Made by a program: the position numbers and the translations under genes | Shown here: one piece after another, positions 1 to 64,000 of the stretch | Position numbering within the stretch: position 1 is the stretch's first letter | How the letters are laid out: every line of letters starts with the position of its first letter | NCBI RefSeq assembly: GCF_000003815.2 | Contig: NC_049980.1 | Coordinates: forward strand, 21,121,807-21,185,806 | Source: Branchiostoma floridae | Taxonomy: Eukaryota; Chordata; Leptocardii; Amphioxiformes; Branchiostomatidae | Direction of reading: 5' to 3' | DNA: 64,000 bases | Notes under the pieces: model-generated | Seen by the model: the letters and a program-made list of their open reading frames with translations, nothing else | Told to the model about the DNA's origin: nothing | The model's database searches: none

Positions 1-189
1 TGTTGGCAACAAACAGAACTTACTGACGTATGCAGTATTTTCAGGTGTCTCTATTTGAGTGCAAAGGTACGCATCGTCCTGAAATCATGGAAAAATATCG
101 TAGAAAACAGCTTTTCAAAAAGACAAAGACACATTTTAGAAGTTATTTTTGTTAACAAATGCATTTTAAACTATAGCAAATTCACTTTT

Positions 190-420
190 CTAATGAATGA
201 ATGAAATATAAACAAATGAAAATAAAAGTTGAATGAAAATAAATGAATGAAATGAATAGAAATTATGAAATGAATGAATGAATGGGCAAAAGATTAAATG
301 AATGAGTGAATGAATGAATAAATGAGTGAATGAATGAATGAATGAAGGAATGTATGAATGAAGGAATGAATAAAGGAATGCCTGATTGATGAATGAATGA
401 GTGAACAAACGAACGAATGA
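190..420. repeat. AATG/ATGA tetranucleotide microsatellite
   Basis: About 230 bases of imperfect AATG repeats lie just intronic of the PHM-like exon. They create long, low-complexity open frames on the minus strand (FIHSFIHS-type peptides) that are not genes. Confidence 0.95.
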
Positions 421-449
421 ATAAAGTACGACTGTTTCCTGTATCCCAC

Positions 450-665
450 CTGACGAGGGAAGACTCCAGGCATCTTCACGTACATCACAAAATCCTCGAA
501 CACATCCTCCTCCTCCTCCTGGTGTCTGGCGTAGTTCTGTCTCTCGAACACGCCGTCCTCGACGGGATAGTCGTACGCCCACTGTTGGCGGGAGGCGTCG
601 CCGACCGTGCCGCACAACGCCAGGCACAGCAGGCTCCAGGAGAACACGCTCATCCTCTGCTTCAT
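450..665 (-). CDS. PAM: Signal-peptide exon of a probable peptidylglycine alpha-hydroxylating monooxygenase (PHM/PAM); partial gene
   Basis: PHM is a secretory-pathway copper monooxygenase that hydroxylates glycine-extended neuropeptides as the first step of C-terminal amidation. The exon starts at ATG 665-663 and encodes 72 residues: a hydrophobic signal peptide (about residues 5-24, core SLLCLALCG), an acidic stretch with EEEEDVFEDF, then YVKMPGVFPRQ. This last motif resembles the start of the PHM catalytic core (RMPGVTPKQ in vertebrates). The exon ends in phase 0 at CAG|GTGGGA, and the next exon should lie to the left of the window. Reading past the donor runs into an AATG microsatellite, so the longer open frame is not protein. 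The motif is more like PHM than DBH or MOXD1, but only one exon is visible. A non-coding first exon may lie near 16.34 kb (inference). Confidence 0.55.
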
Positions 666-1140
666 TTCTGGTTCGCTCTTTTTTTTTATATGATGTCCAA
701 ATTTTTTAGGAAAGGATTACACTTGGTCGTAAGTCCACAAGGGTCTTAAGACTTCTGTCCAAGATCTTGGTAAGTGAAATTCCACAAGCCTGATGAGATG
801 ACGCTGTCCTTGCCTCTTAATGATGTGTTAGGAAAGTCTTAGACTTCAGTCCGAGATCTTAAGGTTGTCTTAAGGCCTTCCTGAGAGGCGAGGAGAGGAG
901 GTGAGATGCTGCTGTCCCTGCCAGGCTGTTTCTCTGCAGCGATGACTTCTTGGTTCATTCCATCAGTCATGGACCTCTACCTGCATTTAACAACAAAAGA
1001 CAAAACTATATTGATTATAAAACAGCCTGTATCCTTTTGAAACATATTTAACAAAGCAATCAACACAAAGTAATCAGCACAGTAATACTCGTCTCTTTCA
1101 AAACTATGACTTCAGGAATATGGACAGAAGGCAGTTTTAC
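666..1140. other. Non-coding stretch upstream of the PHM-like exon
   Basis: No coding exon seen. On the minus strand a CATATAAAAA run lies about 25 bases before the ATG, but nothing else supports a promoter here. Two related segments (about 795-815 and 900-920, both with a GATG-CTGTCC-TGCC core) hint at an old local duplication. Confidence 0.4.
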
Positions 1141-1400
1141 AGTGGGATCTCGTGGCGCAACAGCAGCGTGTTTGGCTCAGGTCCCGGGACCAAATCCTGC
1201 CGTATCACCGATCTTGTGCCCTTGAGAGAGGTACTTAACACAAATTTCCTCACTTCACTCAGGTGAACATGACTACCCGGCTTCGGCTAGGACTGTCTCT
1301 CAGATAGGACGTTAAGTGGAGGTCCCATGTTTGGAGAGAGCCCCACCCAACACACGTAAAAGAACCGACTGAAAAAGAGTAGGGGCATGCCCTGGTGTGC
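1141..1400 (+). repeat. SINE-like repeat with tRNA-like head
   Basis: The segment has a GTGGCGCAAC... head and a CCCGGGACCAAATCC stretch resembling a box B. These are followed by a body with GTGCCCTTGAGAGAGGTACTTAACAC, TCACTTCACTCAGGTGAACATG and GAGGTCCCATGTTTGGAGAGAGCC. The body pattern recurs at about 5690-6110. Family assignment is inference; the GTGCCCTTG...ACTTAAC core resembles central domains of deuterostome SINEs. Confidence 0.5.
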
Positions 1401-1540
1401 GATGGTCCAAATCATTCTGTCTGCAGTTAATGATTCACTTACAAATCACCCAGATGGAGACCTGGCAAACCTCCATCTCGTATCAGCCATACACATGTCA
1501 GTAATTACTGATTCGTTAGGTGATGGACTTTACCAGAAGA

Positions 1541-1911
1541 AAGAAAAAAAAACGTTTCATGTATTCTGTTATCATAACACAGCTTCTCTTTTGTAAAGCC
1601 CAACAAATGTATTAAATCAACTTTATCACAGAATCACAAACCATCACAAGCAGGGAAAGAAACCAATTGTTTATGTTCCACTTTCACACGCTGCCAAGTG
1701 GCTCCTAACTCTAAGAAGTGATCTTGAGCTCACAGTCCCAAATTTAGGAGCTACTTGGCAGCGTGTGAAACTGGAACATATTGTTTTCTTTCCCTGCTTG
1801 TGATGGTTTGTGATTCTGTGATAAAGCTGATTTATCATTTAATACATTTGTTGGGCTTTACAAAAGAGAAGCTGTATCATAATAACAGAATACATGAAAC
1901 ATTTTTTTGTT
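1541..1911. mobile_element. Foldback (snap-back) element with about 165-bp inverted arms
   Basis: The left arm (about 1541-1708) and right arm (about 1744-1911) are near-perfect reverse complements, separated by about 35 bases. Shared landmarks are GCTTCTCTTTTGTAAAGCCC on the left against its complement at 1855-1874, and CACACGCTGCCAAGTGGCT against its complement near 1752-1770. There is no coding capacity. A third, inverted fragment of the arm's inner part is recognisable at about 2235-2310. Confidence 0.85.
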
Positions 1912-1988
1912 TCCTCCGGACTCCCAATGGCCAGGACATTAAAGGGCCTACAGAACTCTTTCATACACCATGCCATTAAATACAGTAG

Positions 1989-2127
1989 TTTATCACAAAT
2001 TTTCAATCAATCCAAAACACACCACAAACACATTGATGAGGCAACTGTAAAAACTCAGTGAATTTTTACAGTTTATTACAAATTTTCAATCAATCAAAAA
2101 CACACCACAAACAGATTGATGAGGCAA
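1989..2127. repeat. Direct repeat, 83-base spacing
   Basis: Two copies of a roughly 56-base AT-rich segment (from 1989 and 2072) share AAATTTTCAATCAATC and ACACACCACAAACA, with a few mismatches. Simple tandem duplication in non-coding DNA. Confidence 0.85.
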
Positions 2128-2378
2128 GGAAATGTGCATGCCATGAGTGGCCCCAAAATCATCACACTGAGTTACACATTATGTTGTAAAGTTCAACGGC
2201 ACAGTGTACAAAAGAGACCCGTAGACGCTTTGTCCAAGCCTTTGGGACCGTGAACTCAAGATTACTTGGAGTTCTTACAGTTAGGAGGTTGTAGCCACTT
2301 GGCACCAGCCCATAGCATTTAAACTTTGACGTTGACATTTAAACTTTAAAGGAGAAAGAAAATAATGTTATATTGCAG

Positions 2379-2718
2379 CAGGGCTCTAGCCAGCGTCCGT
2401 TTTTCCGTCAATTGACGAAAATTTGCTGCATGTGACAGAATTTTTTTTAAACCAATCCGTCAACCTTGACGGACAAAAATTCTTGGTGGAAGCTACAGGC
2501 CGCTTGGGGACGCTGTCCACGGCCGTAAAAGCCACACACTGTTTGTCTTGCTATTGTTATGATTGCTGACTATGTGTGTCAGCGCCCTTTCGCATACAAT
2601 AATCTCATTAAAAACCCGTTTTCAAGGTCTCAGTTCCCTCTTTCTAACTTAATTTTTGCGGTTTTCGCGACAATGGGAATTGGCTGACGGAAAAAATTTC
2701 GAGCTGGCTAGAGCCCTG
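2379..2718. mobile_element. Non-autonomous hAT-like element (CAGGGCTCTAGCCAG ends)
   Basis: The terminal inverted repeats are CAGGGCTCTAGCCAG (2379) and CTGGCTAGAGCCCTG (ending 2718). The 8-base sequence TATTGCAG flanks both sides (371-378 of the 2.3-kb block and 2720-2727, with one extra T on the right). An 8-bp duplication and CAGGG ends are typical of hAT transposons. The 340-bp interior has no transposase. It is inserted between two copies of a GAGGTTG(C/T)AGCCACTTGGCACC segment (2287 and 2768). Confidence 0.75.
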
Positions 2719-3119
2719 TTATTGCAGCTTCTCTTTTTGTATTTAGCCCCACAAAGGTGTGAACACCAGAGGTTGCAGCCACTTGGCACCCGTCCACGGC
2801 CGCGCCTACTCTGTCAGCGCCTCGGAGCCAGGGTCGCCCCACATCTGAGGGTCAGGGGGAAGGTCGCCCCTCCAGGCAGCCTCATGTGGAACGATACAGT
2901 GGCTTACATGGCTGGAAACATGCCACACTCAGGAAAGGTAAATAAAGAACAGACTACATGTAGGCTGAATGATCAGTGAATCAAGTTGAAGGACATTTAC
3001 CTCTTGACAGGGAAAAAAGCATGCATGCAGTTACTCAAGCATTTGGATATGATTATGGAAACGTCAGACATTGAGTTAGCATCTAGCCATCCACCATCTT
3101 TGGTCAGGGACACTGAGGA

Positions 3120-3270
3120 AGGCTGATGTGGAATGTGAAATGCAGAAGAGGGGCGAGTAGAACAGAAAGAAACAATAAATACAAATATCCTGACCGACCC
3201 GGGAATCGAACCCAGGTCCTCCTGGTCACAACACTAGCAGCCTAACTGATGGAGCCAAAAGCCTGACAGG
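3120..3270 (-). mobile_element. tRNA-derived SINE, family A
   Basis: On the minus strand there is a tRNA-like head with box-B sequence GGGTTCGATTCCC, followed by the tail CTTTCTGTTCTACTCGCCCCTC. The same head and tail occur at 45052-45190 and 45335-45470. The flanks (about 2885-2960 and 3308-3385) are related direct repeats with GATACAGTGGCTTACATG. Confidence 0.7.
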
Positions 3271-3564
3271 CGTTTGGCATGGTCAGCTAGCGCTACTTGA
3301 ACCCCCACTGTTACAAATGATACAGTGGCTTACATGTCTGGAAAAATGCCACACTATAGAAAGGAAAATGAAGAAGAACAGCCAGTCAAGGACTTTTACT
3401 TCTTGAAGATAATATTTGACAGGTAATTAAATCTACAGTTACAATGATGATGCAACAAGAAGAAAGTTCAGCCTGAAATGATCCTACAAAGGCCGAGGAT
3501 CTAAAGATGGGGACAGAGATGTCTTGAGGGAGAGAGTGGAACTGGTCTGGGCAACTTGCTCGTG

Positions 3565-3590
3565 ACGATGATGATGATGATGATGAAGCT
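3565..3590. repeat. ATG trinucleotide microsatellite
   Basis: About eight GATGAT units. The minus-strand poly-serine open frame over it is an artefact. Confidence 0.9.
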
Positions 3591-4441
3591 AGCAACCACC
3601 CCAAGACTCCATGTAACTAAAGACAAGTATTTCTTTATATTACTTGATATCTACAATGCAATAAAATAACTCACTAATGAGACCTCAAATGACTCCTGAC
3701 CTGAATATAGAATGACTGTGGGAATGACAGTTCCATGGGCTTACTATATCTAAATTTAGACCTGAAATACTATGCCTGGCCACCCAGCCAAAGTGTTGAC
3801 CTCCAAGGAGTGTTTCAGATCCCAAAGGAAAGTCTGACTGACACCTGGGTCTGACCTCAACCCTGACCTGCTGACCAATGATTACATGCACCAATGATCA
3901 CAGAACATAAGCAAAGTCAGTAAAAATTGGCTGTGTAAAAAAATTCTCTTACAATAAGTTACATCCTATATATTCTACAACCTGATGAAATAATTTGTTG
4001 GATTACATGCACCTTCTAGCATCATACTGTAAATCGGGAAATACTTGCAGTGCCTTTATTTTTGTGTACTGCTTTTTTCTGTCAATTTTCCTCTGGTCAC
4101 AACTAGCTACATTTGGTATACTTGATGACAAAAAATAGCATACTATAGTTACAAAACAGAACAACATTAATTACATTAGTTCCTACCTACAGTATGGTTT
4201 GCCAGTCAGTCACTTTATCCATTGTGCCTGCAGTCCTTCTGTACTGTAGTTAACTTTGATTTGTAAGCTACTTGCATGATATGGAGCCACAGACAAGAAA
4301 ACACCTCCAGAAAACCGGGTTCAACTCAGGCCATGTCCTGTCAAACATCCACTAACTAGTGCCTAATGACACCTAACATCTACAGGAGCAGCTAACCTTA
4401 TCTCCAACTCCAGAGGGTTTCCTGAGGTGAGACAGGGAAAA

Positions 4442-4795
4442 ACAATTCCAGGAGATGTAGCCTAGAAGCCAGACTGTTTCCAGGGCTCAGCTCTGGAGAC
4501 AATTTTAGAAGATGTAGCCTAGAGGACAGACTCTTTCCAGGGCTGAGGAGACAGACAAAAACAATTCCAGGAGATGTAGCCTAGAAGCCAGACTGTTTCC
4601 AGGGCTCAGCTCTGGAGACAATTTTAGAAGATGTAGCCTAGAGGACAGACTCTTTCCAGGGCTGAGGAGACAGACAAAAACAATTCCAGAAGATGTAGCC
4701 TAGAAGCCAGACTGCTTTCAGGGAACAGAAGACAGACAAAAACAATTCCAGAAGATGTAGCCTGGAAGCCAGACTGTTTCCAGGGCGACACTGTC
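4442..4795. repeat. Minisatellite, 119-base higher-order unit of two half-units of about 60 bases
   Basis: ACAATTCCAG(G/A)AGATGTAGC begins at 4442, 4561 and 4680, exactly 119 bases apart, with a further half-unit at 4742. Each 119-mer holds two diverged halves (AGAAGCCAGACTGTTTCC and AGAGGACAGACTCTTTCC). A related motif (AAACAGTCTGGTAC-CAGGCTATCAAGC) is repeated at 5190-5262. Open frames across it are by-products of the repeat. Confidence 0.92.
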
Positions 4796-5689
4796 CAGCT
4801 CCTTTGCTCCAACTAAAAGTGAAAGTGGAGCTAAGGCCCAGGCTAGCTTCTGGCTCCATTTAAAGGCTTAATAGGCAGTCAGGGTGAGGGTCTAACTCGG
4901 GGGTGCCCTAAGTCCTACATTTCCTTGTGAACATGCTGATATTGATTCTACAGCTGAGAAGCTTGCCTGTATATATTTATATTCTGGAAACAGTCTGACT
5001 CAGGAAGTGTTGTAATGAAATTTCCTTGGGGGCATGTTGGCCCTGGAGCCCAGAAGTTGGCTTGTGTAGGCCCTGTAAACAGTACTCTGACTCAGGGTTT
5101 AACTCTGATGGACTGTAGTCTGTATAGCAAAATTTTCTTTGTTGATCCCATGCAGAGCCCAGGAGTTGGCCTGCCTGATAGCCCCGGAAACAGTCTGGTA
5201 CCCAGGCTATCAAGCATGCTTGATATCCCTAGAAACAGTCTGGTACTCAGGCTATCAAGCTGTAGCTGGCGATGGTGCAAACCTCTCTCCCTAACATCTG
5301 GTTCTCATTACCTTCCCCCTCCACCTGTCCTGATGTCTATCTTCATCCATAGCCATGTCCTAATGTAACACCAGTAGCACAGCCAGGGTGGGATTACTAA
5401 TCTCATTACACTGGGTAATAATGACTTAGATGGAATCATGCCGGCAATTAATCATAGCTGACAGGGGGCCACCCCTTGTACATGAAGGACCCTCATTTTC
5501 TAGTCTCCAGGCAAACATGTCAGATGGATGGAAAACAGAGAAGAATTTTTAAATGAGTGGCCATGGCATCTCGGTCAGTCTTTTGCAGTCTATCTGCAGC
5601 TATCTCCGTCCGCTGGTCAGTTCACTCCAAGCCCAATTAGCTCCTAGACTAGACTTTTATTCCTAACTTGGCCAAAGTCCCCCTATTAC

Positions 5690-6110
5690 CACTCGGCCAA
5701 GTAGGAGTCTGGTAGAAACCTCATTTTGCAACAGAACAGGTTCTAGGTTCAAATACCTGCCAGGAAATTTTAAGGCACCTTACAGGACTGCCCTCACTCA
5801 CTTCTCCTGGGTGAAACTGAGTCTGTAGCTTCAGTTAGGGCTGTCCTTCCAAATCACTCACTTCTCCTGGGTGAAACTGAGTACATAGCTTCAGTTAGGG
5901 CTGTCCCTCCAAATCACTCACTTCTCCTGGGTAAAAATGAGTCCGTAGCTACAGTTAGGGCTGTCCCTCCAAATAGAGGTCCATGTTTAAGAAGAGCCAC
6001 ACCTCAAAGAACCCACCGCACTTATTTAGGGTCCTTCCTGGTGTGACTGGTTCAAACCATCCAGTCCTATGGCCGCACCTGGGGCCATTGTTGCACTATT
6101 GATGTCAGTA
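5690..6110 (+). repeat. SINE-like repeat with an internal 60-bp tandem expansion
   Basis: A second copy of the repeat at 1141-1400. It has a GGTTCAAATACCTGCC box-B-like segment (about 5752), then a body ending with AGAGGTCCATGTTTAAGAAGAGCC. Inside it, a 60-base unit (CACTCACTTCTCCTGGGTGA..., with CAGTTAGGGCTGTCC) is present three times at exact 60-base spacing (5794, 5854, 5914). Confidence 0.6.
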
Positions 6111-6463
6111 GGGCACTGAAAGGCTCGAATTATTGATCCTTGGGATTCAGCCCCTGCAACTGTAGGCTCCATGCAATTCGGACCCATGAGGATGATCTAG
6201 ACACAGTTTTTCCTGATATCTGCGGAGAAGATACCTGGTCACTGACAGGTTTTATTCCGTGTCTAGAAGGAAATTTTACTGTCTTAGTCCAGGTGTCTGC
6301 AAAATTTCCCTTGACAAGTCCGGAGTATTCGTTAAACAGCTCAGCACGCTCTACACGCAGATATCGGCGACGTTTGGAAAAACTGTGTCTAGATTGGGCC
6401 CTAGGCTGGGAACAGATAATTAGTCTGAAAAGACATACTAGTCTGCCTACTCAATCCAAAGTA

Positions 6464-6669
6464 CTGTAAATGCATTTAAGTTTGCGGGGATTTAATTTCA
6501 CGATAGCGGGAAAAGCGACTATTCGCAGTGGTTTAAGTTTGCGGTAGCACCATGCACTGTAGTCTCTTACTGCCATAGAAAAATCTTCGCGGTGGTTTTT
6601 AGTTCGCGGTGAATTGGCAACACAAAAACTGCGGACATAAAACCAACGTGAAAATTTCTGCATTTACAG
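6464..6669. mobile_element. TA-flanked MITE, 'GCGGT' family, copy 1
   Basis: The ends are CTGTAAATGCA and TGCATTTACAG, flanked on both sides by TA. The 206-bp interior is full of TTCGCGGTGGTTTTAAG-like motifs and carries no coding sequence. TA flanks suggest mobilisation by a Tc1/mariner-type transposase (inference). Further copies: 7287-7488, 20547-20754, 37421-37628, 41388-41569, 48023-48372. Confidence 0.85.
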
Positions 6670-7286
6670 TAACAAACCATCAGACCATCAATATACAGTC
6701 TCCATAAGAATACAACAAAACAAACTTCAAAAAAAGGGAGAGTTAATAGCTTGACAGCAATTCATCATAACCAGGGGGCCCAACCAACATACACACCACT
6801 TACATGAAAGTACTCTCTGCCCTAAGAGCTAAAAAATCACGAGTACATCATATCCAGAACATGTGAGTAAGGTATAGGCAGCCAATTTTGGATGTACTGT
6901 GCTTCATAAGCCACATTCTTCGTAGCCAGGCGACCTAATTTTGCGAAATTGCACCTTGGAGCAGTTGACACAAACATTACAATTCTACAAGCCTTTTTCT
7001 GATTGGGTTCTCAAAATTGTACTACATGTTCAATCTACTGGTTATCCTACACTACAGTGCCTACACTGGCCACACATAACAAATATGTGACTAATCTATC
7101 GTCCAATCTAACATCACTGACTGACTGAATACCTTTTCCTTTCATATTCATCTGAAGGGAGTTACAACAATTTTCTTCAATCTGAAGGGAAAATTAGGTC
7201 ACAACTGACGTCAATGAAGATGGCTTTATGGTCCCAGTACATGTATTTGGCACACACAAAGGCCTGTAGCTTCTTAATGGGTACTA

Positions 7287-7488
7287 CTGTAAATGCATTT
7301 AAGTTCGCGGTAGCGGGAAAAGGACTTTTGTGGTGGTTTTAAGTTCGCGGTAGCACCATGCAGTGTAGTCTCTTACTATACTGCCATGGGAAAATGTTCG
7401 CGGACAGACCGTGGTTTAAGTTCACATTGAAGCGGTCACCGCGAAAACCACGAACATTAAACCACTTCGAAAGTTTCTGTATTTACAG
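7287..7488. mobile_element. TA-flanked MITE, 'GCGGT' family, copy 2
   Basis: Same ends and interior as copy 1, in the same orientation. The right end is slightly diverged (CTGTATTTACAG). TA on both sides. Confidence 0.85.
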
Positions 7489-7824
7489 TAGCCTGTTGCT
7501 TCTTAATGGGTACTAATTGTGCTGTCCTAAACAGCTCTTTCACCGCAAACTCTCCCATTTTTCTGTTTCCAATGTTTGATTTATACTACTTCTAGTGTGT
7601 ATAAGTAATTGCTATGAACTTGGAGAAAAATGTAATGTCTGAAATCTGATTACTGAAGTAGCATGTAAGATTTGACAAAAGTTGTTTCACATTGATTCAG
7701 TACATGTGTGTACATACACATTCATATGCAGGCAGTGACCTCTCACAGCCAAGTCAATGGCATCACAAAATGTGTTTTACGTTACAACTGAGCTACAGAA
7801 TTGTTTCAAACTAGAAAACCTCTA

Positions 7825-7911
7825 GTCTGGATACCATACCCCAACCTCAAACATCTTTCGTGTTGGTGCACGATAGATACTTGAGATCGGGCTGGGGTTT
7901 GGTAACCAGGC
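7825..7911. mobile_element. Short TA-flanked MITE (87 bp)
   Basis: The left end GTCTGGATACCATACCCCAACC pairs with a right end ending GGTAACCAGGC (about 18 of 22 positions). Both ends are flanked by TA. The ends resemble the perfect GCCTGGGTACC repeat of the element at 42307-42697, so it may be a smaller relative. Confidence 0.55.
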
Positions 7912-8293
7912 TAGAAATCTCCTTCCACTGCAAAATAAAATCCCTGCAAAAATAACAAATCTACCGTAAAATAGCATCCTTACAGGCTATACTTTGTCCA
8001 ATCCAAGTCCACTACATTGTATATAATATGCATGTATTACAAAGTAAAGCAGATAGACAAACCCTACTGGAACACCTGTAGACAAACGTGATATTTCCCG
8101 TGTTGGCCCACAGGCTAACTGAAGGACCTACGTGTAGGTGTGTGTGCACATCCTTTTGACGCACATGTACAAAATGTACAGCCACTCAGGGCCATTAATC
8201 TCATATTCATTGCGATTGAAAAGCTTTTATGTGGAACACGACAGCACAAAGGCACTGTGCAAAGCTTATTCAGTGAGTTGACATCTGTTGACA

Positions 8294-8657
8294 CAGGGCT
8301 CGAAATTCATTTTTTGGATTAGGTGCACTGGTGCACCCAGCTTAAAAAATTGGGTGCACTACAAAGATTTTGGGTGCACCACTTAAATTAGAGCAATAAC
8401 CTAATAATAAAAATTAGTTACAAGCTATTAAATTCTTAAACAAGTACCATAACAGACATTTCTATCATCTTTCTAACTTAGAATTTTTTAGTTAGATGTC
8501 AAGAATATGTTGTATACTAGCATACTTTGATATCTTTACATACATAAACCTAAGAAGATATTTGGGTGCACCCTGTGCACCCACAGAAAATAATTGGGTG
8601 CACAGCTCCAATTTTGGGTGCACCTGGGTGCACATGCACCCAGTATTTCGAGCCCTG
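8294..8657. mobile_element. hAT-like MITE, CAGGGCTCGAAAT ends, GTGCACCC-rich interior
   Basis: The inverted ends are CAGGGCTCGAAATT and AATACTGGGTGC...ATTTCGAGCCCTG. Subterminal regions carry repeated GGGTGCACC motifs on both sides, with an AT-rich core. The flanking bases are only an approximate duplication. No coding capacity. Confidence 0.75.
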
Positions 8658-9080
8658 TGACAACAGTCACATTTAGCAATCAGCTTCACTCATGAGACAA
8701 TATTGAATTTGTCCTACAGTACGGAGGGAAGGCGGTAGATAGATCTGAAACCACTTAAACGCATGTCATTGCTGCTACCAGGTATGATACTGATCTACAT
8801 AATATATGGCCTCCTTCAGTCAATATTGACCATTGTATCTACATAATACGTTTATGAAAAAAGTTTGACAAAAATAAGTTGGGCAGGAAGGTTGAAGACA
8901 CAATTGAACACGCAGAACATAACATACCGAACAACAGATTCTTAAATTTTGTTCCTTCACAAAAAAGTCCTCTTCTTTGATTTTGGAATATTCAAAGTCA
9001 TTAGCATACATTTTCCAGTGTTTTGTTTTTACAATCCACGGCATATAATATATTTGCTAGCTTTTTTAGTTGAAGCTGCT

Positions 9081-9498
9081 NNNNNNNNNNNNNNNNNNNN
9101 NNNNNNNNNNNNNNNNNNNNNNNNNNNNNNNNNNNNNNNNNNNNNNNNNNNNNNNNNNNNNNNNNNNNNNNNNNNNNNNNNNNNNNNNNNNNNNNNNNNN
9201 NNNNNNNNNNNNNNNNNNNNNNNNNNNNNNNNNNNNNNNNNNNNNNNNNNNNNNNNNNNNNNNNNNNNNNNNNNNNNNNNNNNNNNNNNNNNNNNNNNNN
9301 NNNNNNNNNNNNNNNNNNNNNNNNNNNNNNNNNNNNNNNNNNNNNNNNNNNNNNNNNNNNNNNNNNNNNNNNNNNNNNNNNNNNNNNNNNNNNNNNNNNN
9401 NNNNNNNNNNNNNNNNNNNNNNNNNNNNNNNNNNNNNNNNNNNNNNNNNNNNNNNNNNNNNNNNNNNNNNNNNNNNNNNNNNNNNNNNNNNNNNNNNN
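9081..9498. other. Assembly gap (418 N)
   Basis: Run of N; open frames crossing it are meaningless. Confidence 1.
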
Positions 9499-9868
9499 GA
9501 CGTGTCTGTTGCCTCCTGGTCGTGAGGCTTTGAACTTGCCCTTGAGGCCCGCCCTCACAACTGGTGTGCATTAAGGTGGGGAGTCAATACCATATCTGAG
9601 TGCCACAGGCTTAATGCAGACAAATGAGGTGTCAAGACTGCCGGAGAAAGTGATACTAAGAAGGCACACACGCTGACACAGAAAAGTTGGACATTTTTCA
9701 GGTGCGAGCAAGAAGTTGATTAGCCTGGGTGCTATCCTCCGTAGACAGTGTAGTTAAACCACTGGCTCAACTGAGTAGTGCTGAATAAAGCTTTGGACTA
9801 TATTGTACATTGTGTTTTCTTTCAATATTGTCCTGTATTAATAAATAGACAGTTGCCTTATACAATGT

Positions 9869-10195
9869 CAGGGCTCGAAATACTTTTCTGCATGGTGCAG
9901 GTGACATTGAAAATTACCTGCACCAGAAAAATTTCACCTGCACCACTCTGAACTTAAGAATTATGCATCATACTAAAATTGTTCAGGAACCATGCATTGT
10001 TTTTTCTTTCTTTCATATCTTATCAATATGCAGCTAATAACAATCCATACACACCTACATCATAGGACATTTATGTGTAGAACCCAGTACATGGACCAGT
10101 AGTGCAGGTTAGGTGCAGGTAGACACTAGAAATACCTGCACAGCTCCAATTTTACCTGCACTAACGTGCATATGCAGGTGGTATTTCGAGCCCTG
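9869..10195. mobile_element. hAT-like MITE, CAGGGCTCGAAAT ends, ACCTGCAC-rich interior, copy 1
   Basis: Ends CAGGGCTCGAAATAC and GTATTTCGAGCCCTG, with AATGT next to both ends. The subterminal regions hold repeated ACCTGCAC/GTGCAGGT motifs. Another copy, in opposite orientation, lies at 21740-22033. It shares its ends but not its interior with the element at 8294-8657. Confidence 0.8.
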
Positions 10196-10390
10196 AATGT
10201 CAATGTATATTGCTTTTGCCTTACATTGTACCTGCGACAATTGTTGGGCAATACGTGTGACTACTGTTAGCAAGCAGTCACTACTAATAGTAGTACTATG
10301 GAAGGTACCCAGGACGAGGTCGGAAGTTGATTTATTTATTTATTAAGTTGATGTGCCCAACTTCTGTACTACAGCCCTTTTATTTTGTGG

Positions 10391-10870
10391 TAGGGGTGGG
10401 TGGGTACCGGTACAGAAAATTCAGGTACAGGTATGGTCCATGTCTAGAGGATCAGGTCCCGGACCTGAACCTGAACCTAATCGCCTGGGAAAACTTTTGA
10501 ATGGGCGCTAATCAAAACAATGGTGCATTTCGCTACAAAGGATTCTATTTCGTGGAGTATCCGATTTCTACTGCCTGGCGTGTTAAAATCCTACCTAGAT
10601 GTAAACAACACTAAGTAACTGCCTCTGTTTACGTTAATAACTCTTTACCAAGTTTGACTGTAGAAACTTGGTAAAGATGACCCTAGACTCTCCCCTTCGC
10701 CCGTTACCTGTGGATCAGCAAGCCCCAAAAGACAATTGAACTCCTGCTGGTATAATCAGTTATGTCTGTTCAATTTCAAATCGGTCCAAAATCCAGTCCA
10801 CTGATTTTTCCACGTCCATTTTTTCTAGACTGGTGCAACAAGAAAAAAACGGTTTTGTACCGGTACCCCT
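10391..10870. mobile_element. 'GTACCGGTAC' element, copy 1
   Basis: The ends are AGGGGTGGGTGGGTACCGGTAC on the left and GTACCGGTACCCCT on the right. The left third is rich in CAGGTAC/GGACCTGAACC motifs, and an internal hairpin has arms ACCAAGTTT.../...AAACTTGGT (10650-10675). A full inverted copy is at 12720-13192, with fragments at 17937-18145 and 40672-40715. No transposase. Confidence 0.75.
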
Positions 10871-11667
10871 ATGTAGTACAGTTAGTCAGTTACTGTGGTA
10901 GTAAAAATTCCAAGACTTACAGTATAAACAACATATGGAACACAGCCAGGGCAAAGCTGTTTACCTGCATGCATGTGTCTGGATCTTCTTAAAAAGAAAA
11001 CACACAAAGTCTTTTCCCTGGACCTTGACCTAAATTCTCCACAAAATGTTTGGTGTACAACATGAACACAGGCAGTGCCCATCACAGTTTCTACACCCTA
11101 GCCCTTGGGCCACACATTAGGAGGCTAGACCACGGATAGTCCTGTTCAACTATTACTCTAAGACTTTCTTATAGTCATACATGTAAATGCTGGTACCATA
11201 TTTCAGGTCATTGGTATGACCTAGCTAGGGTTAGAACCCCCACCATCTTGACACACACACACAGGCCGCCAGGCACTGGATGTAGACATAAGCTTACCTT
11301 TAATACTTTAAATTCCTATAAAGCAAAAACAATCCTTGCTAGAATCAACCTGTATCAGTGTATGCTTGGCAACCATTCAGGAATCCCTCATACCATTTAA
11401 CCTCCTTGCTCATACCTCACTTGTGAAGAAAGGATCATGATCTGTTCCTAAATGACTGACCTGTACTGTAACTGACATAAATGTACTATGATATAGCCAT
11501 GACAATCTTTGCAAAAACAGTCAAGATTTCACACCCAAAAGCTGCTTGTTGAATGTTGAAAAACGGACCAACAGATACTTGTATCGTTTTTCAACACTTA
11601 ACAGACATCTGTGACTGAAATGTCACAACCGATAATACCACGTTATGACCTAAACAGTACTATTAAA

Positions 11668-11767
11668 NNNNNNNNNNNNNNNNNNNNNNNNNNNNNNNNN
11701 NNNNNNNNNNNNNNNNNNNNNNNNNNNNNNNNNNNNNNNNNNNNNNNNNNNNNNNNNNNNNNNNNNN
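11668..11767. other. Assembly gap (100 N)
   Basis: Exactly 100 N, a conventional size for a gap of unknown length. Confidence 1.
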
Positions 11768-12007
11768 TACTGAATGACTCAATAAACATTTCAACAATCT
11801 AGAAATTATCATAAGAACCAATAGTATAACAAATTTATCAAACATATCAATACAGTATTAAATGCTTTCTTAAAATTCACTTTTTTTGCCAGTGGTTCAT
11901 AATTTTATACACAAGAGGGTCTGCATGGGGGTGGGTGGCTTGCTACCAATTACACTGAACAAGACGGTTTTCTCTACAAATTATGGGACATTGGTATAGG
12001 CTGCCAA

Positions 12008-12330
12008 CCGTGCAACGGCCGAGTGGGTAGAGTGTTCACCTTGCATTCGGTAGGTCGTGAGCTCGATCCCTAGCCGAGTCGTACCAAAGACTTTAAAAAT
12101 GGTACATGCTGCTTTCTCTTCTTGGCACTCAGCATTCTGGAAAGAGCATGAAAGTTGAACATACAGTATGTTCAACTTTCATGCTCATACAAACCACTAC
12201 CAGTGGACTAGCCCACTGCTATAGTTATTGCACAAAGTTGTGTGGCCCAGGGCTACTGAAATGGAGATGGGTGCCGCCCTATGCGCCATCAGGTATGGGT
12301 AGGACTTCAGGACCAACACTGATGGAAAAG
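12008..12330 (+). mobile_element. tRNA-derived SINE, family B, copy 1
   Basis: The head has AACGGCCGAGTGGGTAGAG (box-A-like) and GTGAGCTCGATCCC (box-B-like), then GTCGTACCAAAGACT, GCTTTCTCT and TGTGGCCCAGGGCT...GGAGATGGGTGCC. The same order is found at 18465-18720. A 43-base palindrome sits inside this copy (12144-12186). Confidence 0.75.
12144..12186. repeat. 43-bp perfect palindrome
   Basis: Two 21-base arms (12144-12164 and 12166-12186, starting GAGCATGAAAGTTGAAC) are exact reverse complements around one A. The counterpart position in the copy at 18465-18720 has no such palindrome. Confidence 0.9.
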
Positions 12331-12719
12331 GCCCTCACACGTGGCAAGCTGAATCTTATCGCAAACACCTTATCTACATCCAATTTAGCCTTTAACTTGA
12401 CTAAGAGGCTTAAGCTTTCAGTTCTAGATATCTTTGGGCAAAGGTCCGCTGGATTCCCTTATAAACACATCTGAGGAACTCCAGCCCACCGCAGAGCTGA
12501 CAGAAGGAATGCTGACGTGGTGGTCCCCGCGCTCTCAGCTGACTACCGTGCATGGAATGGTATATCTTTGGCAAAAAGTCTACACATATCTGTACATCTG
12601 TATCTGTATAGTCCGCATAACCACCATTTGCAGTAGCATCTCATGGTTATATTACACTGAACAACCTGTCACATCTAACCCTTACACATCTAATGGGACA
12701 ACCTTACAAACTAGTACAG

Positions 12720-13192
12720 TATGGGTATGGTGTACCGGTACAAAACTTTTTTTCTTCTTGTTGGACTGGACCTTAAAAAGTCAGTAAACCAGATTTTGGA
12801 CTGATCAGAAACTGAACAGATTATGCCGGCAGGCATTCAAGTGTTAAGGGGCTTTTTGGTGTTCAGGGGTTTACCGGTCCAAGAAAAAAACAGGAGCGAT
12901 GCAGAGGAGAGTTGATAGTCATATCTACCAAGTTTCTACAGTCAAACTTGGTCTAAGTTCTAGGCAGTTGGTATCGTTTACACAAAATGCCACTTTAATA
13001 GTTTAAAATGCCAGTGGAAATCAGATATGCCACAAAACAGATTCCTTTATAAATAGTGAAATGGACCAATGCTTTGAATATCTCCAATTGACAACTTTGC
13101 ACAGACAAAAAGGTCCAGGTCCGGACCTGATCCTCTGGACCTGAACCGTACCTGTACCTGAATTTTACGTACCTGTGACCACCCCTACCCTA
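12720..13192. mobile_element. 'GTACCGGTAC' element, copy 2 (inverted)
   Basis: Reverse-orientation counterpart of 10391-10870. It begins GGTGTACCGGTACAAAAC and ends TGACCACCCCTACCC, with the same ACCAAGTTTCTACAG...CAAACTTGGT hairpin and GGTCCGGACCTGATCC motif. Confidence 0.75.
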
Positions 13193-14996
13193 CAGTTCTA
13201 ATCTCTATCTATGGCATATAACTAAGATAAGAATAATTAAGATAAACACATTGTAGCCAGTCCTGCCTACCTCACACAATGTTGAAGTCCCAAAGCTCCC
13301 AGCCGGCTACTACTGTGTACGGAATGGTTTCACACAGTCGCACATCTGGAAACCTGTTAGCACTGGAGAGTTGCGACCTTGCCACACATTTGGCCATGGG
13401 AAGCCTGGCAGCTGGGAGGAACTGGGAGTCAGGAACTGCTGGGTAAATGTGTAACTGTGTGGAACTGTGTGCACGTGCAATAGAGCACATGGTATTCAGT
13501 TTACCCAAGGATGTTTACAAAGATAGTGTTAGTACTGACGTTTTCAACTGTTGTGTGATATAAAACTAGGAATCATAAAGATTAAATGATGACTTGCATA
13601 CCCTTTTCCGTAAGGCGACTAGGCAGTATCTATTTTCCTTTTCTGTAATTTGTAGGGAAAGCTGACTTACTCAATGCATGTTATTTTCAGTGAGGTGACT
13701 ACATTTTGTGTAATTGTCTTCCTGTAAAATGTAGGCCATGGGGTTCTTCTTAATTCAGCATAAAGTATTGTAGGGACCTCCTATGCAGATCCTCATAAAT
13801 GTATTGAAAGGTACGCTATACAAAACATTTGTGACCTAGTAAAACAGCATAATATGTAACCACTACCTCAATGAATTTAGCAAAGAGAGTTGTCGGGCAC
13901 TGTGATAGCTAAGAGCAGAACCCCCATGATGCAGGCCCCCATGAAAACCCCTTGAGACAAGGGACATATCCTCTCAGGCAATCATGTCACAAATCCTGAA
14001 GGATGGGACCGAAGATAGCAGCTAATTTGGTACAAATCAGCGGCAGCAGCTACATGTAGTCGTGTCATGTCTGGGGGCACAGCAAGGTCGATCTTCCCCA
14101 ACCTGCTGATTAATCTGATGTTATCTTTTCTGCACCAGCTTCAGACAGGAATGGAACATCATGGGCTTATCAGACTTCCTGGTTGTTACATTCTTTTGGA
14201 CCTTCCAATCAGTTTCTCGTATCTTCATCTTATAATTGTTATTCCTCTATAGTATCAGGATGACCTTTGCAAAGATAACAGTACTAAATGATCTGTACTA
14301 GATATAACATGACCTGTAGTATCTATGTCTATGCACACAGCACTTACATGTGGAATTATGGCCGAGTTGACCAGATTTGCAATGGACAAATGGTCCGAAA
14401 TGTCTTCATACTGTATACAGTACCCCTATACTATAGGCTATCATATAACATCACTGAGTGGACGTCCCTCAGCCTACAGGAGAGGATAACCCTGGCTAGG
14501 GAAAGACGAACCTGGAGGCAACTCTCGATCTTCATGTCTACCTTGTCCCCCCAACGACCTGGAGGTCAAGGGACTAGGTAGGTAGGGTAGGTAGGTATAG
14601 TCTGTTGGGACCAGTTTGATTATGTTACAAATATCAATAAATGATTATTGTCAAGTCTTTTTTTATATTGAATGTCAGCATCCTTTTACCATACATGTAA
14701 TGCACCTGGTGTATCTTACTAGGACCCAGTATAAGCTTGTCATCATTATAACAAGAAGATTACGATCTCTAATATTTTAATCCTATTCCAATGCTGAAAG
14801 TAAGAACACATGCAAGAAAAACATGATTGTCCTACTTTCAGTTCATGAACCAGTATTGAAGTCATATTCTGACAATTCAAATCTCACTTCACTTGTATAA
14901 TTTGTAACAAAGAATGAAGCCCTTTAAATTGTATTGTTCAAAGCCATGTTTACAAACATACACATGTTGGTGCCAGAGGAAGACGACAGCATGTCC
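13193..14996. other. Non-coding stretch
   Basis: No convincing exon seen on either strand. Apart from a short GGTAGGTAGGG microsatellite at 14575-14600, nothing recognised. Confidence 0.5.
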
Positions 14997-15131
14997 TAAT
15001 CTCCAAGCAGATCCACGGTGGCGTAATTTAGTATCAAACCCACCGGTGCCCGCTTGACTTCCTTAGCCGGCTATACTCCTTGGCCAGCTTTGATATTATA
15101 TTATGGCACCGTAGGATCTGCTTGGAGATTA
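14997..15131. mobile_element. MITE, 135 bp, TAATCTCCAAGCAGATCC ends
   Basis: A perfect 18-base terminal inverted repeat (14997-15014 and 15114-15131) continues imperfectly inward (CGGTG/CACCG). The CTCCAAGCAGA core also terminates the element at 27118-27231. Confidence 0.8.
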
Positions 15132-16330
15132 AGCATGTTCTGCAAGGATAATACAAGAACAGGAAATTCTGCTGCAGTACCACTTGGGAAGTCGCCAGAG
15201 TGCAACAAGTCATCCTTGGCCAAGACTTACCAAGTATCACAACAATACATCTAGAGCTTATTAAGTTATGTTGATCAATAAAATTATGCAAAAAAATTTT
15301 TTAAAAAATGAATACTCAGCTGCAGTACCAAGAAAAGCTGCCAGGGGGGCCAGAATCGACCTAGGCCTTCGTCATCCCAATATACTTAAGTCCACATACA
15401 AAATATGACAATCCATACAGACCTTGCCTTCTCAAGTTATCCCCCAAAATATCTGGACACACAAACAGACTGACGGGCCCACAACAATTCTTATCCTTTT
15501 CATTAGATTGGGGCAGTGCTGCGCTGGCCTCCATGAAGACAACTCGAGAAGTCTTTTCTTAGCGGCTGAACAAGGAAAAAACCCACATGCCAAGGACTGG
15601 ACCAAGTTTGGCACGTTCCGGTGTTGACGGAGCAAACACAGGAACTATTCAGCACCTCTGGGGGACAAACATCCCGCTCTGGGGGTCTGTTTTTAAGGTC
15701 ACTCAGTCATGGTGGGACCGAACTAAAGGGGCGGACTTCTATCACCTTCATAACGTTACATGTTTCAAACCAGAGACGAGAAGCATACCTAAACCGGAGA
15801 GTAGCTACTTTGCAACGGCAAAATCAACTGTTTTTTTTTTCCCTGCAAACTTGGGTGAAAAGCTAATTGCACATTTATATAGAATACACAGAGAATGCCT
15901 TTGAGTACGATAAAACGCAACAAATTCAAGGTTCCAAAATCCAAATTCAGAAAACGGTGGAATGCAAACGGCATTTGATTTATGCATGTGTAAGCCTTAA
16001 TTATGTCATCGCAATCGTAGAAAGAACTGTGCCATATGGTACAGCAGAACCCGTACGGAAAGGCCCCCCGAAAGGCGGCCACCCGTGGGTCAATGATGAG
16101 CTCATGATATTTTAGTAGTCTTCGGCGAGGCGAGAGCGCTGAAACTTAAAACGACGGAGAAGGAGGAAAAACACATTTTCACCAGCGTAAAATCGCCTCT
16201 CGTCCATACAGACGAATAGAATTGCTTGGCTATGGCGAACACTGTAAGATAACAATCTCTGTTTCTATGTGGTAATCATCAATGGCCTTGTTTAGAGAAA
16301 CAATTTGAGGAAAACACAGGAAAACATGAA
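15132..16330. other. Non-coding stretch
   Basis: Several overlapping open frames of 60-105 codons exist on both strands, but none shows a recognisable motif, paired splice sites or strand-consistent coding character. I read this as intronic or intergenic DNA. Confidence 0.45.
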
Positions 16331-17120
16331 CTTACTTCCTAGCAAACATCCGCCATGTTCCGACATCTCCGAACTGGAAAAACTGGGTCAGTCCATTCGT
16401 TTCGAGGGGATGAGATTTTATCTAAGAAGCGACGTTTAGCGGCAAAAATGAATATTGCAAAGATAAGCGTATGATATGCATTGAAATGTTTTTCGCAAAT
16501 GAAATAAAGTTCATTACGCAAAAAGTATGCCAATCGTATTTCAATTTACCCTCCGAGTAGAGGTTAGGCTCCGACTGTTTTTATGACGTTTTTTAGTCGT
16601 TGTTTTCAGGCTTTCTGCCAGCCAAAGTTAACGTTAGGTTTTGACAATACAAGATACAATACAAAATAGAAAGCCCGATAAAAACGACTAAAGAACGTCA
16701 TAAAAAAACAGCGGAAGCCTAACCTCTGCTTTGACAGTAATTTCAAATGCACTAGGGGCGAACAGACAACAAACTGCTTTTATACACTCAGTCAGGTATT
16801 AGAAACTCATTCATAGTTTTGACTGTGATTCTAATACATATCGCAAGATGTCGCTCGTGCACTACTTACAAATTCAGAAGGTCTGATCCAAGTACCAAAA
16901 GCACAGGGGTGTCCCAGAGTTTTATAATAATATAGAAAATAAAATATAATAGAGCATTGCTTCAACTTATCCACAATATTACCGAAAACTTTTGAAAAGT
17001 ATCTATTATTTCATGTAATTACTAAGATTTTATTTTTATTTTATCTCTCTATAATAGAAGATATACAACATACCTAAAGCTATTAGTGGAAGATCCCACA
17101 TATGTTGTAAGAACTCCAAA
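16331..17120. promoter_or_regulatory. Possible divergent promoter region (PTCD2 to the right, minus-strand transcript to the left)
   Basis: PTCD2 begins at 17121 in an AAAATGGCGGC context. About 780 bases to the left, the minus strand has a similar GAACATGGCGGATG stretch followed by a good donor, GGAA|GTAAGT (about 16336). This would suit a short first exon of the leftward PHM-like gene or of another transcript. A MITE lies in between (16559-16727). No core promoter element is clear, so this is inference from geometry. Confidence 0.3.
16559..16727. mobile_element. MITE, 169 bp, with arms of about 58 bp
   Basis: The left arm starts AGAGGTTAGGCTCCGACTG and the right arm ends CAGCGGAAGCCTAACCTCT. 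The arms stay complementary through ATGACGTTTTTTAGTCGTT and GGCTTTCT. No coding sequence. Confidence 0.85.
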
Positions 17121-20100
17121 ATGGCGGCGTCCTTGGTGCACGTTTTGCGTTTCGCTTCTCGACATGTCCGGTTAAATTCGTCCTTTCCCGTGGCAGTGGA
17201 GGGTGAGTCCTACTGTGTGATATTTCAGTAGATCATAGAGAGTCTATGGATTGTAAATAATGGCAGCTACTTTTTGTATTTCGTAGAGATTTGATAGAAA
17301 CGGCCGCCGCGCCGTCTGCTTCAAACTTCACCTTCACCGGTCACCCCTTTAAAAATTTTGTCTGACATGTCAGAAGAGTAACATGTTTTATTTGTGGTTA
17401 ACTAACAATAGAGAACAGAATATAAGAAGGAAGGTAGTGCAGAATGCAGAAGGACTATACTAGCAGTTTTTTCGGAACTTCCAAATCAGAACAAGGAGGT
17501 TTTTCTTGATAAGAAATAAGAAATTAAATGTTGCCAGGAGGACGTTTCCCTCACGAGTTCAAAGATATGATATGATATGTATATTGATAATTTATAGCGA
17601 GAAAGTTAGATTCTTTTAGATTATAGAAATGCTGTCCTAATCTGAAACCTTCAATAAGTTCTTTCGCACATTCAACTAATAGTATGTATATGCATGCGTG
17701 GGTGGGTGACAGGAACTCTGGGTAATAAACTAATATGTCAGACTCAAAGGTGAAGTCCCGATAAAAGAAAACAGCCTCGTCTCAACCATTGTTTCAATTT
17801 GCATTACGACGCTGATACGGTTATGGTGCCTGCAACATGATGGAATTTTTACAGTCTGGGGCCGTCACCTTTGACATACATGTGTTAGTAAATTACCTAA
17901 AGACGTACCATAGAAATACGTGACAGTAGGGGACATGGGTACCGGTACAGAAAATTCAGGTCCAGGTATGGTTCAGGTCCAGAGGATCAAAGACAGGTAC
18001 TGGTACAGAACATTCAGATTCAGGTACAGTCCAGGTTCAGAGTATCAAAGACAGGTACTGTTACAGAACATTCAGATACTATTACAGGTACGGTCCAGGT
18101 TCAGAGAATCAGATCCAGGACTGAACCTGAACCTGGATACTGATCCATGTTTGTTTGTTTTTGCTACAGTTATGAAATTATTTGTGAAGTATGAAGTTGT
18201 AATGTTTCAAATGCAAAGGTGTAACGTTAATGTTTCTGTTCCGACAGGGAGAAGATATCTGCTGTCCCCTGATGTACTCCGGTACGACAACTACCTCAAG
18301 CAGTCGTCCATCATAGCAGACCAGATGGAGGGAAGAATAGGTACGGAAGTGCAGCAGTGGGTTTTATTACTGTACGGTGATTCTTCTAGTAAAACGACTA
18401 TCGAAGCAAAGTGAAGTGATTCAGAATTTTTGCTCAGTTTAATAGACTTGATAATTTGGCTACAGACGGCCGTGGCGCATTGATACACCTGGTCCCTTGA
18501 TCTCGGAAGAAATGAGTGGGAAACCAGCAAGACTGGATCGTACCAAAGACTCATAAAAATTGTAAATACTTCTTTCTCTGCTAAAAGAAAGGGTATGAAA
18601 CTTGCCCCCTGCTGTAGTGCTTGCACCTATGTGTGGCCTGGGGCTTAGAAGCGGAGATGGGTGCCAGGCCAGGTGCACCTTCTGATCAGGGTGGTTAACA
18701 CCCTTGTTCTGATGTATGGGCAACTTTAGCTCTTAAGCTTTAAACATGGTAATTTGTTAACAATGATGATTTCCTTTCTTGGTTGCCCCAGACGTCTTCC
18801 ATGGCGCCATCGCAGATAAACTCCAGCGGGAGCTTCCCCTAGCGGAAAACGATGTGAAGCACATGCTGCACACCTGCAGGACGCAGGAGGACTTCAAACT
18901 GGCGGAGAAGGCTCTCAAGAGGTACAGAACAACACTTGATATGCCAAAAAGCAGTTCCTCAAGCAACTGGATAGGATTTTGGATTTTGATTTCGTCAGTG
19001 ACACTGACGAAAGACACTGCATGGTGTCTGAAACCTCTGACTGTTTCCAAAATCATGTCCAGCTGCTTGAGTAACAAAATATTAGTAATTACAGTAGAAG
19101 CCGCTTAATTGCACGACCTATTTGCCAGTGAATTTGGTGCAATTATCCGGCTGGTGCAATAATGTGAAGTTATCTGGCTGGACCGCACTGGTTTGGGATT
19201 CAGGGATTCGGTGCAGTTAACAGCAGTGTGCGTTAATCCGTTGTGCAATTAACTGGTTCCACTGTACATAAATTTGAGCAATTTGAGGTTTGCAATAGCA
19301 AAATCTGTATTGGTTCCCTAAAAGGCAAATTGCTGGGAAGGAAACATCCTGCATTTTCCTGAAAATGTTGCTTTTCTAGTAGAGATTGGCAGTTTAAGAG
19401 CTTTATACAGGTTGCTGTCGCCCCATTCCTGCGGTATCTACGATCGTTGCTGGTTAATAACCAAGAATCGCTATCGTAAATACTACACTATTTGTTACGC
19501 GAGCAATGATGGGAGGGGGGCATGGTTTGATAGCGGTAAATAATTTTCTGACAATTACGCTCTTTTTTCGCCGTGAACATTAAAGTCACGTGACAAAATC
19601 ACATGCCGCGGTCGTTTTGGCAGTGTTTGGGTAACATGTGGTCGCCTTTAGTGGCGGTCGAAGTCGCGTTGGACAGTGGTCGTCATATGCAGAAATCTTA
19701 ATGCTTACGTCTATGGGAAAGTTCAAGGGACCGCTTTTCAGCGGTCGTAGTGGACAGTGGGTCGTTATGCACAGGTGGTCGGTAGACCAGGTTTCACTGT
19801 ATATTGTACATCATCCTTTCCTATAGTTATATAATATATATTTTCACTCTCCCCCAGCTACCATGAGCAGACTCAGCACATCAGAAGAAGACACTTCCGG
19901 TACGGCCCCGTGCTGATGAGATGTTGTCAGCACCTGGGGCTGGAGGAGAAGGCTCTAGAGCTGGTCACAGATCAGGTCAGTCATGCCTTCAAGTACTAAC
20001 CAAGGATGGATGTGTTCAAAAGTTTTCATTTTCCCACAACCTCCATAGGGTTGAATAAGTTGTCACCAAACACAGTAGAGGCATCATCACTGGATAGTTT

Positions 20101-22114
20101 AACCCTTAAACTGCCAGAGTTTCAGCACTATAAGCACGTCCAACCCCCACAGGATGGGGAACAACAGACGTTAAACTGGGGAGTGAGTGAGTGTGAGTGA
20201 TAAAATGCTATCACTGCCAGGGTTGGCTGCTGACCTCCAAAAAGAACCCCCCGAACAAAGCCAAAGTCCCTAACTTTCGGGGTTCGTGTGCTACGCGCGC
20301 ACAAAGTTACTACTTCAGGGGAAGACGCTATCCCGGATATATCCGGGTGCGGCACACAGGACATGTATGTGTGTGCCGGATATATCCGGGTTTGGCAGTT
20401 TAAAAATCAGTATGTTTTGGGTCAGTATGTATCTTAGATTAGATCACCAATCTTGTGTGGGTATTGGGCGAAAATGATGGGACTGAAAATTTTGCTTTGC
20501 TTTCGAATTTTACCGTTTAATGGTAAGTGGTCATGGTTGCAGCATACTGTAAATGCATTTAAGTTCGCGGGGATTTAATTTCGCGGTAGTGGGAGAAATG
20601 ACTTTTCGCGGTGGTTTTAAGTTTGTGGTAACACCGTAGACTGCAGTCTAATACCATAATAGAAAAATTTTTGCGGTGGATTTAAGTTTGCAGTGAAGTG
20701 GTCACCGCAAAAACCGCGAACATTAATCCACCGCGAACATTTCTGCATTTACAGTACTTATCCTCTTCATCCCATAAGTTTTCTTCCACTGGTGTCTGTT
20801 CATGCTAATGACTTAGTTCCATCCCCACAGCCTCTAGTCACAATGCAGTACACAAAATAATACATGTAACTTACATGTATGTATTTTTATGTTCCTCCCA
20901 GTCCCTACAGGACATTTTCCTGGACGTGACGACCTACTGCCTCCTCATGCACATGCTGTTCACCAGGAGCGATTACAAAGGTCTGGCAGTGCTTTTAATG
21001 TACAGTAATTGAAATAGTAAAATTTGAGCATTTCTGTGCAGTGGGATAATGTAGTATGTTATTACAATGGAAGCCATTTAATTGCATAACGGATTACCGC
21101 ACACTTCTGTTGATAGCGCGGAATCCCAAACTGGTACAGTCCAGCTGGCTGGATAACTTCACATTATTGCACCGCCCAGATAATTGCACAAAATATGCTG
21201 CAAATGGGGTGTGACATTGAACGGCTTCTACTGTACAATCATAGGGGCATGTTCGGGCATGACGCACCCGCCATGGCACACAAGTCAGGGGTAGGAGGAA
21301 CCCCTTGCATCCTTGGTCGGAAGTCCTCCTAGGAGACGGAAACTCCAAACAACAAACCTGCTTCTGCTGGGGCCATCTTACACGTTGCATACAGTTGCCC
21401 CTGTAGGACGTAGTGCACCAGTGGATGAGAGGGTGGAGAAGGACATGCACACCCCTCCTTCACATTGAAAACCCAAGTGCAGACCAGGCAGACGGGTCGC
21501 CTTAAACGTTAACCCTGTCTGCCTACCATTGTCTTCCGAGACAGACGGATGCCAAAACAAAAAAAACGAACCGTACAATCAAATACTGGATACTTCTTCT
21601 GTACTAATAAAGCTCTACCCATGTCTTTTTTCTGCAGGAGTGCTGCGTGTGTTTGAGTTGATGCACAGTCGCTCCATCAGGGCAAACGCCAACTCCTACA
21701 AGCTGGCCTTCGCTGCTCTCTATAAACAGGTTGGTAGATCAGGGCTCAAAATAACACCTGCATATGCAGGTTAGTGCAGGTAAAATTGGAGCTGTGCAGG
21801 TATTTCTGGTGCCTACCTGCACCTAACCTGCACTGGTCCATGTACTGGGTTTTATACATAAATATCCCATAATGTAGGTGCATTGAATGTTACCACCTAT
21901 AAAGTATATAAGAAAAAAATAGCATTGGTTCCTGAACAATTTGAGTGGTGCAGGTAAAATCTGTCAGGTGCATGTAATTTTCAATGTTACTTGCACAAGA
22001 GCAGGTATGCAGAAAAAAGTATTTCAAGCCCTGTAGATAAAAAAGATGCAGAAGAGTCTGGAGTAGTTCAAGGGAGGGGTTCCTCAGAGACAGTGACAAT
22101 GCCCTGCCATGAGA

Positions 22115-22146
<32 letters not shown>

Positions 22147-22316
22147 CACAAGTTTTGCACTTGGCATGAGAGAATGATAACTACATGGTTGTTATTTTTA
22201 CCACACAGAACACTCCTGAGGCCTTTGCCAGATGTAAGGGTCTGTACGAAGGTGTTCAGCAAGGAGACCTCACGGACGAGACTACAGGATTCATCATGGC
22301 TTTAGCACTTAACCAG
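17121..22316 (+). CDS. PTCD2: PTCD2, mitochondrial pentatricopeptide repeat protein 2 (seven exons, 3' end missing)
   Basis: PTCD2 is a mitochondrial matrix PPR protein linked in vertebrates to maturation of mitochondrial mRNA. Exons: 17121-17202, 18248-18340, 18792-18921, 19858-19975, 20902-20980, 21638-21729 and 22209-22316. All have AG/GT borders and compatible phases, giving 234 codons with no stop. Residues 1-22 are Arg-rich and free of acidic residues (MAASLVHVLRFASRHVRLN), fitting a targeting presequence. Recognisable segments are RRYLLSPDVLRYDNYL, LAEKALKRYHEQ, FRYGPVLMRCCQHLGLEEKA, TTYCLLMHMLFTRSDYKG, NSYKLAFAALYKQ and FIMALALNQ, which follow vertebrate PTCD2 order and spacing. Human PTCD2 is about 390 residues, so roughly the last 150 are absent; no matching exon was found before 34.8 kb. 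Introns hold many MITEs. Confidence 0.85.
17937..18145. repeat. Tandem 58-bp repeat derived from the GTACCGGTAC element
   Basis: GGTAC(C/T)G(G/T)TACAGAA begins at 17938, 17996 and 18054, 58 bases apart, followed by GGACTGAACCTGAACCTGG. The units match the left end of the element at 10391, so one end of it was amplified in PTCD2 intron 1. Confidence 0.8.
18465..18720 (+). mobile_element. tRNA-derived SINE, family B, copy 2
   Basis: In PTCD2 intron 2. It shares with 12008-12330 the segments ATCGTACCAAAGACT, CTTCTTTCTCTGC and TGTGGCCTGGGGCTTAGAAGCGGAGATGGGTGCC. The head is more eroded. Confidence 0.7.
19092..19264. mobile_element. TA-flanked MITE, pogo-like ends, copy 1
   Basis: The ends CAGTAGAAGCCGCTTAATTGCA and TGCAATTAACTGGTTCCACTG are flanked by TA. 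CAGTRGAAnCC ends and TA duplications are typical of pogo/Tigger elements. A second copy is at 21065-21233. Confidence 0.7.
19621..19799. mobile_element. Possible pogo-like MITE, different subfamily
   Basis: The right end (GACCAGGTTTCACTG, then TA) is pogo-like. The left end, starting CAGTGTTTGGGTAACATGTGGTCGCC, is a degraded counterpart without a TA flank. Inner GTGGTCG/GCGGTCG motifs recur in both halves. Confidence 0.45.
20110..20399. mobile_element. TTAA-flanked MITE with repeated CCGGATATATCCGG palindromes
   Basis: ACTGCCAGAG at the left and TTTGGCAGT at the right are each bordered by TTAA (20106-20109 and 20400-20403). TTAA targeting is typical of piggyBac and of Kolobok elements. The right half carries a perfect 16-base palindrome CCCGGATATATCCGGG (20332-20347) and a near copy at 20375-20390. 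Confidence 0.65.
20547..20754. mobile_element. TA-flanked MITE, 'GCGGT' family, copy 3
   Basis: In PTCD2 intron 4, same orientation as copies 1 and 2. Ends CTGTAAATGCA/TGCATTTACAG with TA on each side. Confidence 0.85.
21065..21233. mobile_element. TA-flanked MITE, pogo-like ends, copy 2
   Basis: Begins CAATGGAAGCCATTTAATTGCA and ends GAACGGCTTCTACTG, with TA on both sides. The interior (CCAGCTGGCTGGATAACTTCAC) is the inverted interior of 19092-19264. Confidence 0.65.
21740..22033. mobile_element. hAT-like MITE, ACCTGCAC-rich, copy 2 (inverted)
   Basis: It starts ten bases after the donor of PTCD2 exon 6. The ends are CAGGGCTCAAAATA and TATTTCAAGCCCTG with GTAGAT beside both. The interior is the reverse complement of the 9869-10195 copy, including the region read as ATTGTTCAGGAACCA there. 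Confidence 0.8.
22112..22150. repeat. (GA)n(CA)n microsatellite
   Basis: About 24 bases of GA repeats followed by CA repeats in PTCD2 intron 6. Confidence 0.95.
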
Positions 22317-24307
22317 GTACTTTCAGCTCTTTATCTGGTTGATAATTCTTTGTAGGCAAGTAACGCAACAGGAAACTTAATGCCTATCCGATGTTTCCGT
22401 GACTGACTGTCACTTTCCTCACACTCACAGCAATGCTGACTGGTTCTACCGTACTTCGCACTGCAGCTAGGTGTCACTGCTTTAAGGTTTCGGGGGCGGC
22501 TGATCTCAAATTCTATATTAATTTTTTTTGTTAAAAAAGTTATTTATATTGTGGCGCTTATATGTGTAGCATATATTTCCAACCCCAGAAGGTCCGTAAC
22601 GTTTGCGGTTAATTAGTTATGAATACGCGAAAATGTTTATCCTTGGGCCCTCCGGAGGGGCGCAGCCGGCTCTGCGGGAACGGCGGAGTAGTCCCCCGAG
22701 TAGCTTTGCGCATGCGCTCTGTGTACCGGGGAAAGAAAAATGGCCGCCATGTTTTCTCCCGGTTCCCCCAAGTTACGACCCGACTCGACGCGATTTTGCC
22801 CGGAAAAAATGAGTTTGTAGCTTTGGTACGTACGTATAAACATCTACAGTTGATAAAGTGCCCTTTGTAACCATTATTTTGGGTCTAGTATCTCGCCAAA
22901 TCAGCCAATTTCGACCGTACATTTGGCTTCAGTCGTCATACCTATCGTTGTTATGGTTATAAGATGGCGACGAAGCTACACATAGCAATGTGTTTTCTGA
23001 AGGAATTTTACCATCTGCCATCCCTTACTCTGATTTATAGCGTTGGGACGTTTGAATAAACATCTTAAGCGGATATATATTGCCATTCCAAACATAATTT
23101 TGGTCTAGTATCACCAATTTCGAGTATATTCGTCTCTTTACACGTCTCAAAACCATTATGCATAAGACAACGAAGCTACACGTGTGTTTTCTATAGGAAT
23201 TTTACTACTTGCCATCCCTTACCGGCCAACTGCCGATTTAGTAGGCAGTCAAAAGATTTTATGCCGTTTGCCGCTCGTTGTCGAATCGGTCTCCTTCGCA
23301 GAAAGGGAGGAGCAAAGTTTGATGAGCTTCTCCCGTCTTGCGGCTGAGAGCGAGATATAAAGTAGGTCAACTATCATTAGATATAATTATGTGCTGAAGA
23401 TCAACCGGGAATTCGTGTGTTCTTGACACGAATCGTTCGTTGCTTCGTTACATCGTAGACGTAGACGGTGAGAATATGGTGTTTGGCGTCTGTTTACAGT
23501 TTGCACCAGGGGTAAAACGTAATACCAAGTTTTCTTGTCACCCACATCTCAGGCTTTTATAATTCGAAAACAAATTGGGCGGGATGCGTTCTCCGCCCAC
23601 CGAGCGGGCGGCCTGCATATCAAAAGCGGCCGATTTTTGCCAAACCCCGAACTTTCGCCGATAGGGCGTGTCTGGAAAATGTTTATGAAAAGAACAGGCG
23701 TACACCGCGTGTTCGCCACATCATCAGCTCGAGAGTCATGTAACGTTATCCACCGGTCGCACCCGTAGTTTATGTTTCATCTTTGATGCTAGTCGACATG
23801 GGTACTTTAGCCGAAACTGAAGGTGAAGACGTGGTAAAGGCAAAAGTCAATGAAATATGAAGTCGGAAGCCTAATTTAGTTATTGAATCTGCCATTTTAA
23901 GCTTACGAAACTGCATTTTTCTGTCATAAAGTTAAAATTTTTTGTGGCGGTGATTTTTTTTTTCCGTCCCAACAAGTAAATTTCCTTGAGACGGGTCCTG
24001 GAGACAGCACTGCATAGCACCTACTGTTTTCTTTATCTCAATATAACCGCTTATGATTGCTGTTTATAGAGAGATTAGATCAGCCCAGGGAAGCTAGATA
24101 ATGATCATTTGTCCTTCAGTCGTGTTTTGATAGCCTGGACATTGCCTTACGCTTAATGATATTTTTAACGGCTCTGGCAGGAAAGTCACCTACTAAAGTC
24201 ATTCTAGTACGTGTACTAAGTGATCTATGCAGAATGCCACTAACGGTGTCATTTAGATATACAAGAAAACTGAGACACACAGCAAGAGCATGTCAAATGT
24301 AATCTCC
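22317..24307. other. Non-coding stretch after the last visible PTCD2 exon
   Basis: No continuing PTCD2 exon was recognised. A CG-richer block at 22600-22810 holds AAAATGGCCGCCATG, but that frame stops within about two dozen codons. An approximately 215-bp tandem duplication (units about 22838-23050 and 23053-23240, sharing GGTCTAGTAT, ACGAAGCTACAC and TGCCATCCCTTAC) is the only clear structure. Confidence 0.5.
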
Positions 24308-24313
24308 TTTATT
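24308..24313 (-). terminator. Polyadenylation signal AATAAA for the minus-strand gene
   Basis: AATAAA on the minus strand, about 80 bases beyond the stop codon at 24393, consistent with a short 3' UTR. Confidence 0.6.
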
Positions 24314-24392
24314 CTTACAAGTAAAAGTTTTCTTTCATGTATGTGTGGCTACATGCTACTGGCCACACCTACGCAGCGGCTACGCTGGCTCC

Positions 24393-26262
24393 CTAGCGCT
24401 GACGCTGGTAGGGCGTGCCGTTGGTTCCCTGGCGGCGCTTGCGGCGGGCGGGTCCCCCAGCTTGGCTCCCCCCCTGTCCCGCACCACAACGGCAGGTCGG
24501 CCACCTGGTGCTCGCCAGGTCAACCACATCAACTCGGTACACCTATACAGGAATGAAAGAAAGAGAAAGATATTCTTAGTAAACTTTATGGTAACATGAT
24601 AATTTCCTCAAGACAAAAGCTTGTAATTATATGGTATAAACAACCAGTAGCGTTACATGAAATTGTGTTTTGTCGATGTCAATGTTGCCAAACTGTGTTA
24701 AATTGTTGTGCTAGAGAATTTCACTTGACTCGTACAAAATGACGGTAAGTACATTTCACTTGTTTTCACACATGTACAAAAATGGACTTTTACGGTGTAT
24801 CTCAAATATATCATAGATAATCAACCCCAAATCTCTCAATACAAATGCGTTTTACAAGGTAGAAGAAGTTGTGTGCAGAAACTACAGATGCAGGGGCAAC
24901 TGCAAACTGCTAAGCCGCCACATGTATGTAATCGTAATGGGATAATGACGTTACTTTAGAAAAGAGTCAAGTACGTACTGCTGCCTGGGTCTCCACCCTG
25001 CCGTCCGCCAGCTGGAGCGAGTCGTCCGGAAACCTTGCCCGGACGACCCACCTCACCTCTTCAGGGTAGATGTATGTTGGAGTATTTCTTCCGGCGGCCC
25101 TGCTGCCAGCCCCGATCGATTGGTCTGAGCCGAACTGGAGAGCAGAAACGAAAATTGGGTCAAGTTCACAGGTAGCTTGACTTGTAGCCTGAGAGCCCAC
25201 AGGTTTTCAACATTCTAGCAGAAATTCTACTTGTGTCATAGTTTCTAAAAGAAATAAATGTGTGAAGTATATGAAGGTAAGCTGTCCAAATGCAACATCA
25301 AGATGAAGGCTACTTACCCACAGGCCACGGAATAGGGCACTGCAGAGTCGGTGGCGCGGTCCCCACTCGGGACGGCTGGTGTTGGGGGGTGCAGTGTGTG
25401 GCATGTGCAGCAAGACATGTTTCAGCCCCACCGGCATGACAAGACTGCAAGTTACAAAAGAAATTTAAGAAAATTACTTAGCAAATCCTAAAACAAATCC
25501 TACAGCATGACCGTAGCCAGGATTTTGGTTGGGGGTTTCTTCTTGTAGTACCTGTGGGGCCATCGAGCTGGCGAGCCCACGGAGCTGCCTTGTGGGGTCC
25601 GGGGGCATGCTCCCCCGGAAAAGTTGAAACCTTGACCCTCTGAGACGCCATTTTCTGAATTTTGGCGGGCAAAATTCGCGGCTAAGTTTAATGGAATTTC
25701 TATTAAAATACACAAGGCTTTTGGCACTTTTCTGACTACGGGCATGCACAGAAATAGGTATGATAACGTATAGTCAACATTTTTTACATCAAGAAGTTTT
25801 ACTTTTCTCCAAAGCATGCAGTTTTATTTGGCTAGCAACATTACCAAGACATGGCAAATTTATGACAGATTATGACGCATCCCTGTTGTCTTCCAGAAAT
25901 TTGCCATCTGCGTTTAGCAACGCCATCTCAAAATTGCACGATGATGATGGAATACTAAAGTACTTGATTTGTTGTTGGATGTCCACCGCTCTGCGATTGA
26001 CGTACTTGATACTTCTTAATATATATTACGACATATACTAGTATACGGCGTTAAATGACTGTCGCCTCAACAAATTCAACACTCAGTACTTCCTGCAATA
26101 GTAAACACAACACTTCCTTACAATCACATATGCCTTATTGACAAACGTGATATTGATAAGCTTTCTTACAATTCTCTATAAACATACAATGAGGTTTACC
26201 TACCCACTCTGGGTGAACAGCAACTCTAGAGCCGCGACGGCATTCTCTAAGTCAGACGCCAT
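24393..26262 (-). CDS. Four-exon gene of unknown family, 163 aa, basic C-terminus
   Basis: Exons on the minus strand: 26262-26204, 25444-25318, 25134-24979 and 24542-24393. The start context is good (AAGACATGGCG). Donors are GTAGGT, GTAAGT and GTACGT; phases 2, 0, 0 chain into one 164-codon frame ending in TAG, with AATAAA about 80 bases downstream. Visible parts are an acidic-amphipathic N-terminus (MASDLENAVAALELLFTQSG), a central TPTYIYPEEVRWVVRARFPDD, a cysteine pair in RWPTCRCGAGQGG, and a basic ARRKRRQ stretch that could be nuclear targeting. I do not recognise the family. Exon 3 has an alternative donor (GAAGAG|GTGAGG). It could be lineage-specific or derived from a mobile element; the nearby transposase gene has the same strand. 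The model is ab initio. Confidence 0.55.
25500..25690. repeat. Dispersed-repeat fragment in intron 1 of the unknown gene
   Basis: GTAGCCAGGATTTT..., GGGGTCCGGGGGCATGCTCCC and CCGGAAAA form a motif set that I associate with common invertebrate repeats. It produces proline-rich false open frames on the minus strand. Confidence 0.5.
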
Positions 26263-27117
26263 GTCTTATCCGTAAGAGAGATGGGAAAAGACTGACACCG
26301 ATGCTTCTCCGTGCGCCACGAGGACAACAGGCACAAGGGACAATTCAGAGTATGTACACAGTACATGGAGGACACTTTCATAAACATTTTGACAGGCCCA
26401 AACAATCTAAAGAAAAAGTTTATTCTGTCGATGTTCTTTCACCTTTGTGTTCAAATTAGACGGTTCTCTTTTTAGAGTGCTTACATTTGTCATGTTTAGT
26501 CAATATACCATCCTTCAAAGAAATTTCTGGATTGTCCCTTAAAATGAAGAAATCGCTTTCTGCTATGATCAAACTTCTGATAAGGAAAGACCTGTAACAA
26601 CATCCCCACATGGTCACTCTTAAACCGCCATTATTACTGTCAAAGATGACAGATTGCTTCATCTGGTTTTGTCTTTCATCTAAATGCGCAGCAGATTTGT
26701 TTGTTTGTGTACCGTTGAAGTGACCTTTCTACGGCAACTTCTAATAAGTCAGATTTCCCTATTTTTCATTGAATGAATAAAAAGTGAAAAATACGAGAAA
26801 TGCAGCATCAGTTTGCACCGATATGACTTGGTCTTCAGCAAGATCACTTCGAAATTTTTTTTGTGTATGAGGCTAATACATTGCGTAGTCGATTAGCAGA
26901 TCAGATCATTTTAGGCCATAAACCACCGATTCGCAGCAGGGCTCAGCATGTTTCTTATCTAGTTACTTCCACGGAATGTGTGAAAGGAAGAGAACTTCTT
27001 TGATCTCAATTATGATCTAATAACTTTCAGACAGGCGCTTACTACTCCGTAAGCCCTTTATGGTTTTGCAAGTCAGGCGTGCAGGAAGGAGTATACGAAG
27101 ATCCGCGGCTTTCCCAG
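26263..27117. other. Non-coding stretch
   Basis: No exon recognised; AT-rich sequence between the unknown gene's start and a MITE. Confidence 0.45.
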
Positions 27118-27231
27118 TCTCCAAGCAGAGGTTGGTGGGGACAATCGTGACCATTTCCTTTCAGCCGCTTTTTTATCAACAAGGTACCGCCCAAATGGTC
27201 AAAATTTTCCCCATCAACCTCTGCTTGGAGA
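27118..27231. mobile_element. MITE, 114 bp, TCTCCAAGCAGAGGTTG ends
   Basis: The arms start TCTCCAAGCAGAGGTTGGTGGGG and end with the complement CCCCATCAACCTCTGCTTGGAGA. They stay complementary through GACCATTT, leaving almost no loop. The CTCCAAGCAGA core is shared with 14997-15131. Confidence 0.8.
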
Positions 27232-27589
27232 GTAGCAGTGTTCCCATAAACTGCGGGCCTGGCTTATGTTATTATCAGACGGGGCATCAGGGGAGCCTAA
27301 AATCTTCCCTGATCATTCCAATCTATGGCCAAACTATTACATCTGCTCTAATAAATTCTTATGAGCCTGTTGAAGAAACGCTAATCTATGCCTAAAGATA
27401 TAGAATGATTGCAGCCGACATAGTTGGCCTCTTACGATACCTACTTTCCATTCAAACAAAGAAACGAACAGCGTAACACACAGTTTTTTTCCTCTTTCTT
27501 ATATTAGTATATGAAAAAGTCTCGTGATCGACTGCACAGCAGCCGACCGATGATGATGAGTATATGAAGAGCTGTACAGAAAATTTCAC

Positions 27590-27865
27590 GTGTCAGTGAC
27601 AGTACTTTACCCAGTAAACATCAAGTACAGAAGAAACGGTAGCCACGTGTCAGAGATATACTATTTACATTCGCACTGCAAAGTTCGATCAGTACTCAGT
27701 TTAGATCGGAAACATAAAAAAATACGGAAGCCAAGTGTCAAAGATATACTATTTACATTCGCACAGTTCGATCAGTACTCAGTTTAGATCGGAAACATAA
27801 AAAAAAAGCCAAGTGTCAGAGATATACTATTTACATTCGCACTGCACAGTTCGATCAGTACCTTA
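27590..27865. repeat. Tandem repeat, about three units of 78-88 bp
   Basis: CCA(C/A)GTGTCA(G/A)AGATATAC begins at 27643, 27731 and 27809. The units share TTTACATTCGCAC and TTCGATCAGTAC; length differences come from the CGGAAACATAAAAAA(A) part. Confidence 0.9.
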
Positions 27866-28618
27866 TCTCATATATGTTACCCTTTACGTGGAGTGACTCT
27901 CCTGGGCAATTATTTACTCTATTTGTTTTTGTTGTTGTGAACTAGACTCTCTGTGGGAAGAACACATCTCCACGGGACACTGAGTGACAATCAATTAGCT
28001 CATTAGCAGGAGTCAAACAGTTCATGCATGGGCGCATATCTGGGCGTAAGACAAACAAGGAATGCTGACTCCAGCTGCGAAAGTGATGATATCTACGCCT
28101 TTTATGATCTTGGGTGTTAATCTACTCCTGTTCCTTTCTTTCAGATTACGTTTATTTACTAGGTCAGCGTCAAACTTCCACTGCTCTTTCGCCATTCACT
28201 GTATTTGAACAGTTTCCCAATTCATCTAGTGAATATTTGCTCAAAAAGAAATAAAACGCTACCTGCTATTTCCATGTGTTTGGGTGCAAGTAAACCCCAT
28301 ACCATGAAATTGTGGTGTTTTCTATTTACATTGTATGATAATTTTTCGAGCCAAACACGGTATTGTATGTGCACCGGTATATACAGTAAAATGTCGAAGT
28401 TACAAAAAAACACAAACAGTAACTTTGTAGGCATACTATTTCTTCAGTACACCTGCACACTTTGGTACACTATGGTTCATCACGAAACAAACACCAAAAT
28501 ACGGAAAATATACAAAAGTTTGTCAGGTGATAACGTACTATGCATAGCGTTAACACAAAAGGTAAACATGAAAGACACGGGAGAATAAAGATCATATTTA
28601 CAGAACAAGGGCAACAAC

Positions 28619-31607
28619 TCAGTTCTGTCTTTTTGCTTTTTTACTTTTCCTTCTAGATGGTTGCTCTTTCCGTGGTGACTTTCGCTTCCTGCCTCTGGTT
28701 TGCTGGGGAGCACGCGTACTCAAGCCTACCACTCTGCCGACGACCTTGTTACTCTTCTTGCCTCTGATTGGCTGGCTGTCACTTGTGAGGACGTTTCTAG
28801 CATCATCTTCCCCTGCAACATAACATTTCACCATCTTTAGTATGAATAACATGCCTTCATATGGAATGCAAACTGGTTTCAAGAATTTAGCCACCAAAAT
28901 TTCAGCCTCCAAAAGGGAACATTTTTCTAAACCGTCTAGAGGATGCGATATTTATATCTACATGCATGTACATGTAAATGTTACCTGCTGTAGCCTCGTC
29001 TTCACTGTCATCTGCTGCTTCAGCGCTCCCGTAGCTGTGTTGGATATTTCTTTGCTTTACCCACTTTTTCCGCTCTTCGCTATCCAGGACACGGGCGACC
29101 TTTGCGGATGAAACATCACGATCATGTTATAACCTACGAAAAAATGTTTCGATAGGCCAAAAATATAACGCAATCGTAATACAGGCAACCTGTTGACCTA
29201 CATTACTACGCCCAAGTTGTATTGGACACGATCGTCTACCACACGACATTTTTGTCAGGATCAGTAACGAAAAAATACCCCGGGCCACGATTTCTGGAAC
29301 TGATGTAGTATATCAAGTTTGATGACATTATGTCTANNNNNNNNNNNNNNNNNNNNNNNNNNNNNNNNNNNNNNNNNNNNNNNNNNNNNNNNNNNNNNNN
29401 NNNNNNNNNNNNNNNNNNNNNNNNNNNNNNNNNNNNNNNNNNNNNNNNNNNNNNNNNNNNNNNNNNNNNNNNNNNNNNNNNNNNNNNNNNNNNNNNNNNN
29501 NNNNNNNNNNNNNNNNNNNNNNNNNNNNNNNNNNNNNNNNNNNNNNNNNNNNNNNNNNNNNNNNNNNNNNNNNNNNNNNNNNNNNNNNNNNNNNNNNNNN
29601 NNNNNNNNNNNNNNNNNNGAAGTCCGGCCCGAAGGGTCGCCAGACGGCAGGCAGCCTTCCGGTTGGTTGCCAGGCGACAGTATGGTCAGTCTTAACGATA
29701 TAATGCAGGCGACTCAAGAAGACATCTTTAGACCGAAGTCTTATCAGCACATTGTGCGATGCTTCGGGCAGATTTGAGTTGCCTCGGCCCAGCTCAGGGT
29801 GGATGATATCGTGTGCCTGTTCTGCCCGACGTGCCGTCTCAATCTCATACATCAGGCTGTGTAGTGGACAAGAAATGGAGGACTTTGAAGTGTACGGCTT
29901 CCCCCTGCCACAGACCGGCTCCTCACCTTTGCCTTTCTTCTTACACTTCTCGCAGGTGCATGTTTTTTGCGGATGGAAGTCGCATGTCTTCTTAATCTTC
30001 TTCTTTGTTTTTGTTTCCTTCCACGAGTGGATGTTACGGCCGTGATACTTTCCCAAAGCTTGCAGCCTGTCCTTCAGTGCGTCGGGATCTTTGTCGGCCT
30101 GCACGACACAGCAGAAGAAATTTATTCTTGCCTGGCGGATGAACGCATCTGTCATGCAGCCACATCCTTTCCCGTGCGACTTGCCTTCGCAGACGCACTT
30201 CACACTGTTGATTTGTGGGAATTTCTCCTGGTGTTTGGACCGGTATACTTTGGAGACCGTTTTCTTGGGTTTTAGATCAGACAAAGCTTTTTGATGTGAG
30301 CGTGCAACGTGTCCAGAACACAGCATCACCTTGTGCTTCTTTTCGTCAGGGAAATGAGCCCTGAAAGATAGTGCAGACGAACTGTCCCCGTCCTGCCAAT
30401 GAACTTCGGGGGAAATACCATCACGTACAGCCTGTTCCCACAGCATTTCTAGGCCTACTCCTTCTCCGCTCTTGGAAGTGCCCTTGTAGAGCGGAAAGTC
30501 TTCATCCGCTACCTTGTCCTTACCTTTCATACAAAGATGGGCAACGTACAATAAGCTATTGTTCATGGAGTTGCGAACTGTGACAGTGCAGTTCTTGCTG
30601 TGAAACCCACGTGTGCCCCACGTTCCATCTGCCTGCGTCACAGCTCGCTTGGCGCTTCCAAGCTCCTCTGCAGGCAAATCTCTCATCTCCGTTTTGGCGG
30701 CTTCACAGTGCTCGTGAACGAGTTTTCTGGTTATTGGGTAAACGGCGTGGATCACTGTTTGGAAATTTTTTTTGTTTAGTGTTTCTAGTCCTAAGGCTTG
30801 TCCCAGGACCTTGTTGTAACCGGCGTAAGTGTTTCCAGAAACCAGCATCGCAAGGCACAGGGCGAGGGAAACTTGGTGGCGGCGTGAGGACTCCACATAT
30901 GTAGAGGAGTCAAAATTTATCCCAGGCATCGAACACCCACTACAGCTGTAGACAATACGCAGACCACCGCCAAGGCCTACCTTCACGCACTGTCGGGGAA
31001 TCAACATTCCGTTGCAACCCTCTGTGCGGCACCTCACAATACCAGTGACGTCGTTCACAAACTTCTGTACCTGACATATCTGCCCAACATAATAACCATC
31101 TTCACATACAATAGACTCAGTTTCTTGTGTATTATTCTGGACGTTTGGAAAGGCTAACCTTCGAGCGGACGAAACAACATTACCTTCCTCCGTTAGGGAC
31201 TGTGAGGTGGTCGCAGACACCGGTGAGTCGATGTCGTCTACAGACATGCCCTTGTCTTTCAGTTTTCGTCTCAAGGTGTCAGTTCTGTACTTCGATCCAG
31301 CAGGACTTGACCAAACTGTTCTCTGTGATGGTCTTGATGGATGGTTGTAATCCCTGACGTCTTCTTTAAAACCAACCGGTACCAACTCCAGCGTGCGACT
31401 TGACCTACTAAGTCGACCTATCCCCCGACTAGCGGCCGACTTTTTTCCGGCTGCTCTTGCAGCCATACGTTTTCGCACCTTTCTTGACAGACGTTTAGAC
31501 ACAATACCCAAATCTTTTCCATTATCCGTGTCATCTTTTTCTACGGCTTGGACATTGCTGGGCGAGTTTGCAGATTCCATGCGCGCGTCCGTAGAAGAGG
31601 CCGCCAT
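28619..31607 (-). CDS. Mutator/Kolobok-type DDE transposase-like gene, interrupted by an assembly gap
   Basis: The main exon runs from ATG 31607 (AACATGGCGGCC) to the gap at 29618, about 663 codons. A basic N-terminus (SRKVRKRMAARAAGKK) is followed by a Cys cluster (CRTEGCNG, CSGCSMPG), then motifs matching transposases annotated as the Mutator-like domain. These are QADGTWGTRGFHS (Asp about 327), WQDGDSSSALSF (Asp about 406/408), CSGHVARSHQKAL, a CVCEGKSHGKGCGC Cys-rich part, and GNSNLPEASHNVLIRLRSKD (Glu about 615). Catalytic assignment is inference. Beyond the gap, two exons join in phase (one ending at 28985 and 28812-28619). They give RKKWVKQRNIQHSYGSAE, an acidic stretch and a Lys/Arg-rich tail to the TGA at 28621-28619. 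The upstream border of the first of these is unclear: an in-frame TAA lies at 29129-29127, so the copy may be damaged. The last residues before the gap are doubtful. Confidence 0.65.
29337..29618. other. Assembly gap (282 N) inside the transposase-like gene
   Basis: Run of N. The sequence at its right edge departs from what the transposase family would predict after KDVFLSRLHYIV, so the edge may be misassembled. Confidence 1.
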
Positions 31608-34600
31608 GTTTAAAGACCCGCCGCGCCGCCCGCTGACAGGCGACTGGGAATGTAAACAACCCGGGGGAGGGAGCGCAACGCGGGAACAGCCGACAAACAC
31701 TCACAATCTCGTCAGTTTCTCGCGTTTTGCGAGACACTGCGAGAGTTTACCAGCTGTTTTGGGGTCACAACAGGTCAATCTAGCAAGAAGGGTCCTTGCT
31801 GCCGATTTTGGTGGTGTTGCGTCGAAATTTGCGGAAAATACATGGAATTTACGGCCTATTGGCGGATTTTATGGCCATAATGCCAGTTTATTTGCTATAA
31901 TTATGAACTAAGGAAGGTAACTGATCGCATTTTTTTGTCAATTCTTGTAGAAAACCGTTCGATCTCCAGGCCCGTGTTAGCGCCAAGGACGAACATGCGT
32001 GGTTCGGTGGTTACGGGGACTTTATTAACTGCCTAATTAAAAATCAATAATTTCTCTATAATTATGGATGTTTAATATATTTTCTTTGGCGCAAACGCCC
32101 CGGTGTAGCCTTCATCATTATCTAGTGAAAAACGAAGTTTGGTGTTGCTTGTAATTGCCTAAGCTGTGTACTTTTTCATTAAATAAAAATAATGAGATGG
32201 AAAGTAGGACATGATGACGTCATAATGACGTCATCCATAAGGTTTCAAAAATTATTTCTAGAAACCTTATGTTTTCACCTACCAATATTCATTACAACCC
32301 AAGTTCTCTCTTACTTATTTAATGATAAAATAGTGCAAGTTCAAAACAGTTCAAATCACCTAATTAGCCGCCCCGGAAACCTCAAATTCTTATTTCTTCA
32401 TGACTTGTACTTGTGACCGAACTGTGTTGGAGCTGTAAGTTTTTGGAAAATAATTGAACTGACGTCATTTCACATATATTTCCTTAAAAGTCCTTGAAGT
32501 AATCAAAGCAAATACCACGTTATAGTAAAGGACAGAGTTAAAGAGAGTGACAAGAGAGAAAGACAGACAGACAGGCATTTCTTAAGAAACATTTTAATGT
32601 AAGACTAGAAAGGCAACATTTTCGCAAAAATCCAGTAAGTCTTTCTCATGCCCTTTTGTCAATGTTACTTTGAAAGGAAGCAGGCTGAATAAAACTTCTA
32701 CCTAGAAACTATGTGAATTCACTGCCCACCCCCCAAAAAAGGCTAGCATCAGCGGGTTTGTCTAGGCTAGGTCAAGAAACAGGAAACACAACATTTTTGT
32801 CTTTCGCCGCGCTTCCGCGGCGAAAGGCAATCAGACCGATATTAGATTTCTGTCCGTCCGTCCGTCCGTCCGTCCGTCCGGGTCGACCATGCCATACCGT
32901 GCTAGCGAGATATTCTACCCTGCAGATTCGACGGTATGTAACGTTATGACATACGTATCGGCCTACCATGAATGTGCTGCTTGGTTTGCGGTCCATGCCA
33001 TATCGTGCTAGCGAGATATTCTACCCTGCAGATTCGACGGTATGTAACGTTATGACATACGTATCGGCCTACCATGAATGTGCTGCTTGGTTTCTGCATG
33101 GCTTATAAGCAGGAATTTGCAGAGACGGATGTGAACGGTGAGGATTTCTTCGTAAGATTGTATACAATTTATAAACTAACATGTTCGCTGTTTGGTTATA
33201 ATAAAACAGACATTGTAGAGAACAGTTTGACATGTGATTTACTTTGTTTTATGGAAAATCACCGCTACAAAATCTAGAATTGTGTAAGATGCGTGCGCCG
33301 CATCTGACATGGTGTGGGAGGGGGGCGTATTCGGAAATTTCTTACTCTAAGAAATTTCAGGCTATTTTCGGATGCGTTGAAAATAGAATTACCCACATTT
33401 AATTTATAATTTCGAAAGGGAAGATTCTGACCGAGCTCGACGGAGTGAGTCTGACGCGTGACGTCACGACTCCGTCAAGTAAAAGCATAATTGCGTTACT
33501 AAAAGAAACGAAACGTTCCATTAAACATACCACGGACCTGTTTTAGTTTAAAATATCTACCTTTCACATGATCTTGCCATTAAAAAAAATATTTCCATTA
33601 CTGTATATGCCATGTTAATATTTTATGTTGTTTATGGTGACAATACTTTGTTTGTTCTTGCAGAAATTCAGGACACATCTACTGATAAATTTGATTACTA
33701 CAGTGCACTTTCATAAAACCCTGTTGTACTGTAACAGAGCCGTTCTTAACAGCGAAACAATCCGAATAAAGTTAACATCATTCATGCAGTTGTGTTATTA
33801 TACAGTTCAAGTAAAATATACTCTGTGAGAACCACTACCTTACTAAACAGTTATATAACCTAGCACTTGACCAAACTGTGCCAGAGCTGCCAACGTTGCA
33901 GACTTGGCACCCACGCTTGACCAAACTTTGCCAAACATTTTTACCTACACAATATAAGTAAGCGAAAGACTAGCTTTTTTCAGAAGCTCTTGTTTTCCTA
34001 GTACTCAGCAGAGAAAAGAAAGAAGTTTTTAATGAGACCAGGTCTTAAATTTTGTATGACCTTAGGCACTGTATGTTATGTTATGTTGTATGTGCAGCTA
34101 AGATACAAATGTAGATGACATGGCTGTTGAATTTTTAATGTGAAACTCCAAGCTGTGTAGCCATGGTCTCATAGTCATATAAATTTACAACTTGGTCATT
34201 ATTAGTATTAGTATTAGCATTTGTATTGTAGTCAAACAAGTTGACCTTCGTGTAGAGGAATCAAACAGGAAAAGTAAGTTTGGTGTGTCTAATGAAATTG
34301 CTGTAACTATTATGGTAATAGTAAGTGGTGTGAGCTGTGAAATAGCTGAAAATGTGTATTGTGATTTGAACTTTTTAGACCCCATTAAGATTGGGATAGG
34401 CAGATCCCATCTGGGTTATTTTCTAACTGGTTAAGTTTCTAGCTGAGAACTGGGTATCATATTCAGATATGTTTTTCTAATTCCATTGTACCATTTTGAT
34501 AAATGAAATACTGAAAAACAACAGGAAACCAGTTTTCTTATCTGTTGGTCAGGGGTACCTAAGCATTTGCACAAGTTTTATGAAAAATGTATGAATTTTA

Positions 34601-34868
34601 TGAAAAACGCACCAATCACTATGCAAAACCGTATGAATCTTATGTGATCCGTACAAATTCTCATAAAATACGCACAAACCTTATGCCAAACCGATCAACC
34701 CCTGCTGGCGTCACATCACAAATGGAGCTGGATTTTCATGCAGATGCATATGCACAGTAAGATTGTGTCTAGTCCTGAACAGTTGCCATGTTACCTGGAC
34801 CAATTTTGTTGTTGCCATTTTATCAGGATCAGTTTGATGATTACATGATTTGTTGTTACCTGTTGCAG
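31608..34868. other. Non-coding stretch between the transposase-like gene and MAPRE copy 1
   Basis: The first two coding exons expected for an EB1 gene (start methionine to GAAYCQF) were looked for here and not found. Contents are a CG-rich 5' flank of the transposase gene (31620-31760), a hairpin and duplication at 32801-33092, and otherwise AT-rich sequence. Confidence 0.5.
32801..33092. repeat. Hairpin, TCCG microsatellite and 106-bp tandem duplication
   Basis: A perfect 11-bp-stem hairpin (CTTTCGCCGCG, loop CTTC, CGCGGCGAAAG; 32801-32826) is followed by (TCCG)n at about 32851-32880. Two nearly identical copies of a 106-base unit follow, starting CCATGCCATA(C/T)CGTGCTAG at 32887 and 32993. 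Confidence 0.85.
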
Positions 34869-37800
34869 GTTCAGTTGTGATGAAGAAGGTGAAGTTTGTT
34901 GCCAAGCTGGAACATGAGTACATCCAGAATTTCAAGCTCTTACAGGGAGCTTTCAAGAAAAAGGGAGTGGACAAGGTATGCTTAGGGATATTGGAGGAGG
35001 GTTTGAAATGCATTGTGACATGTTTTCATTTACTTACTTATCCTCTATGTCCCATGAGGGACATAAGGCTGTGTTTTCATTTAGAATGCTTAGGATGTTT
35101 AGGTACTATAATATTAGTTTGCCACCAAAGTAATCCAGTAAAGTGGAACGTATTGGTTCTCTTTTCTGCCAAGATTATTCCAGTGGACAAACTTGTGAAG
35201 GGGAGATTCCAAGACAACTTCGAGTTTGTGCAGTGGTTCAAGAAGTTCTTTGATGCCAACTATGGCGGGCAGGAGTACGACCCCATGTACGCTAGAGAAG
35301 GCGTGGAGATGGTAGGGAAGGACGACCCCGGCGCCAGGGTGGGCAGCAAGCCCGCCAGGAAACCCGCGGGCGGAGCAGGTGGGCAGTCTCGCTTGGCTGC
35401 AGCAGGTGGGAAATCTGTGATGTCCTGTGGGGGGCGCGGAGCTCAAGGTCACAGGGTCTGATTGCCTCAATGTCAAAATGGATGTATTGTTTTTGGTCTG
35501 TTTGTTTGTCTTGGTGTGTGTTTGAGTTTGTTCCTTCAGGCCCAGTTTGTAGACTGGTTCCCCACTAAGTTATAAGTGGCAGGATGCCAAGATTGAGCTG
35601 GCACGCTTCCAAATTTCTACATTAGACTGGTAGGAAGTGAATGTTGGCGCACTTCATAAGTCAGGAACCCAAGGATGGCGTGTAGCCAAGAGCTGAGCAC
35701 AAATTGCCTGAAATAGACATAGCTGATCTCTTCTACCAGTTCATTCTCAGTGATTTTAATAAGTTGCAGTAGGCAATTCACAATTTTAAAGAGACAGTGA
35801 CAGTGAAACCCCAGGACCCAGGTTGTTTTTTGCAAAATAACATGGGGAATACGTCATAAAATTGAATACCGGGGATATACATTTCAAGGTCTGTTGTAAG
35901 TTGAGGGAGAAGGGTGCATACTTTTTCTGGGAAAGGAAAGATAGCCTTTATCTCCACCTAGGCTACATGTGTAAGCCATAGCTAACCATACATGTATTGC
36001 ACTGTTGACCTTGAGCTCTGTCAGGGGGAGGGAGGCATCCAGTGATCCCTCAATGGGCACCAATCACTACCCCCATAGTATGGACATCACCAAAACTCCC
36101 ACCGAATCAACTCATCTTTTGATTCTTTTGAAATAGATGATTTCCCCTTTTTCAATCTTAGCCCATCTTCTAGGGAACAATGGAGACTTTCTGTCGTTAT
36201 GTGTCTATCTTTTGTTCTTCCTCTTGTGTTTGAATCCAAGTAGAGGGCAGCATATTCTACCCCCTATCCTTGATGAAACTCTTTGATTTACCTCTCGACT
36301 ACTGAAATTTCCTTCAACATTTCCAACCAGTGTACTGGGATTTTGGGACATTCATTGTAAAATACATATTTTGCCAGTGTAAAATATGACCAATTACTCA
36401 GGTAGATGTGACTTTATCAGATGGAAAAGTGCAGACTTTACTTGGATATTTGGTGTAACTTTTATTACAAGTGTTTGGTGGTGTTTGATTATGTACACAA
36501 TGTCCTGCTGTTTACATTTAGCTTCTCTTTTTCTTCACGAGACAAGGTACTAAATAACACTAGAAAACATCACAATGGGTCCTTCATAGGTAAATATTAT
36601 TCAAAGCACATTCAAACTAGCCTTTCTCAAACTCTCCTCTGCTACTCCTGAAGGAAGAAGACCATACGTTCATGCAGGTGAGTATCCAGGTGTGTTCATT
36701 TCTGCCTCTCAGTTGCAAATGGCTCATTATTGTAGCTGATGTTATCCGTGGACATCGCTAGCTCTCCTCAGAAAACAGGATGTTTCTACAAAAGCAGTGC
36801 TCCTGTCTGTACACAAAACAATGTGTCACTCCCAATGAATATCACCCAAACTCCTTGTATTTGGCATATTAAAAAAACAATAGAAGCTCACAAAAGCATA
36901 GCCAGTCCATGTCAATGTGGTAATATTGTGAGTTGGCTTCATTTTGTGCAGACCAGTGAAAAGTGGTACATGTACTGTGGATCAGTATCTTTAGATCTGG
37001 ATCAAGCCATCATCATTCAGTAATAGAATCAGCTGGGTGCCACAAATATCTATTCATGTTGTCACCCCTTCATCTGTCTTGTCTGTCTTTTTGTCATACC
37101 TTTTGTAAACACTGTCTTGTCTGTCTTACACTGCTTTGTAATTCTGCCTCATCAATTGAATTTAGCTTTCTTTCAAAGATTTCCTGTTACCATCAAATGG
37201 TATCTTTGATTAATGCTAAAAAAAGGATGAAGAATGGAAATGACAGTGTCTCAAATAGAAGACTGCTATTTAACATGGCCCTTTCCTCTTCTGTAGCATC
37301 TCGCACCAAGCCAGCACCGCGGCCAGCCATGCATAAATCACCCGCACAGCACAGTAGAATGGCTGGAGGGGACAATGCACAGGTTGCAGAATTGAATCAA
37401 CAGGTATGACAATCAGAGTACTATAAATGCAGAAACTTTCGTGGTGGTTTAATGTTCGTGGTTTTCGCGGTGGTCACTTCACCACGAACTTAAAACCATT
37501 GCGAACATTTTTCCATGGCAGTAAGAGACTACAGTGCATGGTGCAAACGCGAACTTAAAACCACAGCGAAAAGTACTTTTTCCCACTACTGCGAAATTAA
37601 ATCCTTGCGAACTTAAATGCATTTACAGTATTATATGTCAGCTGACATTGTGCATGCCATGACTTGAGAAGGGTTAATGTGCACAAGATGGAAAGAGTTA
37701 AAAGACTGCGCTTGGTCCAGCATCCAGGCCATATTGCTCACAACCAAAGTTGATATTGTTGTAGCTGCATGTTAATTTGTGGTAATCCTTGTACAATTAT

Positions 37801-38350
37801 GTGGTTGGTTCCTCAGCTGATGGAGATCAGGATGACAGTGGAAGGGTTGGAGAAGGAGAGGGATTTCTACTTCGGCAAGCTGCGAGACATCGAGCTCCTC
37901 TGTCAGGAGCATGAGGGAGAGAACCACCCAGCCCTTCTCAAAATCATGGATGTGCTGTATGCAACAGAGGTAAGACTAAGACAGGAGATACAAAACAATG
38001 TGAAGACGTATGGCTACAGTATCCAGTATCAACAGTTTTTTTGTGCTGATGTTAATGTTGATTTGTGACGTCCAGAAGACAGGCCTAGATTACGTTTACA
38101 TTTGGTACAGAGATCATGGGAGTGTACAAGAAAACTGGACATAGTTTGATTTTAATTTAGCCCCTACCACTTTTATTTCATGGTCTGGCTTCCAGATTGC
38201 CCATGAAAGCATGTAAAGCTGTTGGATTTTTGTTATTACTATAGATATGCTTGATTTTGTGACTAATTGTGTGTTCCACAGGATGGCTTTGCAGCACCTG
38301 AGGATGATGGGATTGATGACCTTGGGGATGGTCAAGATGAAGAATATTGA
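34869..38350 (+). CDS. MAPRE: MAPRE/EB1 copy 1 (microtubule plus-end binding protein; 5' exons missing)
   Basis: EB proteins track growing microtubule ends: an N-terminal CH domain binds the lattice, and a C-terminal EBH coiled coil dimerises and recruits SxIP and CAP-Gly partners. Exons: 34869-34975, 35174-35378, 37297-37403, 37817-37969 and 38282-38350 (TGA). The sequence runs [40 protein letters not shown], a basic Pro-rich linker, EBH core [20 protein letters not shown], then an acidic tail ending DGQDEEY. The terminal EEY is the CAP-Gly-binding signature. The first visible exon enters in phase 1, as in copy 2. Adding copy 2's first two exons (160 nt) would give about 266 residues, against 268 in human EB1, so only about 53 N-terminal residues are missing. 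No such exons are seen upstream. Introns are homologous to those of copy 2. Confidence 0.9.
37421..37628. mobile_element. TA-flanked MITE, 'GCGGT' family, copy 4 (reverse)
   Basis: Lies 17 bases after the donor of the linker exon of MAPRE copy 1. Ends CTATAAATGCAG/TGCATTTACAG with TA flanks. Confidence 0.85.
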
Positions 38351-40610
38351 AAACTGCCAACACTTCAAGCAGGACTTACAACTTAAACAATGCGGCACCT
38401 TGCTTCTCATGTGCTTTAACTGCAATGCTTTATTTGCTGAACTCTCTGAAGGACTTTAAGCACTCTTTAAGCCATCAGATGCTCCCTATGTAGTTGAAAA
38501 CATTGGTTCACCTTTGTTTTCCATGTCTGTCTCTTCCACTTTCATTATTTGCTCTCTATGCAAAAATATCAGTTCCTTATTAAGGTTTTATTGTCACTTG
38601 AGATATGCAGACAGCCTGACCAATAAATCATTTGTTTATTAGGGAAATAGTCACCACTTCTTGCCATGCTTACAGGATTCCCAACATTAAAGTGCACTGT
38701 CACTAAAGTGTGCAATTGATGTAACAGTTGTATTTGGCATGTTGGCTCTGTATCTTTAAGTCCTTATTCCTCCATTTTAAAGTTGGTTGAATTATAAGTC
38801 CTGTATAGCATTCCACTCTGCTATCCCAAAGGTCCTTAAAAGTGTAGATCTCTCTGATTCAAAGTCATTTTGTTTGAATGACTCCCCTACATTGTCCCAT
38901 TTTCACTATTAGTGTGCCCATTACATTCTCTTCCTCTGTGCAGCATTGAAATTACAATTCCATGTTCTTTGCTTGTATATCATCTAATTCATATGGCAGC
39001 AGCATCAAATGACCAAGGTAGAGCGCCCACCAGCATTGCTTTGTCGTATACAATAGTCTATCTTTGCTAGTACTCACTATAGAATACATCAGTACACCAA
39101 TACTCAACATTTCATCATTGATAACTATTGAAGTTTTCGAGGAAACAAACTATTTGAACTTTCATTCATGCTTCTTGAAGTTTCCAAAACATGAGAAGTT
39201 AAAAAAGATGCTAAGTTGAAGGGCTGTATTTTCTGTCATGCTTTGTAAGGTTAAGAAAGTATATTTGTGTTTGTTTTTCTAGATATGGGTCTAAATGAGG
39301 ACTGCCACAATCAGTCCTTTGCTTGCCACAGTTTTGTGGTCACCATACTTACGATTTCTACCATAGTTGAGTATGTAAAAAAACTTTGCAGTCAGATCTG
39401 AAAAGCATCTGTGTTTCAATTTTACTTGAAAATGAATTGATAGAGTCCAGACTCACAAGAAGCCGCAGTTCTTCAGTGTTGTATATTTGGAAATTGAGAT
39501 AATCCATTGGCAATGGAAGCATTGTGAAAAAAATAGTTACATAACTTTCTTTTTACTCTATACCATAGAAGTAGAGAACAGTCCTTTGATTCCAAGCAAA
39601 CAAAGACCCTCACTTTCGCCCAGTTGGCAGATTGAGGGTCAGCTGCCTGAACCTCAGGCATTAGTCAAAATCTAAATTTGGTAAAAAATTTGGTTTACAT
39701 CAAAGTTAGGAAAACTGCCTTGAGATATAAGCTGCATTGGTTGTAAACATAAGTTGTAACAACTGTGTGGTGATGACACATTCTTATTGTAAATATTGTG
39801 CTTCTTCATTGTAACAGTACATTCTTTGTATGTCATCAGATTGTAAGTCTTACAATGTGTTGAACTGTTGATTGATGTTCAGACACACACAAACACATTT
39901 CTATATCTGTCTTCAGTCCATCTTGAAGTCTTACATGTACTGTATATCTTATGTGAAAATTCTTCCTGCTTTCGTCTTCCACTTTTGTTCTCTGAACAAT
40001 CTGTGTGTTCAAGATGGGTGGATATCAAACAAATACTTTAGATAGGATTGATCATTGTAATTGGGACTGTTCGAATTGTACATCATTGCTCGGTAATTTT
40101 CTACTGCCAATTTACCGTATAGTGCTGTGACAACATGACCCTGTGTGGTGAAATCTTGATGGCTTTGAACTGTACTGTATCAGTTTGATTGGGCATCATT
40201 TCTATATATGGGGTCACTTCAGTCCAGTAGATAGGGACATGCCAACCAGGCAGTTAATTCGCGGCACTATATTGCACTGTTGAGAAATGTTGATTCTGTG
40301 CAAATTGGCAAAGTTAATGCGACATCAAAAGCCTGTTCCTCAAAGCCTTTGCAAAACCACCATGCATACTGCCACCAGTACCAAATGCTGTAACCAGTGT
40401 GCCGACGTAAGAGGCAGAAAAACATGAATTAGTAGTTGTGAACCATTCTTTACAGGATACAAAGTCTCTCTGAAGACATGTAGTCCTGGATTTCTCCAAG
40501 GTAGTTGTTTCAGCAGGTTGGGAAGTTTTGAAGGAAGTACTGGAATGGACTATTCATGTACATGTACCTTACCCTTGGTTTGAAGTCAATAAATGCTATA
40601 TGTACCTACA
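38351..40610 (+). other. 3' UTR and spacer of MAPRE copy 1
   Basis: AATAAA occurs at 38632-38637 and 40588-40593, so a short or long 3' UTR is possible. A block at 38941-39020 (CATGTTCTTTGCTTGTATAT, GGCAGC) is homologous to 50253-50323 behind copy 2, showing that the 3' UTR was part of the duplication. Confidence 0.6.
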
Positions 40611-40814
40611 TGTTGTAGATGTCTTTATTATCTAACTGTACAAGGGAGGGGGTATCCAAAGGCTGCAGTGGTTTCCAGGTACTGGTACAGATGTACCGGT
40701 ACCCACCCCTAGTCAGGTCTATAGATTTGCATGTGCATATAGTTTATAATAATCATATAATGTTATCATCATACGAATTTAAATTTAATCAGAAATGTCT
40801 AGGTTTAGCCAACG

Positions 40815-41050
40815 TGGTAAGTGGTACCAATCTGCCACACTAGTGTCACATTTAGTGCACTTCTAGATCTCAACTATAGAAATTAATGGCTGTGATAACA
40901 TTTTTTGTCGCTTCAATTCTTGTTACAACGTTTATAGCATCTATGTTCAAAATTCAGCCATCTTGTTTTTTACCCTCTTTTTTTTCGCCCTATTTTTGGC
41001 AGTCCTTAGAATTTACATGCTGTAGCCTTCTAACAAAAGGAGTTAATTTA
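40815..41050. repeat. Duplicated non-coding block, copy 1 (partner at 47551-47795)
   Basis: About 235 bases shared with the intron before the linker exon of MAPRE copy 2. Examples are CCACACTAGTGTCAC, TTCAATTCTTGTTA, CATCTTGTTTT and GCTGTAGCCTT, with scattered changes and indels. Part of the local MAPRE duplication history. Confidence 0.75.
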
Positions 41051-41239
41051 CTTGTGAAACCTACTTATTAAAGGAACTGTTTACCAAGGAAGATTCCTGA
41101 TTGGTTTTAGACTACAATTATGAATATACATAAGCCTGTCCAACTTGTTTTCTTACTTCCTCTTGAGGTCTCTTGTCATTTGTTGAGTCATTTCAGCAAG
41201 TACATTTGTACAGTCCGTGGTACAATCCCCACCTGAAAG

Positions 41240-44200
41240 ATGGCAGTGAATGTGTTTAACACTGGTGTAACATCTGATAACCTGAGCCGGCATGAAATGG
41301 TGTCATGGGTGAACGACAGCCTTCAGCTCAAGTACGCAAAGATTGAGGACCTTTGCACAGGTAAGATGGCCACTGTGTTGTAGACTACTGTAAATGCAGA
41401 AAGTTTCGCGGTATTCGCAGTTTTCACGGTGGCCGCTTCACCGCGAACTTAAAACTACCGCGAACATTTTCCATGGCAGTAAGAGACTACAGCGCATGGT
41501 GCTGCCGCAAACTTAAAACCACTGCGAAAAGTCCTTTTTCCCACTACCGCAAATCCAATACATTTACAGTATGTCCTTACTTGTAAAAATGAGGGCATGT
41601 AGAAACATTTTGTACGATGTTACACCAATAAGATAATTTTTTGGTGTGTGTGTTATGTAAGGACCAGGTCCCATCCCCAATGGGGTGCCCTGGTCCATCT
41701 GGTCAATTATAGACCCTCTTACGTGAGTAAACAAGACCGACCCTCCACAGACAGCTCTGGAGCGTGAACCAACGTGTTCAGACCTCACTGTGTCCTCTCC
41801 CTGCAGAGCTAGTTAGCAACACGGCCTATACCTAACACTTAAATCACCATTCTGTCTTTCTCCGTATTAGATACAGTATATAATTGCAACAATATGCTGT
41901 ACTGTATATTAAGTAGAAGATCTGGTAGTCTGTAGTCAATTAAATTTCCATTTGTGTTCAAGGCATTTTTGACAATTATGCTGTTTTCTCTACTACTATA
42001 CAGGTGCAGCATACTGCCAGTTTTTGGACATGCTATTCGAAAGTGAGTGGTACATTTATTTTGAATTTGTGCAGCGGTATTATGGCACCCGTTGGAATTA
42101 CGACAGCTGATGTTACATGATTTGTTGTAGTTGCCATTTTACCTGTTTGATGGTTACCCGTACGTGATTTGTTGTGTCTATTTCAGATTGTGTTCCAATT
42201 AAGAAGGTGAAGTTTGATGCCAAGCTGGAACATGAGTACATCCAGAACTTCAAGATCTTACAAGAAGGTTTCAAGAAAACTGGAGTTGACAAGGTATGAT
42301 GGGGTAGCCTGGGTACCACCCAGATAGTAGTTCACTCCTATGTTTGCTTCTGCTATCCATCTGGGGACCTGCACATTCAAACCATTTATGTGGTTAATGT
42401 GCAGATTAAGGAATAGATTCTAGGGAGCTCATTCAATGACAATAGCCTTCCCGCAAGCGGATGGAGGGCGTTTTGGGTGTTTGGTTGAACCCATTCCATA
42501 ATTCGCTCATGTGGGGACCAATCAGCGCCCTTGTTTAAAATTTGGACGATTCCTGAGATGTTAACGTGGTCAGGGATCCCAGATGGAACAGCAGAGAAGC
42601 AATATATATAGTGTATAAAGAATGTCAGAGCTAGAAGCGACTGTATCTAGTATATAATGAACAACGGAGCAAACTACTTTCCGGGTGGTACCCAGGCTAA
42701 TGATGGGCGCCCATTCCTCATTAACTGGGAAAATTGGAGGTAGAAAATTGTAAAAAATAAAGTTGTCCAAAACGCTTACCTGCTGGTATGAACTTGTTAC
42801 CACTTATATCGACTATCTTTTGCTATTTTTGTCTGGTGCTAACACGCTTAATTTTGGAGATATTTGATTTTTAGTAGGCCATGTCATCTTTCCTACAATT
42901 TCGTAATAAAGAGCATATTACTACACAGAGAAATGTTCCAGCAAGTAATAGTGGATTGACAACAGCCAAATTAGCGCATTTTCCAACCCAAAACCTTCAA
43001 ATTACACGCCAATGAGAAATATTTAACCGCCGTGTCATTTGTTTCGGAATAATCATCAAAATTACTAGCTATTACGTTTGCTACATTTGTATAAAAGTAA
43101 ATAAATGATATATTTTTTTTCTGATATGAAGACAAACCGTTTAATACTCCTTAATTTTCACCCTGTAGGATGGGATAAGAGCGATAGAATATATTTATGA
43201 AAATGGTTGGAAGCAGGCGATATCTATTCTACAGGTAAATGCCAATGAACTGTGGTAACGTAAATTACAGAATCTCTAACATTTGGAGGAAAGCCGAATA
43301 GTGTACATACTGGCTCTATTTGAACTGATCAGGTCATGTTCGTCTATAATGCTGGACCTCTTATCTTCATGTTGGTAACTCAGAGTAGCAAAAAAGTGTA
43401 TCTTTGTTATCCGGAATACCCGTATAATCTTGTTCGTCCTATACCCACCCGGACTCTGCGGAAAGACACCCAAGATATGCAAGGTCTCTGTCTTGGCGGG
43501 GTCTATTTAAATACATGCTAAGTAACAAAGGATTCACGCAATCACACGCTCTAGGTCAGAACCGCTTCGTCCTCGCGTCCTTTAATCAAGTCTTTGGGAA
43601 TAGCAGGACATGATGCGATGGCAACATGCACCAGATGGACTGGGCCTTTCTAGCACAAGCTTTCGATATTGGAAAGACAACAAACTAAACACCAGTTATC
43701 GCACTTCTTATAAAACATTTTTTAATGTCAGGACAATCTTTGTTCGTGGAACAAACACAATGTCACATCAATATAGAATGAATGTGCTACCTAACAAAAT
43801 GTCCATCCATACACCTTATATCGTGTGGTTCAATAATACCGGCAGAAAGAACTGTGTAATATGTGTATAACAAGGCTTTTGTTGATGAGCAAGGCTATAA
43901 ACAACATTTTCATATAGCCAGGTGCCGCGGACCAATCAGAAGGCCCCGTTCCACGTTGGTTATGACGCCGTAACACAAAGATTCAGGCCAGGCAGGTGGG
44001 TTTCGCTCCTCTGATTGGTCAGAATGAATCGACACCGGCACCAGTGTCGATGCTCATAAAACCACCTCGTTCGCTTCGCTCACATCGGTGGTTTTATTCG
44101 GTGGTTATAGCAAAGGACCAGGCGTTATGACACCATATACACCTCGGGGCGGGCCATTAACCCTTAAGTGAATTTTCCAAAGAGAGCTGCATGTGTAAAG

Positions 44201-47200
44201 GCAGTCTGTTCTACAGTTATCCTGGCAGCCTGTCCCTTTATACTAATGCCACATGATTACATGACAAGCCTGACATTATATAGATCTTGACTTTATAGAG
44301 TGGGATTGGTTTCACAAACAGCTTTCTGCCTTGAACCATGTGTCTGTCCATGTAAAACAATTCTGTGCATCAATTCTGTGCAGTCACGACTGGTTGAAAG
44401 AGTAGTCTGCTTCTAATTAACAAGATTTCCAACCTAAACAAGCAAAGGTGAAAACTTCGGAACATCTAATGATAGTGAAGTCTTAACTTAAGTTAGCTAT
44501 TAACTTCTGCAGCCCATATGCTTTTGATCATATAACTCAATGACAAGTCCTCAATGTAGATAACGTGGCGCTAGCGTAAATAGTGTCGCTGATTTACCGC
44601 CGTCTGTACGTTTATGTAAAGGGGTCCACTGTGTAAAACGAGAAATATTTCTGTGACACGAATCTTGACTACATTGACCTTCATAATTAGCTGATCATAA
44701 TCTCTGTTGCTATTTACGACAAACATGCTTGAAACGTACCTTACTTCATCAGTCAGTATTGAGCATGAATTTCTGTCATTCCAGTCGTGTGATCTTCAAA
44801 AAGCGCGCGAAAATGACGACAAACTTGGACGAGTCTACTTTGACAACAGGGGTTTATTTTGGTTCAGTCCAACCCAATATACATTTATTCAACTTGGTAC
44901 TATACATTCCGTGTAATGTTGATTATTGAAGCATCAGATATCAATATAAACACCCGCATCTTTCCAAGTTGGTGCATGTCAGGTTTATCATTTGAACATC
45001 GTTCCTGTAACAGTGGGGTTCTAGCGCTGCCAAACTGACCACGCCAACAGCTCTTGAGCTTTTGGTGTTGTGGTTAGCACGTTGGATTTGTGATCCGGCT
45101 GCTCGAGTTCGGCGCAGGGTCGAATCCCGGGAGTCGGGATGTTGTTTATTTCTGTTCTTACTCGCCCCTCTGAATTTCTACAATGGTTCCCACGCCAGCC
45201 CTGTGAGTAACAGGCTAGTATGTGCCACACAGGGATGTCTATCTCGGAGATTCGAGGACGAATCTTGAAAAGAAAAGGGGGAGTAGTGTAACAGTGGTGT
45301 GTCAAGGACTGCTAAACCGAAGACGCCTAATGGCTTAAGCCTTTTGGCCGAACGGTTTGCACGTTCGATTTGTGATCCGGCTGCCCGGGTTCGGCGCGGG
45401 TTTGAATCCCGGGAGTCGGGGTGTTGTTTCTTTCTGTTCTTACTCGCCCCTCGTATTTCTACATTCCTATGAGAAATGAAAAGTCCCAGCATCGTAAAAT
45501 TCACTGAAACAGGAACATATAAACAGACTGCATTGTGACTCTATGGCAAGCCAAGCCCACCTGCAGTAACATTACAGCAGATAATACGTCTTTGGTTGAT
45601 GTGCTCTTGCTGAACATCCGATGACATGTTGAAGAAAAAAAATGGTAACGTAAATTATATGGTAACGTAAATTATATTTATGCTTTTAATGATAAATAAA
45701 ATTTTAACAAACAGCTCTGGAAAGATTAACTCTGCAGGCAATTACTTATCTGGGAGCATTCTTTCCTATGAGTACAAAAGTAATGATCTTTCTATAATTC
45801 TAAGGGACTTATTATGGTAACGTAAATTACATAAAAAAAGTGACAAACAGCCTGAGATTGGCGGTTATAGTCATGTTTCCAACATTCGTGTTTTATGTGT
45901 TCTGTCATTTGTTTATTACGCAACACCACTGTTTAGCAGATAAAACAGTGAAAACATTATCGGAAAATGTCTTTTCGTAAGCGAATTACACCCAACAGAA
46001 GTTCGGTAACGTAAATTATACAAAAGTTGGCGACAAGAATAAAACGGCATCTGACGTAAAAAGGTGGTCTGCTGGACAAGTTCATCAACACGTGACAAGC
46101 CGGCCTAAGTGGTTGATGTAAATTATGACTGAAAATTTAAAGAACTAACGTCTTTTCATTATCAGAATGCCACGATATTCACCTTTATAGCATTTCCGAC
46201 ACGTGTTTTTAGCGTGTTTCTAAGCAAAACCTTACCCGGGACGACCAAAAGGCAACTAACAATGGTGGGAAAACATTGCTTAGCATATTACTATCATGTA
46301 CTTGTAACGGAAAAGGGCAAAATACGTAGTCATTGTGTCTTTAAAGAAAACTGTGGCCCGCTGCTTATGTGCGACAGCAATTTGCCCCTTTAACGAGGAA
46401 TGGGCGTGGGGATATTAAAGGATAATTCAAATGTATATTTGCCTTGAGTATATTATACATGTGTAGTATGCTTTGAGGTGTTGGATATTTTTTTCACAAC
46501 AGAAATAATGGTTCAAAATTGGGATGAACATTTTTGCAGAACTGTAAATATTATGTATGCTTAGATCTATCAGGTAATCCAGTAAAGTGGAATGTCCTCT
46601 CCCTCTCTGTCAAGATTATTCCAGTGGACAAACTTGTGAAGGGAGGATTCCAAGACAACTTCGAGTTTGTGCAGTGGTTCAAGAAGTTCTTTGATGCCAA
46701 CTATGCTGGCCAGGAGTATGACGCTGTAAGGGCTAGAGGTGGTGTGGAGGTGGTGGCAAAGCCCACCAAGAAACCAGTGGCTGGAGCAGGTGGGCATGTC
46801 TTCTTCATTCATCTTATTTAATCCTTTTTTGTCACATCACTTTTGTAAACATTGTCACATCTGTTGCCCCATTTACTAAATTTAATGGCAACCTAAGCAA
46901 TATTAGATCGTTGAAAGTGGAAATTTTCTGGATAAAGCAATCGGTATGATATTTACATCTAATGCACTATTATAGCATATTTACATCATTATTTCATAAA
47001 TTGAGCCGTTAAAAAGGTGCAGAATTAAGTCACCTCCTGATTGAGACCTAATTTTTGTTTCGGGGTTCCAATATTTAAGGGACATCCTCGTGCGACTTGT
47101 CTCTGGGCCGTTTAACCACTCAAATTATGAAATGATGATGTAAATTGTGTGAATACAGTGCAGTAGATGTCAATTGCCTTTGATACCCGGAATATTTCCA

Positions 47201-50182
47201 CTTTTAATGCTGTAATATTGCTTAGGTTTCCATCTCACAATAATAATGAACAGTTAATTCCAACTCACTATTAACTTCGATGACAATGTATTGTAAGAAC
47301 TAAGGCCACAGCAAGTAAATTTTATGAATGACATCCTTGCACTCATTGATTTTTGCCTGATTTCAGAGAGAAAAAAATAATTTCCTTCTTTAGGGATGGT
47401 CAGATGGGTACAAATTAATTGTGTTGTAAGCTTATATTTGTATGTAGAAGTGACACTAGAGTGATAGCCTTGGCTGTAGTAACTGTTGCAGAAGTGAAAC
47501 TCGCTGGATAGCTGTAAGAGTGACACCAATATGGAAGCCATGGGTAGTAGCCAACATGGTTAGTGATACATGTACCAGTCTACCACACTGGTGTCACTTT
47601 TAGACTAGTGCACTTCTTGAATACAGGAATAAGTGATTTGTTGGCTGTGATGCCATATTTTGTCACTTCAATTCTTGTTAAAATGTTTATAGTGTCTATT
47701 TTGAAAATTTGTTTTTTCACCCATCTTGTTTTGTTTTGCTATCTCATTATTTTTGCAGTCTGTCATCCATAAAATTAACTTGCTGTGGCCTTAAATGACT
47801 GTAGAAATTACCATGTCAACATGGCCCTTCCTCTTCTTCTGTAGCACCTGGTGGTAGGAGCGTTAAAGATAAGGAGGTTGCAAACTTGTTGCTTGAACAG
47901 GAGGAGGTATGATATTCAGTAGTAGAGTAAATATACAGGGTGCATGTTTGTCCCAGAGAATGTGGCTCCTGTTCTTTTCTGGTCAGTGGAAGGTCCAGTG
48001 GAGACTTATGTGCATTTCAATACTGTAAATGCATTTAAGTTTGCAAGGATTTAATTTCGCGGTAGTGGGAAAATTGAGTGTTTGTGGCGTTTTTTAGTTG
48101 ACAGTAGCACCAAGCCCGCTAACGTAAATGTATTAATTATTTTACAGTACTGTACTCTAGTCACAAACTTACATGAAAATCCGGCGCCTCTATGAACCAC
48201 CAGTCGGAAACTGCTGGATACTTGGCAAGGGTGCTACATACAGACAGAACAGTTCTCTCTTTACTTTGACAGTGCTGGCATGATCCCCTGTCACTGATTT
48301 TACTCTCAATTCGGTGAAGCGGGCACTGCGAATAAATGCAAACATAAAACCACTGCGATTCTACATTTACCGTATTAGAAAGTTTGTTCTTCTAGAAATC
48401 CACAGTCAGTCAAAAGTCTAGTTGAGAAAACAAGGTGCGATCCTGCTCAGTTTCTAGCCAGCTGTAGTAAGAAGGAGAATATAACATAAATTGATTTCAA
48501 CTGCTTGGATAATCAATGCACACAACAACAAAACAACTCAGGTGCCTTTTATTCACCAACTAAATCTTGTAAACAGAACAACCAACCTACCTGGGATATT
48601 TAAGACCTTTCCTACAAGACCCAAAATCTATCAAAAAATTATACCAAACCATTTGATACTGCTGACATAACCAAAGCTATGATGAAAATGTTTATTTGTG
48701 GTAATCCCTGTTAACATTACAATGTGTTTGACTCCTCAGCTGGAGACAACAATTGAAGGGTTGAAGAAGGAGAAGGTTTTCTGGTTCAGCAAGCTGCAAA
48801 ATATCGAGGTGCTCTGTCAAGAGGGCGAAACCATTGACACCTCCAAAATCACAGACGTGCTTTATAAGGAGGTAAGGAGGGCTAATTATGTATGATTGCA
48901 CAATAGGGCCACCAATATTATCTGATGACGTATGGCTGCAGGATGAAAAGTGTATACACGTATGCCTCAACATCTTTTTGTGCTGTAAACTGTTGATTTG
49001 TGCCATCAGGGGGACAATGCTAGTGATGAAGCTGGCAAGCCCATCAAGAATCCAATGGCTGGAGCAGGTGGGTAGTCTCCTTATCTGTCTTGTTTGTCTT
49101 TTTGTCATGTCACATTCTGTAACCTTTGGTCAACATTGCCTCATTTGTTGCAAAATCTCATGAAGCAGTTTGTTTCAAAGATTTTCTGTCTTACTGTCTT
49201 ACTTCTGTCTTAAACTTTTGCTCATAGTATGACAAATGGAAATGACAATACCAAAATATTGCATGATCCTCTCTCTTCTTCTGTAGCATCTGGTGACTTG
49301 GACAACATAACAAAGAAGGTATGATATTCAGAACATACAGGGTGCATGTTTGTCCCAGACTCCCAGTGTCTTTTCTCAATAGAAGGTCCTTATGTACATT
49401 TCGATATTAAAAATACATGTACATACTGACTTCTAGAAATAGATAGAAATACACAGTTAGCTAAAAGTGTTAGTAGTAAAAAAAACACAAGGCGTCATCC
49501 TGCTCAGATTCTGGCCAGCTGGGGTAACTGCTTGAAAAATCAACACACTTAAGCTGTAGTGACAACTCAAATGTCTTGTATACACAAACAAAACTTGTAA
49601 ACAGGACAACTGCTGACAAGAGATTAGACCTTAATTCCTTTCCTACAACAGTACAAGCCCAAAATTAAAAAAAAATCACAATCATACCAAACCATATGAT
49701 ATTGCTTACATAACCAAAGCTAATGTTGGTGTAACTACATGTTCATTTGTGGTAATCCACATACTACGTGGTTGATTCTGCAGTTGGGGAAATTACGAAC
49801 GACGATTGAAGGGTTAGAGAAGGAGAGGGATTTCTACTTCGGCAAGCTGCGAGACATCGAGGTGCTCTGTCAGGAAGATCCGACCAAACCCATTGACACC
49901 TCCAAAATCTTAGCTGTGCTTTATGCAACAGAGGTAAGAAGGGACGATCGTGAATGTTTGTGTTGAGATTTATTTAAACAAGTAGTTTATTGTACTGAAA
50001 CAGTAACTGTTTTTATTGCAGACATCCAGAATACAGACCAAATGTCACAGGCCATGAAATATTGTGAACCTATTACATTTTATTGAGGACTCTAGATATG
50101 CTTCATTGTAACAAATTGTGCATGTTTTTCACAGGAGGGGTTCAATGCACCAGAGGACATTGGGGATGGAAATGATGAATAA
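41240..50182 (+). CDS. MAPRE: MAPRE/EB1 copy 2 with duplicated EBH exons (ten exons, 307 aa)
   Basis: Exons: 41240-41360, 42004-42042, 42187-42293, 46615-46789, 47845-47906, 48740-48871, 49010-49067, 49287-49318, 49784-49933 and 50135-50182 (TAA). All borders are AG/GT, all phases chain, and the frame is 924 nt. The CH domain (about residues 1-130) starts [20 protein letters not shown] and includes [32 protein letters not shown] and [19 protein letters not shown]. Two EBH-type segments follow: EBH1 ([20 protein letters not shown]) and EBH2 ([20 protein letters not shown]). They are separated by a short exon whose [12 protein letters not shown] echoes the [12 protein letters not shown] end of exon 4. 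The tail [15 protein letters not shown] lacks EEY/F. Skipping exons 5-7 or 7-9 keeps the frame, so single-EBH isoforms are possible. AATAAA at 50376 is a suitable poly(A) signal. Confidence 0.88.
41388..41569. mobile_element. TA-flanked MITE, 'GCGGT' family, copy 5 (reverse)
   Basis: In intron 1 of MAPRE copy 2. It begins CTGTAAATGCAGAAAG and ends ACATTTACAG, with TA on each side; somewhat shortened (182 bp). Confidence 0.85.
42307..42697. mobile_element. TA-flanked MITE, GCCTGGGTACCACCC ends (391 bp)
   Basis: A perfect 15-base terminal inverted repeat, GCCTGGGTACCACCC and GGGTGGTACCCAGGC, is flanked by TA on both sides. It starts 14 bases after the donor of MAPRE copy 2 exon 3. No coding sequence. 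Confidence 0.85.
44028..44096. repeat. Pair of hairpins in intron 3 of MAPRE copy 2
   Basis: Arms ATCGACAC/GTGTCGAT (44028-44051) are followed by ATAAAACCACC/GGTGGTTTTAT (about 44056-44096). The region around (43925-44110) repeats CCAATCAGA/TCTGATTGG in opposite orientations, which looks like an old inverted-repeat transposon. Confidence 0.6.
45052..45190 (+). mobile_element. tRNA-derived SINE, family A, copy 2
   Basis: The box-A-like GTGGTTAGCACG and box-B GGGTCGAATCCCG sit in a tRNA-like head, followed by TTTCTGTTCTTACTCGCCCCTC. The fold is not a clean tRNA, because there are extra bases between the anticodon and T arms. Confidence 0.75.
45335..45470 (+). mobile_element. tRNA-derived SINE, family A, copy 3
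   Basis: Same orientation and about 285 bases after the previous copy, with GTTTGAATCCCGGGAGTCGG then TTTCTGTTCTTACTCGCCCCTC. The pair may come from a tandem duplication or nested insertion. Confidence 0.75.
47551..47795. repeat. Duplicated non-coding block, copy 2 (partner at 40815-41050)
   Basis: In intron 4 of MAPRE copy 2. See partner: shared landmarks CACACTGGTGTCAC, TTCAATTCTTGTTA, CATCTTGTTTTG and CTTGCTGTGGCCTT. Confidence 0.75.
48023..48372. mobile_element. TA-flanked MITE, 'GCGGT' family, copy 6 (with internal insertion)
   Basis: In intron 5 of MAPRE copy 2, the intron equivalent to the one holding copy 4, but in opposite orientation, so it is an independent insertion. Ends CTGTAAATGCATTT and ACATTTACCG with TA flanks; about 150 extra bases interrupt the middle. 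Confidence 0.7.
48740..48871 (+). CDS. MAPRE: EBH1 exon of MAPRE copy 2 (diverged)
   Basis: 44 codons, phase 0 at both ends, so it can be skipped without frameshift. The core differs from normal EB proteins at conserved positions: FYF becomes FWF, FGKLR becomes FSKLQ and ERD becomes EKV. The stretch around FYFGKLR forms the hydrophobic cavity for SxIP peptides in EB1, so partner binding could be altered (inference). The upstream intron end (TTTGTGGTAATCC...CTCAG) matches those before 37817 and 49784. Confidence 0.8.
49010..49933 (+). repeat. MAPRE: Second unit of the intragenic duplication: linker end, linker exon, EBH2 exon
   Basis: Exon 49010-49067 (phase 0 in, phase 1 out) corresponds to the end of exon 4. 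Exon 49287-49318 corresponds to the linker exon 47845-47906, with the same CTTCTTCTGTAGCA(C/T)CTGG acceptor. Exon 49784-49933 corresponds to 48740-48871. The intervening introns align too (TCTGTCTTGT..GTCTTTTTGTCAT). The EBH2 exon is almost identical to that of copy 1 over about 65 bases, closer than to EBH1. Confidence 0.8.
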
Positions 50183-50375
50183 TGTGGACTGCCTTTGCTT
50201 CAATCAGGACTTATAAACAACGTTAATACCACAACAATTTCAAGTGATAACTCAGCATTGAAAGTACAGTTTCATGTTCTTTGCTTGTATATCATCTTTG
50301 GCAGCATCTTCAAGTGAGTAAGGTACATGTACAATCTGAACAATCAAAACATTGTCAAAGGAAATCTCTCCTCTT

Positions 50376-50381
50376 AATAAA
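50376..50381 (+). terminator. Polyadenylation signal AATAAA of MAPRE copy 2
   Basis: AATAAA about 195 bases after the stop codon. Confidence 0.6.
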
Positions 50382-50499
50382 AAGTCCTTGAGCAAAGTCA
50401 CTGTTTTGGGTCATTTCTCTACATGATAAGGTGAGTCTACCTTATTGCCTTCATGAAATGTCATGGAGGTTACATTTTACCCTGCGTTTGTCTGTCAAC

Positions 50500-50790
50500 A
50501 AGATAACTCAAGAACGGCTGGGTGGATTGGTTTCATACTTGGTGTGTTGGTAGTGTTGGTTGGTTGTGTGATGAAAGCTGGAAATGATAACATTTTTGGC
50601 CCCCTAGCGGCTTCCCTTGGTACTGCAGCGCAACTTTCGGGTTCGCTATTTTGTGTTCTGAACAAGCTATGGTTAGGATTTTGGGGTGTTGGATAGCTCT
50701 TGTGCTCAGGAATAAGTGACATAACTTTGGGCCCCCTAGCGGCTAGTCTTGGCAGGGGCATTTTTGTCAAAAACTTCTGAAGCATTACAA
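50500..50790. repeat. Dispersed repeat between MAPRE copy 2 and INTS14
   Basis: GATAACTCAAGAACGGCTGG...GGATTGGTTTCATACTTGGTG is of a type seen in many marine invertebrate repeats. TTTGG(C/G)CCCCCTAGCGGCT occurs twice, at about 50597 and 50728. No credible protein. Confidence 0.5.
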
Positions 50791-51995
50791 AACCCCGGCC
50801 TGGTTTGCTTCCTTCCACCCCTCACAGCTATACAGCACAGTTGATGGGTTCCCAAGGCCCACGGGTCAGACTCCCTTGACCCCCATGTGTCACTTTCCAG
50901 ACGGAAACTGGATTTACTGGACCAGTTTCTACATGTTCCTACATATGTCCACTTACACCTTACAACACAATGATTTAGCCAAAAATTGTGAATAATTTTT
51001 AAGAAAAAAGACAAAGTGTACTGTTAAGAAAAAAGAAGCGATCGTTTATTGGCTACCATCAGTAGACAGATTTTCCTAAACAGTAAGGTAGGTGTGACTG
51101 TGTAGTTGATCTATTTTTTTTAACTTGATCTCTCTATTTTGCAAACTTTACTGAGAATAAGGATTTAGGATACTATTTTCATGAGCTTGAATAAAGGTGA
51201 TTGCTCATGAGAACTGATTTTGGTGTAGTATACCTTGCATGACACAAAATGGAATGCTAAAACTGTAGCCAGTGCAATGTCAAGAGACAGAAGTCTGCAC
51301 ATCAATTTGACAAAGCAAAGTACAGGGAAACAAATTTGGAAAAAGTTCTTGAATTGACTACTTAGGAAGAAAAATAATGAACTTTCGGATTCATTCAGCC
51401 ATAGTTTATGATAGTCAATTAGGAAACCAGTTGACTTTAAAGTGATTTCCCCTCAGAAATACATCTGATTCAGTAAAACAATTTTGCAGGATTTATCTGA
51501 CACCTTGCTCATACACATATGTTCATATATGTGACACAGCCAACTGGTCATACAAGTCTACCAAACAATATGGGTTGCTTCGAGAGTAGCTGGATTACCC
51601 TCTAATGAAACATTGGTCTGATGAAAGCTGATGGGAAGGATGACTCCAGTGTTCCATGCTATGCAGTACTACCATGTTTTGGTAGGAGGCGTAGTAATAC
51701 AGCCTATAGGTAAGGCAAGGCTAGGTGCCCACAGTATTTATCTCAGTGGTGTAAGAAACACAAGCATGTAAATCTGCCCTCACCAAACTAACACACAGGC
51801 CTAAGCTAGGTTTGAATGGAGTTAACCTGAATATAATACTGAAATTGTTTTCTAAAAGTAACACAAAATGTGCATACAAATTTATCAAATATCAAGGGCG
51901 AATTTAGACACCCTATTACTTTCTTTCACATGAAGTGTAAATGAAAAGTGTAAATACAAGACATAAAACTGAGACTATAAGAAGACTGAGACCTA
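50791..51995. other. Intergenic space between two convergent genes
   Basis: AATAAA on the minus strand at 51045-51050 could end the INTS14 transcript, giving a 3' UTR of about 950 bases. Otherwise nothing recognised. Confidence 0.45.
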
Positions 51996-54900
51996 TCAGT
52001 CGTTGTCAGATTTACTGAAATGTGTCTGCAGTGGTGCAATGTTGTCATCATAATCCTTGTTAATGGCCAGTCTCAGCTCCTTGGCAGCATGTGTCAGCTG
52101 CAGGGCTGCATCTGGGTGGGCTGTTCCAGGCAGCAGGGTGCACTCCCTCTCCAACATGGCCGACATACCTTCCAACAGGTCCAGAAACCCAAACGACAAG
52201 GCAGCTTTTCTCAATCTGTTTAGTTCCTATGTAGAGGAAAGATATTATGGGGAGACATCATGAACAGCTTTTGATACTGCTGGGTACTTGTGGGATTTAG
52301 GTGATCATAATAATGGGTATTATGGGCTTTATTATAAACATCAAAGGTCACTGACCCTCTGGGACACTTGCTAAAAAAATCTTACAACATGCACTAAACA
52401 TATAGCAAATAGATCTGTCAAATGATACATGTGCTGAATCTGTGACAGAAAGAACCACATATAATTTAAATACCGGTATCTACAAATTAAAGAAAACACC
52501 CGATGCTTGGATTTCTTATGAAAATATAAAAAAGTGATGAAGTTTAGTCCTATATGTATAGCATGCAGAATGGTAAACATCTGGTAAGGTGGATCAAACT
52601 GGAATCAAGAGTTCTACCATTTGATCTCCAGCCACTCAGCCATTCAATGCAAAGTAACAACCAACTGCCTCTGTGATACTCAATGTCTATATATTTGGTG
52701 TACATATCATACACTTAAAACCTGCCGATACCTTATAGAACGTCTGCTGCTTGTCAGGAAGTTTCCTTGCGTTCCTCAATATTTTCTGTACATCAGTCTG
52801 AAATGACAGTGAGGAAAGTATTACAGCAAATCATGGTATTTGACGTTGCTGCATCAGTCTTTATGTCATATCTACGAGGTAAAATCGAGTTGTCATGTTT
52901 TCCTCTTACTGCATCAAATTCATCCAGCAGCAGAATTGGAAATAATAGATCTACATATCACTATTGATCTGAAATACATTTAGTACATGTATAACTTCAG
53001 CCTGCTGATACCTGTAGCCCGCTGGGTTTGATCCAGACTGTGGTGTTCTGTGCGTAGCTCCTCTTGTCTGCATGGCGAACGGGATACGGACTTGTGGTGT
53101 CATCTTCTCCATACGGATTGTGGGGGCTGGAGGCCACAGGGCCAAGCTGACTGATTTTCCCCAGCCATGACACAGCATCTTCCCCCGGCTCCAGAACAGA
53201 CAGCATCAGGTTGGATTTCTTCTTACTGTCTGCCCAGGAGTACAGGAACCCGTACCAGCTCTCCCTGACATGGGGGAGGACAAAAATGGATCGTTGATAA
53301 GTAAAATCGCAACATTTGGAAGAGGGTCATATCTCTTGCAATATTTTTAAATCAACAAGGATCCTTTTGACTTTTCCAGACAACAGATACAAATTATGAC
53401 ATAGACATTGTTTACACAATGGTATGCTTGTTACATACCGAGATTACTGTATTCATCTTAATGTGACAATTTTGCTTGCAACCTTACTTCTGTTAACAAG
53501 AGCCCTTTTAACACTGTGTTAATTACCCAGAACTCTGCAACAGACCTGAGTCAGCTTACAGATGTGCCCTATGTGGGACTCAAATAGGACTGTTAAGTCA
53601 CACTGCAGCCAACGCTGTAAGGCTGACATCAATTAGGATTTTACCATGGTCAATATTGACCAAAGGAAGGCCATATATATAGATTACCCTGATTGTGCAT
53701 GTCATCATGCAATCAAGCACAGCAGTGATTGTCATATGTAGCTAGCTATACAAAAATTTGATTTTCAAAACTGTTAGCTTACCCGAGTTGGACAAGGGCA
53801 ACCATACTCTCCACTTTCAAACTGCCATGAAGAAGAACACAGAAGGAAGGAGCCTTCCCATCATGCTCAGCAGTATCCCCATCTCCTTCTCCTGAAGCCC
53901 CGCTCTCTCCTTCTGACGCTTCCTTCTCTGTAGGAACAAGCAAAGTGTGAGACTGTAAGTGATATGAATATTTCAAAGGCAAAGATCTAGATATGCCTAA
54001 ACAGAGCTTGAATTTCACCTTCATTCTGGCCACAAGGTCACCAACATCCAGTTGAAATGAATGGTTCAAACAATATCAAATTTTGCTGGAGGTTGAAAAG
54101 ATAAAATCATGCCCAAATGCTATTCAACCAACAGTACAAAGCAAAACAGCTACATGTAAAATCAAGTGTAAACACAAATAAAAAAGCTACATTTAGAGTC
54201 CAATGCAAGTCACCACTAGGGTTTTTAAAATACTTGTAACCTTTGAAATGGTCAAACTAGTTAATTGCCCCATAAAAGTAAGCCCCTATTGTCGTATATT
54301 TTAATCACTGCTGGGCACTGGTGAGTCCTTTGTGGTGGGCCATTGATACATGACACCCAAGCATACTTTGCAAGGATGTGTGGATTGCTTTCTTCTCAGC
54401 AAACTACTACTACTATAGTATACCATTTACAAAATGTTACAAAAAATGGTAGAAAATGAAGAAAAAAAACACATGTAATAGAGTCCATTCCAAGACACCA
54501 TGCAGATGTTTGTTGCCATTGTTTAGAATTGATTTTAAAGTTTTGTAATTATATGTCTAGGACATTTGATACTTCAGAAATATTTTTAACACCGTTTCAA
54601 CTTTATAAATATTTCCCTGGTCCTGTAAAACTTTGGAAATATTCATGATGTGGAATTGGATACTTCTAATGGTTTCTAAATAATGATAACAGCATTCTAC
54701 CATTATTTACCATTTTCTACCATTTTTTGTAAATGGTTCGGTGGGCTGGGAAGATAGCAATTCACACATCCTTGCAAAGTATGGTTGGGTGCCATGCAAC
54801 AATGGCCCACCACAAAGGATCCACCAGTGCCCAGCAGTGAAATCTAAAAATATACAGATGCAACAATAGGGCTTACTTTTATGGGGGCAATAAACTAATT

Positions 54901-57900
54901 TTACCATTTGGCCAGGTTTACCATTTTTTGTAAATATTTGTAAATGTGAAATAATCACAGAGAGGTTTCACAATTATTCGAAATAAAGATATTTTTGTAC
55001 AGTTACTTTCAAAATGTTTCTAAAATATTCAAAGAAATCCAAATAAATGAGTATTTTCTTAGTCAATTTTTTGAAAATAATTTAATTATTGTGGCTCAGA
55101 TATTCTTTTATTCAAAATAATTCAGACTAATTATAAATATCGCCTAAAAACCCTCATGGTGTCTTGGAATGGACTATTAAAATTTAAGATTTTCTATTAA
55201 AATGCTGTTACCATTTTTCATAAACTTCACAAAGCATCCATCCTAATCCACATCATAATTTTTTCCAAAGTATAACAAAACCAGGGAAATACTAAGAATG
55301 TTGAAATAGGGTTCAAAATATTTCACTGATATGATGTAGTTACAACCCCTATACTTGTAGTGACTTGGAATGGACTACAACGTACAAAGGGTGTAGGTAA
55401 GGCAAGAAGCCCAACGTAGCACTGGGACAACAGTAGCATTTACCAAGGAGGTTCTTTCAACCTCCTTGCATTTACTGATTTATTGCTAAGTCCTGACCAC
55501 TACCATCAAACTGCATTTAAGACATGTACAATAATTCTATGATTACCACGTAGCTGTCTCCTGTCCACACTGCAACTTAAATGATAGAGGTCACGACTTA
55601 CATAAGCAAATTAACCAGCCCAATCTGTTAATTTTCTCCCCTTTCATATGTCTAAGATCTGTCATGCTTGACTGATGGATAATTGTGGCAACTTCACAGC
55701 CCAAGGCACAGAAGGTGGTCTTAATAATCTGATGACGGCGGTACCATGACGGCAATAAGGCAGTCATCATCTCAATTTGTATATATCTGTGCCAGATATT
55801 GGTGCAAATTGCAAGTCTGATGGAACAACTATATTGCTTTGAAATGATACATAGCAACTGGACAACAAAGCAACTAGCAGACTGGGTCAGTGTATTAAGT
55901 AGTCTCCATAAAAATGATATTCTGTGGCTTACTAAATATCATATGCATGGAGTTTCACCTTCTGCGGGGATACAATTCTCAAATATCAACACTGGTAATC
56001 CTCACATGATGACACACAACACAGTATGAAACAGTACAACTGTCACGTAACATTACCTGTTTTCGTAGGCTTTGGCAGAACAAGGTGTCTAGATATGACT
56101 GCTGGACTGGCTATATCCTTAGAGTCCAAGAATCCAAGAATCTCCATCTGCAGAGATGGTTCTCGGACCAGGGGGCCAAAGTCATATGTTTTCTTGAACG
56201 TTTCCACGACAGGCACAGCCTGGACCTCGGAGCTCATATGGCCACACTTCAACGTCCACGACACGGATGGGAACTGGGTCTCAGCTAGTTTGCTGTAGGC
56301 AGGGGAAACAGTCAAATATCTGGATTGATCACAACTTCACAGTTTACCAATTGGCATAAAATGGACAGGTACATAATCATATATAGATACATGTATTAAA
56401 ATCTAAAAACTCAAATACAAAGTACAGATGCATTCATAGGTACACTCTCTATCATGAAGGTGTGTTTTGTTCTTCCTTGTGTACATTTTTCCAAAACATT
56501 TTTCCATGTTTCCTACAACCTATCCTGACTCTTCAGCCCCCTTACATACTTCCCAACCCAATATAACAGCCACACTTTCCCTACTGACTCTAGGGTACAT
56601 GATAATGTCAGGTAAAGCCAGATTACACAGATCCCAGGCTTTGCCCTGCTCTCAGGCCTAGTAAGACATCACCTTCCATTAGTCTGAAAGGGTCAAATAT
56701 AAGGAAGGATTATCAGCTGGCCTGGAACTGTGGGGAGAGTAGCGTGGCATCGGCATGCTGTAAATTCAAGCCATGACTCATGCATAAGCTTGACAAATCA
56801 GGAGGGTTCAGAAATGTAACAGATCTGCAGTATCATAACAGAGTTGGCTGGAATAGCTTACTGATTTTTCAGACTGAGGTAAAGGTTGGAGAGATTTTCA
56901 TGTTTCCCAGCAAGGCAGGTTTCCCTGTACCAGGTCAGAGCCACTGCAGGCACAAATATATCAGAATCTATACAACGCAAAATGGACCAGGCAAGAGGAA
57001 TCTGGCAATCTGCACTAAAAATATTAGACAGGATGGTCTATGAAGAATGACTCAGTAAAGTCAATAAAACTTAAAAGGTATGGCAAAAAGAAAGAAGATT
57101 GACAGTGAGAGTAAGTATTGAATGACATTTATGATTATGAAAAGAATATCTTAAGCCTAACCAAACTACATCTAAATATAGTAATATGTTAATAAATATT
57201 CTGCAATCACTATCATTTCTGTGTTAGCATGTTAACGGGAATGTAGAATTTCATAACTACATAATCTTGCCCGCTTCAACTTCTACTGATTGAAAATCAC
57301 ACATCCCATTCAGTATACCCACAAATTAACCCAGGAATACGCACAAAATTTTTATCAAAATATCATCTTATACTTTATAGGAAGATTTTTCCAATCAAGT
57401 ATATTGTGTGTCGTCAATGTAATACTTATTATTGTTGTAATAATTCCTTAAGAATTTATACCAGTGCTTCTTTTGTTTTCCATCGAACATATGCACACTC
57501 CATGACAATTATGCACATACGTCATTACTAACTACCCCTGGTTTAGACTGTAGAAAATTCTAGATCTATCAAAGACATAATCACTATACAAAAATTATCT
57601 GTGTCATCCATTCTTATGGAATCATAAGAGTATAAGAATGGATGGCATGCAAAATTCTTTTTTTATAAAAATCTTCTTAACAGATACTTAGCAATTGCTA
57701 TTTATAAAATTTTGCAGTCATCCATTCTTAAGGAATTATCACAACAGTAATAAGTATTACAATTGACGACACACAATATACTTGATTGGAAAAATCTTCC
57801 TAAAAAGTATAAGATTTGTTTTAATAAAAATTATGTGCGTCATCTATTTGTAAGGAATTATCATAACATTAGGAAGTATTTGAATGGATGAAGCACAAAA

Positions 57901-60900
57901 CTCTTGATTCTAAAAAGATATTTTTTTATCTATGAAAATTTTGTGTATCACTCAGTCTTAGGGAACTATCATATGTTAATAAGTACTTGAATAGACAATG
58001 CACAAAATTCTTGATTATAAGAATCTTTTTAAAAGATATTTGTTATTCATACAAATTTTGTGCATCCATTCTTATTATCATGATAATTCCCTAAGAATGG
58101 AATGACGCACTTATGGGACTATGACCTACTTGGCAAAATCCTCTCCTGTCTAGACCAGATGAATGACTTATAACAAGGTGCCTTGTCAACACACCCTTTT
58201 TCTGTCTCCTTCCTTATCTTGCAGAACTAAGCCAGATTTCACCACAGATTTGATTCTCCAGACATTCCTGTCCTCTTTCCCTCAAACTGAACATCAACTG
58301 TGGTAAGAGTCTCTGAGATCTCCCATTGTACATTGTAATTATCGGCTCTCCTTTGTCCCACTTTATGAGCAGCCAGGCTTTCATCAACACTAACACAAAA
58401 CCAAAGAGATCCAGTCCCATGTATTATACTTTATAGGAAGGACAAAGCATTTTTCCAACACAAGGTGGTATGAAATAGCTGGTCTATGGATTATAAGAAG
58501 ACAATGACAGCATTACCTGGGTATGTCTTCTCCAGGCACTACAAAGGTGCAATTTTATGCACTGATTTTCCTACAAACTAGGCTAAATACCATATGAAAA
58601 TCTTCTTACAGCATTAGTTACACAAAAAGTTATAATTCTCACCACAACTTCAGCATGCATACAGTATCTATCCTCTGATGCTTTTGTGAACAATCAAATG
58701 TTTGGTTGGGAGGTTGGCTATTTAGTTGGGAGGTCCACTAAGGAGATTTATTCTAGTCAGGCTACATAACTCCGGTGTCACAGTAATACTGACCTCAATG
58801 TTTTTCCAACTAGCAGTGTGAAACAGAATGATATCTTCTTACAAAACTATCTGATGCTTACCTGAAAAGAGACTGACAGGTTGCCATGCTGAGTTCTCCC
58901 TCTGGTAGGTACACACCCCCTGCACCGCCATTCATGTCCACCAGTCTCTGGAGCTGCCCCAGCACCCCCTGCACCTCAGGGGGGTTGGCCAAGCACACCA
59001 GGTGAAGTTTTGATGGGAAAGGAAAGGGGAGAGGGAACTCATCCCCATCTGTTGACAGGTCATCATGATGGTGTTGTGAGCTGTAAAATCTCTCCAGGGA
59101 CTCTTTCAAGGAACCCTTTCCTACCCCTGGGCTCCCATCGGTCACTAGTACAACCTGTGGGGATGTATAGGAGAATAAGAACCTTAAGCAATGAGGTAAG
59201 CAATGCAGGCGTGAGCATTGTATGCGGTCTGGGGGAACCCTCCCCATGAAAATCTTGAAATTTATAACCCTCAGTAATGAACCCTCAGTAATGTCTAGAT
59301 CACTGGGTAAACCCGTTCTCTACACAAACAATGCAAATTTGCTAATTCGTGGTGCACAAATTTATAAATAGAGTTTGACTGTACTAGTGTAAGTGAAAAA
59401 TAAATAAAAAATTTCCCATTAATTGTAGGGAAGGAAATGTTTGCTGAGTTAAGTGAAAACTTTCTGCGCCCTTGTTCTTAAGCCGTTTTCTCAGCTTGCT
59501 GAGCAGGATGGAAAGGAAAAGTATGGTAAACCTTTAGATGAGTCTGTGTATTAGCTGTTCAATAATTACTACCATTGTCAAAAAGGTTATCTATTTAGTG
59601 CAATTTGTCTGGTTGTTCCTACATTGTATGTGTGTGTGTGTTAAGGTTTATGTCAATATGAATGTAATTTTGATGAAAGATTGTACATGCTAATACCAGG
59701 CTATTTGATTTGAAAAAAAAATCTACTAATGAGGGATTGGAGGGCTACTAAAGTTATGATTCAATTAGGCTGAAAATTAGGAGGTGGAAGTTTCCAGCTG
59801 CAATAAATAAACAGTGTCTTTTTTTAAATTTGGACAGTCAACAAAGTTGAGTTTAAGTTTAACTTTTCTGAGCAGACACAAATACTAAACTCTTATAACT
59901 CCATTAAAAAGTCAAAGAAAAATACTATCTTGAAAATTGATGAGGAATAAAAGTTTTATTCCCTGGGGCAGCCTCATACAAAAGGCCTTGTGTGCAGACA
60001 AATGATCATCAATGAATAAGTAATGCTACCTAGAGCACAACCTTCGTGCATTCTGAACAATGGGACAGACTTTTTCAATCAAGTGTATTCAATACCATTT
60101 GTCAGCATAGGTGAAGGTCTCTTGAAATGAAAAAAGACAACTGGAGACAAGTATTTCTACACTGACTGCTTAGTCCTGATTTTTGCTTTGAAAGCCATGC
60201 TGAAAGCAGGTGCCTTGTACACCTGGTATCTTGAGATGTAATGAGACTGGAATGTGCATGGTATAGTATATCCTGACAATAGCACCCATCAGGATATCAT
60301 AGCACATTTTCATGTAGATGGAGAACAGACAAAATAGCTTTAGCAAGCTTCCTTGACTCATCTTGCTGACTCAGAAGCCATTCTCTATACACATGTTTGA
60401 GACATCTGAGCTATTACTATAGTATTACATGACGTCATTCATGGCCTCGACCTGTGATATTAATCTATTATGGATAATCATTGATGCCGTCTTTGTCTGT
60501 AACACCGTCTTCTTCCTATATACCAGGCAATGTATATGGCTCCTTTTCTGTTTGGTTCTATGTTTCAAACATTTATCCTATAGCTCCTGTCCTGTTAATT
60601 CGTCAAGAATCCAGGACACCAGGACATCTATTAGTATTAGATCTAGAATTATGTTTTGACCTCAGACCCCATTCCTAATAAGATCTAATGTCTCAAGGGA
60701 CAGTGTGCATTATTTAGAATAGACCTTTACCAGTGCTGACTTATATGATATGAGGTCATGTGCTCACCTGACATGGCAGGCCCACTCCCCACTCGTCCAT
60801 CACTATCTGACTGACACCTGCCAATCCTGTCTCAATACAAGTCTTGTCATAGTCGTCCATCCTGTTCAGCCCCTCCTTCAGCTCCTTATAGTCCCTGGTG

Positions 60901-61094
60901 AAAGGTACCACCAGTTCCCAGAGGGAGGAGAAGGCCACCAGGGCAGTGAACTCCAGCCTGTTGTGTGCTGCCAGGTAGTCCAGCAGGGTGCTGACCCCCT
61001 GGATGGCCAGGTGCTTACGCTGGAAGTCATTGTCTCCGGAGACAACTGGTCGTGTCATGGACAGGGAAAGGTCCAGCAAGATCACTGTGGGCAT
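51996..61094 (-). CDS. INTS14: INTS14 (VWA9), Integrator complex subunit 14, complete, seven exons, 516 aa
   Basis: INTS14 belongs to the Integrator module with INTS10, INTS13 and INTS15, supporting snRNA 3' processing and transcription attenuation. Exons (minus strand): 61094-60768, 59154-58862, 56292-56057, 53927-53783, 53264-53012, 52797-52732 and 52226-51996. All junctions are GT-AG with consistent phases, giving 517 codons including TGA; human INTS14 is 518 aa. The N-terminal VWA domain starts MPTVILLDLSLSMTRPV, with an intact MIDAS DxSxS (Asp8, Ser10, Ser12). Later landmarks are LEFTALVAFSSLWELVVPFT, FPLPFPFPSKLHLVCLANP, SRHLVLPKP, SFCVLLHGSLKVESMVALV, NPYGEDD, SYAQNTTVWIKPSGLQ, TDVQKILRNARKLP and MLERECTLLPGTAHPDAALQ. 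A splice acceptor at about 61131, just before the ATG, implies a non-coding first exon further right. Introns 2-4 carry complex inverted repeats. Confidence 0.95.
54240..55375. repeat. INTS14: Interleaved inverted repeats (A-B-A'-B') in INTS14 intron 3
   Basis: Arm A (about 54240-54465) pairs with A' (about 54695-54912); both contain the block AAGTAAGCCC...TGCAAGGATGTGTG and the TACCATTTTTTGTAAA edge. Arm B (about 54480-54680) lies in the loop of A/A' and pairs with B' (about 55200-55375), via AGTCCATTCCAAG, AAATATTTCCCTGG and CATGATGTGGA. A further CATGGTGTCTTGGAATGG is at 55154. Very AT-rich, non-coding. Confidence 0.75.
57345..58110. repeat. INTS14: Inverted plus tandem AT-rich repeat array in INTS14 intron 2
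   Basis: The segment 57345-57475 is the reverse complement of 57725-57845 (shared ATATTGTGTGTCGTCAATTG-like and GGAAGATTTTTCCAATCAAG parts). From 57731 a unit of 108-122 bases, marked by (T)TAAGGAATTATCA and CACAAA-TTCTTGAT, repeats three to four times. The last end is inverted (GATAATTCCCTAAGAATGG, about 58080). A separate hairpin with CCATTCTTATG arms sits at 57608-57646. Confidence 0.75.
59155..60767. other. INTS14 intron 1 of the coding part
   Basis: No exon or clear repeat recognised beyond AT-rich tracts and a short TGTGTG run at 59630. Confidence 0.5.
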
Positions 61095-61131
61095 GCTGCT
61101 GGTCTTGCTGTCACAACCTCATAGATACCTA

Positions 61132-64000
61132 TGGGGAAACAGATAAAAACTAGAAAGGCAACATTTTCGGAAAGCATTAGCATAATTAAACTATTTCATG
61201 GAGGTATGAGGTCTCTTAACTCTTGTAAAATGTCGCATTTATCCTACAGAGGGGATGTTAATCCATTGGTCCTTAGTATGGGGAAACCTCTGACTCAGGT
61301 GTTAAAAATCTTCAAATACACTTATCAAAAGATCATACAGAGGTGACTAGCTGAGAACTAAAAGCCATGCAGAATGCTATTTACCAACTTAAATGAACTT
61401 TCATATTAGTAACATTGCACTGCGACTAAAAGTACTATCCACTTGAATAAAGCATCATCATGCTTCATCTCAATAAAGGATGACTACTTTATTCCAATGA
61501 TTCTGCTCCTATCATGCTCTGCCAGCTGTGCCTTTCAAGATCAGTGCCTATCTTTCTGGGAATAGCTGGATAAAAGGTTGACATGCCATATAGGGAATTC
61601 TTACAAATACAAATAAGGTATCTTACGTTTTGACAATGTGATGCCTTCGTCAAAATCTCTATTTACAAAATGTACCTAGTCCCTGTCTTCGAATGCCAAA
61701 CCTTTCAGAGACAGATCAAATAGTTGAGATGAGTCAGAGTAATGCACATAATGTCCATTGCACAAGATAAATCAGTTAACACCTCAGTATTGCAACAACT
61801 GACATTCGAATAACCTTCTCAACTATTCATGTAACACAGGCCTTACCCAACATAAATCTAATCCCCTGTAGCAGGGTGGATATTAAATGGATGTTAATGT
61901 ATTGTGTCTAGGTTAGAGAGAGAGAACCTTTTCGATTCTTTTCTTCTCAGTGAAGACATATTTCTGAGGTTACTGACATCCATTCATAATGCCTTACTTG
62001 TGCGCAAGTGCCAATGCTACAATACAGGTAGTTGCTAGTAATCAACTAGGCGAAATACATATTGTGTATAGGCAAGGTATAGGTAAAGCACATCTAATTC
62101 AGATATCTTATGTAATAACTCCTCAAAAGCTACAATAAGGGGTTTTGGACCGTTCAATTTATACTTTATAAACCTTAAGTTAATCTACTTAATCAATTTA
62201 GATCAAAGAGACAAAAAAATTGGACCTTATATTGGAACTACCATTAGTTGACTGTAATATCTGGTGACTCTGTTATCCAAAAAGCATTTAATAGAACTTT
62301 GTAATTTTGTTTTATTTTGTTTTTACCAGTTGTTATCATAGAAACCATGGATTGATCTAAACACCACATAATGATATGCAGGCACAGTGGAAGAAAAGGA
62401 AATATGTGTTTATTGCATTACATATGTAGATGTGTAAAATCATGTGTGAGCTAGTTACAGTACTATCATTGGGCACAGCTGTGATTGCAAGTGCCATCAT
62501 TGGCAAGTGGTTTACTTCAAGGGACATCGCATAATGGGTTCTACAGATAATTTGGGGACAAGACACCGAAGGTCAAAGTAACTGTCCTGATATGGGAGCT
62601 ACAGTCCAAAGTGAAGATTTATATACTAGTACATGTATTTGATACTACATATGGCACTATATTCACATGCATGTAATGTGGGATTGATTCTAGCTAATCA
62701 TAGTTCAAAGATATTCCAGCTGTTATTTCATTGTAGTATTGGTAGATTACCAGTAGGTTGATTTTGTAGTGTAATGTACATTGTGGATATTTCATCAAAT
62801 AAAACACTGACTAAAGTAGAAAGTGCACAAGAGGTAATGAATTACAGTACCCCTGCAACCAAACATCAAACTCTGTCACTAAGTAATGATTGCGATTCTA
62901 ACTGTGTGATCTCACAGATATGTAAGGTGGCAGGCTCCTCTGGTTAGCAAGCCTGGTTACCTACTTAACAGGAACAAAACATTGATTCTGTGCTACATGA
63001 TACCCACTTATGATCATACCAAGGAGCAGCTGGCCTAGGTTTTAGTTTTATAATCATGCACCTAAACCATTACAGATACATTATTTTCTTATCATTTCTA
63101 CCATGCACTTACTATTTACCTGGTGTATTTTGGAAGTTCACAACTTTCACATTACAAGACAATATGTTAAACTTCGAAAACAGGAAAATTTTGGTGCATT
63201 AAAATCATTGGGGCACATAGTCTGTTTAGTGTTTTGATATTAAAATACTGACCTGGAATTGGTATAGAGGCTGAATTTAATGGGGATAGATACATATTAT
63301 GGATTGACCTAAATAAGTAAATAGTTACTAGTACATGTAGCTGCAAACATCAGCTGGCGAGGGACAGACTGGCTGGCACTTGCATCTAGTATATGGATGG
63401 GAGAAAGGATTTTTGACATCGACTTATTGGTTTTTGACAAGTTCTAACAACTGAAGTCAATAACTGATGTTATGCTGAGGGTGAAAAGTGACAGGACAGT
63501 AGACTGAATACTTTTGATTAAATCTGTCATACTAGATTTTCTCTCTGAATTGGTTGAGAGCTATATGAAATTCAAGGTACCACACAAACTTTATTGAACT
63601 CTACTAGGGCCACGCCAATTTCATTTGTTGCTTCTCAGATTTGCCTGTCCATTTTTTTTCATTTTCAAAAAATTAAGTACCCCAAAATATAATACAGATC
63701 TTGCTATCATAAACCTGTTGCTATCACAAACCTGTAAATATTACCATTCAGAGCCACATACATATAATTCCAGTCTAAAAACAATGCCAATGATTGTATA
63801 AAACGTGCCATTAAACTCCTCAGGCTGTTGTTTTGTGTTATTTAAGCTGTATATCTTCACCCCAGGCCTTTTGAAAAAAAAAAAAAATGAAGCAACAAAT
63901 AAATTTGGTCTGGCCTAGTAATGGAACAGTACTAGTAGAGGTAGAGGCAGAGGGAAAAGCCTTGGTTCCAGAGTAGCATTGGGAGTAGTATCAAAAAGAA
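61132..64000. other. Upstream of the INTS14 coding start; no gene recognised
   Basis: Presumably intron upstream of INTS14's start-codon exon, plus intergenic DNA. No open frame here resembles a protein. The non-coding first exon of INTS14 may be here or beyond the right edge. Confidence 0.45.

Follow-up and report, generated by a model that had tools for sequence, protein, structure and literature searches.

An EB gene of the lancelet Branchiostoma floridae that could encode a protein with two EBH segments

EB proteins organise the growing end of the microtubule. The human EB1 and EB3 proteins possess one EBH each. An EEY-type end is typical of animal EB1/EB3 but is not universal, and hence we did not take it as defining the family; the EEY of the EB tail docks CAP-Gly partners, among them CLIP-170 and p150Glued. 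In tandem alternative exon cassettes, homologous exons lie adjacent to one another and have matching phases. According to the available part of PMC3765442, EB1 and EB3 are obligatory dimers, and the binding of partners requires this dimerisation.

Here we describe an EB gene of B. floridae, called gene B, which lies in a stretch of 64,000 nucleotides of contig NC_049980.1 (the window; all coordinates below are positions in it). Like human EB1/MAPRE1 and EB3/MAPRE3 (PDB 2R8U, 7SJ9, 1WU9, 3GJO), gene B combines a CH domain with an EBH that has the same coil register, and its second EBH (EBH2) retains all 10 of the pocket residues examined in comparison with the human proteins. Gene B differs from them in possessing two EBHs with a linker exon between them and in having no EEY-type end. 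It resembles tandem alternative cassettes in that adjacent homologous exons are in matching phase, and it is unlike them in that a block of several exons has been copied and a bridging exon would let both copies into one mRNA. The exons of gene B, and the intron at the join of the duplication, are as follows.

41240..41360, + strand: exon 1, start of the CH domain; the only EB exon 1 found genome-wide
42004..42042, + strand: exon 2 (CH); the only EB exon 2 found genome-wide, with E 1.35, the edge of detection
42187..42293, + strand: exon 3 (CH)
46615..46789, + strand: exon 4, end of the CH domain and linker
47845..47906, + strand: exon 5, block 1, N-terminal coiled coil of the first EBH (EBH1)
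48740..48871, + strand: exon 6, block 1, EBH1 (diverged); Pfam EB1 34.1 bits (exons 5-7)
48872..49009, + strand: intron 6, duplication join; matches the last intron of the neighbouring gene A nearly to the exon 7 acceptor
49010..49067, + strand: exon 7, junction exon; 49037-49067 duplicates the linker end of exon 4
49287..49318, + strand: exon 8, block 2, N-terminal coiled coil of EBH2
49784..49933, + strand: exon 9, block 2, EBH2 (canonical core); Pfam EB1 57 bits (exons 8-10)
50135..50182, + strand: exon 10, C-terminal tail without EEY

The original prediction had placed ten in-frame exons at 41240-50182 on the + strand, with intact splice sites and no stops in the duplicated exons, and had read them as a CH domain followed by two EBH segments. 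This structure was reproduced in our analysis. That is, the exons sum to 924 nt and give 307 amino acids and a stop, every intron is GT-AG, the duplicated exons are open, and Pfam finds a CH domain (45.2 bits, cut-off 26) followed by two EB1 stretches, which score 34.1 bits for EBH1 alone and 57 bits for EBH2 alone (cut-off 27). The N-terminal part of the protein matches PDB 2R8U (residues 1-141). When the whole genome (513 Mb, 431 contigs) was searched with the PF03271 profile, three matches were obtained at E <= 0.001, and all of them lay in the window, two in gene B and one in the neighbouring gene.

The junctions 46789/47845, 48871/49010, 49067/49287 and 46789/49287, which had been proposed together with these exons, are all present at the sequence level. 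Joining the exons in silico also agreed with the proposal that skipping either exons 5-7 (giving 223 aa) or exons 7-9 (giving 227 aa) keeps the frame; that is, both EBH cassettes are frame-compatible with their two flanking exons. Exon 4 is in frame with exon 8, and exon 6 is in frame with exon 9 (277 aa). Early stops result when exon 6 is joined to exon 8 (219 aa) or exon 4 to exon 7. Gene B could encode a two-tailed EB protein, namely one with a double EBH. The two EBHs may stand in one protein or may be alternatives to each other, either of which is compatible with the sequence. Odd domain architectures of lancelets have often been ascribed to errors in gene prediction, as stated in the available part of PMC4967905.

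Comparison of the window with itself revealed a second EB gene, gene A (34869-38351, + strand), 2.9 kb upstream of gene B. The two genes form a tandem pair in which gene B lies downstream, and gene A was absent from the original prediction. The exons of gene A are as follows.

34869..34975, + strand: equivalent of exon 3
35174..35378, + strand: equivalent of exon 4
37297..37403, + strand: linker and coiled-coil exon
37817..37969, + strand: single EBH exon; PF03271 66.3 bits, E 2.1e-15
38282..38351, + strand: last exon, ending in DGQDEEY-stop

From exon 3 on, gene A has the same exon organisation and phases as gene B. Unlike gene B, it has a single EBH, keeps the EEY tail, and has no exons 1-2 that could be found in the assembly. 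Its given sequence of 213 residues matched human EB3 over residues 1-212 with 250.6 bits and human EB1 over residues 1-203 with 241.4 bits.

Exons 1-2 of gene A were found neither in the window by tblastn nor genome-wide among matches up to E 10. For exon 1, local nucleotide alignment upstream of the gene scored at best 20.5, as compared with 19.0 in one shuffled sequence; for exon 2, the figures were 14.5 and 13.0, again with one shuffled sequence. The genome search with gene B exons 1-4 returned nine matches up to E 10, consisting of one for exon 1, one for exon 2, two each for exons 3 and 4, and three weak matches at other places (E 1.39-4.6). Because exon 1 of gene B scores E 1.8e-19, a second EB exon 1 would have shown in this search, but an exon 2 that has diverged might escape it, since the 39-nt exon 2 of gene B itself scores only E 1.35. 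Gene B has the sole EB start exon found and is thus the only EB gene seen in the assembly with both of its ends. Upstream of gene A there are runs of N at 9081-9498, 11668-11767 and 29337-29618, which could hide something.

We considered whether gene A is an old pseudogene. This idea was unsupported by exons 3-4, which are identical to human EB1 at 64 of 81 residues in both genes (the values against human EB3 are 60/81 for gene A and 58/81 for gene B). Since the CH exons of the two genes are equally near human EB1, the absence of exons 1-2 is more likely to be recent, polymorphic or due to a fault of the assembly than to reflect old decay. In the available part of PMC12373286, the B. floridae reference is described as not haplotype-resolved, and 10.3% is called dispensable.

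The homology of gene A to gene B stops at 34806, near a dispersed repeat at about 34546-34738. When 40 of 405 candidates were scored, this repeat, part of the upstream flank of gene A (34200-34869), showed at least 70 matches other than itself. Another, short dispersed element occurs at 37415-37632, 41382-41571, 48019-48115, 20544-20758, 6462-6671 and 7285-7494, that is, in introns and intergenic sequence and in both orientations, the listed pairs being 75-96% identical. Intron 3 of gene B contains two copies, 87% identical, of what appears by eye to be a tRNA-derived short element (45059-45170 and 45341-45452), and the sequence before exon 1 of gene B at 40806-41029 is 70% like 47548-47792 in its intron 4. 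At 32887-33093, a 101-bp unit is present in two tandem copies with 99% identity. A long open frame on the - strand (29334-31700) runs into an N stretch; it is mobile-element-like by eye only, and its first 694 codons matched no Pfam family at E <= 0.01. A VWA-domain exon on the opposite strand, past the end of gene B (60756-61118, - strand; PF13519, 51.5 bits), may belong to an Integrator subunit 14 gene.

An internal duplication of an exon block had been proposed as the origin of the second EBH, and this was borne out by direct repeats and shared introns. Direct repeats of 77 nt with 83% identity link exons 6 and 9, repeats of 36 nt (92%) link exon 7 and the end of exon 4, and repeats of 34 nt (85%) link the acceptors of exons 5 and 8; several intron pieces of blocks 1 and 2 pair in the same way. 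In the four alignable pieces, the introns of the two blocks are 70-84% identical, with 333 of 434 sites identical and 14 gaps. A transposon origin of the shared introns was rejected for the intron before exon 6, which, in a genome-wide search that leaves out simple repeats and very common words, matched nothing but itself and block 2. For the same reason, the duplication is local and not a dispersed repeat. Furthermore, the EBHs of blocks 1 and 2 (B1 and B2) have six derived residues in common relative to gene A and human EB1/EB3, and no residue favours either other grouping, the loop positions being loosely aligned in this count. We therefore place the duplication inside gene B. The dS values in the EBH were 0.99 (B1-B2), 0.74 (A-B2) and 0.63 (A-B1), and that of exons 3-4 between genes A and B was 0.32. 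Because these values disagree and the sites are few, we give no date for the duplications.

The position of the join was indicated by the introns. Intron 6 of gene B resembles the first part of the last intron of gene A, and none of 1000 shuffles reached the score; this likeness is absent from the blastn output and is supported by the shuffle-tested alignment. The last intron of gene B matches another part of the last intron of gene A (0 of 1000 shuffles), and intron 6 has no match to the last intron of gene B itself (P 0.39-0.69). The first 27 nt of exon 7 (49010-49036) match neither of the exon 4 ends significantly (P 0.21-0.81), so far as their source is concerned. The join of the duplication thus falls at exon 7, which is preceded by a copied last intron (intron 6) and whose 3' part was copied from the end of exon 4.

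Lancelet alleles usually differ by a few per cent. If the doubled block were two alleles set end to end by the assembly, the introns of the two blocks should be comparably alike, but the identity given above, with its 14 gaps, is too low for alleles. Moreover, block 1 ends in an intron that is like the last intron of gene A and unlike that of block 2, and there is no N run between 29619 and 64000. We consider such an artefact highly improbable, even though gene A has no exon 1 in the present assembly and lancelet references are reported to be not haplotype-resolved and to show much presence/absence variation (PMC12373286, available part).

Exon 6 reaches exon 8 in frame only via exon 7, which carries phase 0 to phase 1. 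Eight AGs lie near exon 7, and three of them are in frame and open; among these, only 49010 scores well as an acceptor, at the 96.6th percentile, the other two being at 19.7 and 24.9. The copied linker end in exon 7 is conserved at 28 of 31 sites, as compared with 42 of 60 in the intron after it (Fisher P 0.036), and each of the three differences between exon 7 and exon 4 changes an amino acid. In a neutral simulation of exon 7 alone, the exon stayed open with GT/AG in 25% of the runs. Exon 7, which is needed for a double EBH through exon 8, may accordingly be read only as permissive evidence.

In gene B, a tandem duplication has thus copied a block that begins at the linker end of exon 4, includes the EBH exon and extends into the last intron. 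The copied piece of the old last intron runs to the acceptor of exon 7, and the copied linker end supplies the 3' part of exon 7 together with its donor. By its change of phase, exon 7 would allow block 1 to be spliced to block 2 in frame.

The evidence on whether EBH1 is coding came from several comparisons. As judged against gene A as well as block 2, 9 nt have been lost from the start of exon 6 and 9 nt gained at the end of exon 5. Because these paired changes lie on either side of intron 5, the heptad register of EBH1 is kept. The EBH1 coil aligns to human EB1 without a gap across the exon 5/6 junction, and its core positions are mostly hydrophobic (VLQLILKWLIC, as compared with ALVLVLRYLIC in human). 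The splice sites of exons 5-7 score between the 91st and 99.9th percentiles of those in the window (3835 AG and 3804 GT sites). When neutral evolution was simulated with a simple model based only on the alignable intron pieces, with about 14% substitution per branch estimated from introns, exons 5-7 stayed open and in frame in 1.8% of the runs and also kept GT/AG in 0.28%, and the chance survival of exons 5-6 was 1.2%, the tested exons having been picked for being open. Taken together, the paired indels, the splice scores and the simulation provide fair evidence that exons 5-6 are coding.

The dN/dS value between EBH1 and EBH2, 0.31 over 56 codons, also favours coding. Against it stand the values relative to gene A, 0.69 for EBH1 and 0.45 for EBH2. 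On the EBH1 branch, the ratio of nonsynonymous to synonymous changes (N:S) of 16:8 was indistinguishable from neutral (P 0.24), as was that of 13:7 on the EBH2 branch (P 0.18), in a test of low power. In the 25-codon core, EBH1 showed 8N:2S (neutral P 0.76) and EBH2 showed 0N:3S, which suggests that EBH1 is relaxed or diverging.

This core, together with the neutral-like N:S ratio, the change of 3 of the 10 pocket residues in EBH1 and the in-frame joining of exon 4 to exon 8, is what would be expected if exons 5-7 were a mostly skipped relic and gene B gave an ordinary single-EBH protein via EBH2. We consider this unlikely, however. Exons 5-7 have neither a stop nor a frameshift and possess good splice sites despite the intron substitution of about 14% per branch, and the paired 9-nt changes preserve the coil register. 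Structure prediction gave a helix-loop-helix both for exon 6 alone, with a three-row alignment (pLDDT 90.5), and for exon 9 without its first codon (pLDDT 91.7). Foldseek with the lone EBH1 model returned no EB match among its six matches (best E 2.6); this is taken, in an uncontrolled reading, as an effect of the short hairpin of 44 residues. We therefore think, from the sequence, that EBH1 is probably translated under a weaker or changed constraint.

The residues of the SxIP pocket, according to the list in the available part of PMC12695022, are kept at 10 of 10 positions in EBH2 and at 7 of 10 in EBH1. In EBH1, Tyr217 is replaced by Trp and Arg222 by Gln, Lys stands at Thr249, and there is one residue fewer before the Thr249 position. 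At the sequence level, the coil register and a mostly hydrophobic core are kept in the EBH of gene B. The original prediction had suggested that a double EBH could either alter dimer geometry or raise the number of SxIP partners bound. Because the pocket residues of EBH1 are changed, a higher number of partners seems less likely, and an extra or altered dimerisation segment is favoured over it. As for the tail, gene B ends in NDE-stop (50161-50182) and gene A in DEEY-stop (38330-38351), and the gene B protein, having no EEY-type tail, is not expected to dock the CAP-Gly partners named above.

The reading that we favour, with a probability of roughly 0.5, is that of ordinary splicing, in which each exon is joined to the next to give a protein with CH, EBH1 and EBH2. 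EBH2, with its canonical pocket and coil, would be the working hub, forming a parallel dimer and holding the SxIP partners. EBH1, whose pocket has drifted, would add a further dimer-forming coil and hairpin, and in the long form it would lack the usual C-terminal loop after it. The single-EBH forms made by exon skipping would be minor products. The long form with EBH2 as the hub and EBH1 as an added coil is favoured because EBH2 keeps the pocket, EBH1 is altered, and dimerisation is needed for partner binding. In this proposal, the DNA, the frames, the duplication and the residues are as observed, and from them we infer the splicing, the form of the dimer and the binding of partners.

Exons 5-6 and 8-9 might instead alternate, so that each protein has one EBH and is either the canonical form of 223 aa or the diverged form of 227 aa. 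The donors and acceptors of both single-EBH forms match in phase and keep the frame, EBH1 and EBH2 have the same coil register, and their pocket residues differ, as expected with different partners. We nevertheless regard this arrangement as rather unlikely. Exon 7 would be superfluous in it, yet this exon stays open between a good acceptor and a strong donor and permits double inclusion; in addition, strict exclusion would itself require a mechanism.

If both EBHs stand in one chain, as in the favoured long form, they might also pair with each other, giving a single-chain EB with one CH on a pseudo-dimeric EBH and two unequal SxIP sites. Counted on the 307-aa protein, 23 residues lie between EBH1 and the coil of EBH2, a spacer that would in principle be enough to run back along the coil. 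We think that such intrachain pairing is quite improbable.

Among the matches listed for EB1/MAPRE evolution, EBH duplication, single-chain and lancelet EB, no title or abstract opening named a double-EBH protein. Our search for literature on amphioxus together with EB1 or end-binding protein found none, and the match for amphioxus and MAPRE1 concerns DNA-methylation genes.

The gene B locus illustrates how the join of a duplication can create a phase-correcting exon. If the favoured reading is true, a natural EB protein with two EBHs would test the role of dimer geometry and partner number at microtubule ends. If the single-chain form is true, partner binding would occur without the avidity of two CH domains, and tip tracking would be split from the recruitment of partners.
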